Shown piece by piece: positions 1-46,257 of a stretch of DNA of 46,257 nucleotides (its first letter is position 1; each line of letters starts with the position of its first letter). The translations under genes were made by a program, and so were the position numbers. A model generated the notes under the pieces. That model was not told where the DNA came from, made no database searches, and saw nothing but the letters and a program-made list of their open reading frames with translations. This DNA comes from a virus. The DNA lies in the IMG/VR virus record IMGVR_UViG_3300049433_000155, positions 1-46,257 of that record; one strand, 5' to 3'.

Positions 1-159
1 TTCTACCCTGCAACAGGCACTGGCACCAGCGCTCGAACGAACCGACTGAAGAAGACCAGTAGCAACAACCCTATCGCTCTCCTCGGAGACATTGTCTACA
101 TGTCTCCGACCACTGGCCAGCCTGGTAGCACAGTTCTTAAGGAGGAATTGAGCGGGGAC
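1..159. repeat. Terminal overlap, left copy (circular genome)
   Basis: Bases 1-159 recur at 46099-46257 with a single difference: position 82 is c and position 46180 is a (Leu versus Ile codon). The reading frame passes through the join without a break. This is the signature of a circular or circularly permuted genome assembled with an overlap. The non-redundant length is 46098 bp. Confidence 0.93.
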
Positions 160-1329
160 CTTCTCTTCGGTAACGACAGATACTCACTTACTTCTCAAGC
201 TGAGACTGCCATAACTGCAATCGTGAACCAGATAACCACGAAAGCACCGGTTATCAATGTAGAAGGTCACGCTAGCTCTCCAGGTTCTGAAGAGGACAAC
301 ATGACGCTGTCGTTTAATCGGGCGACATCGGTCAAGAACTTCATGGTCAGTGAGCTGCGCAAAAAGTCCTGGTGGGTCGATGGCACTGGTCCTACCGGGG
401 ATGAGCGTAATATTGATCTGAATTGGTACGGTGAAGATCGACCGAAGAAAGGCGTTCCGTGGGATTCTCCTGTCAACAGGAGGGTGGTCATCGAGTATCC
501 CATATCAGAGCCGGGAGTCACCTCGGGAACAGTGTTAGTGCCGCTCATCAAGCGCCGCACGGATATGACGTACTGGCTGTCCCACGATGGCAGCCCGGTA
601 CCGGGGTGGTTCCGCGCTAGTGTCATCAAGACATTACTGGAAGAGGCTAAAGCGCAGAACATCGAGGGCTTGGACAGTATCGTTATCGCCTATGATGACC
701 TTGCCGGTACTGACATGCAGCCGTGGCAGAAGCGTGGCCAGTTCTCTTTCGCTCTGGTGACCACCAACCTGCTGGAAGTCACGGAGCAACTGACGGAGGA
801 CGATCTTGATGTTGAGTTGGATGCGGCCACCATGGAGCTACGGGCCTGGCAGCGGCGCGGGGCCGATCTGACAGACACTGTGCGACTGTCGGTTGGCCAC
901 GGACTCAAGAGCTACGAGACCACCAGGACTGCACCACTGGCCACGATTGTCATCGGGAGACTGGCGGACGGCACCTGGTTCGAAGTCCAAGACAGCAACA
1001 CGTACGCCTTGTACGGACGCCGGGTCCTAGGTATCTCGATGGACTCAGCGCTCGATTTGAAGACCGCTAAAGCTGCTGCTCAGACTATCCTAGACGAGAA
1101 CTCCAGTCCAACGATCGTACTAACCGCTGAGACCAGTGCGGCTATCGGTCCGCAGCCATTTGTGGACTGGCAAGTTGGTGATACCGTCCTTGTACCCGGA
1201 CATAAAGGGGTCGGAACAATGCCTGCTCGCTGTCTCTCCATAACTGTGGATGCCAGTGGCGATAACCCACGCATCTGGAGTGAATTTGTTACGGACGCTA
1301 GTTCACCAGCTTACTCAGGACCACTATAA
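1..1329 (+). CDS. Large minor tail protein, C-terminal part (wraps from 43498)
   Basis: The frame is open from base 1 and continues the gene that runs off the right edge at 46257. Joined through the terminal overlap the product is about 1309 aa. This part carries an OmpA-like fold at about residues 910-1045 of the joined protein. It shows an N-terminal strand (DLLFGNDRYSL), then INVEGHASSPGS, then LSFNRATSVKNFM, and finally WYGEDRP and SPVNRRVVIEY. These match the conserved GHxDxxGs, LSxxRAxxV and NRRVxI signatures of OmpA C-terminal domains, which bind peptidoglycan. The remaining roughly 260 residues look like a hub or ReqiPepy6 Gp37-like tail protein. By position it is a baseplate or tail-tip protein that may contact the cell wall. 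The tail assignment rests on context and the OmpA-like call on motif order. Confidence 0.8.
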   Translation, partial: FYPATGTGTSARTNRLKKTSSNNPIALLGDIVYMSPTTGQPGSTVLKEELSGDLLFGNDRYSLTSQAETAITAIVNQITTKAPVINVEGHASSPGSEEDNMTLSFNRATSVKNFMVSELRKKSWWVDGTGPTGDERNIDLNWYGEDRPKKGVPWDSPVNRRVVIEYPISEPGVTSGTVLVPLIKRRTDMTYWLSHDGSPVPGWFRASVIKTLLEEAKAQNIEGLDSIVIAYDDLAGTDMQPWQKRGQFSFALVTTNLLEVTEQLTEDDLDVELDAATMELRAWQRRGADLTDTVRLSVGHGLKSYETTRTAPLATIVIGRLADGTWFEVQDSNTYALYGRRVLGISMDSALDLKTAKAAAQTILDENSSPTIVLTAETSAAIGPQPFVDWQVGDTVLVPGHKGVGTMPARCLSITVDASGDNPRIWSEFVTDASSPAYSGPL

Positions 1330-1553
1330 TGGCAACATTGCCCAGGCGCCTGCCGCCCACTCCAGAGGAACGACTCAAGGTTATCCTGGCACATTCCTCT
1401 GCTCAGGGGTCCACGCGGTTCGAAGGTACCGTCACGCCCACACCAACCACTACTGCTGCGGATTCCAGCAAGGTCTACGTGCAGGACGATGAGCCATTAA
1501 GTGCGGGCATCGGCGATATGTGGATTAGAGTAACTCCACCTGTGGAGCCCTAA
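1329..1553 (+). CDS. Small tail-region protein with C-terminal GDMWI motif
   Basis: A 74-aa protein whose ATG overlaps the stop of the preceding tail gene (TAATG). It has a Thr/Pro-rich middle (TPTPTTTAADSS) and ends in LSAGIGDMWIRVTPP. The G-D-x-W-I element recurs at the ends of other surface proteins of this phage (23600, 23937, 24394), suggesting a shared attachment or trimerisation module. Function unknown; it is translated as part of the tail operon. Confidence 0.7.
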   Translation: MATLPRRLPPTPEERLKVILAHSSAQGSTRFEGTVTPTPTTTAADSSKVYVQDDEPLSAGIGDMWIRVTPPVEP

Positions 1554-2284
1554 TGGCTCTGCTGTCCACCCTCTCTGACCTCTTCAATGGGCCTCTCGAC
1601 CCGTTGAAGTGGGGGTTCAGTCCCGACCAGGTTACCGTGGGAGACGGCACTCCTGAGGGAAGGTTGCTGGTCAGTGATGGCGGCTTTGCTGCGACGTTTA
1701 TCACGTCTCATAACCTGTATGAATTCGACACTGCGTCCCTCAAGATAGACTCCGTACCCGGTGAAGCTGGCAGGTATGTCTATCTGGGCATATCGGCTGT
1801 CAGTGATACAGAGTCCTACACGCCACACTTCGAAATGTCACTGTACGGCGACAACCTCATCGTCAATTGGACCAACTTCCCCTCCAACTTCGTGGGGGAC
1901 GGCTTCCTGGTCGTGCCCTACAACGAGACCTATCATGCATGGTGGAAGATCACCAAGGTGGGTTCCCTCATCGTCTGGTGGGTATCTCCTAACGGTACTT
2001 CGTGGAACGAACTCACGCGGTATGACCCGGGCTACGAGGACCCTATAGTATCCACGGTGTATCAGGTCACACTGGTTGCCTACTATGGCGTTACATATCT
2101 CTCTCACTTCAACGATCTCACTGGAGCATCGCTCGTCTGGGCTAAGCAGCCCGATGGTACCTGGGCTAACGTCGGCACCGCCAGCCGACCACTCCAGATC
2201 AAATTTCCAGATGGCACCTGGGTTACCAATCCCACCACCTCAGTGAAGCAGCCTGACGGGGCATGGAAGGTCGTGGTCTCATGA
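1553..2284 (+). CDS. Concanavalin-like lectin-fold tail protein
   Basis: A 243-aa protein starting right after the previous gene (TAATGG junction). Residues 1-190 look like a concanavalin/LamG-type beta sandwich: a start of the form DLFNGPLDPLKW, then YVYLGIS, and WVSPNGTSWNELTR. The same order is found in the 1230-aa fibre (27907), where FDTVIDSTKW, FVYLGSIAVG and DTSPDGFTWTNR can be aligned by eye. The C-terminus has three short repeats (KQPDGTW, KFPDGTW, KQPDGAW). It probably binds host-surface carbohydrate as a receptor-binding or accessory tail protein. The specificity cannot be read from sequence. Confidence 0.7.
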   Translation: MALLSTLSDLFNGPLDPLKWGFSPDQVTVGDGTPEGRLLVSDGGFAATFITSHNLYEFDTASLKIDSVPGEAGRYVYLGISAVSDTESYTPHFEMSLYGDNLIVNWTNFPSNFVGDGFLVVPYNETYHAWWKITKVGSLIVWWVSPNGTSWNELTRYDPGYEDPIVSTVYQVTLVAYYGVTYLSHFNDLTGASLVWAKQPDGTWANVGTASRPLQIKFPDGTWVTNPTTSVKQPDGAWKVVVS

Positions 2285-2511
2285 GCGCTCATGAGCACTG
2301 GAGCATCATGTTAGCACCTAATCAAGGTATTCTTCAGGCTAATACTCCACTGCGACGCATCGATAATCTGTACTATCAGTGTTCCGTTATGGACGCTAGC
2401 CACTTCCTCGTGAAAGAGACTGCGACCACTTCTAGCCCCACGGTGGCGAATGCCTACAAGATAAAACTGTCGACACTGTACAAGCTCAGGTGGCACGATG
2501 ACGCTCGTTAA
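2281..2511 (+). CDS. Hypothetical tail-region protein
   Basis: A 76-aa protein starting at ATG 2281, which overlaps the upstream stop as ATGA; the upstream in-frame ATG at 2263 would lie inside the previous gene. The sequence (MSAHEHWSIMLAPNQG...) has no motif I recognise. Its end overlaps the start of the glycosyltransferase-like gene by 14 bases, so the two are probably translationally coupled. Confidence 0.6.
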   Translation: MSAHEHWSIMLAPNQGILQANTPLRRIDNLYYQCSVMDASHFLVKETATTSSPTVANAYKIKLSTLYKLRWHDDAR

Positions 2512-3052
2512 GTGGGCTCGGGTCATCACGCTGACGGGGAGTGGTCAGCGGAGAATCAGACTTCGGCAAACGTGGGGGATTCGGGAGCCGGTGCTGAGGT
2601 GGTTCATCGTCACCCCCGACATCGAGAATCCCGCCCGTGGCTGCCTTCAGGCGCACCTAGCAGTACTGAGCACTGCCAGGGAGCCCACTCTGATCCTCGA
2701 AGACGATGCGGTGTTCGCTCCTGCCTTCACTCTGGACCTACATCCACCGGTCGATTGGGACGTTCTGTGGCTGGGTGGCGAGCACATCATTCGACCCATG
2801 GATATTCCCGCTTATCCCGAATGGGTCAAGCCCTTGAAGATGCTCCGCACTCACGCGTACATCGCTCGTCAGCCATGGCGATTGGCAAGGATGATAGAGG
2901 ACTCAGGTGTGAGACTCCTCGATCCACACCTGGCCTCTCTTCCACTCCACCAGTACGCGCTACGAACTTTCACTGTAGGGCAGGACGCTGGACTCTCCGA
3001 TATTTCCGGGACCTCTAGGCCCTCGGCTTCGTATTGGAACTTCGCTTTTTAA
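2498..3052 (+). CDS. Glycosyltransferase family 25-like protein
   Basis: A 184-aa protein. The block GCLQAHLAVL followed by PTLILEDDAVF at about residues 49-73 matches the glycosyltransferase family 25 core, in which a GC-x-x-SH-like helix is followed by the strand carrying the ED-D metal and nucleotide-sugar-binding acidic cluster. DVLWLGG and the later THAYIARQPWRLARM also fit the family layout. It is shorter than bacterial GT25 enzymes (about 250 aa). It is the last gene of the late strand, right after the tail genes, so a virion protein such as a tail or collagen-like protein is a plausible acceptor; this is inference. The gene is convergent with, and overlaps, the minus-strand operon by 38 bases. 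Confidence 0.72.
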   Translation: MTLVKWARVITLTGSGQRRIRLRQTWGIREPVLRWFIVTPDIENPARGCLQAHLAVLSTAREPTLILEDDAVFAPAFTLDLHPPVDWDVLWLGGEHIIRPMDIPAYPEWVKPLKMLRTHAYIARQPWRLARMIEDSGVRLLDPHLASLPLHQYALRTFTVGQDAGLSDISGTSRPSASYWNFAF

Positions 3053-3299
3053 TGTACTCGGTCACGAGATTGCAATGACGGCAACTCTCCCGATAGATAA
3101 ATCCTCGACAATCGCAGCGCTTAGAGCCATCCTTCTCTACGATAACCGTGTAAGGTTCCTTCTCACTTTGGGAGGATGGGACGTAGATAGCCATGAAGCC
3201 AGCGTCATCCTTAGTAGCAGGATAGACATGTGTCTTCCATTCGCCAAGATACTTGGTAACGTACACCGGATGCAAGTTCTCAGTTGGGATGTTATTCAT
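3015..3299 (-). CDS. SWIM-type zinc-finger small protein
   Basis: A 94-aa protein from ATG 3299, which overlaps the stop of the upstream endonuclease VII gene (ATGAATAA); a TTG at 3326 would add nine residues. The C-terminal half holds CDCRGFIYRESCRHC, the C-x-C-xn-C-x-H signature of SWIM zinc fingers, which mediate protein or nucleic-acid contacts. A second protein with the same element (SCTCNGWLYRRACHHV) is encoded at 10004-10213. It is the last gene of the P1 early operon. The function is unknown beyond metal binding. Confidence 0.72.
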   Translation of the reverse strand: MNNIPTENLHPVYVTKYLGEWKTHVYPATKDDAGFMAIYVPSSQSEKEPYTVIVEKDGSKRCDCRGFIYRESCRHCNLVTEYIKKRSSNTKPRA

Positions 3300-3957
3300 C
3301 GTATCCGAGTGACTTTCTGTACTCAATCACCATGCGTCTGATTTCCGTTATCACCTCAGCCGTCGTCCACGGCGCCGGACCTATTCCTACCCTTCGCGCA
3401 GGAGGGTCGATCAAATAGGTGGCAAAGTTGACGAAGCGCTGGATGTCATCCCAGTTAGCCCCGATGGCCTGGTTATCTACGTCACACAAGAAGCCCCTGA
3501 CCTGCTCGTCGGAGTGGCGGTGGTCGACAGCTAGAGCAGCGCGACGCTGGTTACGACCACAGATGGGGCAACGGTTATCCTGAATGATCAGCAGCTTCGC
3601 CTGCTGGTCCGGCGACAACCCCCACGTCCGCTCCCGCCGACCGGTCAGCGCACAGCCCTTGCACTGCGCCCCGCTGGTGTACGTGAGCGCCACGTACGAG
3701 CGACAGCCTGAGCACCACCTCATACCCACAGGCCAGTCGGCTTTGGGCCGTGTGCGTGGCGCTGAGGGGTCCGCAGACGCCCTCCGCTTCAGGGACTCCG
3801 CCGACTGGACGTCCACCGGCTCCGCCGCGAGCAGACACCATGAGCACCGACGTTTCCCCGCTACGTACGGAAAGACCTTACAGGTTACGCAAAGACCGCG
3901 AACCTTGGTTAGCTTGGGAGAGAACGTGGCGCGGAAAATGTCTGGGTCAACGTTCAT
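3292..3957 (-). CDS. Recombination endonuclease VII-like protein
   Basis: A 221-aa protein. The C-terminal half has CPICGRNQ, then LAVDHRHSDEQVRGFLC and NQAIGANWDD, matching the His-Me-finger endonuclease VII family: a zinc-binding CxxC, the catalytic DHxH, the RGFLC-type loop and the final N. In T4 this family resolves Holliday junctions and branched DNA before packaging. The N-terminal half carries three further Cys pairs (CVTC, CSWC, CSGC...CKGC), probably additional zinc ribbons. Its ATG overlaps the upstream stop as ATGA, placing it in the P1 operon. Confidence 0.85.
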   Translation of the reverse strand: MNVDPDIFRATFSPKLTKVRGLCVTCKVFPYVAGKRRCSWCLLAAEPVDVQSAESLKRRASADPSAPRTRPKADWPVGMRWCSGCRSYVALTYTSGAQCKGCALTGRRERTWGLSPDQQAKLLIIQDNRCPICGRNQRRAALAVDHRHSDEQVRGFLCDVDNQAIGANWDDIQRFVNFATYLIDPPARRVGIGPAPWTTAEVITEIRRMVIEYRKSLGYDE

Positions 3958-4106
3958 AGCTTCCTCATCGTCTCTTGGAGGACCACTACTACCAGAGCGA
4001 ACGATTGTTCAGGACTAAACCCGGCTTCTAGGTACGCCCTGAACAGCTCATGAAACTGGTGGCAAGCCTGCTGCAACTGGGTGAACGGATCTTGTGGCCC
4101 CGTCAT
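3954..4106 (-). CDS. Small helical protein, 50 aa
   Basis: An ORF of 51 codons with ATGA overlaps at both ends: its ATG overlaps the stop of the gene at 4103-4306, and its stop overlaps the start of endonuclease VII. The product starts MTGPQDPFTQLQQ and has a hydrophobic SFALVVVVLQE stretch. The tight coupling on both sides is the main evidence that it is real. No function can be assigned. Confidence 0.65.
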   Translation of the reverse strand: MTGPQDPFTQLQQACHQFHELFRAYLEAGFSPEQSFALVVVVLQETMRKL

Positions 4107-4306
4107 GGCTTCACCTCTAGCACGGAGAGAGTATCGACAACACCCTGACTGTAAGCCATGTTCGCTACGGCCATGAAGTGCGGAAGGATGCCATCAGTGT
4201 TGGTCAAGCCGAACTTCTTGCGGATGCCCTCTTCGAGGTGAACCATCGCTATAGTACGAGACGCTGACATCTGTGCGTTGAAGTCGTCCTCAAACTCACT
4301 CATCAC
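4103..4306 (-). CDS. Hypothetical early protein
   Basis: A 67-aa acidic protein (MMSEFEDDFNAQMSASR...). Either of two adjacent ATG codons (4306 or 4303) could start it; an AGGGAG purine stretch lies upstream. Predicted mostly helical by eye. It is part of the P1 operon, coupled to the 50-aa gene after it. No recognised family. Confidence 0.65.
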   Translation of the reverse strand: MMSEFEDDFNAQMSASRTIAMVHLEEGIRKKFGLTNTDGILPHFMAVANMAYSQGVVDTLSVLEVKP

Positions 4307-4330
4307 TAGGCTCCCTGGCGTAGCTAGCTG

Positions 4331-4594
4331 TTAGCCCTGCTGCTGGTGACTGTGATCCGTTAGGTGAATAGACTCCACCGTCTTGGGTACGACACCTGAC
4401 TCAGACACCGTTATCACGCATCCGCACGAGAACACCAGATTCCGATAGGCGTCGGTGCCGTTCAGTACCGCTTGGAAATAGAGGCTTACGGGGTCGTCGC
4501 CCGCTAGTATCTGGTCTCTGAACTCGAACGTCCAAGGGACGCCCTGCACCGTTATCCACCGCTCAGGGTCTATGCCTTCGGCGAGGAGAGTCAT
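4331..4594 (-). CDS. Hypothetical early protein
   Basis: An 87-aa protein (MTLLAEGIDPERWITVQGVPW...) with a mixed alpha/beta look and a CGC dipeptide repeat near the centre (FSCGCVITV). It ends in a His/Gln-rich tail (HSHQQQG). It sits in the minus-strand early operon with short spacers. No family recognised. Confidence 0.6.
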   Translation of the reverse strand: MTLLAEGIDPERWITVQGVPWTFEFRDQILAGDDPVSLYFQAVLNGTDAYRNLVFSCGCVITVSESGVVPKTVESIHLTDHSHQQQG

Positions 4595-4639
4595 TGAGTT
4601 ATCCTTACTGTGAGGTGTGGTGGCGGTTCGTGTCCCGGG

Positions 4640-4870
4640 TCATGTCTCGTCCCAACTCTCCGGGTGGCATTCTTGACAGGTGTTTTCGTAGGTGCAGTAG
4701 GGGCAATCCCACCCACGACGGGAAGCATTGAACGTCCGCTTGCATAGCTCACACACCACCATCAGCAGCTTGTCGTTATAAGCCACAAGCTCATGAAGGC
4801 AGAGCACGCGTGGTGGTACTCTGGTCTGCTCGATGGCATCCATCGTCACCCACGCCTCCTCATCAGTCAT
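4640..4870 (-). CDS. Zinc-ribbon small protein
   Basis: A 76-aa protein whose C-terminal half contains CELC, CPYC and CQECH, a pattern expected for one or two zinc-ribbon or treble-clef sites. The N-terminal half is helical. Its ATG overlaps the previous gene's stop by eight bases. Small zinc proteins of this kind are common in early phage operons and often bind DNA or host polymerase; the role here is unknown. Confidence 0.65.
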   Translation of the reverse strand: MTDEEAWVTMDAIEQTRVPPRVLCLHELVAYNDKLLMVVCELCKRTFNASRRGWDCPYCTYENTCQECHPESWDET

Positions 4871-5117
4871 CCTTCTCCTCCACCTTTACGAGGCGCTCGT
4901 TCAGGGCATCGAATATTTTCAGTACCTCAGCAGTACGCTCCTCAGGGTTCCCCGGCCACTCGGCGCACTTCATGTTCTTATCTTCCAACCACTCATAAAA
5001 CTTCTGCGCCCGGTACAGAACGAACAGATGCCTCGTGTAGCTCTCGCTATTATTGGGAGTAATGGCAGTAGCCGCTTGTAGCGCAGTTGTCCGGAGCCAG
5101 CGTTCTTCGTCGTTCAT
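4863..5117 (-). CDS. Hypothetical helical early protein
   Basis: An 84-aa charged protein (MNDEERWLRTTALQAATAI...), helical throughout by eye and ending in KVEEKDD. It overlaps its neighbours on both sides by four to eight bases, the typical coupling of this operon. No family recognised. Confidence 0.65.
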   Translation of the reverse strand: MNDEERWLRTTALQAATAITPNNSESYTRHLFVLYRAQKFYEWLEDKNMKCAEWPGNPEERTAEVLKIFDALNERLVKVEEKDD

Positions 5118-5299
5118 CCTTCTCCTCCAAGATCGTGATCGTCTCGTATCTCTCGGTGATATGTAGCTAGTGCGGCGTTAATTTCCTCCAGAGTGGGGTA
5201 ATGGTCATAAAAGCGGATGGTCTCTTTGCTATATACGGCGACAAGGCTGAACCCGCCATATACGCCAGGTATCAGCTTCCATTTCACTAGAGGCTCCAC
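5114..5299 (-). CDS. Hypothetical early protein
   Basis: A 61-aa protein (MEPLVKWKLIPGVYGG...). The ATG lies inside the end of the upstream HTH gene and the stop overlaps the next start. A short beta-rich first half (FSLVAVYSKETIRFYDHY) is followed by a helix. Unknown function. Confidence 0.55.
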   Translation of the reverse strand: MEPLVKWKLIPGVYGGFSLVAVYSKETIRFYDHYPTLEEINAALATYHREIRDDHDLGGEG

Positions 5300-5493
5300 G
5301 CGCTATGGCGACCGTACTCGCCATTGATACTAGTGCTGGTCACATCTAGTTCCTTGGCCATCCTATACAATGTGGATCGCGAGTACCCCTGCGCATAGGC
5401 TTCTGCATGGATAATGTCGGAGCGTACTGGCCCGTCCTTCAGTATCAATTCTAGCCACTCTCTGCAACTGTCTTTCTGATAGATCTTCCGCAT
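5287..5493 (-). CDS. Winged-helix/HTH small DNA-binding protein
   Basis: A 68-aa protein. I place the start at ATG 5493 because a full AGGAGG Shine-Dalgarno sits six bases upstream; an in-frame GTG at 5529 lies inside a large hairpin and is unlikely. WLELILKDGPVRSDII, then SRSTLYRMAKELDV, forms a helix-turn-helix like that at the ends of phage helicase/primase and RepA-like proteins. It may bind DNA as a regulator or a detached primase-accessory domain. It follows the hairpin at 5511-5549. Confidence 0.65.
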   Translation of the reverse strand: MRKIYQKDSCREWLELILKDGPVRSDIIHAEAYAQGYSRSTLYRMAKELDVTSTSINGEYGRHSAWSL

Positions 5494-5510
5494 ACTGGCC
5501 TCCTGGATAG

Positions 5511-5549
5511 CATGGAAGCTAGTTCCCACACTGAGAACTAGCTTCCATG
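5511..5549. promoter_or_regulatory. 15-bp perfect stem-loop in the P1 operon
   Basis: Arms at 5511-5525 and 5535-5549 are perfectly complementary (15 bp) around a 9-base loop. It lies between the genes at 5566-5853 and 5287-5493. On the minus-strand transcript it is not followed by a U tract, so it is more likely a processing or stability element, an attenuator or a protein-binding operator than a simple intrinsic terminator. It ends 12 bases before the AGGAGG ribosome site of the next gene. Confidence 0.8.
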
Positions 5550-5565
5550 ACTGAAACTGCCGAGG

Positions 5566-5853
5566 TTACGCGCTGGTTGAGATGTCTCGCTTCGTCGCAC
5601 TGACACGGAATTCGAGGACCCATTCACCCGTGTCGGGGTCTTCGACGACCTTGGCCCGAAGACCCTGACCGTTCTCGTTCAGGTACGAGCGAAGCTTGGT
5701 GGCTACTGCCTTGGCAGCCTTCTCGGTGTCGAACACTGCCTCCATGGCGTCGCCGGTGATGACGGATTCCTTTGCCGCCTGAAGCAGCTCGGCGTCCAGG
5801 GCGATCTTGTCGTTGCGAACCAGGTGCGAACCTGCTGACTGACGTACGATCAT
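5566..5853 (-). CDS. Hypothetical early protein
   Basis: A 95-aa protein (MIVRQSAGSHLVRNDKIAL...) with a helical first half and a beta-rich end (GEWVLEFRVSATKRD). A strong AAGGAG site stands about nine bases before the ATG. It lies between the SSB-like gene and the 15-bp hairpin, so it is probably made in larger amounts than the genes after the hairpin. No family recognised. Confidence 0.65.
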   Translation of the reverse strand: MIVRQSAGSHLVRNDKIALDAELLQAAKESVITGDAMEAVFDTEKAAKAVATKLRSYLNENGQGLRAKVVEDPDTGEWVLEFRVSATKRDISTSA

Positions 5854-5876
5854 TGCTACTACTCCTTCTGGTGGGG

Positions 5877-6509
5877 TTACTTACTGAGAGCTTTCATCTG
5901 GGCTAGCGTCAGCGGCTCGTCATCGAGCAGGTCGCCGACTTCCGCGTTGATCTCTTCCTGGGTCTTCTCCTGCTCTGGTTGAGGGCCGATGAAAGCATCG
6001 CACTGATCAACCTCAGCATCAGTGGGGATGCGATACTCCGCCACCCAGATCTTGGGTGCGTCCTGGTTGGGCTTCTTGTTCTTGAAGTCGTCTGCATCGT
6101 ACCGCAGCGTCAGCGGGCCGTACAGCTCCAGGTTAGCCACCAGCCGGAACGCAGCTTGGATGGCGAAATGCTGCTTGTCTGAGGCGTAGATCCGACGTGC
6201 TCCGTTGTCCTCGCCCAGGCTACTCGGATCGAGACCTTTGGCGGCACGGTTGCCTGCGATTTTCTTGCAGAAGTGGCAGGTCTTTGGCTCGTACGGAGCT
6301 TCGTCTACGAGGATGAAATCGTACAGGTGTTCCATCCTGGGACGTTCCTTCTCCTCATCCCAGAACTCCGGGTCGTTCGTGCCGAACTTGATCTTCTGCC
6401 GGGTGATGACACCTTTCAGCAGGAGGCCGGTGAAGCTATCCCCGACGTTGTGGAAACGGGGAGTCCTCCAGGTGGATGTTGCTTCTGCGCTCATTGACTG
6501 ACGTGGCAT
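5877..6509 (-). CDS. Putative single-stranded DNA-binding (OB-fold) protein
   Basis: A 210-aa protein and the first gene after promoter P1. It begins with GDSFTGLLLKGVITRQ, followed by FGTNDPEFWDEEKERPR and a later ASDKQHFAIQAAFR, an arrangement I associate with OB-fold SSB-like proteins of actinophages. A CHFCKK pair may bind zinc. The C-terminus is acidic and ends EEINAEVGDLLDDEPL, like the protein-recruiting tails of SSBs. It would coat replication intermediates alongside the primase-helicase. The call rests on pattern only. Confidence 0.5.
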   Translation of the reverse strand: MPRQSMSAEATSTWRTPRFHNVGDSFTGLLLKGVITRQKIKFGTNDPEFWDEEKERPRMEHLYDFILVDEAPYEPKTCHFCKKIAGNRAAKGLDPSSLGEDNGARRIYASDKQHFAIQAAFRLVANLELYGPLTLRYDADDFKNKKPNQDAPKIWVAEYRIPTDAEVDQCDAFIGPQPEQEKTQEEINAEVGDLLDDEPLTLAQMKALSK

Positions 6510-6573
6510 TGCTGACGTTTCCTCTCGTTCGCTGACGGTTGCTTAACTCTCCCTGTTCTCCTTCCTCTACTCT

Positions 6574-6602
6574 AGCCTAGTCTACCACCTCCCCTATGTC
6601 AA
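6574..6602 (-). promoter_or_regulatory. Promoter P1 (TTGACATAG family)
   Basis: On the minus strand TTGACA is followed 17 bases later by TAGGCT, about 65 bases upstream of the SSB-like gene. The -10 is poor, but the TTGACATAG core is shared with P2, P3, P4 and P5. It should drive the operon 6509-3015. Confidence 0.7.
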
Positions 6603-6801
6603 GTCCTGCACCACATCATTTTCTCTGACGCCCGCTCTGACCACCGGCCAGGCCCCTTGTCCAGTGCCTAGGTGGTAGGTTGGGGGCTTGGGGAGAATCC
6701 CCCCAGTACCCTCTTTGTAGGAGGAGGTGTTCCCAGAAACTGAATACTAGAAAGATTCTCCCCTAAGCTCCCATCCTACCCTTACAGAATGTAACAGTCG
6801 G
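6603..6801. other. Gene-free stretch after the primase gene
   Basis: About 200 bases with no convincing ORF. It contains a short G/C hairpin (GGGG at 6690-6693 with CCCC at 6699-6702, loop AGAAT) that could end the primase transcript coming from the right. The ATTCTCCC element seen here also appears in the inverted repeat at 13403-13493. No U tract is present. Confidence 0.5.
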
Positions 6802-9339
6802 TCACGTAGAGTCACCCAGCAGGTAATTGAAATTAATTCCCAGACTAGCGTCTGATTTGGGTGGCGCTGTTGCCTCATCAGGGAAACCGGCCGTGGCTTC
6901 CAGCTTCCATTGCACTGCGTTGTGCAATTTACCGGCATTTACTATGCGCATCCCATCCACCCATTGATCCATGTGCTTAGCCAGTGCCTTCCCCAGCCGT
7001 CCCACGCTCACTGGTGTGCCGATGGCACCTTCGACAGCACCTTGCAGAGAAACGTCGCGAAATATCTTGCTCACGGTCCATTTACCGTCTCGGTACTCCT
7101 CAGCGATAGCAGCGTACAGAGCGCCCCAGGCATCCGATTCGATGAGTCCGGCTGCTCGTTCCGTTCGCCCCACTCGTCCCTCTGCTTTGGAGTAGGCCAG
7201 TACCCCATTTATGGTCCGAGACCACAACCCGTACTCGTCGTTACGGTCTGGCGCATTGTCAGCCAATGGAGAGCCAGCCTTCATCCAATCGGTGATCATG
7301 AAACATAACGCAGAGATGATGGTTTCCCACTCCTGAGCCATCGTACTCTTGAGATTCTTGTCGCGGAAGTCAGTGCGTTCCCAGGGCTTCTCACACTGAG
7401 CGTCGATTTGAATCCACATCGTCCGTCGCCGCTGATCCTGACCGATCTGGATGTTGTTACCGGTCAGTGCCCACAATCGATCGTTCGGCACACTGATGTT
7501 AACGTTCTTGCCCAGCAGTCGATCGGTCCACACCGGCTCCGTCAACAACCTACTCATCTCGTCGTTGGCTACCACCTTCTCCACGTTGTCGAAGGTGATG
7601 ATCTTACCGGAGGTAGCAGTCAATGCGGTACTGACTGCTTTACGGAACTCCTCTGAGTCCCTGCTCATTCCTCGCACTGAACCACCGTAAAGTACCGACG
7701 CGCACTGGGTAGCTAGTGATTTACCGCTACCACGATCTGGGGCGGTAATGGCGAACAGAGGCCACGGTGACGGGCACATCAATTCCAACAATGGCGTCAG
7801 CAACAGCGCCAGGTACGTTGCCCGTGAGTCGTTTCCACTGTTCAGCCCCGACCATGGGAACTGACCGAACAATCCATCGGTCGACTTCTCCGATATCAGA
7901 TATTCCCTGGCTGCTGCCGATGATGTCCAATGGACAGGTGCTGTCTCGTTGTGGTACATCGGCAAGTAGACAACCTTATAGGCGTCGTCATACCCCGGAG
8001 CGTCTAGTAACGCTCCGGTAGGCAGCACCAGCGGAGTGCGTGTGATGATACGTGCCTCCTGTATCTCCTTCTCTGTCGCGCGACTCATAGCCCGTTGAGT
8101 AGCTTCCTTGGGGGACAACACGTGAACCTTCTCACGGTTGTTTTTGGGACCTTGCCATTCGAATACCCAATACGTGCCGTCCACCAGCGCCACGACATCG
8201 TTGACATCTAAACTGGAATACGTCGGCGCGGATGGACTGTCGTCTTCTGCTGGAACCGTATAACCTGACTCGCCGATGTTTCGGAAGCTGATGAGTCCTG
8301 TTCCACGTTTAAAGATATTGGACAGTGGTCCCTTACCGATCAAATCGATCAGTGAGTCTTCGTACTCTGCTTCGTTGCTGGCGTCCAGCGGGAGACGGTT
8401 GGTCATCGCTCGCTGCACCTCAGCAGGGAGTGGTAGCTCATCGGTCATCTCTGCCGTGGCGCGAACCCACTTCTCCACCAGCGCGTCGTCCCAAGAGGTG
8501 CCGTCCTCCAGCAGCACACACGCTTCCTCGTATTTCAGCCGCGCTTCCTCATGCGTGACCGGACACCACCACGAATTCGTCAGCTTCACCAGATCGCGTG
8601 CTACCCCGTACACCGTCGTATCCCACAGTGCCGACGTTCCCTTGGTGGGCAGCTCGTACATCTTGCCGAGTTTGGCGTGCAGGTAGTCCTGAGCGAAGGT
8701 GGCGGCCGTGGCCAGGGCCGTTTCCGTCAGGGGTGTGGCAGATCGGTTGACCACCGCCTCCTGGCGCGCCCGCTGAGCGTCTCTGCGCGCCACCAGCCAG
8801 GCCACCCACGCCTGAGGGAGGGCAGGGAGATCCTGGAGCGCTGGCGGCAGGCACGGAGCGCCGGACGGCCCGTACCAGTGATAGGGCACGTCGTCGGGAT
8901 GCACGCTGGGCCAGACCACGGCGTAGCGGTAGGTGCGTTGCACGATTTCCACATTGGGACCGAGGTCTGCAACGTGCCCGAGGTCTTCGGGGACGGTGTA
9001 GAAGAAGATACCGCTGGTCTCATCGTCACGTGAGGTGCTGCGGTAGGTTGGCGGCAACGGACCAAGGTCAGTTTCGAAGCCAGCGATAGTCTGGCCGCCA
9101 ACCTTCAGCATATAGGCATCGACATCGAACCCGATAACGCCAGCAGGCAGACGGATGGCGATGTTGTGCGCCTCGGGATGGTTCAACCAGTCCGCTACTT
9201 CTAAATCGGACGGCATCTTGCCATGCTTGCCTGTATACCCTCGAAATGGCGGTGACTTCTGCTGGTACGGGAGGGGGAGTGTACCCATCCATCCCAGCGA
9301 ACGATATAGTTCAGCACTGTCTCTAAACGGATTCGTCAC
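6802..9339 (-). CDS. Bifunctional primase-polymerase / replicative helicase
   Basis: An 845-aa protein from a GTG start preceded by GAGGAAG. Residues 1-190 form a Prim-Pol (archaeo-eukaryotic primase) domain: the hDhD metal motif is VIGFDVDAY, followed by STSRDDETSGIFFY and WPSVHPDD. The second half holds a P-loop ATPase: Walker A APDRGSGKS near residue 535, Walker B IITFDNVE near 581, sensor-1 LWALTGNN near 622 and the arginine cluster QDQRRRT. The protein is expected to unwind DNA and lay primers. It is the only replication enzyme I recognise; no phage DNA polymerase is visible, so host polymerase is probably recruited. A structured leader (9357-9455) lies upstream. Confidence 0.88.
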   Translation of the reverse strand: MTNPFRDSAELYRSLGWMGTLPLPYQQKSPPFRGYTGKHGKMPSDLEVADWLNHPEAHNIAIRLPAGVIGFDVDAYMLKVGGQTIAGFETDLGPLPPTYRSTSRDDETSGIFFYTVPEDLGHVADLGPNVEIVQRTYRYAVVWPSVHPDDVPYHWYGPSGAPCLPPALQDLPALPQAWVAWLVARRDAQRARQEAVVNRSATPLTETALATAATFAQDYLHAKLGKMYELPTKGTSALWDTTVYGVARDLVKLTNSWWCPVTHEEARLKYEEACVLLEDGTSWDDALVEKWVRATAEMTDELPLPAEVQRAMTNRLPLDASNEAEYEDSLIDLIGKGPLSNIFKRGTGLISFRNIGESGYTVPAEDDSPSAPTYSSLDVNDVVALVDGTYWVFEWQGPKNNREKVHVLSPKEATQRAMSRATEKEIQEARIITRTPLVLPTGALLDAPGYDDAYKVVYLPMYHNETAPVHWTSSAAAREYLISEKSTDGLFGQFPWSGLNSGNDSRATYLALLLTPLLELMCPSPWPLFAITAPDRGSGKSLATQCASVLYGGSVRGMSRDSEEFRKAVSTALTATSGKIITFDNVEKVVANDEMSRLLTEPVWTDRLLGKNVNISVPNDRLWALTGNNIQIGQDQRRRTMWIQIDAQCEKPWERTDFRDKNLKSTMAQEWETIISALCFMITDWMKAGSPLADNAPDRNDEYGLWSRTINGVLAYSKAEGRVGRTERAAGLIESDAWGALYAAIAEEYRDGKWTVSKIFRDVSLQGAVEGAIGTPVSVGRLGKALAKHMDQWVDGMRIVNAGKLHNAVQWKLEATAGFPDEATAPPKSDASLGINFNYLLGDST

Positions 9340-9356
9340 TACGCTTCCTCAACTCA

Positions 9357-9455
9357 TTGGTCCGTTCTCACTCGTGGCTTGGTCCTGCGGAATGTCGGAC
9401 CGGGACGGATGCCTCCGCTACCCCGGTCCGAACTATCTACCGCTCCACGGACCAA
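9357..9455 (-). promoter_or_regulatory. Nested stem structure upstream of the primase gene
   Basis: An outer perfect 9-bp pair (9357-9365 with 9447-9455) encloses an inner perfect 10-bp pair (9395-9404 with 9422-9431). A third GGTCC element (9379-9385) can replace the 3-prime outer arm, so two exclusive folds are possible. It lies directly before the primase ribosome site on the minus-strand RNA. A leader RNA switch or a replication-protein binding site are the main options. Confidence 0.6.
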
Positions 9456-9490
9456 CGAGGAGTCGCTCTTTCGAGCATGATCACATTCTA

Positions 9491-9682
9491 CTACGTGCGG
9501 TGCCAGGTGTCCAGTACCTCGTCACTGTCTACTGTGGATGTCCACTGTGGATCGATCTCGCCCAGCATCTCGTAGAATCGCTTCCACTTAGCCGTTACGG
9601 TATTCTCCGGGGGCGTATCCGGATATGTGCCAGGCTGTGTGGTATCGGCAGTACCAGTAGGATTTGGGGTATCTAACGACAT
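9491..9682 (-). CDS. Hypothetical small acidic protein
   Basis: A 63-aa protein with a Pro/Thr-rich start (MSLDTPNPTGTADTTQPG) and a helical end with two Trp residues (EIDPQWTSTVDSDEVLDTW). A strong AAGGAGG site sits before the ATG. It overlaps the upstream gene by 95 bases in another frame, which is long for this phage, but the ribosome site supports it. Function unknown; it is expressed with the primase. Confidence 0.5.
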   Translation of the reverse strand: MSLDTPNPTGTADTTQPGTYPDTPPENTVTAKWKRFYEMLGEIDPQWTSTVDSDEVLDTWHRT

Positions 9683-9818
9683 CTTTCCTCCTTACAATGC
9701 GAAAATAACGTAGGACTTCTTTGGCTTCTTCCTCCGTGGCAAAGCGAGCCTTCGTCTCACAACGAGGCCCTAAGGTTTTAGGAGGCCACTTAGCAATGTC
9801 ATTCGGATTAGCCAACAT
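9588..9818 (-). CDS. Small Cys/His protein
   Basis: A 76-aa protein with PRCETKARFATEEEAKE, then YWYCRYHTAWHISG. The Cys and Cys-x-x-His pairs resemble small actinophage proteins with a single zinc site. AAGGAGG lies only two bases before ATG 9818 and five before TTG 9815, so TTG may be the true start. It is the first gene after promoter P2 and the terminator-like hairpin at 9879-9932. Confidence 0.65.
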   Translation of the reverse strand: MLANPNDIAKWPPKTLGPRCETKARFATEEEAKEVLRYFRIVRRKDVVRYPKSYWYCRYHTAWHISGYAPGEYRNG

Positions 9819-9878
9819 TACCTCCTTCTCTAAGTGAGCAGTTTCTTTCTCAGACGAAACAGCCAGAAGCTAGATACT

Positions 9879-9932
9879 AAAAAGGCCCGGCACATTAACT
9901 TCACCTTTACAGTGTCATCAATGTGCCGGGCC
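9879..9932 (-). terminator. Strong intrinsic terminator or attenuator
   Basis: Arms at 9884-9896 and 9920-9932 form a perfect 13-bp GC-rich stem with a 23-base loop. On the minus-strand RNA it is followed by UUUUU (9879-9883). It stands about 30 bases downstream of the expected P2 start and before the first gene, so it can end transcripts from the right and also attenuate P2. Confidence 0.85.
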
Positions 9933-9966
9933 TCGGCATTACCTTATAGTCTTTAACTCTACCTAC

Positions 9967-9995
9967 ATTCTATCACACCTGCGGCGCTATGTCAA
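9967..9995 (-). promoter_or_regulatory. Promoter P2 (TTGACATAG family)
   Basis: On the minus strand TTGACA is followed after 17 bases by TAGAAT (five of six consensus bases). The expected start is near 9960. It should drive 9818, 9682 and the primase gene. Confidence 0.85.
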
Positions 9996-10003
9996 GTCGA
10001 CTC

Positions 10004-10213
10004 CTACGTGATAGCGACGCCATCGAGTACATCCTTTACATGATGGCAGGCTCTACGATACAGCCATCCGTTGCATGTGCAACTAGCTTCGATCGTAACC
10101 CAGTACGTAGCCCCTTCTGTAGTGGCGGAGGGTACCTTAACCTGGATCGTTTCCACCTTCCGATCCACAGTTTCCCGCCTGGTATTGACCGGATCGAACG
10201 AAATGCGCGGCAT
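10004..10213 (-). CDS. SWIM-type zinc-finger small protein
   Basis: A 69-aa protein with SCTCNGWLYRRACHHVKDV at the C-terminus: C-x-C, then C-x-H at the SWIM spacing. The N-terminal half (ETIQVKVPSATT...YWVTIEA) is beta-rich. It resembles the 94-aa protein at 3015-3299, which has CDCRGFIYRESCRHC, so the two are likely paralogs. GAGGAG precedes the ATG. It follows the RAMP-like gene by two bases and is probably co-transcribed with it. Confidence 0.75.
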   Translation of the reverse strand: MPRISFDPVNTRRETVDRKVETIQVKVPSATTEGATYWVTIEASCTCNGWLYRRACHHVKDVLDGVAIT

Positions 10214-10215
10214 TA

Positions 10216-10923
10216 TTACTCCTCTCGCTTCCAGTCCTGAACGGCATACCTGCCGAAGCCCTGTGACCTGGATGCACCCAGGCCTTCCTTACCCCCAGTG
10301 AGAAACATCAGTGCCCAGTGGCGGTCGGAGAACTCCCAATCGGTGGTGATGGTGAACTCGATTTCTGGTTGGGTCACGTACTCCTCGTAGCTAATGGAAT
10401 TGCCCTGGAAGGTGTGGACGAATTTCTGATCCACCCCTGAGGGCTCCTGAATCGGCTTGCCGTCGATGAGGAGGTACAGCTTTTCGTCTTCCACGAAGAC
10501 ATGCTCCGCCACGAACGGCCGAAGGGACTTACCGGCCGGGGTGGCCACGCCATAGCCCTTGTTCGGTATCTTCTTTGCCGACATGGCTACGACTGAGGCT
10601 TCCTTGATGGCCGCCTTAAGCTGGCGACCTTCTATATACAGACCGATATCATCCCTTTTAAAGCCAGTGAGGTTTTTAAGCTTGTTGACCTCTTCCACCG
10701 CAGCGTTCGCATCGATACCACGATCGATCATCGTCTCTGCCACCAGTGCTTGAATCTGGGCGTCAGTGGAGTACATCTTCGTCTTGATCCACGCCGCAGC
10801 TACATCAGGATTTGACGGGATGCCACCGCGCACTTGCGACTCAAACTTGAGTCGCCCCCGGTATCGGAACGGCCACGCTTCTCTCTCATATTGAGAGAAG
10901 AAATTGAACAGAGGTTCGGGCAT
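10216..10923 (-). CDS. RAMP-like (Cas7-like) early protein, function unknown
   Basis: A 235-aa protein. Three elements recall the RAMP fold of Cas7/Csm3-type proteins: an N-terminal strand GRLKFESQVRGGIP, a mid-protein DIGLYIEGRQLKAAIKEA comparable to the RAMP IPGSSLKGALR segment, and a C-terminal Gly-rich loop KEGLGASRSQGFGRYAV. RAMP proteins bind RNA, notably CRISPR guides. No cas operon or CRISPR array is nearby, so this would be an isolated phage protein. The similarity is motif-level only and may reflect an unrelated beta-rich fold. AGAAAGG precedes the ATG. The adjacent gene-free region with repeats (10924-11675) lies upstream. Confidence 0.5.
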   Translation of the reverse strand: MPEPLFNFFSQYEREAWPFRYRGRLKFESQVRGGIPSNPDVAAAWIKTKMYSTDAQIQALVAETMIDRGIDANAAVEEVNKLKNLTGFKRDDIGLYIEGRQLKAAIKEASVVAMSAKKIPNKGYGVATPAGKSLRPFVAEHVFVEDEKLYLLIDGKPIQEPSGVDQKFVHTFQGNSISYEEYVTQPEIEFTITTDWEFSDRHWALMFLTGGKEGLGASRSQGFGRYAVQDWKREE

Positions 10924-11423
10924 GATGAGCCTTTCTTGGAGGGACAGCCCTGGCAGAGCCTACATTTGGATGCCAGGACTGCCGTTGGTGGTGGGAGGTG
11001 AGGCGGAGCGTGCGGGAACGAATCGTCGCTTGGACTGATGCGACACGTGTTGAGCTGATACGAATCGTCGCTCGGACGGGCTTGCATCGATTTGGCACGT
11101 CGCTTGGTTGGGCGGTGATGGTTGGATACGTGGATGGAACGTGTCGTCTGTGGAGACGGTCCGGAACGGGACGTCGATATGGACAGAGATGCAGTGCGGT
11201 GAATCGTCGCGCGTGGGCGAAAAGACTTGTCGTGGGGCATGGGACGTAGCATGTTGGATGGATGAGTACTGTCGTAGGGAGACGCTTGCGTCGGAAGGTT
11301 GGGACGTAAAGGTACGGGAGGGTTCGTCGGTAAGAGTCGTGTCGAGCCGCCAGTGGGTTGTCGTTCGGCCAGGATTGTACTTGAGTTGTCGCTTGGGCTG
11401 AGTAGAAGGGTAGGGGATTGTCG
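10924..11423. repeat. Gene-free region with dispersed GTCGCTTGG repeats
   Basis: No convincing gene. At least six near-copies of AATCGTCGCTTGG occur on the + strand: 11021, 11063, 11096, 11201, 11383 and 11416, with looser matches between. A full GGGAGACGCTTGCGTCGGAA element sits at 11277. A 7-bp hairpin (10949-10955 with 10971-10977) precedes the RAMP-like gene. The ORF in this stretch on the minus strand has no ribosome site and repeats the same short peptide, as expected from repeats. Confidence 0.7.
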
Positions 11424-11615
11424 CTAGGTAGGGTGAGTGTCAGGACGAGTAGGCCGGTCGTGTGGGTTGATGCGGCGGTGGCATGTCGTATGTGTATCCG
11501 TATAGCTATCCGTCCACGTACCGGAGTCGCGGCGGAGTCGTGTAATTACCGCCTTGTAGTTTCCCGGAGGCAACCGCTGAGCGGCCTTGTGGGCCAAGAT
11601 CTTTCCCGGACCCAC
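11424..11615 (-). CDS. Possible small ORF
   Basis: A 63-codon ORF from a GTG at 11615. The middle (LPPGNYKAVITRL) looks protein-like, but the end is a low-complexity Thr/His/Arg run and no ribosome site is close. It overlaps an 8-bp inverted repeat (CTTGTGGG/CCCACAAG). It may be a remnant or not be translated. Confidence 0.22.
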   Translation of the reverse strand: MGPGKILAHKAAQRLPPGNYKAVITRLRRDSGTWTDSYTDTHTTCHRRINPHDRPTRPDTHPT

Positions 11616-11675
11616 AAGACTACGAACTCACCTAGGAAAGGTTGCCAGCGGGGCGCTCAGCGGGCGGAGGAGGGG

Positions 11676-12302
11676 TTAGCCGACCGTCCCGTACGCCACG
11701 CCGTCTGCGTCTTCCACTTCGCCGGGCGGTGTGACGTAGGGAGACGCTTGAGGAGTCAGATCCTGGCGGATCTGAAGGTACTCCACCTCCGTGAGATCCT
11801 GTTCGGTCGTATGCCCTGGTGCTATCCTAGCCGCAATCGCAGTATGGAAAGCGGCTTCGAAAGTGGACGATAGCGCGCGGGCGTGGTGGAAGTCAGCGAC
11901 GAAGATATGGTCCTCCTTAGTCATGGCGCCGATCCTGCGGACGACATGGGCGTTGTTGATGGGGAGCGTCTGCTGGAAGACCGCCAGGGGTTCTTTGTCA
12001 CCGTCCTCGTATGCCGCCAGTGCCGCTGCGAACTTCGTTGGTTTCTGGCGTTGAGCCATTCGCGCCAGGTAGCTACGGTGGCTCGTTACCGCAGCGGAGA
12101 TGGTGGGAATGGCCTGGTCTTCCAACCACCCCTGTAGCAATGATGGGTCCTCGGTGGCTACCTTCTCATAAATAGAAGTAGCCACCTCCATCGAGACGTA
12201 ATCGGTACCGTCTGGGATACCGTCGGAGATCCTTTTGGCCATCTCGATAACGTAGTCGCGTTCGGTGGGATCGGGAGACGCTTGCGTCGGAAAGTCGGTC
12301 AT
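11676..12302 (-). CDS. Hypothetical early protein carrying repeat-encoded QASP motifs
   Basis: A 208-aa helical protein. I start it at ATG 12302, which overlaps the previous stop (ATGA), rather than at 12320. It begins MTDFPTQASPDP and near the end has LTPQASPYVTPPG. Both QASP segments are encoded by copies of the dispersed DNA repeat GGGAGACGCTTG (12273 and 11739). The centre (TLPINNAHVVRRIGAMTKED, then FVADFHHARAL) has no family I recognise. It is the last clear gene of the P3 operon. Confidence 0.65.
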   Translation of the reverse strand: MTDFPTQASPDPTERDYVIEMAKRISDGIPDGTDYVSMEVATSIYEKVATEDPSLLQGWLEDQAIPTISAAVTSHRSYLARMAQRQKPTKFAAALAAYEDGDKEPLAVFQQTLPINNAHVVRRIGAMTKEDHIFVADFHHARALSSTFEAAFHTAIAARIAPGHTTEQDLTEVEYLQIRQDLTPQASPYVTPPGEVEDADGVAYGTVG

Positions 12303-12529
12303 GGTTCTAACACCTGCCATTTCTCGAATTGAACGATGGGGAGAAGGTTGGGAGACAGTGCGATGGCTTCTTCGATGCGCTCGGCTGTACGGTAGTCTAC
12401 TCCGATGACTATGGTAGCTCCGCTACCATAGGGCTGGACACTGTAGGTCCACACGGAGCCATGGTCGACTCCCGGCTCTACCACCTCTGCCAGGCCTTGA
12501 TACGCGAATTCCAGATCGGGATCGGTCAT
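12299..12529 (-). CDS. Hypothetical early protein
   Basis: A 76-aa protein starting at ATG 12529, just after AGAGGAA; the open frame extends upstream to 12646 but without a ribosome site. The sequence (MTDPDLEFAYQGLAEVVEPG...) has a beta-rich centre (VWTYSVQPYGSGATIVIGV) and a helix (RTAERIEEAIAL). Unknown function; coupled to the next gene by ATGA. Confidence 0.6.
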   Translation of the reverse strand: MTDPDLEFAYQGLAEVVEPGVDHGSVWTYSVQPYGSGATIVIGVDYRTAERIEEAIALSPNLLPIVQFEKWQVLEP

Positions 12530-12536
12530 GATTCCT

Positions 12537-12746
12537 CTAGAGGTTAAGGTTGCGGGCAATTGACGGGCTGAGGATGCGCAGTCTCCACTCGCGCTCGCCA
12601 CCAACCGCGTAGACCGATAGCCTGGTGGTGATGGCCCTCTTGTCATCGAATGGTATCTCTCGCAACTCGTGGTCGAAGAGATCGAGCAGAACTGCCTCGA
12701 TAGCGTCGCTTGCGGCTCCTTGGGCGACGTCAGAATGAGTGGTCAT
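12537..12746 (-). CDS. Hypothetical early protein
   Basis: A 69-aa protein from ATG 12746, which overlaps the previous stop (GAATGA) and has AAGGA directly upstream. It begins MTTHSDVAQGAASDAIEAVL and ends in a beta-rich segment (EREWRLRILSPSIARN). Function unknown; member of the P3 operon. Confidence 0.6.
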   Translation of the reverse strand: MTTHSDVAQGAASDAIEAVLLDLFDHELREIPFDDKRAITTRLSVYAVGGEREWRLRILSPSIARNLNL

Positions 12747-13057
12747 TCCTTGCTCGCCACTTGCGTCGGAGCGTGGGAAGCCTCTCGTCCAGCCCGACCG
12801 GCTTCCCACGCGGTATCGAAGAGCTCACCGGTGAAAGCTGCACGATACTTACCGGGAGACGCTTGAACGGGCGGAGGAGGGGGTGGTGCGTAGGGAAGGG
12901 TTGAAGCGACGTACGCAGAGGATAGGGTGAGGAGATCGGCTTCCGCAGTTGTGAGTGGTCGGGTGAGTTTGTGGATTGCGGTGGTTAGTTGCTCTGCTGT
13001 CGAGCGGACCACCGCTTCTTCGAAGGTCGGGAGACGCTTGCGACGGAAGGTAGGCAT
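12743..13057 (-). CDS. Hypothetical early protein with Pro-rich linker and repeat-encoded motifs
   Basis: A 104-aa protein and the first gene after P3. It begins MPTFRRKRLPTF, has helices, then a Pro run (PPPPPPVQASPGK) and a C-terminus APTQVASKE. The RRKRLP start, the VQASP and the APTQV end all coincide with copies of the dispersed DNA repeat (13029, 12854 and a half copy at 12760). The repeats are therefore read in different frames in the same gene. No family recognised. Confidence 0.6.
   Translation of the reverse strand: MPTFRRKRLPTFEEAVVRSTAEQLTTAIHKLTRPLTTAEADLLTLSSAYVASTLPYAPPPPPPVQASPGKYRAAFTGELFDTAWEAGRAGREASHAPTQVASKE
13029..13048 (+). repeat. Dispersed GGGAGACGCTTG element (family at 11277-13177)
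   Basis: A member of a repeat family whose full form is GGGAGACGCTTGCGTCGGAA, with the palindrome GACGCTTGCGTC at its core. Copies in the same orientation lie at 11277 (full), 11739 (left part), 12273 (full), 12854 (left part), 13029 (one mismatch) and 13165 (GGGAGACGCTAGG). A right half sits at 12760. They occur inside genes and outside them. Confidence 0.8.
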
Positions 13058-13128
13058 TTAGCTTCTTTCTCACTGTGAGACGGGGCTTAGGCATGATTCG
13101 GGCTAGGGCTTCCTTTTGCCATACTATA

Positions 13129-13157
13129 AGTATACCACATTTTCGGCGCTATGTCAA
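13129..13157 (-). promoter_or_regulatory. Promoter P3 (TTGACATAG family)
   Basis: On the minus strand TTGACA is followed 17 bases later by TATACT. It lies about 65 bases upstream of the gene at 13057 and should drive that operon leftward. Confidence 0.88.
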
Positions 13158-13702
13158 GTGGTAAGGGAGACGCTAGGATGGTGGTTGTCAGTTTGAGAAG
13201 AATGTGAGGTTGCGCGGGAGTGGCGGGAGTGGCGCGGGTACCACCGGAGGGATGGAATTCCTACTGGGTTGGTGGGGGGAGATGAGGCGGGCGTGTCTGG
13301 TCGTGTCTGATTGGGGCTTTTGGGATTGCTGGGTGACTAGGGGAGGTTGAGGAACCTACCCTTGAACCTACCCTGCGAGAATCCCTATGGGGGGCGTGAA
13401 AGGGGAGAATGGGAGAATAGAAACCTACCCTTGTACACACACACGCACACGCATCATGCGTTAGGGACTAGGATAGTATTCTCCCATTCTCCCATCGGCA
13501 GTGTTTTGCCTGGTCAGAGGGTTGTGATCGGGTGGGAGGATGGGTGGGAGTTTCCACAACCTCCCCTCGCCGTCAGCTCTCGGTTAGGCTGGAAAAGGCT
13601 GGCCGACCAGTGAATTCGTGGTGGCATGTGTCTTTGTATAGTCTGTTGCACACTGGTGTCTTGTCTGACTGTTTCGTCTGAGAGAAGAGGATAAAGCAGG
13701 AA
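13158..13702. other. Gene-free stretch with large inverted repeat
   Basis: About 545 bases without a convincing gene. The notable content is the 17-bp inverted repeat at 13403-13493, three copies of CCTACCCT around 13355-13431 and an ACAC run at its centre. The last part up to the palindromic terminator shows nothing I recognise. Confidence 0.6.
13403..13493. repeat. 17-bp perfect inverted repeat
   Basis: Arms at 13403-13419 and 13477-13493 are perfect reverse complements, each built from a doubled GGGAGAAT unit. The 57-base loop contains an ACAC run and a small palindrome (GCATCATGC). The position between two early operons fits a replication origin structure or operator; neither is proven. 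Confidence 0.8.
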
Positions 13703-13728
13703 GGGACCCCTCTCATGAGAGGGGTCCC
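13703..13728. terminator. 26-base perfect palindrome, terminator-like
   Basis: A perfect 26-base palindrome (13+13) lies seven bases beyond the stop of the HTH gene. The minus-strand RNA continues UUCCUGCUUU, weakly U-rich. It most likely ends the transcript from P4. Confidence 0.7.
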
Positions 13729-13735
13729 CTTTCGC

Positions 13736-14380
13736 CTACACTGTCGCGAGTTCCCCGTCCACATCAAGCGCCAGCTCGGGCGATACCGTCCGCAGCTCGA
13801 TTTCTGCCGTCAGTGCGGCTTCCTGCTTCCGGGCCACCCTGATCAGGGCCCGGACTTTGGCACGCGCGTTCTCCAGCTTGACGAGTGCTGCCTTGTTTTC
13901 GTCGCCGTCCGCGCCCATGCCCTTGCTGGGAAGGTCACCTGCGAAGGTGGCGGCGACTACTTCGTTCTTGAGCTTGGTGGCGGCTTTCTCCGCTTCGGAC
14001 TTCTCTGCCGTGACCTTTCCGGCCATCTCAGCGGCGTACGCCGCTTCTACGTGCGCGACCGTGACTTTGCTCACGTCCGGGGTGGCGGACAGAAGTACGG
14101 CGTCGGCGGAATCCACCAGATCGAGGTCTGCCAGCCGACCCCAGATGTTCAAGTACCGGGAGATGGTCGGGCGCGACAGGAACTTGCCCTTGCCCTTCGC
14201 AAGGAGAGCGAATTCCTCCGGCGAGACCTTGCCGATGTTCTTGCCCTCGACAGCCTTGCCCTTGCGGACGGCCCTGGCTACCAGAGTGATCTTTGCGAGG
14301 ATTGTTCCGGTCTCCAGATCCGCCAACTGTATGGCAAGGTCCGTGGCGTTGGTGACGTGAGTTTTGGCGATGCTTGGCAT
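13736..14380 (-). CDS. HTH-containing DNA-binding protein
   Basis: A 214-aa protein. Residues about 50-85 contain FALLAKGKGKFLSRPTISRY, reading as a helix-turn-helix with SRPTISRYLNIW as the recognition helix. The rest is Ala/Lys/Glu-rich and likely coiled-coil (KVTAEKSEAEKAATKL). It has its own promoter (P4) and terminator, so it is a single-gene early unit. It sits next to the divergent control region and may regulate the TTGACATAG promoters or bind the origin. AGGAAAGAG precedes the ATG. Confidence 0.62.
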   Translation of the reverse strand: MPSIAKTHVTNATDLAIQLADLETGTILAKITLVARAVRKGKAVEGKNIGKVSPEEFALLAKGKGKFLSRPTISRYLNIWGRLADLDLVDSADAVLLSATPDVSKVTVAHVEAAYAAEMAGKVTAEKSEAEKAATKLKNEVVAATFAGDLPSKGMGADGDENKAALVKLENARAKVRALIRVARKQEAALTAEIELRTVSPELALDVDGELATV

Positions 14381-14475
14381 TGTGTGCTCTTTCCTGATTG
14401 TGTTCTCTACGTGAGAACGTGTGTGCCGGTACTCGGCGAGGGTAGGCGATTGCTTCCCCTGTTTGTTCTACGTTA

Positions 14476-14504
14476 AGTATACCACTCCCTTGACGCTATG
14501 TCAA
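14476..14504 (-). promoter_or_regulatory. Promoter P4 (TTGACATAG family)
   Basis: On the minus strand TTGACA is followed 17 bases later by TATACT. The gene start lies about 95 bases downstream at 14380. Confidence 0.88.
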
Positions 14505-14870
14505 GCCCTAGACTACGGGCTCGCGCCGGTGGCATATCGTGCTATTACGGATTCTCCCTACGGTACGGGTCAACATCCGTCGCTATTATCTCACATGGGC
14601 CCATATCCTATCACCATAGGGAGGCGCCTTGTCTATCGGTCCTGTGAGGGGCCGCGTTATCCCATGCTCCACTTTCGTGCCCGCTTGCTTGCTTCTACCT
14701 TACCTATCGGCAGGCTTGACCCCTTCCTTAGTAGTTCTCACGATGAGTAGTGCTTGGCTTCCTGTGTGGCTAACCGGCCCGCTTGGGCCTACCCTAATTG
14801 TAGCTCGGAGTGAGCCTCAATGGTAACTCTAGCCCCATTTTAAGTGTGTGCTAAGTCTCATCTCTAGCCC
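14505..14870. other. Divergent control region, gene-free
   Basis: About 366 bases between the leftward P4 and rightward P5. No ORF with a ribosome site, no tRNA and no large inverted repeat could be seen. It separates the two transcription halves of the genome. Confidence 0.6.
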
Positions 14871-14900
14871 TTGACATAGACTAGAGTTGTGTGTTAGGGT
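14871..14900 (+). promoter_or_regulatory. Promoter P5, rightward (TTGACATAG family)
   Basis: The only family member on the + strand: TTGACATAG with a weak -10 (TAGGGT after 18 bases). CTCTAG and CTAGAG form an inverted repeat flanking the -35 (14862-14886), a candidate operator. It should start the late operon. Confidence 0.65.
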
Positions 14901-14950
14901 GTGTGTGGCCCCTGTGAATTTTGTGGCTGGTGGGGACATGGGCCGAACTA

Positions 14951-15075
14951 CAGACTCAGCTTCTGTAATAATAAATGAAAATAATAAATGAAATAGACCC
15001 ATTTGTTCCGCTGGCTCCTTCAGACTCAGCTTCTGTAATAATAAATGAAAATAATAAATGAAAAAGACCTATTTG
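14951..15075 (+). repeat. AT-rich direct repeat, two copies of about 55 bp
   Basis: The unit starting CAGACTCAGCTTCTG and running through two AATAAATGAAA blocks occurs at 14951-15005 and 15021-15075, offset by 70 bp, with few differences. It is far more AT-rich than its surroundings. It lies in the leader of the sigma-like gene, downstream of P5. Confidence 0.9.
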
Positions 15076-15114
15076 CGAGGATTTGCTCGCTTCACTCTGC
15101 GCTGGTAGGATGGG

Positions 15115-16239
15115 ATGGTGATGCCAGACTCCGCACTGCCCGGTCCTTCGGTGACCGAGCTGTGCGCTCACGGCCGCGCACTCATCTTCTCGGTGGCGAG
15201 AGAGGTCTACGCGCGGCCACACCCTGGCTTCACCTGGGATGAGATCGTGTCCTCCACAAGCTTCGCGCTGGTACAGGCTGCCGTTCGGTGGCCCGTCTAT
15301 TGCCAAACTCACAACTATGACCCCTCTCTCGCTACATCTGGCAGCTACTTCCTGGTCTACGCCAGGACCAGAATGAGAGGTGCGATCAAAGACGAACAAC
15401 GACTCCTCGATCCCTACACTCGGTCTGAACGCACCCAGCAGTCCATCGACGATCCAAGCTCTGACTACTCCTCACATCGATCCGTCCGTCACAACCCCTC
15501 CAATCCCTCCAATCCCTCCACTGCCTCCAATCCCTCCAATCCCCCTAATCCCTCCACTGCCTCCACTGCCTCCAATCCCTCCTCTCCACAGGAACAACAG
15601 AACATTCCGAGACCACATCCCCAGTACATGCTGCGGTCTACTATCCCTGTAGACTTCTCCACTCATAATGCATATGACACCGCTTACGACAAATATCTTG
15701 AGTCCACTAATCTAACCGTTGAAGAAATCACCAGCTGGAACGAAACAGCAGCCGTTGCCCTAGCTGCGTATCGAGCTCTCACACCGCAACAGCAACTGGT
15801 GTTGGCGTTCATTGTTCTCAAACCCCGTACGTTACGTGTTCAGCGTATGAGCATGTGGCAGGTGGCTACGTACTCGACTGGCCAGATACTTCGCGCCGTT
15901 GCCTCAGACCTTTCTCCCACCGTCTCCCTGGCTCCCTTCTCTCATGCCGCAGCGCTGCAACTGTCTCCATATCCGGAGATTGATGAGTACTTAGCTCAAT
16001 CTTCCGACTCCTCCTCTTCCGACAGCTCCGCTGTCTCCCAACTTTCCGACAGCTCCGCTGTCGCCCTATCTCCATCCCGACAGCGTCGCTGTCTCCTCAT
16101 CCACCAATTCGAAAGTGCGCTTACGTCGGAGCCGGGTTTGCTGGTGGATCTCGCCGCCCGCTATCGCAGCACCTTTCGCCGCCAAACCGATACATCTTCC
16201 GACAGCTCCGCTGCTCCTAGCGACTCGCTGCCCCAGTGA
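15115..16239 (+). CDS. Phage sigma-70-like factor with low-complexity linkers
   Basis: A 374-aa protein. Residues 12-100 resemble sigma region 2: FTWDEIVSSTSFALVQAAV, then YFLVYARTRMRGAIKDEQR, which parallels the F-x-x-YAxxRIRGAxxDElR of FliA/WhiG-type sigmas. Residues 220-263 resemble region 4: ALTPQQQLVLAFIVL, then MSMWQVATYSTGQILRAV, a helix-turn-helix. Between them is an Asn-Pro-Ser/Thr-Ala-Ser run (127-158), and the C-terminus has SDSSA repeats. The first gene after P5, it could redirect polymerase to late genes. The linkers are odd for a sigma factor. The start could be ATG 15115 or 15121. Confidence 0.65.
   Translation: MVMPDSALPGPSVTELCAHGRALIFSVAREVYARPHPGFTWDEIVSSTSFALVQAAVRWPVYCQTHNYDPSLATSGSYFLVYARTRMRGAIKDEQRLLDPYTRSERTQQSIDDPSSDYSSHRSVRHNPSNPSNPSTASNPSNPPNPSTASTASNPSSPQEQQNIPRPHPQYMLRSTIPVDFSTHNAYDTAYDKYLESTNLTVEEITSWNETAAVALAAYRALTPQQQLVLAFIVLKPRTLRVQRMSMWQVATYSTGQILRAVASDLSPTVSLAPFSHAAALQLSPYPEIDEYLAQSSDSSSSDSSAVSQLSDSSAVALSPSRQRRCLLIHQFESALTSEPGLLVDLAARYRSTFRRQTDTSSDSSAAPSDSLPQ
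15496..15590 (+). repeat. Minisatellite of TCCAATCCC units inside the sigma-like gene
   Basis: About ten 9-base units (CCCTCCAAT and CCCTCCACTGCC variants) in tandem encode the NPSNPSTAS linker. The reading frame is kept because the unit length is a multiple of three. Such arrays change length by slippage. Confidence 0.85.
16021..16093 (+). repeat. Three palindromic GACAGCnnnGCTGTC repeats
   Basis: GACAGCTCCGCTGTC at 16021-16035 and 16048-16062, and GACAGCGTCGCTGTC at 16079-16093; a truncated copy starts at 16201. Each can form a 6-bp hairpin. They encode Ser-Asp-Ser-Ser-Ala in some copies and Ser-Arg-Gln-Arg-Arg in another. Confidence 0.85.
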
Positions 16240-16272
16240 CTCGCTCCAACCGATCGACCAACGGGACCTTAG

Positions 16273-16506
16273 ATGTCACCCTGGAACCCCAGTGTCTACG
16301 CAAAAGCGTTGATATCAGCAGCTATTGCGTTCATCACTGCCCTGGGTGTGGCGCTTAATACTCCAGGTATCACCTCCACTGAGTGGTCCATCGCCATCGG
16401 TGCTTTCATCACTGCCTTCCTGGCCACCTACTCCACCACTAACGCTCGCTCCACCTCCGATCCCTCCACTCCCTCCATCTCTCAATCCGAAGGACCGGTG
16501 GCATAA
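16273..16506 (+). CDS. Holin (r1t-like small membrane protein)
   Basis: A 77-aa protein with two predicted membrane segments (residues about 8-30, ALISAAIAFITALGVAL, and 37-55, WSIAIGAFITAFLATY) and a polar Ser/Thr-rich tail. The order W-x-P-x-x-Y-A-K-A, helix, T-x-x-E-W, helix matches r1t-type holins of actinophages. It would permeabilise the membrane for lysis, yet no endolysin is recognisable in the genome. The next gene starts at GTG 16510, only three bases on. Confidence 0.7.
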   Translation: MSPWNPSVYAKALISAAIAFITALGVALNTPGITSTEWSIAIGAFITAFLATYSTTNARSTSDPSTPSISQSEGPVA

Positions 16507-16509
16507 CTC

Positions 16510-17079
16510 GTGGACACACTTCAAGCCCGGCAGGCATATGAGCTTAAGCTGGCAGGCGCTGAACGTCTTGACATTCGTTCTGGAGTGTGGTATGGTCGGC
16601 CCGTGAGAGAAATTCAGGTGGGTGGCCACAAAGGTGGCTCTGTGTCGGTTGTAGCATTCGTGGACGACGAGGACTATGAGAGGGTAAATCAAGTCAAGTG
16701 GTCAATTCATCACGCCGCCAATACTACATATGTAGCCCGCAGATATGCAGCTGGATATGAAATGTTGCACTGGTTTATTATGGGTGAAAAGCATATAGAC
16801 CATATCGACCATAATGGGTTGAATAACTGTCGGTCAAATTTGCGCGCAGGTGGGCAGTTTGGTAATAATAGGAACACCCGTAAAATTAAGCCTACTTCGT
16901 CCCAGTACAAGGGAGTTTGCTGGGACAAGTCTCGTAATAAGTGGCAGAGTAAGATCACAGTAAACTATGAATCCAAGTATCTTGGTCGGTTCGCTGATGA
17001 AATCGAGGCGGCAAAGGCTTATGACAAGGCAGCGCGACTTTACTTCGGTGAGTACGCTCTGCTGAACTGTGGGGGGTGA
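16510..17079 (+). CDS. HNH homing endonuclease with AP2 domain, fused to a TerS-like start
   Basis: A 189-aa protein from GTG 16510. Residues about 80-115 hold the HNH_3 pattern (LHWFIMG, then HIDHIDHNGLNNCRSNLR). Residues 133-185 form an AP2 DNA-binding domain (SQYKGVCWDKSRNKWQ, then YLGRFADEIEAAKAYD). The first 16 residues (VDTLQARQAYELKLAG) copy the first helix of the small terminase encoded just downstream (TLLARQAYELKLAG at 17097), with mostly synonymous base differences. The gene therefore appears to have inserted into terS, capturing the old start while a new start was made behind it. Free-standing endonucleases of this class cut intron- or endonuclease-free alleles. Confidence 0.85.
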   Translation: MDTLQARQAYELKLAGAERLDIRSGVWYGRPVREIQVGGHKGGSVSVVAFVDDEDYERVNQVKWSIHHAANTTYVARRYAAGYEMLHWFIMGEKHIDHIDHNGLNNCRSNLRAGGQFGNNRNTRKIKPTSSQYKGVCWDKSRNKWQSKITVNYESKYLGRFADEIEAAKAYDKAARLYFGEYALLNCGG

Positions 17080-17084
17080 AGTCA

Positions 17085-17153
17085 ATGTCTGATACCACGT
17101 TACTAGCTCGACAAGCGTACGAGCTTAAGCTAGCAGGTAATGACAGCTTTTGA
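17085..17153 (+). pseudogene. terS: TerS first helix, out of frame with the rest
   Basis: A 22-codon ORF (MSDTTLLARQAYELKLAGNDSF) behind a strong GGGGGGTGA site. The protein logic continues in the +1 frame at 17140 (MTAFDIAEKL): removing one A from GGTAATGAC would give ...LKLAGMTAFDIAEKL, a complete HTH. This is either a real +1 frameshift mutation, an assembly error, or recoding. It supplies helix 1 of the TerS DNA-binding domain. Confidence 0.6.
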
Positions 17154-17493
17154 TATTGCGGAAAAGCTGCAAGTGACGGTGGAGGAGGCCAATGCTCTCG
17201 TCACCGATTATGCCGACACTATGCCCTCACCTAGCAACACTGAAGCGCGTCGTACCGAGGTGGCCCGCGTTGATCTGTGGCTGGCGAGGGTGGATGCTGC
17301 GTGGGTATCTAAGGAATTGCCGATCGAGAAGGCTGTGACGGCGTTTACGCGCCTGTCGGAGCGCCGTTGTAAACTGTTAGGGTTAGACGCTCCTTCCCGA
17401 GCTGAGATCGAAGCTACTCTTCATGCCGTTACCCCAGGCGCCATCGAAGATGAGCTGGCTCGCCTCTCTACGGAATTGGGGTTTAATGTCTAA
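17140..17493 (+). CDS. terS: Small terminase subunit (main part)
   Basis: A 117-aa frame with TAFDIAEKLQVTVEEANALV (helices 2 and 3 of the HTH), then RRTEVARVDLWLARVDAAW and RLSERRCKLLGLDAP, a pattern usual in actinophage small terminases. TerS selects the phage DNA for packaging and hands it to TerL. ATG 17140 has a poor ribosome site, and the missing first helix is in the overlapping 17085 frame. The gene is directly followed by TerL with an 8-base overlap. The HNH-AP2 gene sits at its 5-prime side. Confidence 0.75.
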   Translation: MTAFDIAEKLQVTVEEANALVTDYADTMPSPSNTEARRTEVARVDLWLARVDAAWVSKELPIEKAVTAFTRLSERRCKLLGLDAPSRAEIEATLHAVTPGAIEDELARLSTELGFNV

Positions 17494-19942
17494 GTTGGAC
17501 TCCATTGCACGTTATCGCGAGCTGCTGAAGTATCAGTGGTTGTGCGGTGATCCTTATTGCGATGGAAAACCACATAAGGGCTTTCCTCATCGACACGCAC
17601 GAGGGGAACAACGTGTCGTTGGTGATGCCTACATTACAGCCTTCGTCACCGGGCGTGGGTGGGGTAAACTGTTACGTATGAGCACACCGATTCCCACACC
17701 ATCCGGCTGGACGATGATGAGCGATCTTCAAGTGGGAGATCGTGTCTTTGATGAATCTGGTCGTACCTGTTCTGTGACCGCTGTGTTCGATGAAGTACCG
17801 GAGCGGGTTTATCAGCTCAACTTTTCGGACGGTGCGTCAGTGGTGGCTGGCGGGGAGCACCAGTGGGTGACGTGGACGGCAGCGGATCGTAAGGCGCTTA
17901 ATCGCTGCCAGTCTCATGATCAGCGCACTGGATTCCCTGTGAACTGGCCTACTTGGCGAGCCCAGGGCCGGTGGGGCTCTAGGATAGATGTCCGAGGTCC
18001 AGATATCCGCACTACGGATGACATAGTTGCTACTTTGACTGTGAGTTCTCGCGGAGACACCAACCACTCTATTCCGAACACTCTTCCCCTTCAACTCCCA
18101 GAAGAGATTCTTCCAGTGGCCCCGTGGTTATTGGGTTTCTGGCTAGGGGACGGCTCTACAACTTCAGGAGAACTTACGGTCGGAGCTGAGGACTTTGCCT
18201 TCGTGGCGTCTCAGACTGCACTTAGTCACAACTACGAGAAGCGTGAGGGATTTGCTGGCCGGTACAATGTTCCAGGTCTTATAACCCAACTTCGTTATCT
18301 AGGAGTATTGGGCAATAAGCACGTGCCTAATCTCTATCTTCGAGCTTCAGAGATGCAACGCCGGGATCTACTGGCTGGGCTATTAGACAGTGACGGGTAT
18401 ATTGATCCTGTCTCGGGACAAGTGGAGTTCACTTCCACCGTTGAGGCTCTAGCCGATAATGTCATAGAGCTTGCTCGGTCTTTAGGCATGAAGCCTCACG
18501 TCTCTAAGTGTCGAGCTACCTTGAACGGTGTCGATTGCGGGCCTAAGTGGCGTGTGTTCTGGCGGCCTCTCACTAACTGCTTCCGGCTCCCACGTAAGGC
18601 TAACGAATTCCATCCACTTGAATCTCAAGCTCTTCGTAATTATCACCGAATGATTAGCTCGGTAGAAAAATTGCCAGTAGAGCCGATGCGTTGTATTACG
18701 GTGGACTCGCCGAACAGTATGTACCTTGCTGGTGAGGGAATGATTCCTACTCACAACACTCGCACCGCAGCCGAATATGTTAAAGCTCGGATGCTCAATG
18801 AGCCTGGCCACCGTGTGATTGTGGTAGCGCCGGTGGCAGCAGTGGGTAAGCTAGTGTGTATTGAAGGTGAGTCGGGTCTGCTTAGTGTCTTGCCCTCCGA
18901 CAGGGTTGCCAACTGGTCTCGGTCGCTTGGTGAGCTGGTGCTGAAGAACGGCTCTCAGCTCAAACTTTTCGGTGCGTACTCGCGCGACGACGCCGATTCG
19001 ATACGAGGCAGTCAATCGCATACCCTATGGGCCGAGGAATTAGCTACTTGGAGGCACCAGGAATTCGCATGGGACATGGCGATGATGGCTAATCGGCTAG
19101 GTAATGACGCTAAGGTGGTCGTGACGTCTACTCCTCGCCCCACTACGCTCATAAAGAAACTGATGAACATGGACAATGTTACTATCATAACTGGGTCCAC
19201 GTTCGATAATCAAGATAATCTGGCCGACGCCTATATCAAGCACTTGACCTCAAACTACGAGGGCACTAGGATGGGCCAGCAGGAGTTGTATGGTCAACTG
19301 CTTGAGGACATTGCGGGGGCTATGTGGAACACTGAGATGTTCCGATATCCTGAGAAGTTGCCGGAATTCGTGCGTATCTCAGTGGCTATCGACCCACCCG
19401 GTGGTCATCGGCTGGGCACTAACGCAAAGTGTGGTATCGTCGCTGTGGGTTTAGCTGCTGATGGTCTGCTATATGTTCTAGCGGATCGCTCCGGTCACTT
19501 CTCTCCAGAGCAGTGGGCCCAGACAGCGATTGATTTATACGATGAGCTGGAAGCGGACGTTATCACCATCGAGAACAACTTCGGTGGTGCGATGTGTGCT
19601 TCAGTGGTTAAGGCGGCTGGATTCACCGGTCGTATCCATACCGTTCGAGCCTCCCGTGGGAAGCAGCTTAGAGCCGAACCTGTTGTGTCTCTTTATGAGA
19701 AGAAGAGGGTCTTTCACGTCCAAGGTTTGGAAGACTTGGAGAAGCAGATGACAAGTTGGGTGCCGCCCGGCCAGGTTGAGGTTGATTCTAATGGCATCGA
19801 GACGCCAATACCAGCGTCTGACTATTCCCCAGATGGTATAGATGCTCTGGTTTGGGCTATAAATGAACTTGCACTGTCACCTAAGCGTCCCACGGTGACG
19901 ATGAGTTGTCCTCCTAGATCGTCCGTGGCGGTGGCACGATGA
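17486..19942 (+). CDS. terL: Terminase large subunit interrupted by an intein
   Basis: An 818-aa precursor from ATG 17486, overlapping the TerS stop. After removing the 363-aa intein the mature protein is about 455 aa. The intein splits the ATPase Walker A between K and T; splicing restores TGRGWGKTRTAAEY. Walker B is HTLWAEEL. The C-terminal nuclease shows acidic residues in VAIDPPGG, VITIENNFGG and DYSPDGIDALVWA. TerL pumps DNA into the prohead and cuts the concatemer. Because the insert lies in the ATP site, packaging needs splicing. Confidence 0.93.
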   Translation: MSKLDSIARYRELLKYQWLCGDPYCDGKPHKGFPHRHARGEQRVVGDAYITAFVTGRGWGKLLRMSTPIPTPSGWTMMSDLQVGDRVFDESGRTCSVTAVFDEVPERVYQLNFSDGASVVAGGEHQWVTWTAADRKALNRCQSHDQRTGFPVNWPTWRAQGRWGSRIDVRGPDIRTTDDIVATLTVSSRGDTNHSIPNTLPLQLPEEILPVAPWLLGFWLGDGSTTSGELTVGAEDFAFVASQTALSHNYEKREGFAGRYNVPGLITQLRYLGVLGNKHVPNLYLRASEMQRRDLLAGLLDSDGYIDPVSGQVEFTSTVEALADNVIELARSLGMKPHVSKCRATLNGVDCGPKWRVFWRPLTNCFRLPRKANEFHPLESQALRNYHRMISSVEKLPVEPMRCITVDSPNSMYLAGEGMIPTHNTRTAAEYVKARMLNEPGHRVIVVAPVAAVGKLVCIEGESGLLSVLPSDRVANWSRSLGELVLKNGSQLKLFGAYSRDDADSIRGSQSHTLWAEELATWRHQEFAWDMAMMANRLGNDAKVVVTSTPRPTTLIKKLMNMDNVTIITGSTFDNQDNLADAYIKHLTSNYEGTRMGQQELYGQLLEDIAGAMWNTEMFRYPEKLPEFVRISVAIDPPGGHRLGTNAKCGIVAVGLAADGLLYVLADRSGHFSPEQWAQTAIDLYDELEADVITIENNFGGAMCASVVKAAGFTGRIHTVRASRGKQLRAEPVVSLYEKKRVFHVQGLEDLEKQMTSWVPPGQVEVDSNGIETPIPASDYSPDGIDALVWAINELALSPKRPTVTMSCPPRSSVAVAR
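17669..18757 (+). mobile_element. Class 3-type intein with LAGLIDADG endonuclease, 363 aa
   Basis: The insert begins LLRMSTPIPTPSGW, lacking the usual Cys/Ser at position 1. It has GGEHQWVTW in block B, RCITVDSPNSMYLAGEG in block F and ends MIPTHN, followed by Thr. This Trp, block-F Cys, +1 Thr set is the WCT signature of class 3 inteins, in which the block-F Cys makes the first attack. The middle carries two LAGLIDADG motifs (LLGFWLGDGST and LLAGLLDSDGYID), so the homing endonuclease looks intact. Class 3 inteins are known from phage terminases and DnaB. Confidence 0.9.
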
Positions 19943-20106
19943 GTAGTTGGTTGTGGTTGCTTCTTTGTTTTGCTAGTTCTGTGGTCTGGTATGGGGCTGG
20001 GTATTCTACTGCATTGCGAAAAACTCCTCGTTCATTGGCGAGGTTGACACCGGAGCAATTGCATGTGTTAGCTGGTAAGGTCGCTGAGGAGAAGGTTAAG
20101 ACGTGA
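19939..20106 (+). CDS. Small single-span membrane protein
   Basis: A 55-aa ORF overlapping the TerL stop (ATGA) and the portal start (GTGA). Residues 3-23 (SWLWLLLCFASSVVWYGAG) form one membrane helix, and the rest is a basic/amphipathic helix (LTPEQLHVLAGKVAEEKV). The double coupling supports it. Function unknown; a spanin-like or lysis accessory role is possible but unsupported. Confidence 0.7.
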   Translation: MSSWLWLLLCFASSVVWYGAGYSTALRKTPRSLARLTPEQLHVLAGKVAEEKVKT

Positions 20107-21914
20107 GCTTTCTTGATGGCTTTACCACGAGAGCGATGGGGCTTCGGTATCCCAAGACCATCGAGTCTAAGCATGCTCCCAACGGATCGCTAGCCACCGT
20201 TAACTTCCAAAGTGCTACGGAGCCTATGTATGAGACATACTCTTCGGAGGCGGCGATTCAGCGCGCCTACGAGGCGAATGTCTATGTGTATCGCTGCGTG
20301 GAGGCTATCTCTAATTCGATCGTGGGGTGCCCGTGGCGCGCTGGTGATGCTATCACCAATGAGTACCGTCTGACTCACCCCATGGCTCGCTTGTTGGGCC
20401 CGGCTCCTGGGTCACCTAATCCTAATATGACCAGTGCAACGCTATTGCGACATGCAGTCTCCTCATATATGCTTTTGGGTAAATTTGCCTGGGCTATCGA
20501 ACGTGATTCGGCTAATAAAGTTATTGGCTTGTGGCCACTACGTGCTCAGCATATTCGTCCGGTCCCATCTATCAGCGGCCCAGGTTACTTTTCTAGCTTC
20601 CATTATGGCTATCAGGGCCAGCAAGGCTATCGAGAATTCAAGCCGAACGAGATCGTTTATATATGGAAGCCATCTCTTCGTGATTTCCGTGAGGCCGAAT
20701 CAGCAGTCAACGTTGCTGCTCTTAATATCAACGTTGCTAAGATGTTGGATACGTTCGACTTTAACTTCCTGAAGAACGGCGCTGTTCCGTCGAACATGGT
20801 GGTTACTCCACCGTTCGCCACCGACGATGATCGCGATCGATTCAGGATGCAGTTTGAGGCTGATTTTGGTGGGGTATCTAACGCTGGAAAAACGATTTTC
20901 TCTGAGCGAACCATTGAAGGTGAAGGTCCCCTTGGCGGTCAGGAAACTGTAGACGTTAAAATCTTGGGTTTGTCTCAGCGCGATGCTCAATTGTCAGTTC
21001 TATCTGATAAAGAGATTTCTGCGATAACCATCGCTTTCGGTGTTCCTCTCTCTATTCTCGGTGATAGCTCTCACCGTACGTTCTCCAATGCGTTCCAAGA
21101 TCGCAGGAACTATTGGCTGGAAACTCTTCTTCCGAAATCACGGGAGATTCAGGACGGTATTAACGTCAATCTAGCGCCTCTGCTAGATCCTGGTGGTAAG
21201 ACGGTCGGTTGGTTTGATACTAGCGGCGTGCCCGAGCTACGTGGTGATCCGGCAATCCCCGATATGCAAGCGGTATCGTGGCGCGATGCGGGGCTGGTGA
21301 CTGAGGATGAGATTCGTGCCGACCGTGGTCTGCCGCCGGGCAAGGATGTCGGGCTGGATAAGGTCTGGGCTCAGTTGGCGGCTGACAAAGAGCAGGCCAA
21401 GAAGACGATGACGCAGAACGCTGCCAGCTCGGTCGCGAAACAGGCCGGTGGCCAGGTGGTGGCCCCGGCCAAGGCTCCGGCTGCATCGGCTCCGGCCGCA
21501 AGCCGGAGCCTGCCGACCTCGGCGCTGGAGAGCGTGCTCGCTGGGTCTGTTCGGAATCTGCTGGCGGAAGTGCAGACGGTGGTAGCTCAACGATCGGAAA
21601 GCCGAAGAAGTCATCGACCGGCTTTTGACGTTCCGTTCTGGGAAGCCCGAGCGGTTTCAGCATTGAGTCCAGTGCTGGTGGAGATGGGATTAACTACTTC
21701 TCAGGTTGAGACGTTGGCTAAGCTTATCACTAAGGATACTGAGCAACATTATCTAACAGGTCTCGATGCAGACATTACGGTCTTCTGTGCTGCTCGATTT
21801 GTTGAAGAAGCTACTGCGGTACCTGTAGTAGAGGTTCGTCAGGCACTTGTTGATATTTATCTTGGAAGCTCAACGGTAGAGGTTGCGCTTGCCGGAATAG
21901 GAGCTACGCCATGA
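20103..21914 (+). CDS. Portal protein (HK97 family)
   Basis: A 603-aa protein from GTG 20103. Residues about 40-75 hold AYEANVYVYRCVEAISNSI, a hallmark of the portal family, followed by a long conserved core (LLGKFAWAIERD, FKPNEIVYIWKPS, LSDKEISAITIAFGVP). It forms the dodecameric DNA entry ring at one capsid vertex. After residue 430 there is an Ala/Pro-rich linker and a helical extension of about 130 residues (VLAGSVRNLLAEVQTVV...), so it is longer than the usual 400-500 aa. It overlaps the protease gene by four bases. Confidence 0.9.
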   Translation: MSFLDGFTTRAMGLRYPKTIESKHAPNGSLATVNFQSATEPMYETYSSEAAIQRAYEANVYVYRCVEAISNSIVGCPWRAGDAITNEYRLTHPMARLLGPAPGSPNPNMTSATLLRHAVSSYMLLGKFAWAIERDSANKVIGLWPLRAQHIRPVPSISGPGYFSSFHYGYQGQQGYREFKPNEIVYIWKPSLRDFREAESAVNVAALNINVAKMLDTFDFNFLKNGAVPSNMVVTPPFATDDDRDRFRMQFEADFGGVSNAGKTIFSERTIEGEGPLGGQETVDVKILGLSQRDAQLSVLSDKEISAITIAFGVPLSILGDSSHRTFSNAFQDRRNYWLETLLPKSREIQDGINVNLAPLLDPGGKTVGWFDTSGVPELRGDPAIPDMQAVSWRDAGLVTEDEIRADRGLPPGKDVGLDKVWAQLAADKEQAKKTMTQNAASSVAKQAGGQVVAPAKAPAASAPAASRSLPTSALESVLAGSVRNLLAEVQTVVAQRSESRRSHRPAFDVPFWEARAVSALSPVLVEMGLTTSQVETLAKLITKDTEQHYLTGLDADITVFCAARFVEEATAVPVVEVRQALVDIYLGSSTVEVALAGIGATP

Positions 21915-22690
21915 CTGTAGAACGTCGTGAGGCTAAGATAGAGGAGATACGAGAAGTCGATGGACGGCATGAGGCTGATATTCGCATTGTTAGCTACGGA
22001 GTTGTGGACTCGTACAACACCTCCTGGAAATTTGGTGTATTCACTCGCTCCATCGCTGAGGGTTCAGTACCAGCGGTGTGGGCACACCAATCTGATCGTC
22101 CAATCGGTGTGGTATCAAACTTTAGAGAGCACCCCACGCATCTAGACGCGACGTTGGAATTCTTGGATTTCAATGCGGTGCCTGATGCTCGGATGGCTTT
22201 CGAAAGTATGAAGAAGGGTGCGATCAAGGGTATCAGTTATGGCTTCTCTCGTAAAGCAGAAGAGGACGATACGGAAAATCGGGGAGCCACGCGTATTACG
22301 GACGCAGACTTGTTTGAGGCATCCCCCGTATTGCGGGCATCTGTTCCCGGCTCTCGCGTTCTTGCGGTTAGATCGGATGATAAGGTACCGCGAACGATGG
22401 CCGCTGATATACTCGTGCGATTCTCCACCGGTCAAATGGATCTCGCGGAGGCCCTAACTGAGTTGAAGACTTCGGGCGTGGATGCTACGGGTGCTCTAGG
22501 ACAGAAGTTTGAAGCTCAAGCTACTGCTACTGATGTAGCTATAGGAGAAGCTAAGGCCGCTGTAGATAGAGCTCAAGCTTTGACAGATAAAGCTATTGAG
22601 GCTAGTAAAGTTGATGTCGTTGTGCCTGCTGTTAATCCAGACGACGAGGAAGTACTGGGTAAGTTAAGTGCTCTTGTAAGGAGAACGTAA
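21911..22690 (+). CDS. Prohead protease (HK97/U35 type)
   Basis: A 259-aa protein. The core shows FGVFTRSI, VPAVWAHQSDRPIG with the catalytic His near residue 58, MKKGAIKGISYGFS with the catalytic Ser near residue 107, and FEASPVLRASVPGS. This is the fold of serine proteases that cleave scaffold and capsid delta domains. The last 80 residues are an Ala/Lys/Asp-rich helix (FEAQATATDVAIGEAKAA) that could serve as scaffold. Confidence 0.87.
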   Translation: MTVERREAKIEEIREVDGRHEADIRIVSYGVVDSYNTSWKFGVFTRSIAEGSVPAVWAHQSDRPIGVVSNFREHPTHLDATLEFLDFNAVPDARMAFESMKKGAIKGISYGFSRKAEEDDTENRGATRITDADLFEASPVLRASVPGSRVLAVRSDDKVPRTMAADILVRFSTGQMDLAEALTELKTSGVDATGALGQKFEAQATATDVAIGEAKAAVDRAQALTDKAIEASKVDVVVPAVNPDDEEVLGKLSALVRRT

Positions 22691-22821
22691 TGACTGAAAA
22701 GAAGACCGAGGCTAAAGTTTCAACTGAAAAGTCTCCTGTCGATATGACTCCGTCGGAGTATGCGAAGCGGTTCAATCATCTGCATCGTATCCTCACCGAG
22801 GGAGAGAAGCCCAATGCCTAA
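22690..22821 (+). CDS. Small charged protein, 43 aa
   Basis: Starts on the protease stop (TAATG). It is Lys/Glu-rich (MTEKKTEAKVSTEKSPVD) and carries MTPSEYAKRFNHLHR. A similar MTSAEYVAWAR segment starts the next gene. The two may be related small head proteins. No function known. Confidence 0.65.
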   Translation: MTEKKTEAKVSTEKSPVDMTPSEYAKRFNHLHRILTEGEKPNA

Positions 22822-23011
22822 AGCACCGAATGAAATGACGTCAGCGGAGTATGTAGCGTGGGCTCGCCCTGTAGTTGGCTACCTAGACGGTGCTTATACT
22901 GTAGCTACGCCTGTTGTTCCTACTGAGCTTCAACTTAAGTCGCCTGACGGTACGGTCTATAATGTCTCTGTGGATGATGAGGGCGTTATCAGTGCGGCGG
23001 CAGCGGAGTAA
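22814..23011 (+). CDS. Small head/tail-region protein, 65 aa
   Basis: From ATG 22814 (after GGAGAGAAG). It begins MPKAPNEMTSAEYVAWARPV; the second half (LKSPDGTVYNVSVDDEGVI) is a beta hairpin of a type seen in structural proteins. It overlaps the 43-aa gene by eight bases. Unknown function. Confidence 0.6.
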   Translation: MPKAPNEMTSAEYVAWARPVVGYLDGAYTVATPVVPTELQLKSPDGTVYNVSVDDEGVISAAAAE

Positions 23012-23013
23012 TC

Positions 23014-23307
23014 ATGACGACTCTATCGATCGGTTCATCGCCTCTAGATCTGGACTGGACAGTCAGGCCAGGGCTTCAGTCGTTTGCTTTGAAGTTTACT
23101 GGGGCAGATCTTACTGATACTGTACTGACGCTTACGGTGCAGACGGTGTCAGGAGATAAAGTGTTCACTGCTGAGGTAGTAGGCGACACGGCGACGTGGA
23201 CGATCGATGAGGATTTCACCTTCACGCATGCGCGTTGTGAGCTGGCAGCTACGACGGGCACCAGTGCAATTGTTATTGCTGAGGGCTCGGTGACGGTAGC
23301 GCCATGA
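23014..23307 (+). CDS. Beta-rich virion accessory protein
   Basis: A 97-aa all-beta protein (LDLDWTVRPGLQSFALKF, then LTDTVLTLTVQTVSGDKVF, then IAEGSVTVAP), like the small Ig-like subunits that sit between fibre genes. It overlaps the next collagen-like gene by four bases. No enzymatic motif. Confidence 0.6.
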   Translation: MTTLSIGSSPLDLDWTVRPGLQSFALKFTGADLTDTVLTLTVQTVSGDKVFTAEVVGDTATWTIDEDFTFTHARCELAATTGTSAIVIAEGSVTVAP

Positions 23308-23597
23308 CGATTTCGCTAGCTTCCGGAGTTACGATCGAGGTTCTTATGGACCCTACGATGCCTGTAACACCGACGGTTGTGGTTCCGTTCCCTCAGGTGG
23401 AAGTAGTACCGATGGTAGGTCTGGAAGGACCTCAAGGGGATATTGGTCCGATGGGTCCTAGTGGGCCTGCTGGCCCGGCAACTATCCCAGGATTCTTCTC
23501 TGGTAACGGGCCACCTTCAGATATAGTACTCAGTGCCGCAATGGTAGGATCAACCTACTTGGATTGGTTAACATACGAATTGTACGTGAAGGAGTAG
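23304..23597 (+). CDS. Collagen-like surface protein, short
   Basis: A 97-aa protein with a short Gly-X-Y stretch (GLEGPQGDIGPMGPSGPAG) in its middle, flanked by beta-rich ends. The end (GSTYLDWLTYELYV) recalls the G-D-x-Y-I-D-x-x-T-x-x-Y element of its neighbours. Collagen-like segments trimerise fibres; their role here is probably in a head or tail fibre. Confidence 0.68.
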   Translation: MTISLASGVTIEVLMDPTMPVTPTVVVPFPQVEVVPMVGLEGPQGDIGPMGPSGPAGPATIPGFFSGNGPPSDIVLSAAMVGSTYLDWLTYELYVKE

Positions 23598-23599
23598 TC

Positions 23600-23920
23600 A
23601 TGAGTTGGACATTGCTCGGTAGTTTGCAAGGGACCCCGGGGTCCTCGGGCAGTACGGGGCCTACGGGTCCAGGTGGCAGTGCAGGTGGTACAGGAGGTAC
23701 CGGTCCTACGGGGCCAACGGGATCACCGGGTGACCCTGGAGCGCCAGGTGACCCTGGAGCGCCAGGTGACCCTGGACTTCGGGGCAGCCAGATCTACACC
23801 GGTGCGGGGTCTCCCCTCGTAGTGGCTCCCGAAGACTGGAGCCCAGACGGCACGGACGCCGCTGCGGGAGATATTTACATCGACAGCCTGACCAACCTGT
23901 ATTACACCTTGATGGCGTAG
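23600..23920 (+). CDS. Collagen-like surface protein, long repeat
   Basis: A 106-aa protein from ATG 23600, chosen for its GAAGGAG site. Residues 8-62 are Gly-X-Y triplets (GSTGPTGPGG, then GDPGAPGDPGAPGDPG). The DNA holds exact 18-base tandem copies of the TGACCCTGGAGCGCCAGG type. The C-terminal domain ends AAAGDIYIDSLTNLYYTLMA. Repeat number is likely to vary between isolates. Confidence 0.78.
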   Translation: MSWTLLGSLQGTPGSSGSTGPTGPGGSAGGTGGTGPTGPTGSPGDPGAPGDPGAPGDPGLRGSQIYTGAGSPLVVAPEDWSPDGTDAAAGDIYIDSLTNLYYTLMA

Positions 23921-23936
23921 GGGATTGATCACAGAT

Positions 23937-24383
23937 ATGAGCGAGACTATTTTCGTGACAACCGATCAGGTTGCAACCAATACCGTTACGTGGCAGAGTG
24001 TTTCATTCAGCCCATTTGGTAACGGCGATGTGCAGGGTGTTACCTTCGATGCTACACAGGGCAGTTCTGATGTGGTGTTCCATGCTCCAGACGGCACTGC
24101 TGATCAGATAACGACTAACGGCCGTATCTGGTGCTTTGGTGTGGGTCCGTTTCCACAGTTGACACATCCGGTTACCTGGACGTTGACGGTACCCGATGGC
24201 TATGTGCCAGCAGATCCACCTCCTCCTGAGCCTGCTTCGGAGACCTGGGTGTCTATCGGTACGATTGCCATGCCAGCAGCACGCCACTACGGGAACGAGA
24301 CACCGACAGTGGTGCCGGATTCGGTAGTGGGGGACCTGTTCATCGATGAATCAACCGGAACGTACTACACCAGGACGAGCTAA
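23937..24383 (+). CDS. Beta-rich surface protein with GDLFID motif
   Basis: A 148-aa protein. I prefer ATG 23937; a TTG at 23925 is the alternative. The first 90 residues are a beta sandwich (VTWQSVSFSPFGNGDV, ITTNGRIWCFGVG), then a Pro run (PADPPPPEPAS), then VVGDLFIDESTGTYYTRTS. It belongs to the surface cassette and its role is inferred from context. Confidence 0.68.
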   Translation: MSETIFVTTDQVATNTVTWQSVSFSPFGNGDVQGVTFDATQGSSDVVFHAPDGTADQITTNGRIWCFGVGPFPQLTHPVTWTLTVPDGYVPADPPPPEPASETWVSIGTIAMPAARHYGNETPTVVPDSVVGDLFIDESTGTYYTRTS

Positions 24384-24393
24384 GGAGTAAGTA

Positions 24394-25263
24394 GTGTCTC
24401 CGACTTGGGTGCCTATCGGTCCTGGTCATACAGTCAGAGCGTTCGAGCAGCTTATGGAGCCGCTCGTCGCTTCTGCCGGTGACTTCTGGATTAATGGCAC
24501 CTCGGTTCAGGTCAAGAACCTAGCGGGTGACTGGGTTACGACCGGATCGGGCCCGCACTCCATCCTGGAAGCTACAGCCACCGATGGCCAGGCCACTCCC
24601 GTATTGGACCTCCATCACCACGATGGCAGCGACATTCTCACGGTGTCTCCAGCCACGGCTACCACTGACCTCACCATCAACTTCTCCAAGATTGATGACA
24701 TTACCTGGGGGTTGACCCTGCCGGTCGGCTCTGTACTTCTAGACGGCAGTATCGTGCAGGTGGATGGCAGCTCCTTGATGCCGGACGGTGCCACTCCAGG
24801 CATATTCGCGACGGGTGGCAACGTTGGCACTCTCCTATTCACCGGAGGTGTTGGTCCTGCCTCGGTCCAATTCGGCGGTGGTGCGGGTGTGGGCGGATAT
24901 ACGTTCGACACCAGCGCACTGTTCCTCAACGACGGTGGCGGTACATCGGTATACAGCTACGCCAGTACCGGAGGGAACATCACCCTACTGGGCAGCTTCG
25001 ATAACGCAGAGCCTGCTCCTGACCCATCCGCCGACCCTCCCGTCGTCGGTGCCTCCTACGACTTCACTATCACGATGTATCCACCCATCCTCAATCTCAA
25101 GAGCTCTTCCGGTGCCACCGTCTTCTCAGTGTCAGACACGGCTATCTACCCTTCAGTACGTGGCCCGGCTGGACCCGCTGGTGCTGGTGAACCGATGCGT
25201 GTTTACGAACAAACAGATGAACCAACAGACGCCCTGCCAGGGTCTGTCTGGGTGCTTCCCTAA
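24394..25263 (+). CDS. Surface/fibre protein with short collagen-like end
   Basis: A 289-aa protein from GTG 24394 with AAGGAG nine bases upstream. The N-terminus has AGDFWINGTSVQVKN, the middle is beta/Gly-rich (LLFTGGVGPASVQFGGGAG), and the end has RGPAGPAGAG, then DALPGSVWVLP. Short histidine run LHHHDG. Most likely a fibre or decoration subunit of the same cassette. Confidence 0.68.
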   Translation: MSPTWVPIGPGHTVRAFEQLMEPLVASAGDFWINGTSVQVKNLAGDWVTTGSGPHSILEATATDGQATPVLDLHHHDGSDILTVSPATATTDLTINFSKIDDITWGLTLPVGSVLLDGSIVQVDGSSLMPDGATPGIFATGGNVGTLLFTGGVGPASVQFGGGAGVGGYTFDTSALFLNDGGGTSVYSYASTGGNITLLGSFDNAEPAPDPSADPPVVGASYDFTITMYPPILNLKSSSGATVFSVSDTAIYPSVRGPAGPAGAGEPMRVYEQTDEPTDALPGSVWVLP

Positions 25264-25279
25264 TGAATGAGGTAAGGTA

Positions 25280-25819
25280 ATGGCTATAGTCTCCACCGAT
25301 ATCGTCCTTCGGCTAACCGTGAAGACGGGTTCGGCCGGGGACACTACTGCTCAAGCTGACCCTAACCAGTCACTGGGCAAGTATGCCAGTACTACAGTGA
25401 TGGGTACTGGAGCCAACGCATTGTTCGATGATATCTCCGGGGCTGAGAATGCAGCTAGCACCGTTGACTATCGTTGTTTTGCGGTGCTGAACAACCACGC
25501 TACGTTGACCCTTCAGAACGCAGTAGTATACCTCGCGAGTGAGGTATCGGGCGGCGCTAATATCACCATCTCAGTGGACACTACGGCAGCATCTGCTAAG
25601 GGTGCTTCTACGGCTCAGGGTGACTTCATCGCTACGGAGACCACGGCTCCAACTCTGGTAGGTTCGTACTCAGCTCCTACTACGGCAGGGACTGGTCTGG
25701 CCTTGGGTAACATTGCTCCTGGACAGGTTAGGTTCGTTTGGGCCAAGCGCACAGCTACCAACTCGGCAGCAGTATCGGATGGTGTCACCTTTGGAATCTC
25801 AGGCGACACGGCGCCGTGA
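25280..25819 (+). CDS. Virion structural protein
   Basis: A 179-aa protein beginning MAIVSTDIVLRLTVKTGSAG with GAENAASTVDYRCFAVLNNHA. I associate this pattern with a recurring actinophage structural family; it is all beta by eye. AAGG stands upstream of the ATG. It is followed by a 119-base gap (25820-25938) in which I see no gene or strong hairpin. Confidence 0.65.
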   Translation: MAIVSTDIVLRLTVKTGSAGDTTAQADPNQSLGKYASTTVMGTGANALFDDISGAENAASTVDYRCFAVLNNHATLTLQNAVVYLASEVSGGANITISVDTTAASAKGASTAQGDFIATETTAPTLVGSYSAPTTAGTGLALGNIAPGQVRFVWAKRTATNSAAVSDGVTFGISGDTAP

Positions 25820-25938
25820 GGCCCTGTTACCCTGAAACGGCAAATGCAGTTACGGGGCGGACGTGCTGATGAGTGCGGGTTATTTCGCAAGACAGTTATG
25901 CGGATAGCTCGTCGAGTAGAAGAATAAGAGGATAGCTT

Positions 25939-26481
25939 ATGTCTCGGCAATATTTCCAAGAGTGCCTAGCCTGGGCTACTGCCTCAGGTACGGCAGTAGG
26001 TAACACGGTTACTGAAACGATCGTGTTCCCGAACATCGTCATACCGGCGAACTACTTCCAGTCTGGCCGCACGCTTCGTTTGCGGGCTTTCGGTCAGATC
26101 GGCAATGTGGTTACCGCTGTACCCACGGTTACTTTTCGAGTTCGTTGGGGTGGTGTGGCAGGAACGGTCCTGTGTAGCTCGGGGGCAGTGGGATGTTCTG
26201 CTACGGCGTTCACCGGTGCTATCTGGGATCTAGAAGTCATGTTGACCAACCGTGTAGATGGCTCGGCAGGCCAAATTTTCGCTATGGGGTCGATGAACAT
26301 CGGTAACGATGCTGTTCCTCAAGCACGAGGTATGGGCTCCGCCGGTGCTTTAGTACCCGCAGTGGTAACCGCTTTGGACCTGACGGCAGATACCGCGCTG
26401 TCTCTGACAGCTACGTGGTCCGCTGCTAACGCCGCTAACACTCTGACAGGACATAATTTCTACGTAGAGGCTCTGAACTAA
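25939..26481 (+). CDS. Jelly-roll virion structural protein
   Basis: A 180-aa protein (MSRQYFQECLAWATASGTAVGN). SGRTLRLRAFGQIGN, then VTFRVRWGGVAGTVLC, fits the jelly-roll surface proteins widespread in tailed phages. It overlaps the next gene by one base (TAATG). Probably a decoration or fibre component. Confidence 0.68.
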   Translation: MSRQYFQECLAWATASGTAVGNTVTETIVFPNIVIPANYFQSGRTLRLRAFGQIGNVVTAVPTVTFRVRWGGVAGTVLCSSGAVGCSATAFTGAIWDLEVMLTNRVDGSAGQIFAMGSMNIGNDAVPQARGMGSAGALVPAVVTALDLTADTALSLTATWSAANAANTLTGHNFYVEALN

Positions 26482-27164
26482 TGTCGACATTCTATCTGCC
26501 TAGTTCTGGTGTGGTTCCTGGAATACAGCCTAATTTCAATGGCTATTGGAACATCACGTCAGGGGCGGATAGAGTGCCGCTTCAGGTCTATCCAAACTAT
26601 ACGGAGTACTCTCCTCTAGCAGATAAGACGATTAGTACTCCAAACGCTTCTTCTCAAACGATTTTAGCACGGCAGTTTGTGTCTAGCCCGATTCCTATCC
26701 AGCGTATAACTAATCCTGCTCTACATGGCCCGATTAGTGCCATTGAAAGTGATGCTCTCGTCAACGCTTCAATGAAGGTTATTATCGGGTTTGTTCGTAC
26801 AGATGGTGTGGTGGCGGCGCAGTTGGATATCATGACACCTGGTGGTGGGGAGCTGAGTTTGACGCCCTCCACTAGGAACATGAATAACGCTGTAAACAAT
26901 ATCAACTATCAGACCTTGCCGGGTATGCGCATTACGATAGAGGTGGGTGTGATACTGGCAGCATCGACGGTAGCGGGTTCAGTGACCTTTCGGTTCGGTT
27001 TTCCTCAGGGACTAGCAGATTTTGGCAATAATTCAGCGCTGGGAGGAGATCAACGTCCTTGGGCCGATGTGGCAGCGAATCTATGGAATCGCGAGACCAC
27101 TACGAATAACTACCGTATGGCGCCAGTATCAGCAGGCGACGGTATCTCCATTGGGCGGTCCTGA
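26481..27164 (+). CDS. Virion structural protein
   Basis: A 227-aa beta-rich protein (MSTFYLPSSGVVPGIQPNF...). VNASMKVIIGFVRTDGVVA and GMRITIEVGVILAASTVAGS look like jelly-roll strands. It sits between two jelly-roll/lectin genes with one-base overlaps, so it is probably one part of a multi-subunit surface structure. Confidence 0.65.
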   Translation: MSTFYLPSSGVVPGIQPNFNGYWNITSGADRVPLQVYPNYTEYSPLADKTISTPNASSQTILARQFVSSPIPIQRITNPALHGPISAIESDALVNASMKVIIGFVRTDGVVAAQLDIMTPGGGELSLTPSTRNMNNAVNNINYQTLPGMRITIEVGVILAASTVAGSVTFRFGFPQGLADFGNNSALGGDQRPWADVAANLWNRETTTNNYRMAPVSAGDGISIGRS

Positions 27165-27904
27165 TGGCGACTATCAAAAGCAACACCTTCGAGAGTGCGT
27201 ATGTGGGCCCTGGAACCACGGTGGCGGCTGCTAATTCTAGTGTTTCGTTAGGCAACGCTTTCAACACGACGCTTAAAGATGTCACTTGCACTGATTTCAT
27301 CTACGATGCTGCTCAATCCATGCACGGTAGGTATAGCGCTAAGATAGTGACGACGGCTAACTGGAATGGATCGGCGACAGCTACGTGGAATGTCTCGGTA
27401 CCAGGATCATATTACTACACACGTGTGTACATTCGCACCGCTGCTGCCCCCGTCAGCTCGGGATCTATAACGTACCCTGGCATCGCTAACACTTCGGTGG
27501 GACTGAGCACTGCTAGTAAGTTTGTTCTCAACGCTCCAGGTAGCAACGAAGCAACGTTGGTAACGGGCACGTACACGTATCTTGCGAACACCTGGTACAG
27601 AGTAGAGATTCAAGGGCTGATATCGGCAACGGTAGGTCAGATGACCTCGAACATTTACCTGGGAGACAGCCTTACTCCTGTAGAGACTCTTCAAAGCCCT
27701 GCTACCTGGAATGTAGCAGCGCCCACCACCTTTGGTATCGGTGTCGGTTTTATGTGGACGCCTCAAGCAGTGACGCTGTGGTTTGACGACGTGGCGTTCT
27801 CAGACCTCGACTGGATAGGTCCGTCAAGTGACAAACTGACAGTAGTGACTCCCAATAACCGAGGATTCCACCCTGCGATGTTCAAGCCGTCCAGGGTGAG
27901 GTAG
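27164..27904 (+). CDS. Concanavalin/LamG-like surface protein
   Basis: A 246-aa protein with a lectin-like sandwich: YYYTRVYIRTAAAP, WYRVEIQGLISATVG, IYLGDSLTPVETL and LWFDDVAFSDLDWIGP. The last element (FDDV-x-DWIGP) recurs in the downstream fibre as AYFDEVSTGTVDWLGP, so both carry the same fold. It may bind sugars on the host surface. Confidence 0.7.
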   Translation: MATIKSNTFESAYVGPGTTVAAANSSVSLGNAFNTTLKDVTCTDFIYDAAQSMHGRYSAKIVTTANWNGSATATWNVSVPGSYYYTRVYIRTAAAPVSSGSITYPGIANTSVGLSTASKFVLNAPGSNEATLVTGTYTYLANTWYRVEIQGLISATVGQMTSNIYLGDSLTPVETLQSPATWNVAAPTTFGIGVGFMWTPQAVTLWFDDVAFSDLDWIGPSSDKLTVVTPNNRGFHPAMFKPSRVR

Positions 27905-27906
27905 CC

Positions 27907-30900
27907 ATGTCGGTTATCGTCCGCTCTCAGCGTTTCAATAACACCCTCATCATCAGTCCTGTTGTTCTGACGACTGTCAGTCAAACCTTCAGTGTCGCTT
28001 GGGCTCAATTTCAGCTCCCCATCAATGAAGCTCCTCAGTATGTAGCAGTCGCCTGGGTTACTAAGCAGACGGTTACCAATGTTTCTGCCTCGGTGACGTG
28101 GAACGCCCCTATTCCGGTGGCAGCGACTAAGGCCACTACTTGGGCGGTGTCGGTTCGTAAGTTCTCTGAGCTCATCGACACCTTCGATACTGTTATTGAT
28201 TCAACCAAGTGGAATTCAGCGAACTCGGTAATCGATACTGGCCGGATTAAGGCAGGTACGCCATCCGGCGCGGGCATCTGGACCACCTCGTGGTACGACA
28301 TGCGTTACGACGCTGTGTACTTCAAGATGGATCTTACCGGCATGAACCAGAACTACGGCGATTTTGTGTACCTGGGCTCTATCGCTGTGGGATACCTAGC
28401 TAAGTTGTACTGGACGTACAATTCCGGCACTCCTTATATTACGATGCATCTGGACAACAGTCTCTATCAACTAAGCGTGTCGTATAATGCCGCCTCGATG
28501 GCCTATTGGCGGTTCCGCGAAGCATCAGGTACGCTTTATATCGATACTAGCCCTGATGGCTTCACATGGACCAATCGGGCGACCCGCACGTACACCAGCG
28601 GAGTCGACCCAGCAGATGCAAGCCTTACGCTTAACAATGGCTGGTTTACTGGCACCGTCTATTACGATAACGTCAACTGGCACCCTACCGCAACGCAGAC
28701 GTTTGCTTCCACCTGGAACATTGCGGCTGGTTTGGCTTCGGTTAGTAAGACCCTGGCTATCACATGGGCTACGAATACTACTGCTGTCGCGACCCTGAGT
28801 TCCACCTGGCTTGCTCAGCAGCGGGTGGCCCAGACGAAGAGCCTCACGTGGACGTATCGACAACTGGTTCCCGTTACCAGCGCGTCGACCTGGCTGGCTC
28901 TGGCGGCCTCGGCTGCGACGACCCCCTCCACATGGGCATGCCGATCCTTGGTGGCTGTCACTGCCAGCAGCGCATGGACTATTCGGCAGCAGGTGGCACA
29001 GACGCGGAGCGTGGAGTGGGGCGCCCGTGAGGTCGTCTCGGTGGAGTACTTCACCGGTTGGCTGGCGGGCTTCCGAGGCTCGATGTTTCAGGAGATCACC
29101 TGGGGCACTGGTGGTGTTACCTCTACTGAAGCTCCGATAGTTTGGGATGATCGAGCTTTGCTCTCATCCGAGATTGGCGAGGAGTGGCAGACCCTGCAAG
29201 CCATCGAGACTACTAGTAGTCTTGTTTGGAACGATTTGACCTATATCACCGATGTCTTAGTTAAGCGTGATGATAGCTCCTTCCTCTCGTTGCGCAATGC
29301 CACGGCCTCAGATGTCAGAATGAGAACCGATACTGGCTGGGTCTCACTCCGCCAGCCAGCAGTGGCAGATGTCCGTATCCGAAACGAGAGCAACGAGTGG
29401 ATCTCCCTACTCTGGACGTCCTTGCGCTCCGTCGCGTCCCTGTCATCAGTGGAATGGTTTGATCGTACAGCACTGGCTACGTTAGCCTCGATCGCTTGGG
29501 ATGATCGTGGCTCTGTAATTCAGACTGCGGCAGAATCCTGGATCGATCGTGTGGCTATAGCTCAAACGAAAGCTTCCATTTGGAGTGATCGTTCATTGGT
29601 TACACAGACCAAAGCACCATCTTGGATTACTCGTGCAGCTATAAGCGCTTCACTAGCTCCTACGTGGATTGCTCGGTCATTTGTGGTGAAGACGTCGGCT
29701 TCGACGTGGGTTACCAATGCAGCAGTAGTGAAGACGTCGGCTTCGACGTGGATTGTGTATGTACCGTTCAATCTATACAACTCGTTCAACACTGGTACCG
29801 GTGTAATATCCGATGTTAACTCAGCGACGAACGGTACGGCGATAGCTGTTACCTCGTCGGCTCATGTTCCTACATATTCGTCTACTGCCTTCAGCGGCAC
29901 GAAGAGTATGCAAGCTGCGAGTGATGGTACATCTCATGAGTCCTTTGTATCGTGGCAAATACCTCTCCCATATCAGCCTGTCTACACTCGTTTCTACTTC
30001 CGGTTCCCTGTCCTTCCTTCTTCTTCAACACCATCTCTTATTAAATTGCTGAGCACCTCTACTAATCCTGTTGCTGATACGGTCTTTATAGCCTTGACAG
30101 ACCAGGGTAAGATTCGTGTACGAACTACAACAGGTACGCATACGGGACTGTCCGTTAATACATGGTACCGATTGGAATGTGCGTTTACAATATCGTCATT
30201 GGTAGCTCGGGTCTATGCAGGTGACAGTACGACACTGATCGGAGAGGTGACGTCGTCTGGTGCTTCTGCTACATCGATTCTTACTGTGGGTGTCGTTCAG
30301 GTAGACGGAACGAGTACTGCCTTCGCGCTTAACGGCACCTTCGTCGCATACTTCGATGAGGTTAGTACGGGCACTGTTGACTGGCTCGGCCCAATGACTA
30401 CGCCGGTCATTCAGACCAAGGCGAACACGTGGGCTGATCATACTCTAATAGTTCAGACTGTATCAGTTACATGGACCACATGGACACCTAACTTGCTGAG
30501 TTGGGGTGCGGCTACTATGGAGCTGTCCGATCAACAGTACTGGTCTAGTATTAACTCAGTGTTCGGCACTCCAGTGCCATCTATGGATATAGCTGCTTCG
30601 GGTACATCGAGCTTGAAGATTACGAGTACCGCGAGCACCCAAGGTGGTATCATCGCAACAGCGTATACACCGGTATCGCCTAGTACGATGTACGCAGTTA
30701 TGTTCAAGATACGATCAGCGTCCATCTCTACCACAGCTTCTGTTATAGTGTATTTTTACCAAAGTAATTCTGCCGGTCTTGGTGGGACCGGCTTCGATAG
30801 TGTTGCAATAAACAGCTCATCGTGGACTATGATATCAAAGCAAGTGTTATCTAGTTCTGTCGGTGCATATGCGCGCATTCAGATTACTATAGAGCCAGGG

Positions 30901-31599
30901 GCTATTGGAAATACGTTCTATATTGACGAAGTTGGTTTCATAAGAGGTGTGGTAACTACTTGGTTAGCGCCACTAGCCCCGGCAATACAGACTAAGTCTG
31001 TTATCTGGAATTCTCACGCCTTGGTAGTTTCGACTTTCAACATTGTGTGGCATACTAATGCGACGGGTAACCCCTTAGTATCCTCTATAACCCATGTAGA
31101 TTTGGATGAGTATGGTTTGAATTGGAATGGATCAGCCATTGTATTATCTGCGTTCGGAAATCAGGATGTTCAAACACCCTATGGGGCGGCCTATAGTTTC
31201 ATGCCACCTGCCTCTGGTGAGGCAGGAATAATTTATGCTCGGTTTGTAGTAAGCGACCCAGCTGAAAAATACACGTTTTTGCAGGCTCAAGATATCAGTA
31301 ATAATTTTCAGATAGGTGTGTACTTGGTTGACGGTAATCTGGTGATGGGTAGTCAGATTGATGGATATCATAGTTTTAGTATTGCATATGATCCTGATGC
31401 TCACGCGTTTATAAGTTTGACGTTTGATGGTTCCTATCTGCACCTCAACACTTCTTATGATGGGGGAGGAGGTCCATCAGGTTGGAATCAGCAATATGCA
31501 GGAGGTGGGGGTGGATTGTTTCGTGATTTAGCTTCAGTTCAGATTCAAACTAATGGATCGGGAACGTTGACGATCAGCCACATCAACGGGGAGGCGTGA
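27907..31599 (+). CDS. Giant fibre protein with 14-residue Trp repeats and lectin-like domains
   Basis: A 1230-aa protein. It alternates beta-sandwich domains (about residues 90-265, 640-820, 860-1015, 1040-1225) with arrays in which Trp recurs every 14 residues. The first array spans about 268-448 (WATNTTAVATLSST, WLAQQRVAQTKSLT, WTYRQLVPVTSAST and so on). The second spans about 515-614 (WIDRVAIAQTKASI, WSDRSLVTQTKAPS, WIARSFVVKTSAST). Isolated units occur near residues 70, 840 and 1030. The arrays probably form a rigid shaft with lectin-like heads. It is the largest protein of the surface block. I know no named family for the W-14 repeat. Confidence 0.8.
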   Translation: MSVIVRSQRFNNTLIISPVVLTTVSQTFSVAWAQFQLPINEAPQYVAVAWVTKQTVTNVSASVTWNAPIPVAATKATTWAVSVRKFSELIDTFDTVIDSTKWNSANSVIDTGRIKAGTPSGAGIWTTSWYDMRYDAVYFKMDLTGMNQNYGDFVYLGSIAVGYLAKLYWTYNSGTPYITMHLDNSLYQLSVSYNAASMAYWRFREASGTLYIDTSPDGFTWTNRATRTYTSGVDPADASLTLNNGWFTGTVYYDNVNWHPTATQTFASTWNIAAGLASVSKTLAITWATNTTAVATLSSTWLAQQRVAQTKSLTWTYRQLVPVTSASTWLALAASAATTPSTWACRSLVAVTASSAWTIRQQVAQTRSVEWGAREVVSVEYFTGWLAGFRGSMFQEITWGTGGVTSTEAPIVWDDRALLSSEIGEEWQTLQAIETTSSLVWNDLTYITDVLVKRDDSSFLSLRNATASDVRMRTDTGWVSLRQPAVADVRIRNESNEWISLLWTSLRSVASLSSVEWFDRTALATLASIAWDDRGSVIQTAAESWIDRVAIAQTKASIWSDRSLVTQTKAPSWITRAAISASLAPTWIARSFVVKTSASTWVTNAAVVKTSASTWIVYVPFNLYNSFNTGTGVISDVNSATNGTAIAVTSSAHVPTYSSTAFSGTKSMQAASDGTSHESFVSWQIPLPYQPVYTRFYFRFPVLPSSSTPSLIKLLSTSTNPVADTVFIALTDQGKIRVRTTTGTHTGLSVNTWYRLECAFTISSLVARVYAGDSTTLIGEVTSSGASATSILTVGVVQVDGTSTAFALNGTFVAYFDEVSTGTVDWLGPMTTPVIQTKANTWADHTLIVQTVSVTWTTWTPNLLSWGAATMELSDQQYWSSINSVFGTPVPSMDIAASGTSSLKITSTASTQGGIIATAYTPVSPSTMYAVMFKIRSASISTTASVIVYFYQSNSAGLGGTGFDSVAINSSSWTMISKQVLSSSVGAYARIQITIEPGAIGNTFYIDEVGFIRGVVTTWLAPLAPAIQTKSVIWNSHALVVSTFNIVWHTNATGNPLVSSITHVDLDEYGLNWNGSAIVLSAFGNQDVQTPYGAAYSFMPPASGEAGIIYARFVVSDPAEKYTFLQAQDISNNFQIGVYLVDGNLVMGSQIDGYHSFSIAYDPDAHAFISLTFDGSYLHLNTSYDGGGGPSGWNQQYAGGGGGLFRDLASVQIQTNGSGTLTISHINGEA

Positions 31600-31625
31600 T
31601 GTACGGGCGGTGGCCGAACCGATAG
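31599..31625 (+). other. Eight-codon mini-ORF after the fibre gene
   Basis: ATG overlaps the fibre stop (TGATG) and GGGGAGG precedes it; the product would be MYGRWPNR. It is a good translation start that stops after eight codons, right before the endonuclease-like gene. It may be a gene start cut off by that insertion. Confidence 0.4.
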
Positions 31626-31703
31626 AGAGAGTAGGCGTCGGAGAGCATCCCGCCCGGCGCCACTAGAACTGAATATCACCGCGACACTTTAGAAAGGCTC
31701 TGG

Positions 31704-32186
31704 ATGCTGTACTTCATAGTAGCCGGGCGAGAAGCAGTAGCAGTTAAGATCGGATTTACAGACGAGACTTCTCCGGATGCTCGACTGATGGCTTTACAGA
31801 CAGGTAACCATGAACCTTTGTCACTGCTTGCCTTTGGTCCAGGAACTATGAAAGACGAGTATAACTTACACGCTTTTCTTAGAGCAGACTGGATCAGAGG
31901 AGAGTGGTACAAGCCAACTGCTCAGGTACTTGCAGCGGCAGTTAGACTAGGACTTTCTAAAGAAGCCTATTTCATAGATGAGGGCATAGTAAACGATTCG
32001 TTTATGCGGTTAGGTGAAGACCCAAGACTTGCGTTTGACGTAGCACGTAAAACTAAATGGGCAAGGCTACACCCGGAAGACTGGGAAGAGTTTTGTTCTG
32101 ACGAAGATTACGGTAGGCGACGTCACACGAAAGAGTACCGAGATAAGATAATTGAATTGGTCAATGAGCAACTAAGTAATCTGTGA
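31704..32186 (+). CDS. T5orf172/GIY-YIG-type DNA-binding or nuclease protein
   Basis: A 160-aa protein. LYFIVAGREAVAVKIGFT, then ARLMALQTGNHEPLSLLAF, then EYNLHAFLRADWIRGEWY matches the T5orf172/MUG113 branch of the GIY-YIG superfamily: the KIG-x-t strand, the RL-x-x-LQtGn loop and the E-x-x-LH helix. Such genes are common free-standing mobile endonucleases in phages. It lies alone between the fibre and capsid genes, with broken mini-ORFs on both sides, as expected for an inserted element. Confidence 0.72.
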   Translation: MLYFIVAGREAVAVKIGFTDETSPDARLMALQTGNHEPLSLLAFGPGTMKDEYNLHAFLRADWIRGEWYKPTAQVLAAAVRLGLSKEAYFIDEGIVNDSFMRLGEDPRLAFDVARKTKWARLHPEDWEEFCSDEDYGRRRHTKEYRDKIIELVNEQLSNL

Positions 32187-32221
32187 AGTGACAAACTTTC
32201 CCCTCTTCGGAGGACGCCAGT

Positions 32222-32245
32222 ATGGCGATCACAGTGAACTGGTAG
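32222..32245 (+). other. Seven-residue leader ORF before the capsid gene
   Basis: A near-perfect Shine-Dalgarno (CGGAGGA) eight bases before ATG 32222 opens a frame that stops after MAITVNW. It is either a leader peptide or the start of a gene destroyed by the neighbouring insertion. Confidence 0.5.
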
Positions 32246-32291
32246 TTCTAACCAAACGATAATTCATCGCTTGATGAGGTGCTTTAGAACA

Positions 32292-32362
32292 GCCCCGTTG
32301 ACGGTGAGTTGAGCAAGTAGGGTCACCTGACCCTGACTTTACCTTAACTTGCCCTCCGGGGC
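32292..32362 (+). promoter_or_regulatory. Three nested stems in the capsid gene leader
   Basis: GCCCCG (32292) pairs with CGGGGC (32357); inside, GCAAGT (32313) pairs with ACTTGC (32347); inside again, AGGGTCA (32319) pairs with TGACCCT (32328). All three are nested and perfect. The structure ends 12 bases before the ribosome site of the capsid gene. Confidence 0.65.
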
Positions 32363-32388
32363 GATCTTTATGTGAGGAAGTGAACGAC

Positions 32389-33603
32389 ATGCCTCAAACA
32401 ACTCCTCATTGGCGAGAAACCGCTACTGAAGTGGAGCTGCGTGAGCGCGGCGCTGAAATGCGCTCTGAGTGGGCTGAACTCTCCGTGACTGATCGTGAGT
32501 CTGACGACTACCGTAAGGCCAAGCGTGAATTCCTCGATGAGATTGAGGAAATCGACATGAACCTGACGCTCCGTCAGGTTGCCACAGGCTCCTCAGGTGG
32601 CATTCGGATGGCTCCTGCTGGGGCTCTCGATGGCGCGCCCGCTGAAGAGTACCGCTCTCCTGGCGATATCGTTGCCGATAACGAAGAGTTCCGTGCGTGG
32701 GCTAAGCGCAATGCGAACCGTGAGCACGTGGACGGTTCCTCGCCGGAAATCGAGGTTCGTGACCTGGTGACTTTGGCCTCGTCTACCAACCTGACCCTTC
32801 CGGTGATTCAGCCAGGGCTGATCGGTGTCCGCCGCAAGAGGTTCTTCGTTCGCGACTTGCTCTCCACCGTTGGCGTGACCAGTGCGGCAGTCCCCTATAT
32901 CCGGGAGCTAAACGCGGTAGCCAACCAGACTGCGGCTACAACCGTTGCTGAAGGCGGCACCAAGCCTGAGGCGAAGATCGAGTTCACTACTGACCTGGCC
33001 GTCGTAACGGTCATCGCTGTGAACATCCCGATCACCACCCAGATGCTGGAGGACTCCTCCTTCATCAAGGGTTACATCAACGCTCGGCTTCCGTACATGC
33101 TGGCCGTGCGTGAAGAGGACCAGCTCCTCAACGGTGACGGCCTCGGCTCAAACCTCAAGGGTATTCTGAACACCACTGGTGTTCAGTCTCAGGCAGCTAC
33201 GGCTGGCGATCCTGCAATCACCATCATGAACGCTATGGTGAAGATTGAGGTCCTGAACGGTTACGCGGATGCAGTAGTCATGCACCCGACTGACGCTGCG
33301 GCTCTGTTCACCAAGCGGGCTGCTGGTGGTTCCGGTACGTTCGATGCCGGTACGCCGTTCTCTGACCTTCCGCTGAACGTGTGGGGTCTCCCGGTCGTGA
33401 AGACCAACGGTGTCACTGCCGGTATCGCCATCGTTGCTAACTGGGCTCTGGGTGCAACTGTCCTGGACCGTCATGCAGCATCTGTTCGTGTCTATGAGCA
33501 GCACGCTGACTACGCAGTTAAAAACAAGGTTCTCGTACAGGCTGAGGAGCGCGTTGGAATCATGGTTACGAACCCCGATTACTTCGTGAAAGCATCTCTC
33601 TAG
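32389..33603 (+). CDS. Major capsid protein (HK97 fold) with delta domain
   Basis: A 404-aa protein. ATG 32389 is chosen because AGGAAG lies about ten bases upstream; GTG 32380 is too close. Residues 1-70 are a charged coiled coil (delta domain, the scaffold removed by the protease). The rest shows HK97 elements: FFVRDLLSTVGVTSAAVPYI, TTVAEGGTKPEAKIEF, IPITTQMLEDSSFIKGYI, EDQLLNGDGLGSNLKGIL, LPVVKTNGVTAG and a C-terminus with VLVQAEERVGIMVTNPDYF. It forms the icosahedral shell. Confidence 0.93.
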   Translation: MPQTTPHWRETATEVELRERGAEMRSEWAELSVTDRESDDYRKAKREFLDEIEEIDMNLTLRQVATGSSGGIRMAPAGALDGAPAEEYRSPGDIVADNEEFRAWAKRNANREHVDGSSPEIEVRDLVTLASSTNLTLPVIQPGLIGVRRKRFFVRDLLSTVGVTSAAVPYIRELNAVANQTAATTVAEGGTKPEAKIEFTTDLAVVTVIAVNIPITTQMLEDSSFIKGYINARLPYMLAVREEDQLLNGDGLGSNLKGILNTTGVQSQAATAGDPAITIMNAMVKIEVLNGYADAVVMHPTDAAALFTKRAAGGSGTFDAGTPFSDLPLNVWGLPVVKTNGVTAGIAIVANWALGATVLDRHAASVRVYEQHADYAVKNKVLVQAEERVGIMVTNPDYFVKASL

Positions 33604-33616
33604 GAGCGCGTAGTCT

Positions 33617-33641
33617 GGTTTGGTGTGCTATAATGACACCA
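33617..33641 (+). promoter_or_regulatory. Extended -10 promoter, leaderless HNH transcript
   Basis: TGCTATAAT (33626-33634) is a perfect TGnTATAAT extended -10. The expected start, seven bases on, coincides with the A of ATG 33641, so the message would be leaderless. No -35 match is seen. Confidence 0.7.
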
Positions 33642-34177
33642 TGACAGACGAACGAGTACCACGCGGTGTCGGAAGCAAGTTGACCGAGTGCGCTGAATGC
33701 GGTTATCCGTTGAGGCGCACTCCCAACAAGTTAAAAGAATTCAACTACTGCGATATCATATGCAGAGAGCAAGGCAAGATCGGTAAGCGCAGGGCCGCAT
33801 TCCAAACTAAAGATTGCCAAGAATGTGGCACTGAGGTTACAAGACGAGTAACGGATTCAAGTAAATCAGCAACTTTCTGTTCTAGGGCGTGTGCTAACAA
33901 ATTCAATTTGCAAGTACCGCTAGGTGCTCTCAACCTACACAACGGCTACATAGAAGTGAAGACTGAGAGCGGTTGGAAAAAGCAACATAGACTAGTGATG
34001 GAAGAACATCTAGGTCGGGAACTTACCGGAATAGAGAACGTACATCACAAGAACGGTAATAAGCAAGATAATAGAATTGAGAACTTGGAGCTGTGGGTTA
34101 CCAAACAACCCTCAGGTCAACGTCCAGAAGACCTTGTAGCTTATGCGCAAGAGATCCTGAGATTGTACGGCAGTTAA
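33641..34177 (+). CDS. HNH homing endonuclease with two zinc fingers
   Basis: A 178-aa protein from ATG 33641. Two zinc ribbons lead ([10 protein letters not shown]...CDIIC and CQECGTEV...CSRAC), followed by [16 protein letters not shown] and [20 protein letters not shown], the HNH_3 signature. It interrupts the capsid-connector order and has its own promoter, as expected for a mobile endonuclease. A 7-bp hairpin (34212-34230) stands after the gene. Confidence 0.87.
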
Positions 34178-34273
34178 GTTGCAACCTGGGTCTTCGTTGT
34201 CATAGGGCAACTGTTCTCTATCTGAGAACATAAGCCATCCGGTGGGTCTGGTGGGTAAAGGAGGGAAGAGGAT

Positions 34274-34486
34274 ATGGAAAGTGATGAATTCTATATCCTC
34301 TTCCCTCACCCGGGACCTATGGTGCTTAATGCGCCTGGTGGTAACGGCGCTGCTCCTGATGGAGAAGAGCCAGCATGTACGTGCAAGGGTTGTACTGCAC
34401 TGGTGGAAGGGGGTGAGGTCGGAGATGATTTTAAGTCCGGATCGCTTTCGCGTGATAACTCACAACTACTCCAGCTTCGATACTGA
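34274..34486 (+). CDS. Small head-region protein with CTCKGC motif
   Basis: A 70-aa protein. GGAGGGAAGAGG precedes the ATG closely. It begins MESDEFYILFPHPGPMVLN and has PACTCKGCTAL, possibly a metal site. It overlaps the connector gene by 62 bases in another frame, long but supported by the ribosome site. Function unknown. Confidence 0.55.
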   Translation: MESDEFYILFPHPGPMVLNAPGGNGAAPDGEEPACTCKGCTALVEGGEVGDDFKSGSLSRDNSQLLQLRY

Positions 34487-35003
34487 CGTACACGATGCGT
34501 TGGTACAATCGCAGGAGTACTTAGAGCAGCAGACCGATCGATTCTTCGAGTTGAGAGACGAAGCCGGTGTCATTCAGACCCGCGTGGAATCCCTCAAGAT
34601 CCACGGCGACGGCCTGGTCTACCCGCACGCCACTCCGATTCGATCCGTGGTGCTCCCGCTCGGCCTGGAAATCGTAGGGCCGGGCGTCCGTGTGGCCGCT
34701 GGAGCCCTCAGCACCGGTGTCCGGGGCTTCCGCTACCCGTGGCAGGTCCAACGCTTCACGTTGGCGACTACGGGTGGTTATGAGGCAACCGCCATGCCGG
34801 AGTCGATCGTGATGGCCGTGGCCGAGCTGGCTCAGTTCCGGCTGAAGGTTCGATCGACATCTAGCCTGATTCCTATCGGAGCGACATCGATCAAGCTTGG
34901 CGATGTGACTCTCTCAGGGGCTAATCTCAGTACGAACTACTACACTGAACTATCCGATCACCTACAGGCTATCATAGCTATGTGGAAGCGGCGTGAGGTG
35001 TAG
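34425..35003 (+). CDS. Head-tail connector protein
   Basis: A 192-aa protein from ATG 34425, the first methionine with a GAGG site and sensible sequence; the open frame extends upstream to 34242 but without family-like residues. It begins MILSPDRFRVITHNYSSF and contains MPESIVMAVAELAQFRLK, then LSDHLQAIIAMWKRREV, a helical pattern common in gp6-type adaptors that join the portal. Assignment is by gene order. Confidence 0.6.
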   Translation: MILSPDRFRVITHNYSSFDTDVHDALVQSQEYLEQQTDRFFELRDEAGVIQTRVESLKIHGDGLVYPHATPIRSVVLPLGLEIVGPGVRVAAGALSTGVRGFRYPWQVQRFTLATTGGYEATAMPESIVMAVAELAQFRLKVRSTSSLIPIGATSIKLGDVTLSGANLSTNYYTELSDHLQAIIAMWKRREV

Positions 35004-35005
35004 CG

Positions 35006-35371
35006 ATGACTCTGCCGTACAACACCACCACGATTACTATCTATCGGCCCAGTGAGGCAAGTTCTAACGCCGAGCCATACTCTGGTAGCGATAATACTGA
35101 CTTCCAAGTTGTCGCCAAGAACGTTAGGGCCCAGATCGGGACCTTCTCCCGTACGGTCTCAGCTACTGAAGTGCGACGCGGTGGCGAATCTTCTACTCAG
35201 GTCCTTCAGTTAGCGTGTGACATCCCGCCATGTGGTCTCACTCACCATGACAAAATCGTGGACGAGACTACTGGAGAGGGCTATCAGATTGACTGGTGCT
35301 TTAAGCGGATAGGTCTCGGCCTCGATCACTATACTGCCGAGCTGTTCGCTTGGGACGGGTTGGTCGGGTAG
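35006..35371 (+). CDS. Head closure / head-tail joining protein
   Basis: A 121-aa all-beta protein (TTITIYRPSEASSNAEP, VVAKNVRAQIGTFSRTVS, IVDETTGEGYQIDW). The fold pattern and the order (connector, this gene, gp10-like, tail terminator) fit a head-closure or stopper protein. No motif beyond this. Confidence 0.6.
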   Translation: MTLPYNTTTITIYRPSEASSNAEPYSGSDNTDFQVVAKNVRAQIGTFSRTVSATEVRRGGESSTQVLQLACDIPPCGLTHHDKIVDETTGEGYQIDWCFKRIGLGLDHYTAELFAWDGLVG

Positions 35372-35373
35372 CT

Positions 35374-35685
35374 ATGAGAGTAGATGCGGCAGTTGTATTC
35401 CGGAATTCCACACGGCGTTACTGTCTGACCAAGGCTCGTGAAGTCGTTAAGCATATTCGAGAAGATGGGCATTGCCCGATCGATACCGGAGACTTGATCA
35501 ATGGCTATCGGGCTGTGGCTGTTGGCAATGGCGCCTCGGTGGTTACGGACATCGAGTACTGGAAGTACGTGGAATTCGGCACTCGGTACCAACATCCTCA
35601 ACCACACGTACGTCCTGCGTACGAAGAAGTGGCCAAGCATAGCAAGGCTAGTTCCTTCGGACATACCTTCCAGGGTGATGCGTAA
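35374..35685 (+). CDS. Tail component, HK97 gp10-like
   Basis: A 103-aa protein from ATG 35374. CPIDTGDLINGYRAVAVG, then VVTDIEYWKYVEFGTRYQ, then PHVRPAYEEVAKH matches the gp10-like family (DTGxLxxS, YAxyvEfGT and PfLrPA). It takes part in neck or tail completion. The stop overlaps the next start by one base. Confidence 0.82.
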   Translation: MRVDAAVVFRNSTRRYCLTKAREVVKHIREDGHCPIDTGDLINGYRAVAVGNGASVVTDIEYWKYVEFGTRYQHPQPHVRPAYEEVAKHSKASSFGHTFQGDA

Positions 35686-36104
35686 TGAGTGTTCTTCTCT
35701 TCGCCGATGCTGAGGATATGGCGTACACCTGGGTCAAGACCACCAGCGCTTACGCCCTTGCTAACAACAACGTCTATTTGGCGATGCCGAAAGGCTCACC
35801 ACTGCCGTGTATCACGCTTTCTCGTGCCGGTGGAGGCATCAGTACCAGCACCGTTCCTACTGACGAGGCGAGGATTTCCTTCAGTGCGTGGGGGAAATCT
35901 CGTCAAGCGGCTAAGGCTATCGCTAAGGCCATTATCAGTGAGGCTGATGCTCTTGCCGATGCTGGTGGTTTCCTCTCTCTGTCTTTAATGGGGAGAATAG
36001 AAGCTGCTGAAGTACTGACTATAATGTGGGTGCCTGATCAAATCTCCGATACTCCTCGCTACATCATTGACGTACGATTCGCTGTAACCCCAATCGAAAC
36101 CTAG
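35685..36104 (+). CDS. Tail terminator-like protein
   Basis: A 139-aa alpha/beta protein (MSVLLFADAEDMAYTWV, PLPCITLSRAGGG, ARISFSAWGKSRQAAKAIAKAI). The pattern of a central helix after a strand reading x-x-S-x-W-G-x-s-r-x-x-A is typical of gpU/gp17-type tail terminators. Order before the major tail protein supports it. Confidence 0.65.
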   Translation: MSVLLFADAEDMAYTWVKTTSAYALANNNVYLAMPKGSPLPCITLSRAGGGISTSTVPTDEARISFSAWGKSRQAAKAIAKAIISEADALADAGGFLSLSLMGRIEAAEVLTIMWVPDQISDTPRYIIDVRFAVTPIET

Positions 36105-36157
36105 AGTAGGTTTCTGCACTCGCTGGCCCTCCGTCAGCTTATTTTAGGAGAAAGGTA

Positions 36158-36775
36158 ATGGCTGGATTTTCTACTGCTGCGGTTCGCTTCGGGAAGCCAG
36201 GAGCACTGTGGGTTGCACCCATCGGCTCAGCGGAACCTGCTGACGAACATGCCGTATGGGGTACTGGGTGGTTCAAGCTCGGATATACCGATGCTGGTTC
36301 CACGTTCGCGTATGACATTACGACTGCCAACGTTGAAGTTGAGGAAGAGCTTGACGTCATTGCTACAGTAACCACTGCTCGCGCAGCTCACGTTACTGCT
36401 GCTCTAGCGCAAATAACCTTCCAGAATCTGATGATCGCGATGAACGGCGGCATCCTCACTTCTAGCGATACTGGTGAGGCCTGGACGTTCGAACCACCAG
36501 AGCTCGGTGACGAGGTACGTGTCATGCTGGGATGGGACGCTTACAAGGGCGCTGTGACCGCAGCGGTCACTGGTCCTCCAGCCGTGGCAGCGGGGTATCC
36601 GCAGAACGATCTGCGGATGGTCTTCCGTAAGGTCTTCCAGGGCGGCTCGGTCTCGATGTCCAACCGTAAGGGCAACACTAAGTCTACGATCCCCGTGGAC
36701 TTCAAGTTGGAGAAGCCAGACAATGGCGGTCGGCTTCTGAAGATCATGGGAAGTGCGAGCCTTAATCCTGCGTAA
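36158..36775 (+). CDS. Major tail protein
   Basis: A 205-aa protein behind AGGAGAAAGG. WFKLGYTDAGSTFAYDI, then VEVEEELDVIATVTTARA, then LGWDAYKGAVTAAV matches the actinophage tail-tube family. It forms the stacked hexamer tube. Two hairpins after the gene separate it from the chaperone genes, which need much less protein. Confidence 0.82.
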   Translation: MAGFSTAAVRFGKPGALWVAPIGSAEPADEHAVWGTGWFKLGYTDAGSTFAYDITTANVEVEEELDVIATVTTARAAHVTAALAQITFQNLMIAMNGGILTSSDTGEAWTFEPPELGDEVRVMLGWDAYKGAVTAAVTGPPAVAAGYPQNDLRMVFRKVFQGGSVSMSNRKGNTKSTIPVDFKLEKPDNGGRLLKIMGSASLNPA

Positions 36776-36785
36776 CAACAGGCGC

Positions 36786-36834
36786 TGGCATACCGCTTAT
36801 AGTATGCCAATCACAACGTTTCAACTGAAACGTT
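36786..36834 (+). terminator. Two tandem hairpins after the major tail gene
   Basis: TGGCATAC pairs with GTATGCCA (36786-36809) and AACGTTTC pairs with GAAACGTT (36815-36834). Neither has a U tract. They are well placed to lower expression of the chaperones relative to the tail tube, or to protect the 3-prime end of its message. Confidence 0.7.
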
Positions 36835-36884
36835 AGCAGGCATGCTTATGTGTACGTTCGGTGCAGACCTACTGAGGAGTTACC

Positions 36885-37307
36885 GTGACCTTTAAAGACT
36901 TCGATGCGATGCTCGGTGAAGGGCGCCCCGATTTCACGGTCGGTGGTCAGCGTTTCACGGCTCGCGCAAAACTACCCTGGAAGAAATTCTCCCAGCTTAT
37001 TCTATCCATGTCCGCTGGCGGTACAGACGCTGCCAGTAGCGACGGGATAGCTAAGACTGAGGAGTTTTTCCGTCTCGTGCTCATTCCCTCTGACCGTGAT
37101 CGCTTCATGAATCTCATTGCGAACGATGGAGAAGAGGAAGGTGACGAGGATAACGTCATCGCTTCTCAGCAAGTATCAGCTATCCTGGACTGGTTGCTAG
37201 GTATCTACACGGGGAAACTAGCAGCGACGAACGGTACTCCTTTGTTGCCTTCGTCGCAACCTACTGGGGAGCCATCGAGTACGGTCTCGCTCAATCCACT
37301 CAACTAA
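36885..37307 (+). CDS. Tail assembly chaperone (gpG-like)
   Basis: A 140-aa protein from GTG 36885 with GAGGAG upstream. It is acidic and helical (RFTARAKLPWKKFSQLIL, FFRLVLIPSDRDRFMNL). Such proteins coat the tape measure during tail growth. A minor fraction is expected to be extended by a -1 frameshift at GGGGAAA (37211-37217). Confidence 0.82.
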   Translation: MTFKDFDAMLGEGRPDFTVGGQRFTARAKLPWKKFSQLILSMSAGGTDAASSDGIAKTEEFFRLVLIPSDRDRFMNLIANDGEEEGDEDNVIASQQVSAILDWLLGIYTGKLAATNGTPLLPSSQPTGEPSSTVSLNPLN

Positions 37308-37522
37308 GTGTACGTCAGGCGTTTGTCATCATGGAAGAAATCGTTGTTCAGGAGATGCGGGCAGTCCGGCTAGATCTCGCTGCCCGAGTACCGTTCACTA
37401 AGGATGGCGAATTGATCCAGGAGACGCGCGAAGAGTTTGAACGACTGGCTTATCCTGAGCAGGCTTCAGCATCGGTAATGGAAGACATGGCAGACACGGG
37501 CATGATCGAGTGGGGTGAGTAG
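37217..37522 (+). CDS. Tail assembly chaperone frameshift extension (gpT-like)
   Basis: The -1 frame opens before the gpG stop and reads through without a stop: SFVAFVATYWGAIEYGLAQ, then LSVRQAFVIMEEIVVQEM, to 37522. G GGG AAA at 37211-37217 is set in the right phase for slippage; the Gly tRNA re-pairs perfectly. The fusion product would be 111 + 101 = 212 aa. An internal ATG at 37331 has no ribosome site, which favours frameshifting over a separate gene. Confidence 0.82.
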   Translation, partial: TSSDERYSFVAFVATYWGAIEYGLAQSTQLSVRQAFVIMEEIVVQEMRAVRLDLAARVPFTKDGELIQETREEFERLAYPEQASASVMEDMADTGMIEWGE

Positions 37523-37524
37523 CT

Positions 37525-40500
37525 ATGGCCGAACATATCGATGAAGCCCTCATTGACATTCGCCCCGATTTTAGTACGTTCAATCAGAGGGTACGTGATC
37601 ATTTAGCTGAATTACGACTTGAAGATGTAGGCTTAGTAGATTTAAAGGCAAGACTCAACACACAAGAAGTTGAGAGAGAAATCAATCGACTTGCAGGCCA
37701 GAGTCGACGGGTTGTTACTTTACAAGCTAAGGTTGACGATCTTCAGGCAAAAGCTGATTTGGCTTGGCTAGGCACTAATCGCAAAACACAATTGACAATT
37801 GATCTTCAAGCAGCTAAAGCAAGGTTAGAACTAGCTGATATCACTAGAGGCAAAAACGCTAATCTTAATGTTGAGCTACAAGGTGTAGCAGCAGCTAAAG
37901 CTGCTCTTTTGTCTCTTGCCACTGAGGCTCATAAAGTCAAGCTTGGTGATCAAGCTTTTAATGTAGAGCAGACAGGTACTAATTTACAAAATCAAATCGG
38001 AAAACTTGATGTAAAAGATATCAACCAAGGCAAACAAAATGTTGTTATTGTTCAAGCCAAAATAGACGATGCACAAGCTCGGATGAAACTTGCTGAGCTC
38101 AATCGAGACAGCACTAAAGTCATTCATATACGAGGAGAGATTGAAGGTTTCCGTCGCGATCTTCTTGAAGCTGAAAATGCTCTTGATAGAACCGAGAAAG
38201 AAGATGCTGCGCGCCGTGGCAAGGGGTTTGGCTTCCTTGGGTCTGCTGGCGCAGTTAACTTGATTCAGGGTCCTTTGATTGCTGCTGGACTTGCAGCAAT
38301 CACTCCACTGTCGGGCGCTGTTCTTGGTTTAGCCTCTGCGTTTGCAGTGGCTGGTGGAGCTTCCGCTGTATTTGGTGTTGCTGCGGTAGGCCACTTGGCA
38401 CAGATTACTACCGTTATGAAGCAGGTTAAAGAGCAAGGGCAGCAGCTTGCTGATTTGCCTGCTCCATTCCAAACGTTCCTTCCTGAGGTTACTAAGTTTC
38501 AAAACACCTGGGCTCTGTTCCTTCAGAACACACGAGCACCGGTCTTTGACACGTTCATTGCAGCAATGAACGTGATCAAGCCACTGCTCAATGAGCTAGT
38601 TCCTGTTGTTAATACTGTGTCTGTAGGATTGAGTCATGCTTTCGTTGGGCTTCAGGGATTCACTCAGGGTAAAGAGGTGCAAGACTTCCTAAATATGCTG
38701 AAGACTGATGGACCCAGCGCCATCAATACCCTGATAGCATCGGCGACTAACTTGTCAGCCGGGCTACTGGCTATTTTCACTGACTTCATGCCTTCCGGTC
38801 AAGCGATGCTTGCTTTCATCGAGCAGCTTACTGGTCGCTTTAGAGAGTGGGCTTCAAATCTATCAGTAGACCCAGCCTTCCAAGACTTCTTAGCATATTC
38901 AGTTCAGTACGGCCCTAAGGTTTTGGATGTCATAGTTAATCTAGCAGTGGCTTTAGGTAAAATTGTAGTCGCGCTGGGGCCTATTGGTGGCGTTGTCATT
39001 GAGGCTTTGCAAGCCATTACCAAACTTCTTGCCATTATGCCGGTGGGAGTGTGGACTGCGATTTCGTTCGGGGTAGCTATTTGGGGGGTTTCCCTCGTTA
39101 CTAATAGCGTCAAAGTTGCAGCAGCAATGAAAACAGCGACTAAGGCAATGGAAGAATTTAAGATTGCGCAGGCATTATTGGGGGGTGGGTTTAGCGGAGG
39201 AGCCTTGGCAAGTGCTAACGCACTAGGCGTAGGGTTGCAGAAAGTAGGAACAAATGTCAAAGGCTTATTGTCCTCTTATGGAACTCTTGGATTAGTTGTA
39301 GGAGTAGCTGCTTTAGGGCTAGATATTTGGTCCACAAAGAATAAGGAAGCAGCAGACCTTGTTGAGTTACATCGCTCGCGGGTACAAGGATTAGCTGATC
39401 AAATGCGAGCTGCTGGAGCAGAAGCAGGTTCTTCTGCTTTCCTTCAGGATACTATCAAGGCTCTGGAAGATACCAAGGTGGCACTATCTTGGTTCGAACG
39501 CCCTAATCCATTGACAGCTCTCTGGTCAGCAGCTCCCGCAGAAGGACTAACAGAAGCAGCTACTAAAGCAGGTCTTTCACTGAAAGTTCTAGCTGCTGGC
39601 GCAGCAGGAGATGCTACTGCCTTTAAACAAAGTACGGTGGCTTGGCAAGGGTATATTGATAGTTTGAAGCAGCAAGCGTCAAAATCTAATGATAATAATC
39701 AGATTGATCAACTCAACACAGAAGCTACTCTTCAACAGAAAGCACTCGATACGTATAAGGCAATGAGTGTCAGTAAGGAAGCTGCTATTGCCGTCAACGA
39801 TCGGTTGAAGGCTGCGGGCCTGGCGCCGATGTATGATGCCGAAGGTAATGCCATCCAAGGTGTGACCACTATACTCGACCAATACAATCTGGCGAAGCAG
39901 GCAGCTCTCGGGCTGGGTACGTCCGAAGGTCAGATGAATGCTGACATCCTCAAATCCTACCAGGCAGTTACTGATGCCGTAGCAGCGCAGGCAAAGGCTA
40001 TTACCGATGCTGCTAAGGCGAATGCATCAGCCGATCGCTCAGTAGCTTCTGCCAAGCGGGCAGTAAATGACGCCAATGATGGCATTATTGCTTCCGAGAA
40101 AGCGGTGGTTGACGCTCTATATCGGTCAGCGCAAGCCACTAAGGCTACTTCTGAAGCAGTCATTAGCTTGCAAACTGCTCGTGAAGAAGCAGCACGAAAG
40201 CTCCGCGACTCCCTGGACACCGAGGAATCCAACTCTATCAACCTAGCCAGGGCAAGAGAGAATCTGGCTAAGGTCAATGCTGATGTTACCTCAACGGACC
40301 TTGACAAGCGCCAAGCGGCGCTGGACTACAAGAACGCCCAGGAAGACTATAACGACTCGGTTCACGACGGCGCTAAGCTGCGAGCTGGCGGCGTCGAGAA
40401 TGAACCTGGAGTGCGTGGTGCTCGGAAGACACTAGCGGACGATCGAAAAGCGGAAGCGGATGCCAGCGCAGCCGTGGTACAGGCTCGTAAAGATGAGACC

Positions 40501-41277
40501 AAAGCTAACCAACGCGCTAAGGACGCCACCACTGCTCTGAATGATGCCGAACAGAATCGTACCGATACCCTAGCTGCTGGGAAGGCTTCCGTCGCCGCTG
40601 CCAGGAAAGCCACCCAAGACGCTACTAGTGCTTACGGGGCAGCTAAAACGGCATTGGACAAAGTGGCTGGGGCGGCAGGTATCAGTAAAGATAAGCTTAA
40701 GGGATTGCACACCGAGTTGGAGAAGCAACTCAAGCTGGATACCGGCAACGTACCTAAGCAATTGGATGATATGGCTCGTGGCTTTGAGGCTCTCCGTCTC
40801 ATGAAGAGTGATCCCACGCTGTCTTGGGGCGACGCTTGGAAGTATGCTGCCAAGGTACCAGGTAAGGCTTCTCCTACTGGTGGCGCTCGTCCTTACGATC
40901 CATCGATGCTCGGGCCGTCTCCTGTGTTCGGCCCGCCCATTCCCAAGCACGCACTAGGTGGACCGATCTATGGACCTGCCGGTGCCGATTCGATCCTCTC
41001 GTACCTGACGGCCGGAGAGCACATCTGGACTCCCGAGGAAGTCGCGGCGGCCGGTGGCCACGGTGCCATGGCGCGAATGCGCAAGGCGGCGCTGGCGCAC
41101 GAACCACCACGCTACACAGCGACCGCCGAAACGACGGCTCGGTCGTCGGGCGGTAATTCTCGTACTGAGAACGCTATCACCGTCAATCAGACTATCAATA
41201 ACCCCATACCTGAGCGTGCCTCTAACTCTGGCCCTAAAGGATTGCGCCGAGCCGCTAACCAACTCGGGAGGTCATAA
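37525..41277 (+). CDS. Tape measure protein
   Basis: A 1250-aa protein in the standard position after the chaperones. Residues 1-230 are heptad-rich (LQAKVDDLQAKADLAWL). Hydrophobic segments lie near 230-290, 475-530 and 590-605 and could insert into the host membrane. A long coiled coil covers about 820-1080. The C-terminus has SILSYLTAGEHIWTPEEV. Length sets the tail length. I see no peptidase or lysozyme motif in it. Its stop overlaps the next ATG. Confidence 0.9.
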   Translation: MAEHIDEALIDIRPDFSTFNQRVRDHLAELRLEDVGLVDLKARLNTQEVEREINRLAGQSRRVVTLQAKVDDLQAKADLAWLGTNRKTQLTIDLQAAKARLELADITRGKNANLNVELQGVAAAKAALLSLATEAHKVKLGDQAFNVEQTGTNLQNQIGKLDVKDINQGKQNVVIVQAKIDDAQARMKLAELNRDSTKVIHIRGEIEGFRRDLLEAENALDRTEKEDAARRGKGFGFLGSAGAVNLIQGPLIAAGLAAITPLSGAVLGLASAFAVAGGASAVFGVAAVGHLAQITTVMKQVKEQGQQLADLPAPFQTFLPEVTKFQNTWALFLQNTRAPVFDTFIAAMNVIKPLLNELVPVVNTVSVGLSHAFVGLQGFTQGKEVQDFLNMLKTDGPSAINTLIASATNLSAGLLAIFTDFMPSGQAMLAFIEQLTGRFREWASNLSVDPAFQDFLAYSVQYGPKVLDVIVNLAVALGKIVVALGPIGGVVIEALQAITKLLAIMPVGVWTAISFGVAIWGVSLVTNSVKVAAAMKTATKAMEEFKIAQALLGGGFSGGALASANALGVGLQKVGTNVKGLLSSYGTLGLVVGVAALGLDIWSTKNKEAADLVELHRSRVQGLADQMRAAGAEAGSSAFLQDTIKALEDTKVALSWFERPNPLTALWSAAPAEGLTEAATKAGLSLKVLAAGAAGDATAFKQSTVAWQGYIDSLKQQASKSNDNNQIDQLNTEATLQQKALDTYKAMSVSKEAAIAVNDRLKAAGLAPMYDAEGNAIQGVTTILDQYNLAKQAALGLGTSEGQMNADILKSYQAVTDAVAAQAKAITDAAKANASADRSVASAKRAVNDANDGIIASEKAVVDALYRSAQATKATSEAVISLQTAREEAARKLRDSLDTEESNSINLARARENLAKVNADVTSTDLDKRQAALDYKNAQEDYNDSVHDGAKLRAGGVENEPGVRGARKTLADDRKAEADASAAVVQARKDETKANQRAKDATTALNDAEQNRTDTLAAGKASVAAARKATQDATSAYGAAKTALDKVAGAAGISKDKLKGLHTELEKQLKLDTGNVPKQLDDMARGFEALRLMKSDPTLSWGDAWKYAAKVPGKASPTGGARPYDPSMLGPSPVFGPPIPKHALGGPIYGPAGADSILSYLTAGEHIWTPEEVAAAGGHGAMARMRKAALAHEPPRYTATAETTARSSGGNSRTENAITVNQTINNPIPERASNSGPKGLRRAANQLGRS

Positions 41278-42059
41278 TGTACGTGTCGGGTATGTTAGAC
41301 ACTCTTTGGGTAGACGGCATTGACCTTCGATCACTGCCTGGTATCATCGTCAACAAAACAGAGTACTTCGCTGACGGCGAGAAGCGCGGCAGTAACGAGA
41401 CCATCCCTGGTCGGCGCGGGCAGATCGGAGTGGCCAAGCCCGCCGACGCCTACAGCTTCAGCGTCTCGATCACAGTCCTGCCGGTGGCCCTGGACGGAAC
41501 CCGCTCAGCGACCGCTGAGGGTCGCCGTGGCCAACTGGTGGCCAATCTCCGCGCGCTCGGCCAGCGGCTGGGAGGCTTCAACTCAGGCGGCCAGATCATG
41601 CTTCAGCGGCGGCTGACCACCGGTGCAGGAACATACCAGATCACCCAGGCGTATGGTGAGTACGTGAAGGGCACGGCGCTCAACTTGATCAACTTCCACA
41701 CTGGCAAAACAGAGTTGGAATTTATCAATCTTGATGCGTGCTGGTATAATCCCACTGGTCAAACAGTAACGGTACCTTCAGGAGCAGCCACGGTTAGTAT
41801 CAGTGGAGACATGCTTACACGGAAGATGAGTATCGTGTTACCGAGTGGTGGTACGTTATACAACGCCACAACGAATACGTCACTGGCGGTAACAGTAGGT
41901 TGCACGGTCGACGTGACGAACTACACCACAACTGCCGGTCTTCGACAGCTCACAGCAGTAGGAGACGTCTCATGGTTTGCATTAGAAGCTGGGGATAATG
42001 TTATCTCCTGGAGCGGTTCAGGTACACCGTCTATAACGTACCATGCAGCGTATCTATAA
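41277..42059 (+). CDS. Distal tail (Dit-like) protein
   Basis: A 260-aa protein (MYVSGMLDTLWVDGIDLRSL). FADGEKRGSNETIPGRRGQI, then YSFSVSITVLPVALDG, fits the N-terminal ring domain of Dit proteins. The C-terminal part (LEAGDNVISWSGSGTPSITY) is the usual Ig/galectin-like half that ends in N-x-I-x-w. It links the tail tube with the baseplate proteins that follow. Confidence 0.75.
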   Translation: MYVSGMLDTLWVDGIDLRSLPGIIVNKTEYFADGEKRGSNETIPGRRGQIGVAKPADAYSFSVSITVLPVALDGTRSATAEGRRGQLVANLRALGQRLGGFNSGGQIMLQRRLTTGAGTYQITQAYGEYVKGTALNLINFHTGKTELEFINLDACWYNPTGQTVTVPSGAATVSISGDMLTRKMSIVLPSGGTLYNATTNTSLAVTVGCTVDVTNYTTTAGLRQLTAVGDVSWFALEAGDNVISWSGSGTPSITYHAAYL

Positions 42060-42070
42060 AGGAGATTATC

Positions 42071-42490
42071 ATGGGACGTATCTCAGATGCGGTCATGAAT
42101 AATGTATTGGACGCGTACTTTGGTTCAGTAACACCAGTCGTTCCCGCCACATACTACGTAGGGCTTTCCACTACATTGCCAACGAACATCGGCGGTAACG
42201 TCACGGAGCCTTCAGGTAACGGTTATACCAGAGTATCCATGACGAACAATGCCACCAACTGGCCTGCGTCAACTACTCGGTCAAAGTCCAATGGGACGCT
42301 TATCCAGTTTCCAGCGGCTACAGGCACATGGGGAACGATGGCGTACTTCGTCATCTACAAATCTTCCACTAGTATTCTAGCGGCCGACTTCATTGCCTGG
42401 GGAGCTCTTGATACTCCGGTATCCATCGTATCTGGTGGCACCCCCGATTTCCCCATAGGTACACTTACGATTGATGGACCCGGTGCATAG
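42071..42490 (+). CDS. Minor tail protein, common phage family
   Basis: A 139-aa protein. ATYYVGLSTTLPTNIGGN, then VTEPSGNGYTRVSMTNNA, then TLIQFPAATGTWGTMAYF matches a family with YvgL-s-t, EpsG-x-gYaRv and FpaaTg-x-WGt blocks found in many siphovirus tails. GGAGATT stands before the ATG. Probably part of the tail tip. Confidence 0.78.
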   Translation: MGRISDAVMNNVLDAYFGSVTPVVPATYYVGLSTTLPTNIGGNVTEPSGNGYTRVSMTNNATNWPASTTRSKSNGTLIQFPAATGTWGTMAYFVIYKSSTSILAADFIAWGALDTPVSIVSGGTPDFPIGTLTIDGPGA

Positions 42491-42492
42491 CC

Positions 42493-43392
42493 ATGACCAC
42501 ATCAACAACGTCACTGGCCTGGTCGGTCGCTACCGCAGCAGGTGTCAACGCCTGGGTCACCAGCATCAACACCCTGTTCACGACCGTGGGTCTGGTGGCC
42601 ACCTCAGACACCGGTCAGGTAGCTAACACCGGTGCCGTGGGTGCCCTGTCGGGTAACGGCACACGTGGCTACCAGGTGTTCAAGTTCCCCGATACCCTCC
42701 AGGCTACCCAACCTATCTTCATCCGTGCCGACTTCAACGCCAACTCCTCCGCCTTCCCGTACGTCAAGCTCACAGTAGGTTCCTCCACGAACGGCGCTGG
42801 CACCATCGGTACTCCACAGGTGACCACCCTGTTGTCCGCCATCACGAGTACCTACCTGACACCTCTCAACTCCTACGCCTGCTACAACGACGGTACCTTC
42901 GCCTGTGTCCTCGGTGCCTTCGTCAACACCGATGATGGGTCCATCAACAACAACGCCATCACCGCCATGGTCATCGACCGTGCCCGCTCCTCCACGGGTA
43001 CCGCTCTGGTGGACGGTTACCTGGTGGAGTACCCCGACAACATCACCAGCACTGTCCACTATCGGTCTATCTACGGCTCCTCCAGTCCGGCAGTGAACAA
43101 CTTCGCTATCCCATCACTGATTCCGTCCATTACCGCCACCGGTTCGGCAGCGGGTACCAACGTCAACGTCTTCCGTCACTACATGATGACCCCGGGTGTT
43201 ACTCCTTCTCTGGGCTGCCTGTCGTACTTCAACAGCGAGTTCGGAGCTCTCACTCCGTTCACGGCTACGGTCCTCGGTTCCAGTCACACCTACCTGCCCA
43301 TGGGCTTGTCCATGAACCAGTGGTCAGCTACCGCCGCCAACGCTCCATCGGGTACGGGCCGCACCCATTGCTGTGCGATACGCTGGGAGTGA
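42493..43392 (+). CDS. Minor tail / virion structural protein
   Basis: A 299-aa protein (MTTSTTSLAWSVATAAGVNAW). GYQVFKFPDTLQATQPIFI and AFPYVKLTVGSSTNGAGTIG are a tail-protein pattern I have no family name for. It lies three bases after its neighbour. Role inferred from position only. Confidence 0.62.
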   Translation: MTTSTTSLAWSVATAAGVNAWVTSINTLFTTVGLVATSDTGQVANTGAVGALSGNGTRGYQVFKFPDTLQATQPIFIRADFNANSSAFPYVKLTVGSSTNGAGTIGTPQVTTLLSAITSTYLTPLNSYACYNDGTFACVLGAFVNTDDGSINNNAITAMVIDRARSSTGTALVDGYLVEYPDNITSTVHYRSIYGSSSPAVNNFAIPSLIPSITATGSAAGTNVNVFRHYMMTPGVTPSLGCLSYFNSEFGALTPFTATVLGSSHTYLPMGLSMNQWSATAANAPSGTGRTHCCAIRWE

Positions 43393-43397
43393 CCCAC

Positions 43398-43478
43398 ATG
43401 CCATCCATTGTGGTAGTGATAGATGAACCCGACCCTCCTATCGTTGTCGTAAGAACCATCATCGTTGCACCACGCTAG
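43398..43478 (+). CDS. 26-aa mini-protein, duplicate of the next gene's start
   Basis: MPSIVVVIDEPDPPIVVVRT continues to a stop after 26 aa. The following large protein starts MTTTVIDESSPLIVVTRTIV, clearly a copy of the same segment. It may be an independent small tail peptide or a relic of a duplicated 5-prime end. Confidence 0.5.
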   Translation: MPSIVVVIDEPDPPIVVVRTIIVAPR

Positions 43479-43497
43479 TGAGTTCAAGGGAGGGACC

Positions 43498-46257
43498 ATG
43501 ACGACCACCGTAATCGATGAGTCCAGCCCTCTGATAGTCGTCACCCGCACCATAGTGGTGACCCCGGAACCCCCCGATCCCGTCACCACCCCCGTCTATC
43601 TCTCAGGCACCGTTAGCCTGGAGGTCACCGCTGATGCCACTCTCCACGTAGCCTCTTCGGCGTATACCGCCTCCCTCACCACGGTCCCTCTCGATGACAG
43701 TGCCAGCATGGGTGTACCAGCCGCTCAGTCCTTCACACCCACCTCCACTATCACCGTCACCGGTGCAGCGGTTCACGCGGTAACAGCCATGGGCGCCACT
43801 CCCGGCAGTGCCTTCACCCTCCGCATCTTCTCCGGGTCCATCTCATCTCCCACCACCATCGCTACCGCCACCAACACCGCCCAGGTCTCCGGTGACACCT
43901 ACGGGGCTACCTTCGCCTCTCCCGTCACCCTCACAGCGGGCACACAGTACTACCTGGCCACGTCCGGGTCCCTGGCGCCGTACCTCAAGGTTTCCGCATT
44001 CCCCATGGTGGACACCGGTATCACTCACGATACCCTCTGGTACCACTCCACGTACAACACCGAATCATCCGGCTTCTGCATGCCCTTCACCCTCGCCGCC
44101 ACCCTTGCAGCCTCCACCACTCCCGTCTCGGCCTCTACAGCCACGTCCTGGAATACCCTCTCTATCGTCTCCACCTCTATCGCTACGTCCTGGTCCGTAG
44201 CAGTAGCGCTGACCTCGGTTTCCGCATCTACGGCCATCTCTTGGAATACTCTCAGTGCCTCCGTGGGCTCCAACACTTTCGCTAACGCCCCCGCGATTAT
44301 CATTCCTACCGACTACGCCACGTTCGCTTCCGGCTCCTTCTCCAACGCCTCCTACACCGTAGAGACCAGTGAACCCGGCACGGGTGTCATGACCGCCTGG
44401 TGGATCTACAAGCCCACCACTACCGGTTACGCTAACTTCGACCTTCGGGACGGTGTTGGTAACTCGGTTCTCTACGTCTACTCAGCCACCGGTACAGAAC
44501 CACACACCTTCGCGGACCTCACTCAGATCGGCTACAACGACAACTACGGCGTGGGTGTTACGTCTCGCATCTCAGCCGGTCTAGATATAGGCATCCTCAC
44601 CGCCGGGGTCACCTACTACATTCAGGCCGCCTCGCACGACACCTCCACTGGTGCCATTACCCTGGCCCTGAAGGTCACCGGTCCTCGCACTACGCCAGCG
44701 GTAATTCATCTATCTGGCACATCTAGTATGTTGGTTACGACAACCGACGTAGCTGAGATAGGTGTGCTGGAGACCATTGCTCTGTCGGCAACGACAGTCA
44801 TGGAGCTGAACGTTGAAGACGTGGCAGCTCATCTGGACAGTATCTACAAGCATCTGTCTGCCACGGCCGTAGTAGATATCACCACGACCGCAGCTATCCA
44901 TATGGCCAGTGTCAGCCATATATCGGGTAGAGCTTCTGTACTACTGGGTGGTCATGCAACCACCTTGCACGTGGTCGGTGCTGTGGTATCGGTGCCTAAG
45001 CATCTCTCCGGTACAGCTTCCATGGACCTGCGGTCTCATGGAAGCTACGCTGCTCTACTGATTCACCTCTCAGGTACTGCGAGTGCGAACCTACTAGCTA
45101 ATAACCGAGGCGGTCTGCACTACTTCTCCACCTCTATCCCGTTGTGGACGGTGGAAACCAGGCTCTACGAAGCTGATGGTCTCACGTTCGTTACGGTGCT
45201 TCCTCTGGCTCGGAAGGTCCAGTTCCAGATTACCAACTCTCAGCCGGGCACCGCTACTTTCGAGTTGCCATTGTCCGACTCACGTACAGCGTTGGTCACC
45301 GACGACATGATCGTCAAGTTCTCCTGGGCGGGGCGTGAGCGCTTCGGCTGCGTAGTCAAGACGGCTAACTGTGTCCTTACTTCCGAAGATGGAGTATGGA
45401 TCAATTACAGCAATCAGGCCGGTCTCCTTTCTCTGTTCAGTCGAGCACCGGTGATGCCGGAGTACACCACACTGCCCACGGACTCCTGGATTCCTGAGAT
45501 GCCCAAGCCGGGAACGATGCCGAAGAACGCTGGCTCGGAACGACTCTTCGGATATATGAGCAAGTGGGGACCCTGGGCTATCAGCTCTGACTGGGTATTT
45601 CCTCTAGGCCAGAAGTGGAATACGCCCGGCAGTGCTAAGGGTGCTAACCCATCTCTGTTCGGTACCTTGGACAAGAACGCCTACTGGATCGCTCCGCCAC
45701 CAGGACCTACCGCTAACGTACCCTCGGGCAGCACTAACTACTTCCGCACCTACTTCTGGGTCGACGGTACCACGGCCAAAACGATGCAAATCATCTTTGC
45801 AGGTGATAACTTCTGCACTGTGTACGTCGATGGCGAGCTAGCTATTGAGCCAGATATGACCAAGCCTCTATCTTGGCAGACTGCTCAGAAGAAGGAGCTG
45901 CAACTTCAGCCCGGTGGTCACTTGTTGGCGGCGCATGTCCTCAACGGTGGTGTGGCCGTCAGCCCACCACTGGTCATAGCGAAGTCCAATGTTGCTCTCA
46001 CCAACACACCTAACCCATTGTTGGGGGTGACACTGGCAGAGGGAGATTATGTCCTACTCACCAACCAAAATACTGATTCTCAGAATGGAACGTATATCTT
46101 CTACCCTGCAACAGGCACTGGCACCAGCGCTCGAACGAACCGACTGAAGAAGACCAGTAGCAACAACCCTATCGCTCTCATCGGAGACATTGTCTACATG
46201 TCTCCGACCACTGGCCAGCCTGGTAGCACAGTTCTTAAGGAGGAATTGAGCGGGGAC
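43498..46257 (+). CDS. Large minor tail protein, N-terminal part (continues at base 1)
   Basis: An uninterrupted frame from ATG 43498 (GGGAGGG upstream) to the window edge; it continues in phase at base 1 and stops at 1329, for about 1309 aa. The first 240 residues are Thr/Ser-rich beta domains with short W repeats (TSWNTLSIVSTSIATSW). Next comes a bacterial pre-peptidase-like beta domain (FADLTQIGYNDNYGVG, LTAGVTYYIQAASHD). About residues 400-530 carry HLSGTASM-type repeats. From residue 560 the sequence resembles a tail hub (RKVQFQITNSQPGTATFELP, TDDMIVKFSWAGRERFG). The OmpA-like domain lies at the far end. Confidence 0.8.
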   Translation, partial: MTTTVIDESSPLIVVTRTIVVTPEPPDPVTTPVYLSGTVSLEVTADATLHVASSAYTASLTTVPLDDSASMGVPAAQSFTPTSTITVTGAAVHAVTAMGATPGSAFTLRIFSGSISSPTTIATATNTAQVSGDTYGATFASPVTLTAGTQYYLATSGSLAPYLKVSAFPMVDTGITHDTLWYHSTYNTESSGFCMPFTLAATLAASTTPVSASTATSWNTLSIVSTSIATSWSVAVALTSVSASTAISWNTLSASVGSNTFANAPAIIIPTDYATFASGSFSNASYTVETSEPGTGVMTAWWIYKPTTTGYANFDLRDGVGNSVLYVYSATGTEPHTFADLTQIGYNDNYGVGVTSRISAGLDIGILTAGVTYYIQAASHDTSTGAITLALKVTGPRTTPAVIHLSGTSSMLVTTTDVAEIGVLETIALSATTVMELNVEDVAAHLDSIYKHLSATAVVDITTTAAIHMASVSHISGRASVLLGGHATTLHVVGAVVSVPKHLSGTASMDLRSHGSYAALLIHLSGTASANLLANNRGGLHYFSTSIPLWTVETRLYEADGLTFVTVLPLARKVQFQITNSQPGTATFELPLSDSRTALVTDDMIVKFSWAGRERFGCVVKTANCVLTSEDGVWINYSNQAGLLSLFSRAPVMPEYTTLPTDSWIPEMPKPGTMPKNAGSERLFGYMSKWGPWAISSDWVFPLGQKWNTPGSAKGANPSLFGTLDKNAYWIAPPPGPTANVPSGSTNYFRTYFWVDGTTAKTMQIIFAGDNFCTVYVDGELAIEPDMTKPLSWQTAQKKELQLQPGGHLLAAHVLNGGVAVSPPLVIAKSNVALTNTPNPLLGVTLAEGDYVLLTNQNTDSQNGTYIFYPATGTGTSARTNRLKKTSSNNPIALIGDIVYMSPTTGQPGSTVLKEELSGD
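46099..46257. repeat. Terminal overlap, right copy
   Basis: The right copy of the 159-base overlap with bases 1-159, carrying the a-for-c difference at 46180. Confidence 0.93.

Follow-up and report, generated by a model that had tools for sequence, protein, structure and literature searches.

A viral RAMP gene with a helical partner and a hypervariable pentanucleotide array: very probably a VIPR-type locus with a divergent repeat code

The window (the whole stretch of viral DNA that was analysed, 46,257 nt) carries a RAMP gene and a partner gene on its minus strand, with a non-coding array between them. The names used below are taken from VIPR, described in a recent preprint (PMC13142463, bioRxiv 2026.04.26.720920) as a RAMP homologue encoded by phages (Vipr) with vrRNAs on its flanks and usually one accessory gene (vap). 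The features of the locus and its surroundings were as follows, with the evidence in brackets:

6802 to 9339, minus strand: Prim-Pol primase/helicase, early/replication context, outside the system (PF09250, E 2.9e-17; phrog_1156).
10004 to 10213, minus strand: small SWIM zinc-finger-like protein, 69 aa, directly downstream of the RAMP gene (PF04434, E 0.0054).
10216 to 10923, minus strand: Vipr-like RAMP protein, 235 aa (ORF, 55-member alignment, AF2 model, PDB fold matches, weak phrog_4652 match).
10985 to 11541, reading NCGAC(NNNYC)n on the minus strand: 5-nt-periodic array of about 19 units, putative vrRNA array (periodicity, CGAC count, unit code).
11676 to 12302, minus strand: partner gene, ~208 aa, all-helical, putative VIPR accessory protein, vap-like (conserved adjacency, phrog_4604, AF2).
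13129 to 13157, minus strand: predicted strong sigma-70-like promoter, TTGACA-17-TATACT, with extended -10 (consensus scan, repeat family D2).

The RAMP ORF starts with ATG and runs on the minus strand from 10923 to 10216. Three motifs were found in order: GRLKFESQVRGGIP at residues 23–36, LYIEGRQLKAAIKEA at 95–109 and KEGLGASRSQGFGRYAV at 212–228. The ORF and these positions bear out the original prediction of a gene with RAMP motifs in that order. The columns that were invariant in 55 homologues (G33, P36, F88, K103, K107, E108, G214, G216, A217, R219, S220 and G224) lie in or beside the motifs, which are therefore not there by chance. The glycine loop GxGAxRSQGxG was near-invariant across the family alignment.

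With the single RAMP protein as query, no Pfam or PADLOC model matched and the PDB sequence search returned nothing useful. The sole PHROG match was phrog_4652 (E 0.0027, also the best value in the family), which was matched weakly by 7 of the 55 family members (the window protein and six relatives). The first relative was found in Microcystis phage Mae-JY09 (31% identity, E 9e-22). The family was then built with two- and five-sequence alignments, which led to Actinomadura and Streptacidiphilus prophages and 45 IMG/VR loci; further loci were added by a DNA pattern. This gave ~60 distinct members, 55 of which were aligned. Beyond the two seeds, no further member was found among 298 Streptomycetaceae or 296 same-phylum genomes. 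The family is viral and nearly absent from cellular genomes, and a host defence gene is ruled out for this reason. A single-strand annealing protein or RecT substitute was also considered and ruled out, because RecT co-occurs with the family in 12 of 44 records.

PADLOC matched no defence or Cas model to the RAMP protein or to ten other early genes, and no second RAMP or Cas match was seen among them. No CRISPR-like direct repeats were present in 9300–15100. The predicted absence of cas genes and of a CRISPR array agrees with both searches. The SWIM zinc-finger neighbour was correctly noticed as far as a PF04434 match exists, but the match is weak and below the Pfam cut-off. Elsewhere in the window, the terminase large subunit (17423–19942) is split by an intein-like LAGLIDADG homing endonuclease insert, and an AP2/HNH homing endonuclease lies just upstream of it at 16510–17079. 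Two small ORFs of the structural region (23304–23920) contain collagen-like Gly-X-Y repeats.

The AlphaFold2 model of the RAMP protein, calculated with the family alignment, reached a pLDDT of 88.3 and a pTM of 0.83. In the fold search against the PDB, every one of the top 50 matches listed came from a CRISPR effector complex, mostly from Csm3 or type VII Cas7 (best E 3.6e-7; TM of roughly 0.4–0.6 within these 50). In a viral structure library, the second match was named Cas system-associated RAMP superfamily protein. At the sequence level, the family profile had 12 matches to PDB sequences, 11 of them CRISPR RAMPs and each individually weak, and the similarity to three Csm3 proteins taken from genomes was weak as well. 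In a global alignment including other RAMPs, RDD.GLYIEGRQLKAAIKE falls on RDPLTRQPYIPGSSLKGKLR and the glycine loop on LGGHGSRGYGKV. No conserved Asp was found at either candidate position for the Csm3-type catalytic Asp (GGID loop), in a region where the alignment is uncertain. The RAMP fold had been claimed from motifs alone, with a fold lacking the RAMP ferredoxin-like core named as its refutation. The claim survived because the AF2 model matches Csm3/Cas7, and in the predicted structure the protein of 10216–10923 has the RAMP core.

The protein was originally called isolated, which is wrong: it is accompanied by a partner gene and an array, both of them conserved. A homologue of the partner (about 175–215 aa) adjoins the RAMP gene on the same strand at nearly every locus with enough flank, and this adjacency spans actinophages, the Microcystis phage and others. 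At a few of the most distant loci (L003, L046, L047 and L049), no partner copy was detectable. In the window, the longest ORF of the partner begins at 12320. The profile phrog_4604 matched 11 of 38 partner members (best E 5.2e-8). The AF2 model of the partner had a pLDDT of 85.4 and was predicted to be all-helical; a known fold was sought in the PDB for this protein, and nothing significant was found.

The repeat-rich non-coding region noticed at the outset is real; it is the 5-nt-periodic array, through which the locus can be understood. The segments with the strongest 5-nt periodicity in the entire window were located at 10801–11450, directly 5' of the RAMP gene. The lag-5 autocorrelation of the window array had a z of 4.8 against dinucleotide shuffles, and CGAC occurred 19 times where 5.2 were expected. 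On the RAMP strand, the actinophage gap between RAMP gene and partner is rich in C and poor in G, and CGAC abounds in it. In some 30 loci, the lag-5 autocorrelation was about 3–9 s.d. above dinucleotide shuffles, with further peaks at 10 and 15.

When the arrays were cut at CGAC, units of 28, 33, 38, 43 or 48 nt were favoured, and 225 of 507 spacings had a length of 3 mod 5. In 357 units, C was found at positions 9, 14, 19, 24, 29, 34 and 39 after NCGAC with frequencies of 0.91, 0.90, 0.88, 0.85, 0.82, 0.82 and 0.77, and a pyrimidine was preferred just before each recurring C. The 5-nt period cannot stem from codons. Seen from the plus strand, the array reads GRNNN...GTCG. The NCGAC(NNNYC)n code is also carried by the cyanophage and other distant loci. 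When the units of one sister clade (L051/L061/L074) are read on the opposite strand, they look similar to G-R-C-N-N, which is not far from the published GGY/NN. The window array was noisier than those of its relatives. Rfam matched no element or ribozyme in the window, the folding stability of either array strand did not go beyond shuffles, and no conserved 3' tail was found after the repeats. A 29-nt element, GTAGGGAGACGCTTGCGTCGGAAGGTTGG on the plus strand, is present in three copies that are 86–90% alike (11274–11302, 12270–12298 and 13026–13054). One copy is inside the array and two are at the very start of ORFs, in different frames; the element holds a short inverted repeat and a CCGAC.

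In 46 of 53 loci (52 from the family, and phage SUSP1 as a positive control), the top 5-nt-periodic segment was no more than 1.5 kb from the RAMP gene, where 16.6 loci were expected; these loci are related and do not represent 53 independent events, and they span actinophages, a cyanophage and gut phages. Control periods of 4, 7, 8 and 11 placed 13–17 of the 53 loci near the RAMP gene, which equals chance. In actinophages, the array precedes the RAMP gene as its 5' leader and extends as far as the ribosome-binding site. Where there is no gap between RAMP gene and partner, the periodic segment is found elsewhere beside the RAMP gene, usually downstream. At L017, two arrays in opposite orientations (5401–6000 and 7227–7700) stand on either side of the RAMP–partner pair; L019 also has two oppositely oriented arrays around the pair. 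Distant RAMP proteins are encoded by three unannotated human gut phages (L106, L107 and L108; MT835477, MT835513 and MT835520). Beside the RAMP gene these phages have very strong 5-nt-periodic G-type tracts (scores 0.93–1.12), in which AACGG recurs instead of CGAC.

Relatives with a third-codon identity of 0.82–0.83 in the RAMP gene kept the ends of the array and shared few units, and a closer pair (L041/L045) had some array blocks in common. The turnover thus looks like a replacement of content under a fixed frame. Many contigs (L004, L016, L018, L021, L023, L033, L088 and others) stop within about 60–400 bp of the RAMP gene on its upstream side, where L005 contains 286 N. Hence, assembly seems to fail at the arrays, and databases probably contain too few of them.

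Three near copies of a 44-nt element with a strong extended -10 promoter were found on the minus strand (14476–14504, 13129–13157 and 9967–9995) and are probably early phage promoters, judging by their consensus match. The candidate at 13129–13157 sits upstream of the genes running through partner, array and RAMP gene. The consensus scan saw no promoter on the plus strand, and the only clear promoters were on the minus strand.

Targets of the units were sought in 0.69 Mb of phage DNA. Neither 19 group/skip rules nor three 5-nt masks gave an excess over shuffled units in this small sample and with such short units, and a contiguous target search over the same DNA was empty. Two exact IMG/VR scans for one window unit also returned nothing. 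As the DNA sample is small and each unit holds little information under the published rule, this result neither supports nor refutes guiding.

In the VIPR preprint, vrRNAs are composed of 9–16 pentanucleotide YNNGG repeats. Double-stranded DNA is read by their NN pairs, and 1 nt is skipped in the reading. The targets are mostly competing satellites and prophages, and binding silences transcription. Seven types are described there, whose consensus is GGY/NN or related to it, and some of them have staggered arrays. RNA binding, the gapped code, DNA binding and silencing were demonstrated in SUSP1. VIPR is experimentally known there from this E. coli phage and from a Pseudomonas prophage, and it is proposed as a CRISPR ancestor (all PMC13142463). 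A literature search found no second paper on VIPR. The 5-nt array had been recognised here before the VIPR paper was found, so that the likeness is not a product of expectation.

The periodicity scan was applied to SUSP1 (KT454805) as well. Two intergenic regions flanking the gene pair at 28031–29061 ranked highest in 45 kb, and these tracts carry GGTNN-like repeats. From its position beside the periodic tracts, a 195-aa protein of this pair was taken as Vipr. It matched phrog_4652 with an E of 1.4e-96, while the neighbouring gene was phrog_5926 and not phrog_4604. The RAMP proteins of the two phages are therefore linked by phrog_4652, and their accessory genes differ. An hhalign comparison with SUSP1 Vipr was collinear over 115 columns, but weak.

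We are confident that the locus in the window is a VIPR-type system and that the RAMP gene encodes its Vipr-like protein. The locus has a sole RAMP gene, kinship through phrog_4652, an adjacent gene in the accessory position and hypervariable non-coding pentanucleotide repeats. It departs from the published form in that the window clade does not follow strict GGY/NN (its opposite strand reads G-R-N-N-N), and its units contain only about 4–8 repeats between CGAC marks, shorter than the published 9–16. We judge it to be a member of VIPR whose code is divergent and whose accessory gene is a different one. The anatomy and kinship of the window locus are established by the predicted fold, the constant partner, the hypervariable 5-nt array and the link to the Vipr family of SUSP1. 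Array transcription, guide strand, reading rule and target in the window phage are what we infer.

On this reading, Vipr would most likely oligomerise along RNA from the adjacent array, with one subunit per 5-nt repeat. The protein would hold the constant base of each repeat and leave the variable bases for reading DNA. The ribonucleoprotein may then attach to double-stranded DNA of matching sequence in a competing phage or prophage, where it would block transcription, and the helical partner may assist, as vap1 does in phage SUSP1. The vrRNAs of SUSP1 are G-rich; by analogy, the guide in the window probably corresponds to the plus strand and would be antisense to the RAMP gene. Three functions had originally been offered. 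The RNA-guided regulator is now the best supported, and the guide-RNA decoy and the anti-defence RNA binder have no positive evidence. The suggestion of an undescribed system fails in general, as this kind was already described in the 2026 preprint (PMC13142463). There is some chance, which we put well short of even, that the clade is an undescribed type of VIPR. The array of such a type would be continuous, with CGAC every 5k+3 nt; in each 5 nt, a single base would be anchored and at least three would be readable. Its accessory protein would be of the phrog_4604 type, and its DNA-reading rule would be unlike the published NN with 1-nt skip.

An array that leads directly into a ribosome-binding site could also serve the RAMP gene itself. 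The protein would then coat the C-rich leader (or trailer) of its own mRNA via the 5-nt repeats and control its own expression, and the variable bases would hold no target information. The actinophage array is such a 5' leader, the upstream promoter would transcribe it in sense, and no target was found. However, other members have the array downstream, at distances of up to 1.5 kb, or one array on either side in inverted orientation, and array content is replaced wholesale at a third-codon identity of 0.82–0.83 with the ends kept. Moreover, experiments have shown that the related array of SUSP1 acts as a guide (PMC13142463). We therefore consider autoregulation unlikely.

A replication origin is very improbable. 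Here the array would consist of early-region iterons to which an initiator binds at the DNA level, and the RAMP-like protein would have a role in replication, which would suit the early region, the Prim-Pol gene beside it and the presence of YqaJ exonuclease in 7 and RecT in 12 of 44 records. Against this, the period is exactly 5 nt and no helical repeat, the units are not repeats of one another, the array position relative to the RAMP gene varies, and the 5-nt rhythm marks guide RNA in SUSP1 (PMC13142463). An anti-CRISPR decoy or RNA sponge, in which a stray Cas7-like subunit poisons host type I/III effectors, would be compatible with the fold close to Csm3 and with the catalytic Asp that is not conserved in the alignments. 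Yet a decoy needs neither a constant partner nor a private array, and diverse phages including a cyanophage and gut phages have both, which makes it scarcely credible. The VIPR-type reading is thus retained.

A large branch from actinophages, a cyanophage and gut phages with a visibly different code confirms independently that viral RAMPs are accompanied by 5-nt arrays. The divergent repeats provide a second code for testing the VIPR reading rule, and the periodicity scan is a cheap, alignment-free finder of such arrays in any phage genome.

Among known systems, Csm3/Cas7 of CRISPR types III and VII share the RAMP fold and the order of the motifs, GGxP...LYIEGRQLKAAIKE...GxGAxRSQGxG here and IGGID...PYIPGSSLKGKLR...LGGxxSRGYG there. 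In contrast to these CRISPR types, the locus has no CRISPR repeats and no other cas genes, and the catalytic Asp position is not conserved; the spacing is 5 nt instead of 6 nt, and the sequence similarity to Csm3/Cas7 is marginal. HRAMP and ARAMP (PMC8730458, PMC12669027) also comprise RAMP homologues without a CRISPR array, but they are cellular and contain Cas5 and Cas7 homologues and nucleases. The window locus, unlike them, belongs to a virus and combines a single RAMP with a helical partner and an array of its own. TIGR-Tas arrays consist of conventional repeats and spacers, and to our knowledge Tas proteins are not RAMPs. What TIGR-Tas has in common with the locus is a phage-borne guide-RNA array with one small protein (PMC12045711).

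VIPR type II of SUSP1 shares a phage RAMP without secondary domains, one small accessory gene, flanking pentanucleotide tracts and the phrog_4652 connection, and one periodicity scan detects both loci. The RAMP protein has 235 aa with a helical insert in the window and 195 aa in SUSP1, and the accessory protein is phrog_4604-like in the former and phrog_5926 in the latter. The window array is a long run of CGAC-marked units of 4–8 repeats and a length of 5k+3, whereas SUSP1 has separate vrRNAs of ~100 nt. Where SUSP1 has GGY, the repeats of the window array are anchored by a single strong base, which is C on the RAMP strand and G on the opposite one, along with a weaker second base; the orientation of the array relative to the RAMP gene is reversed.
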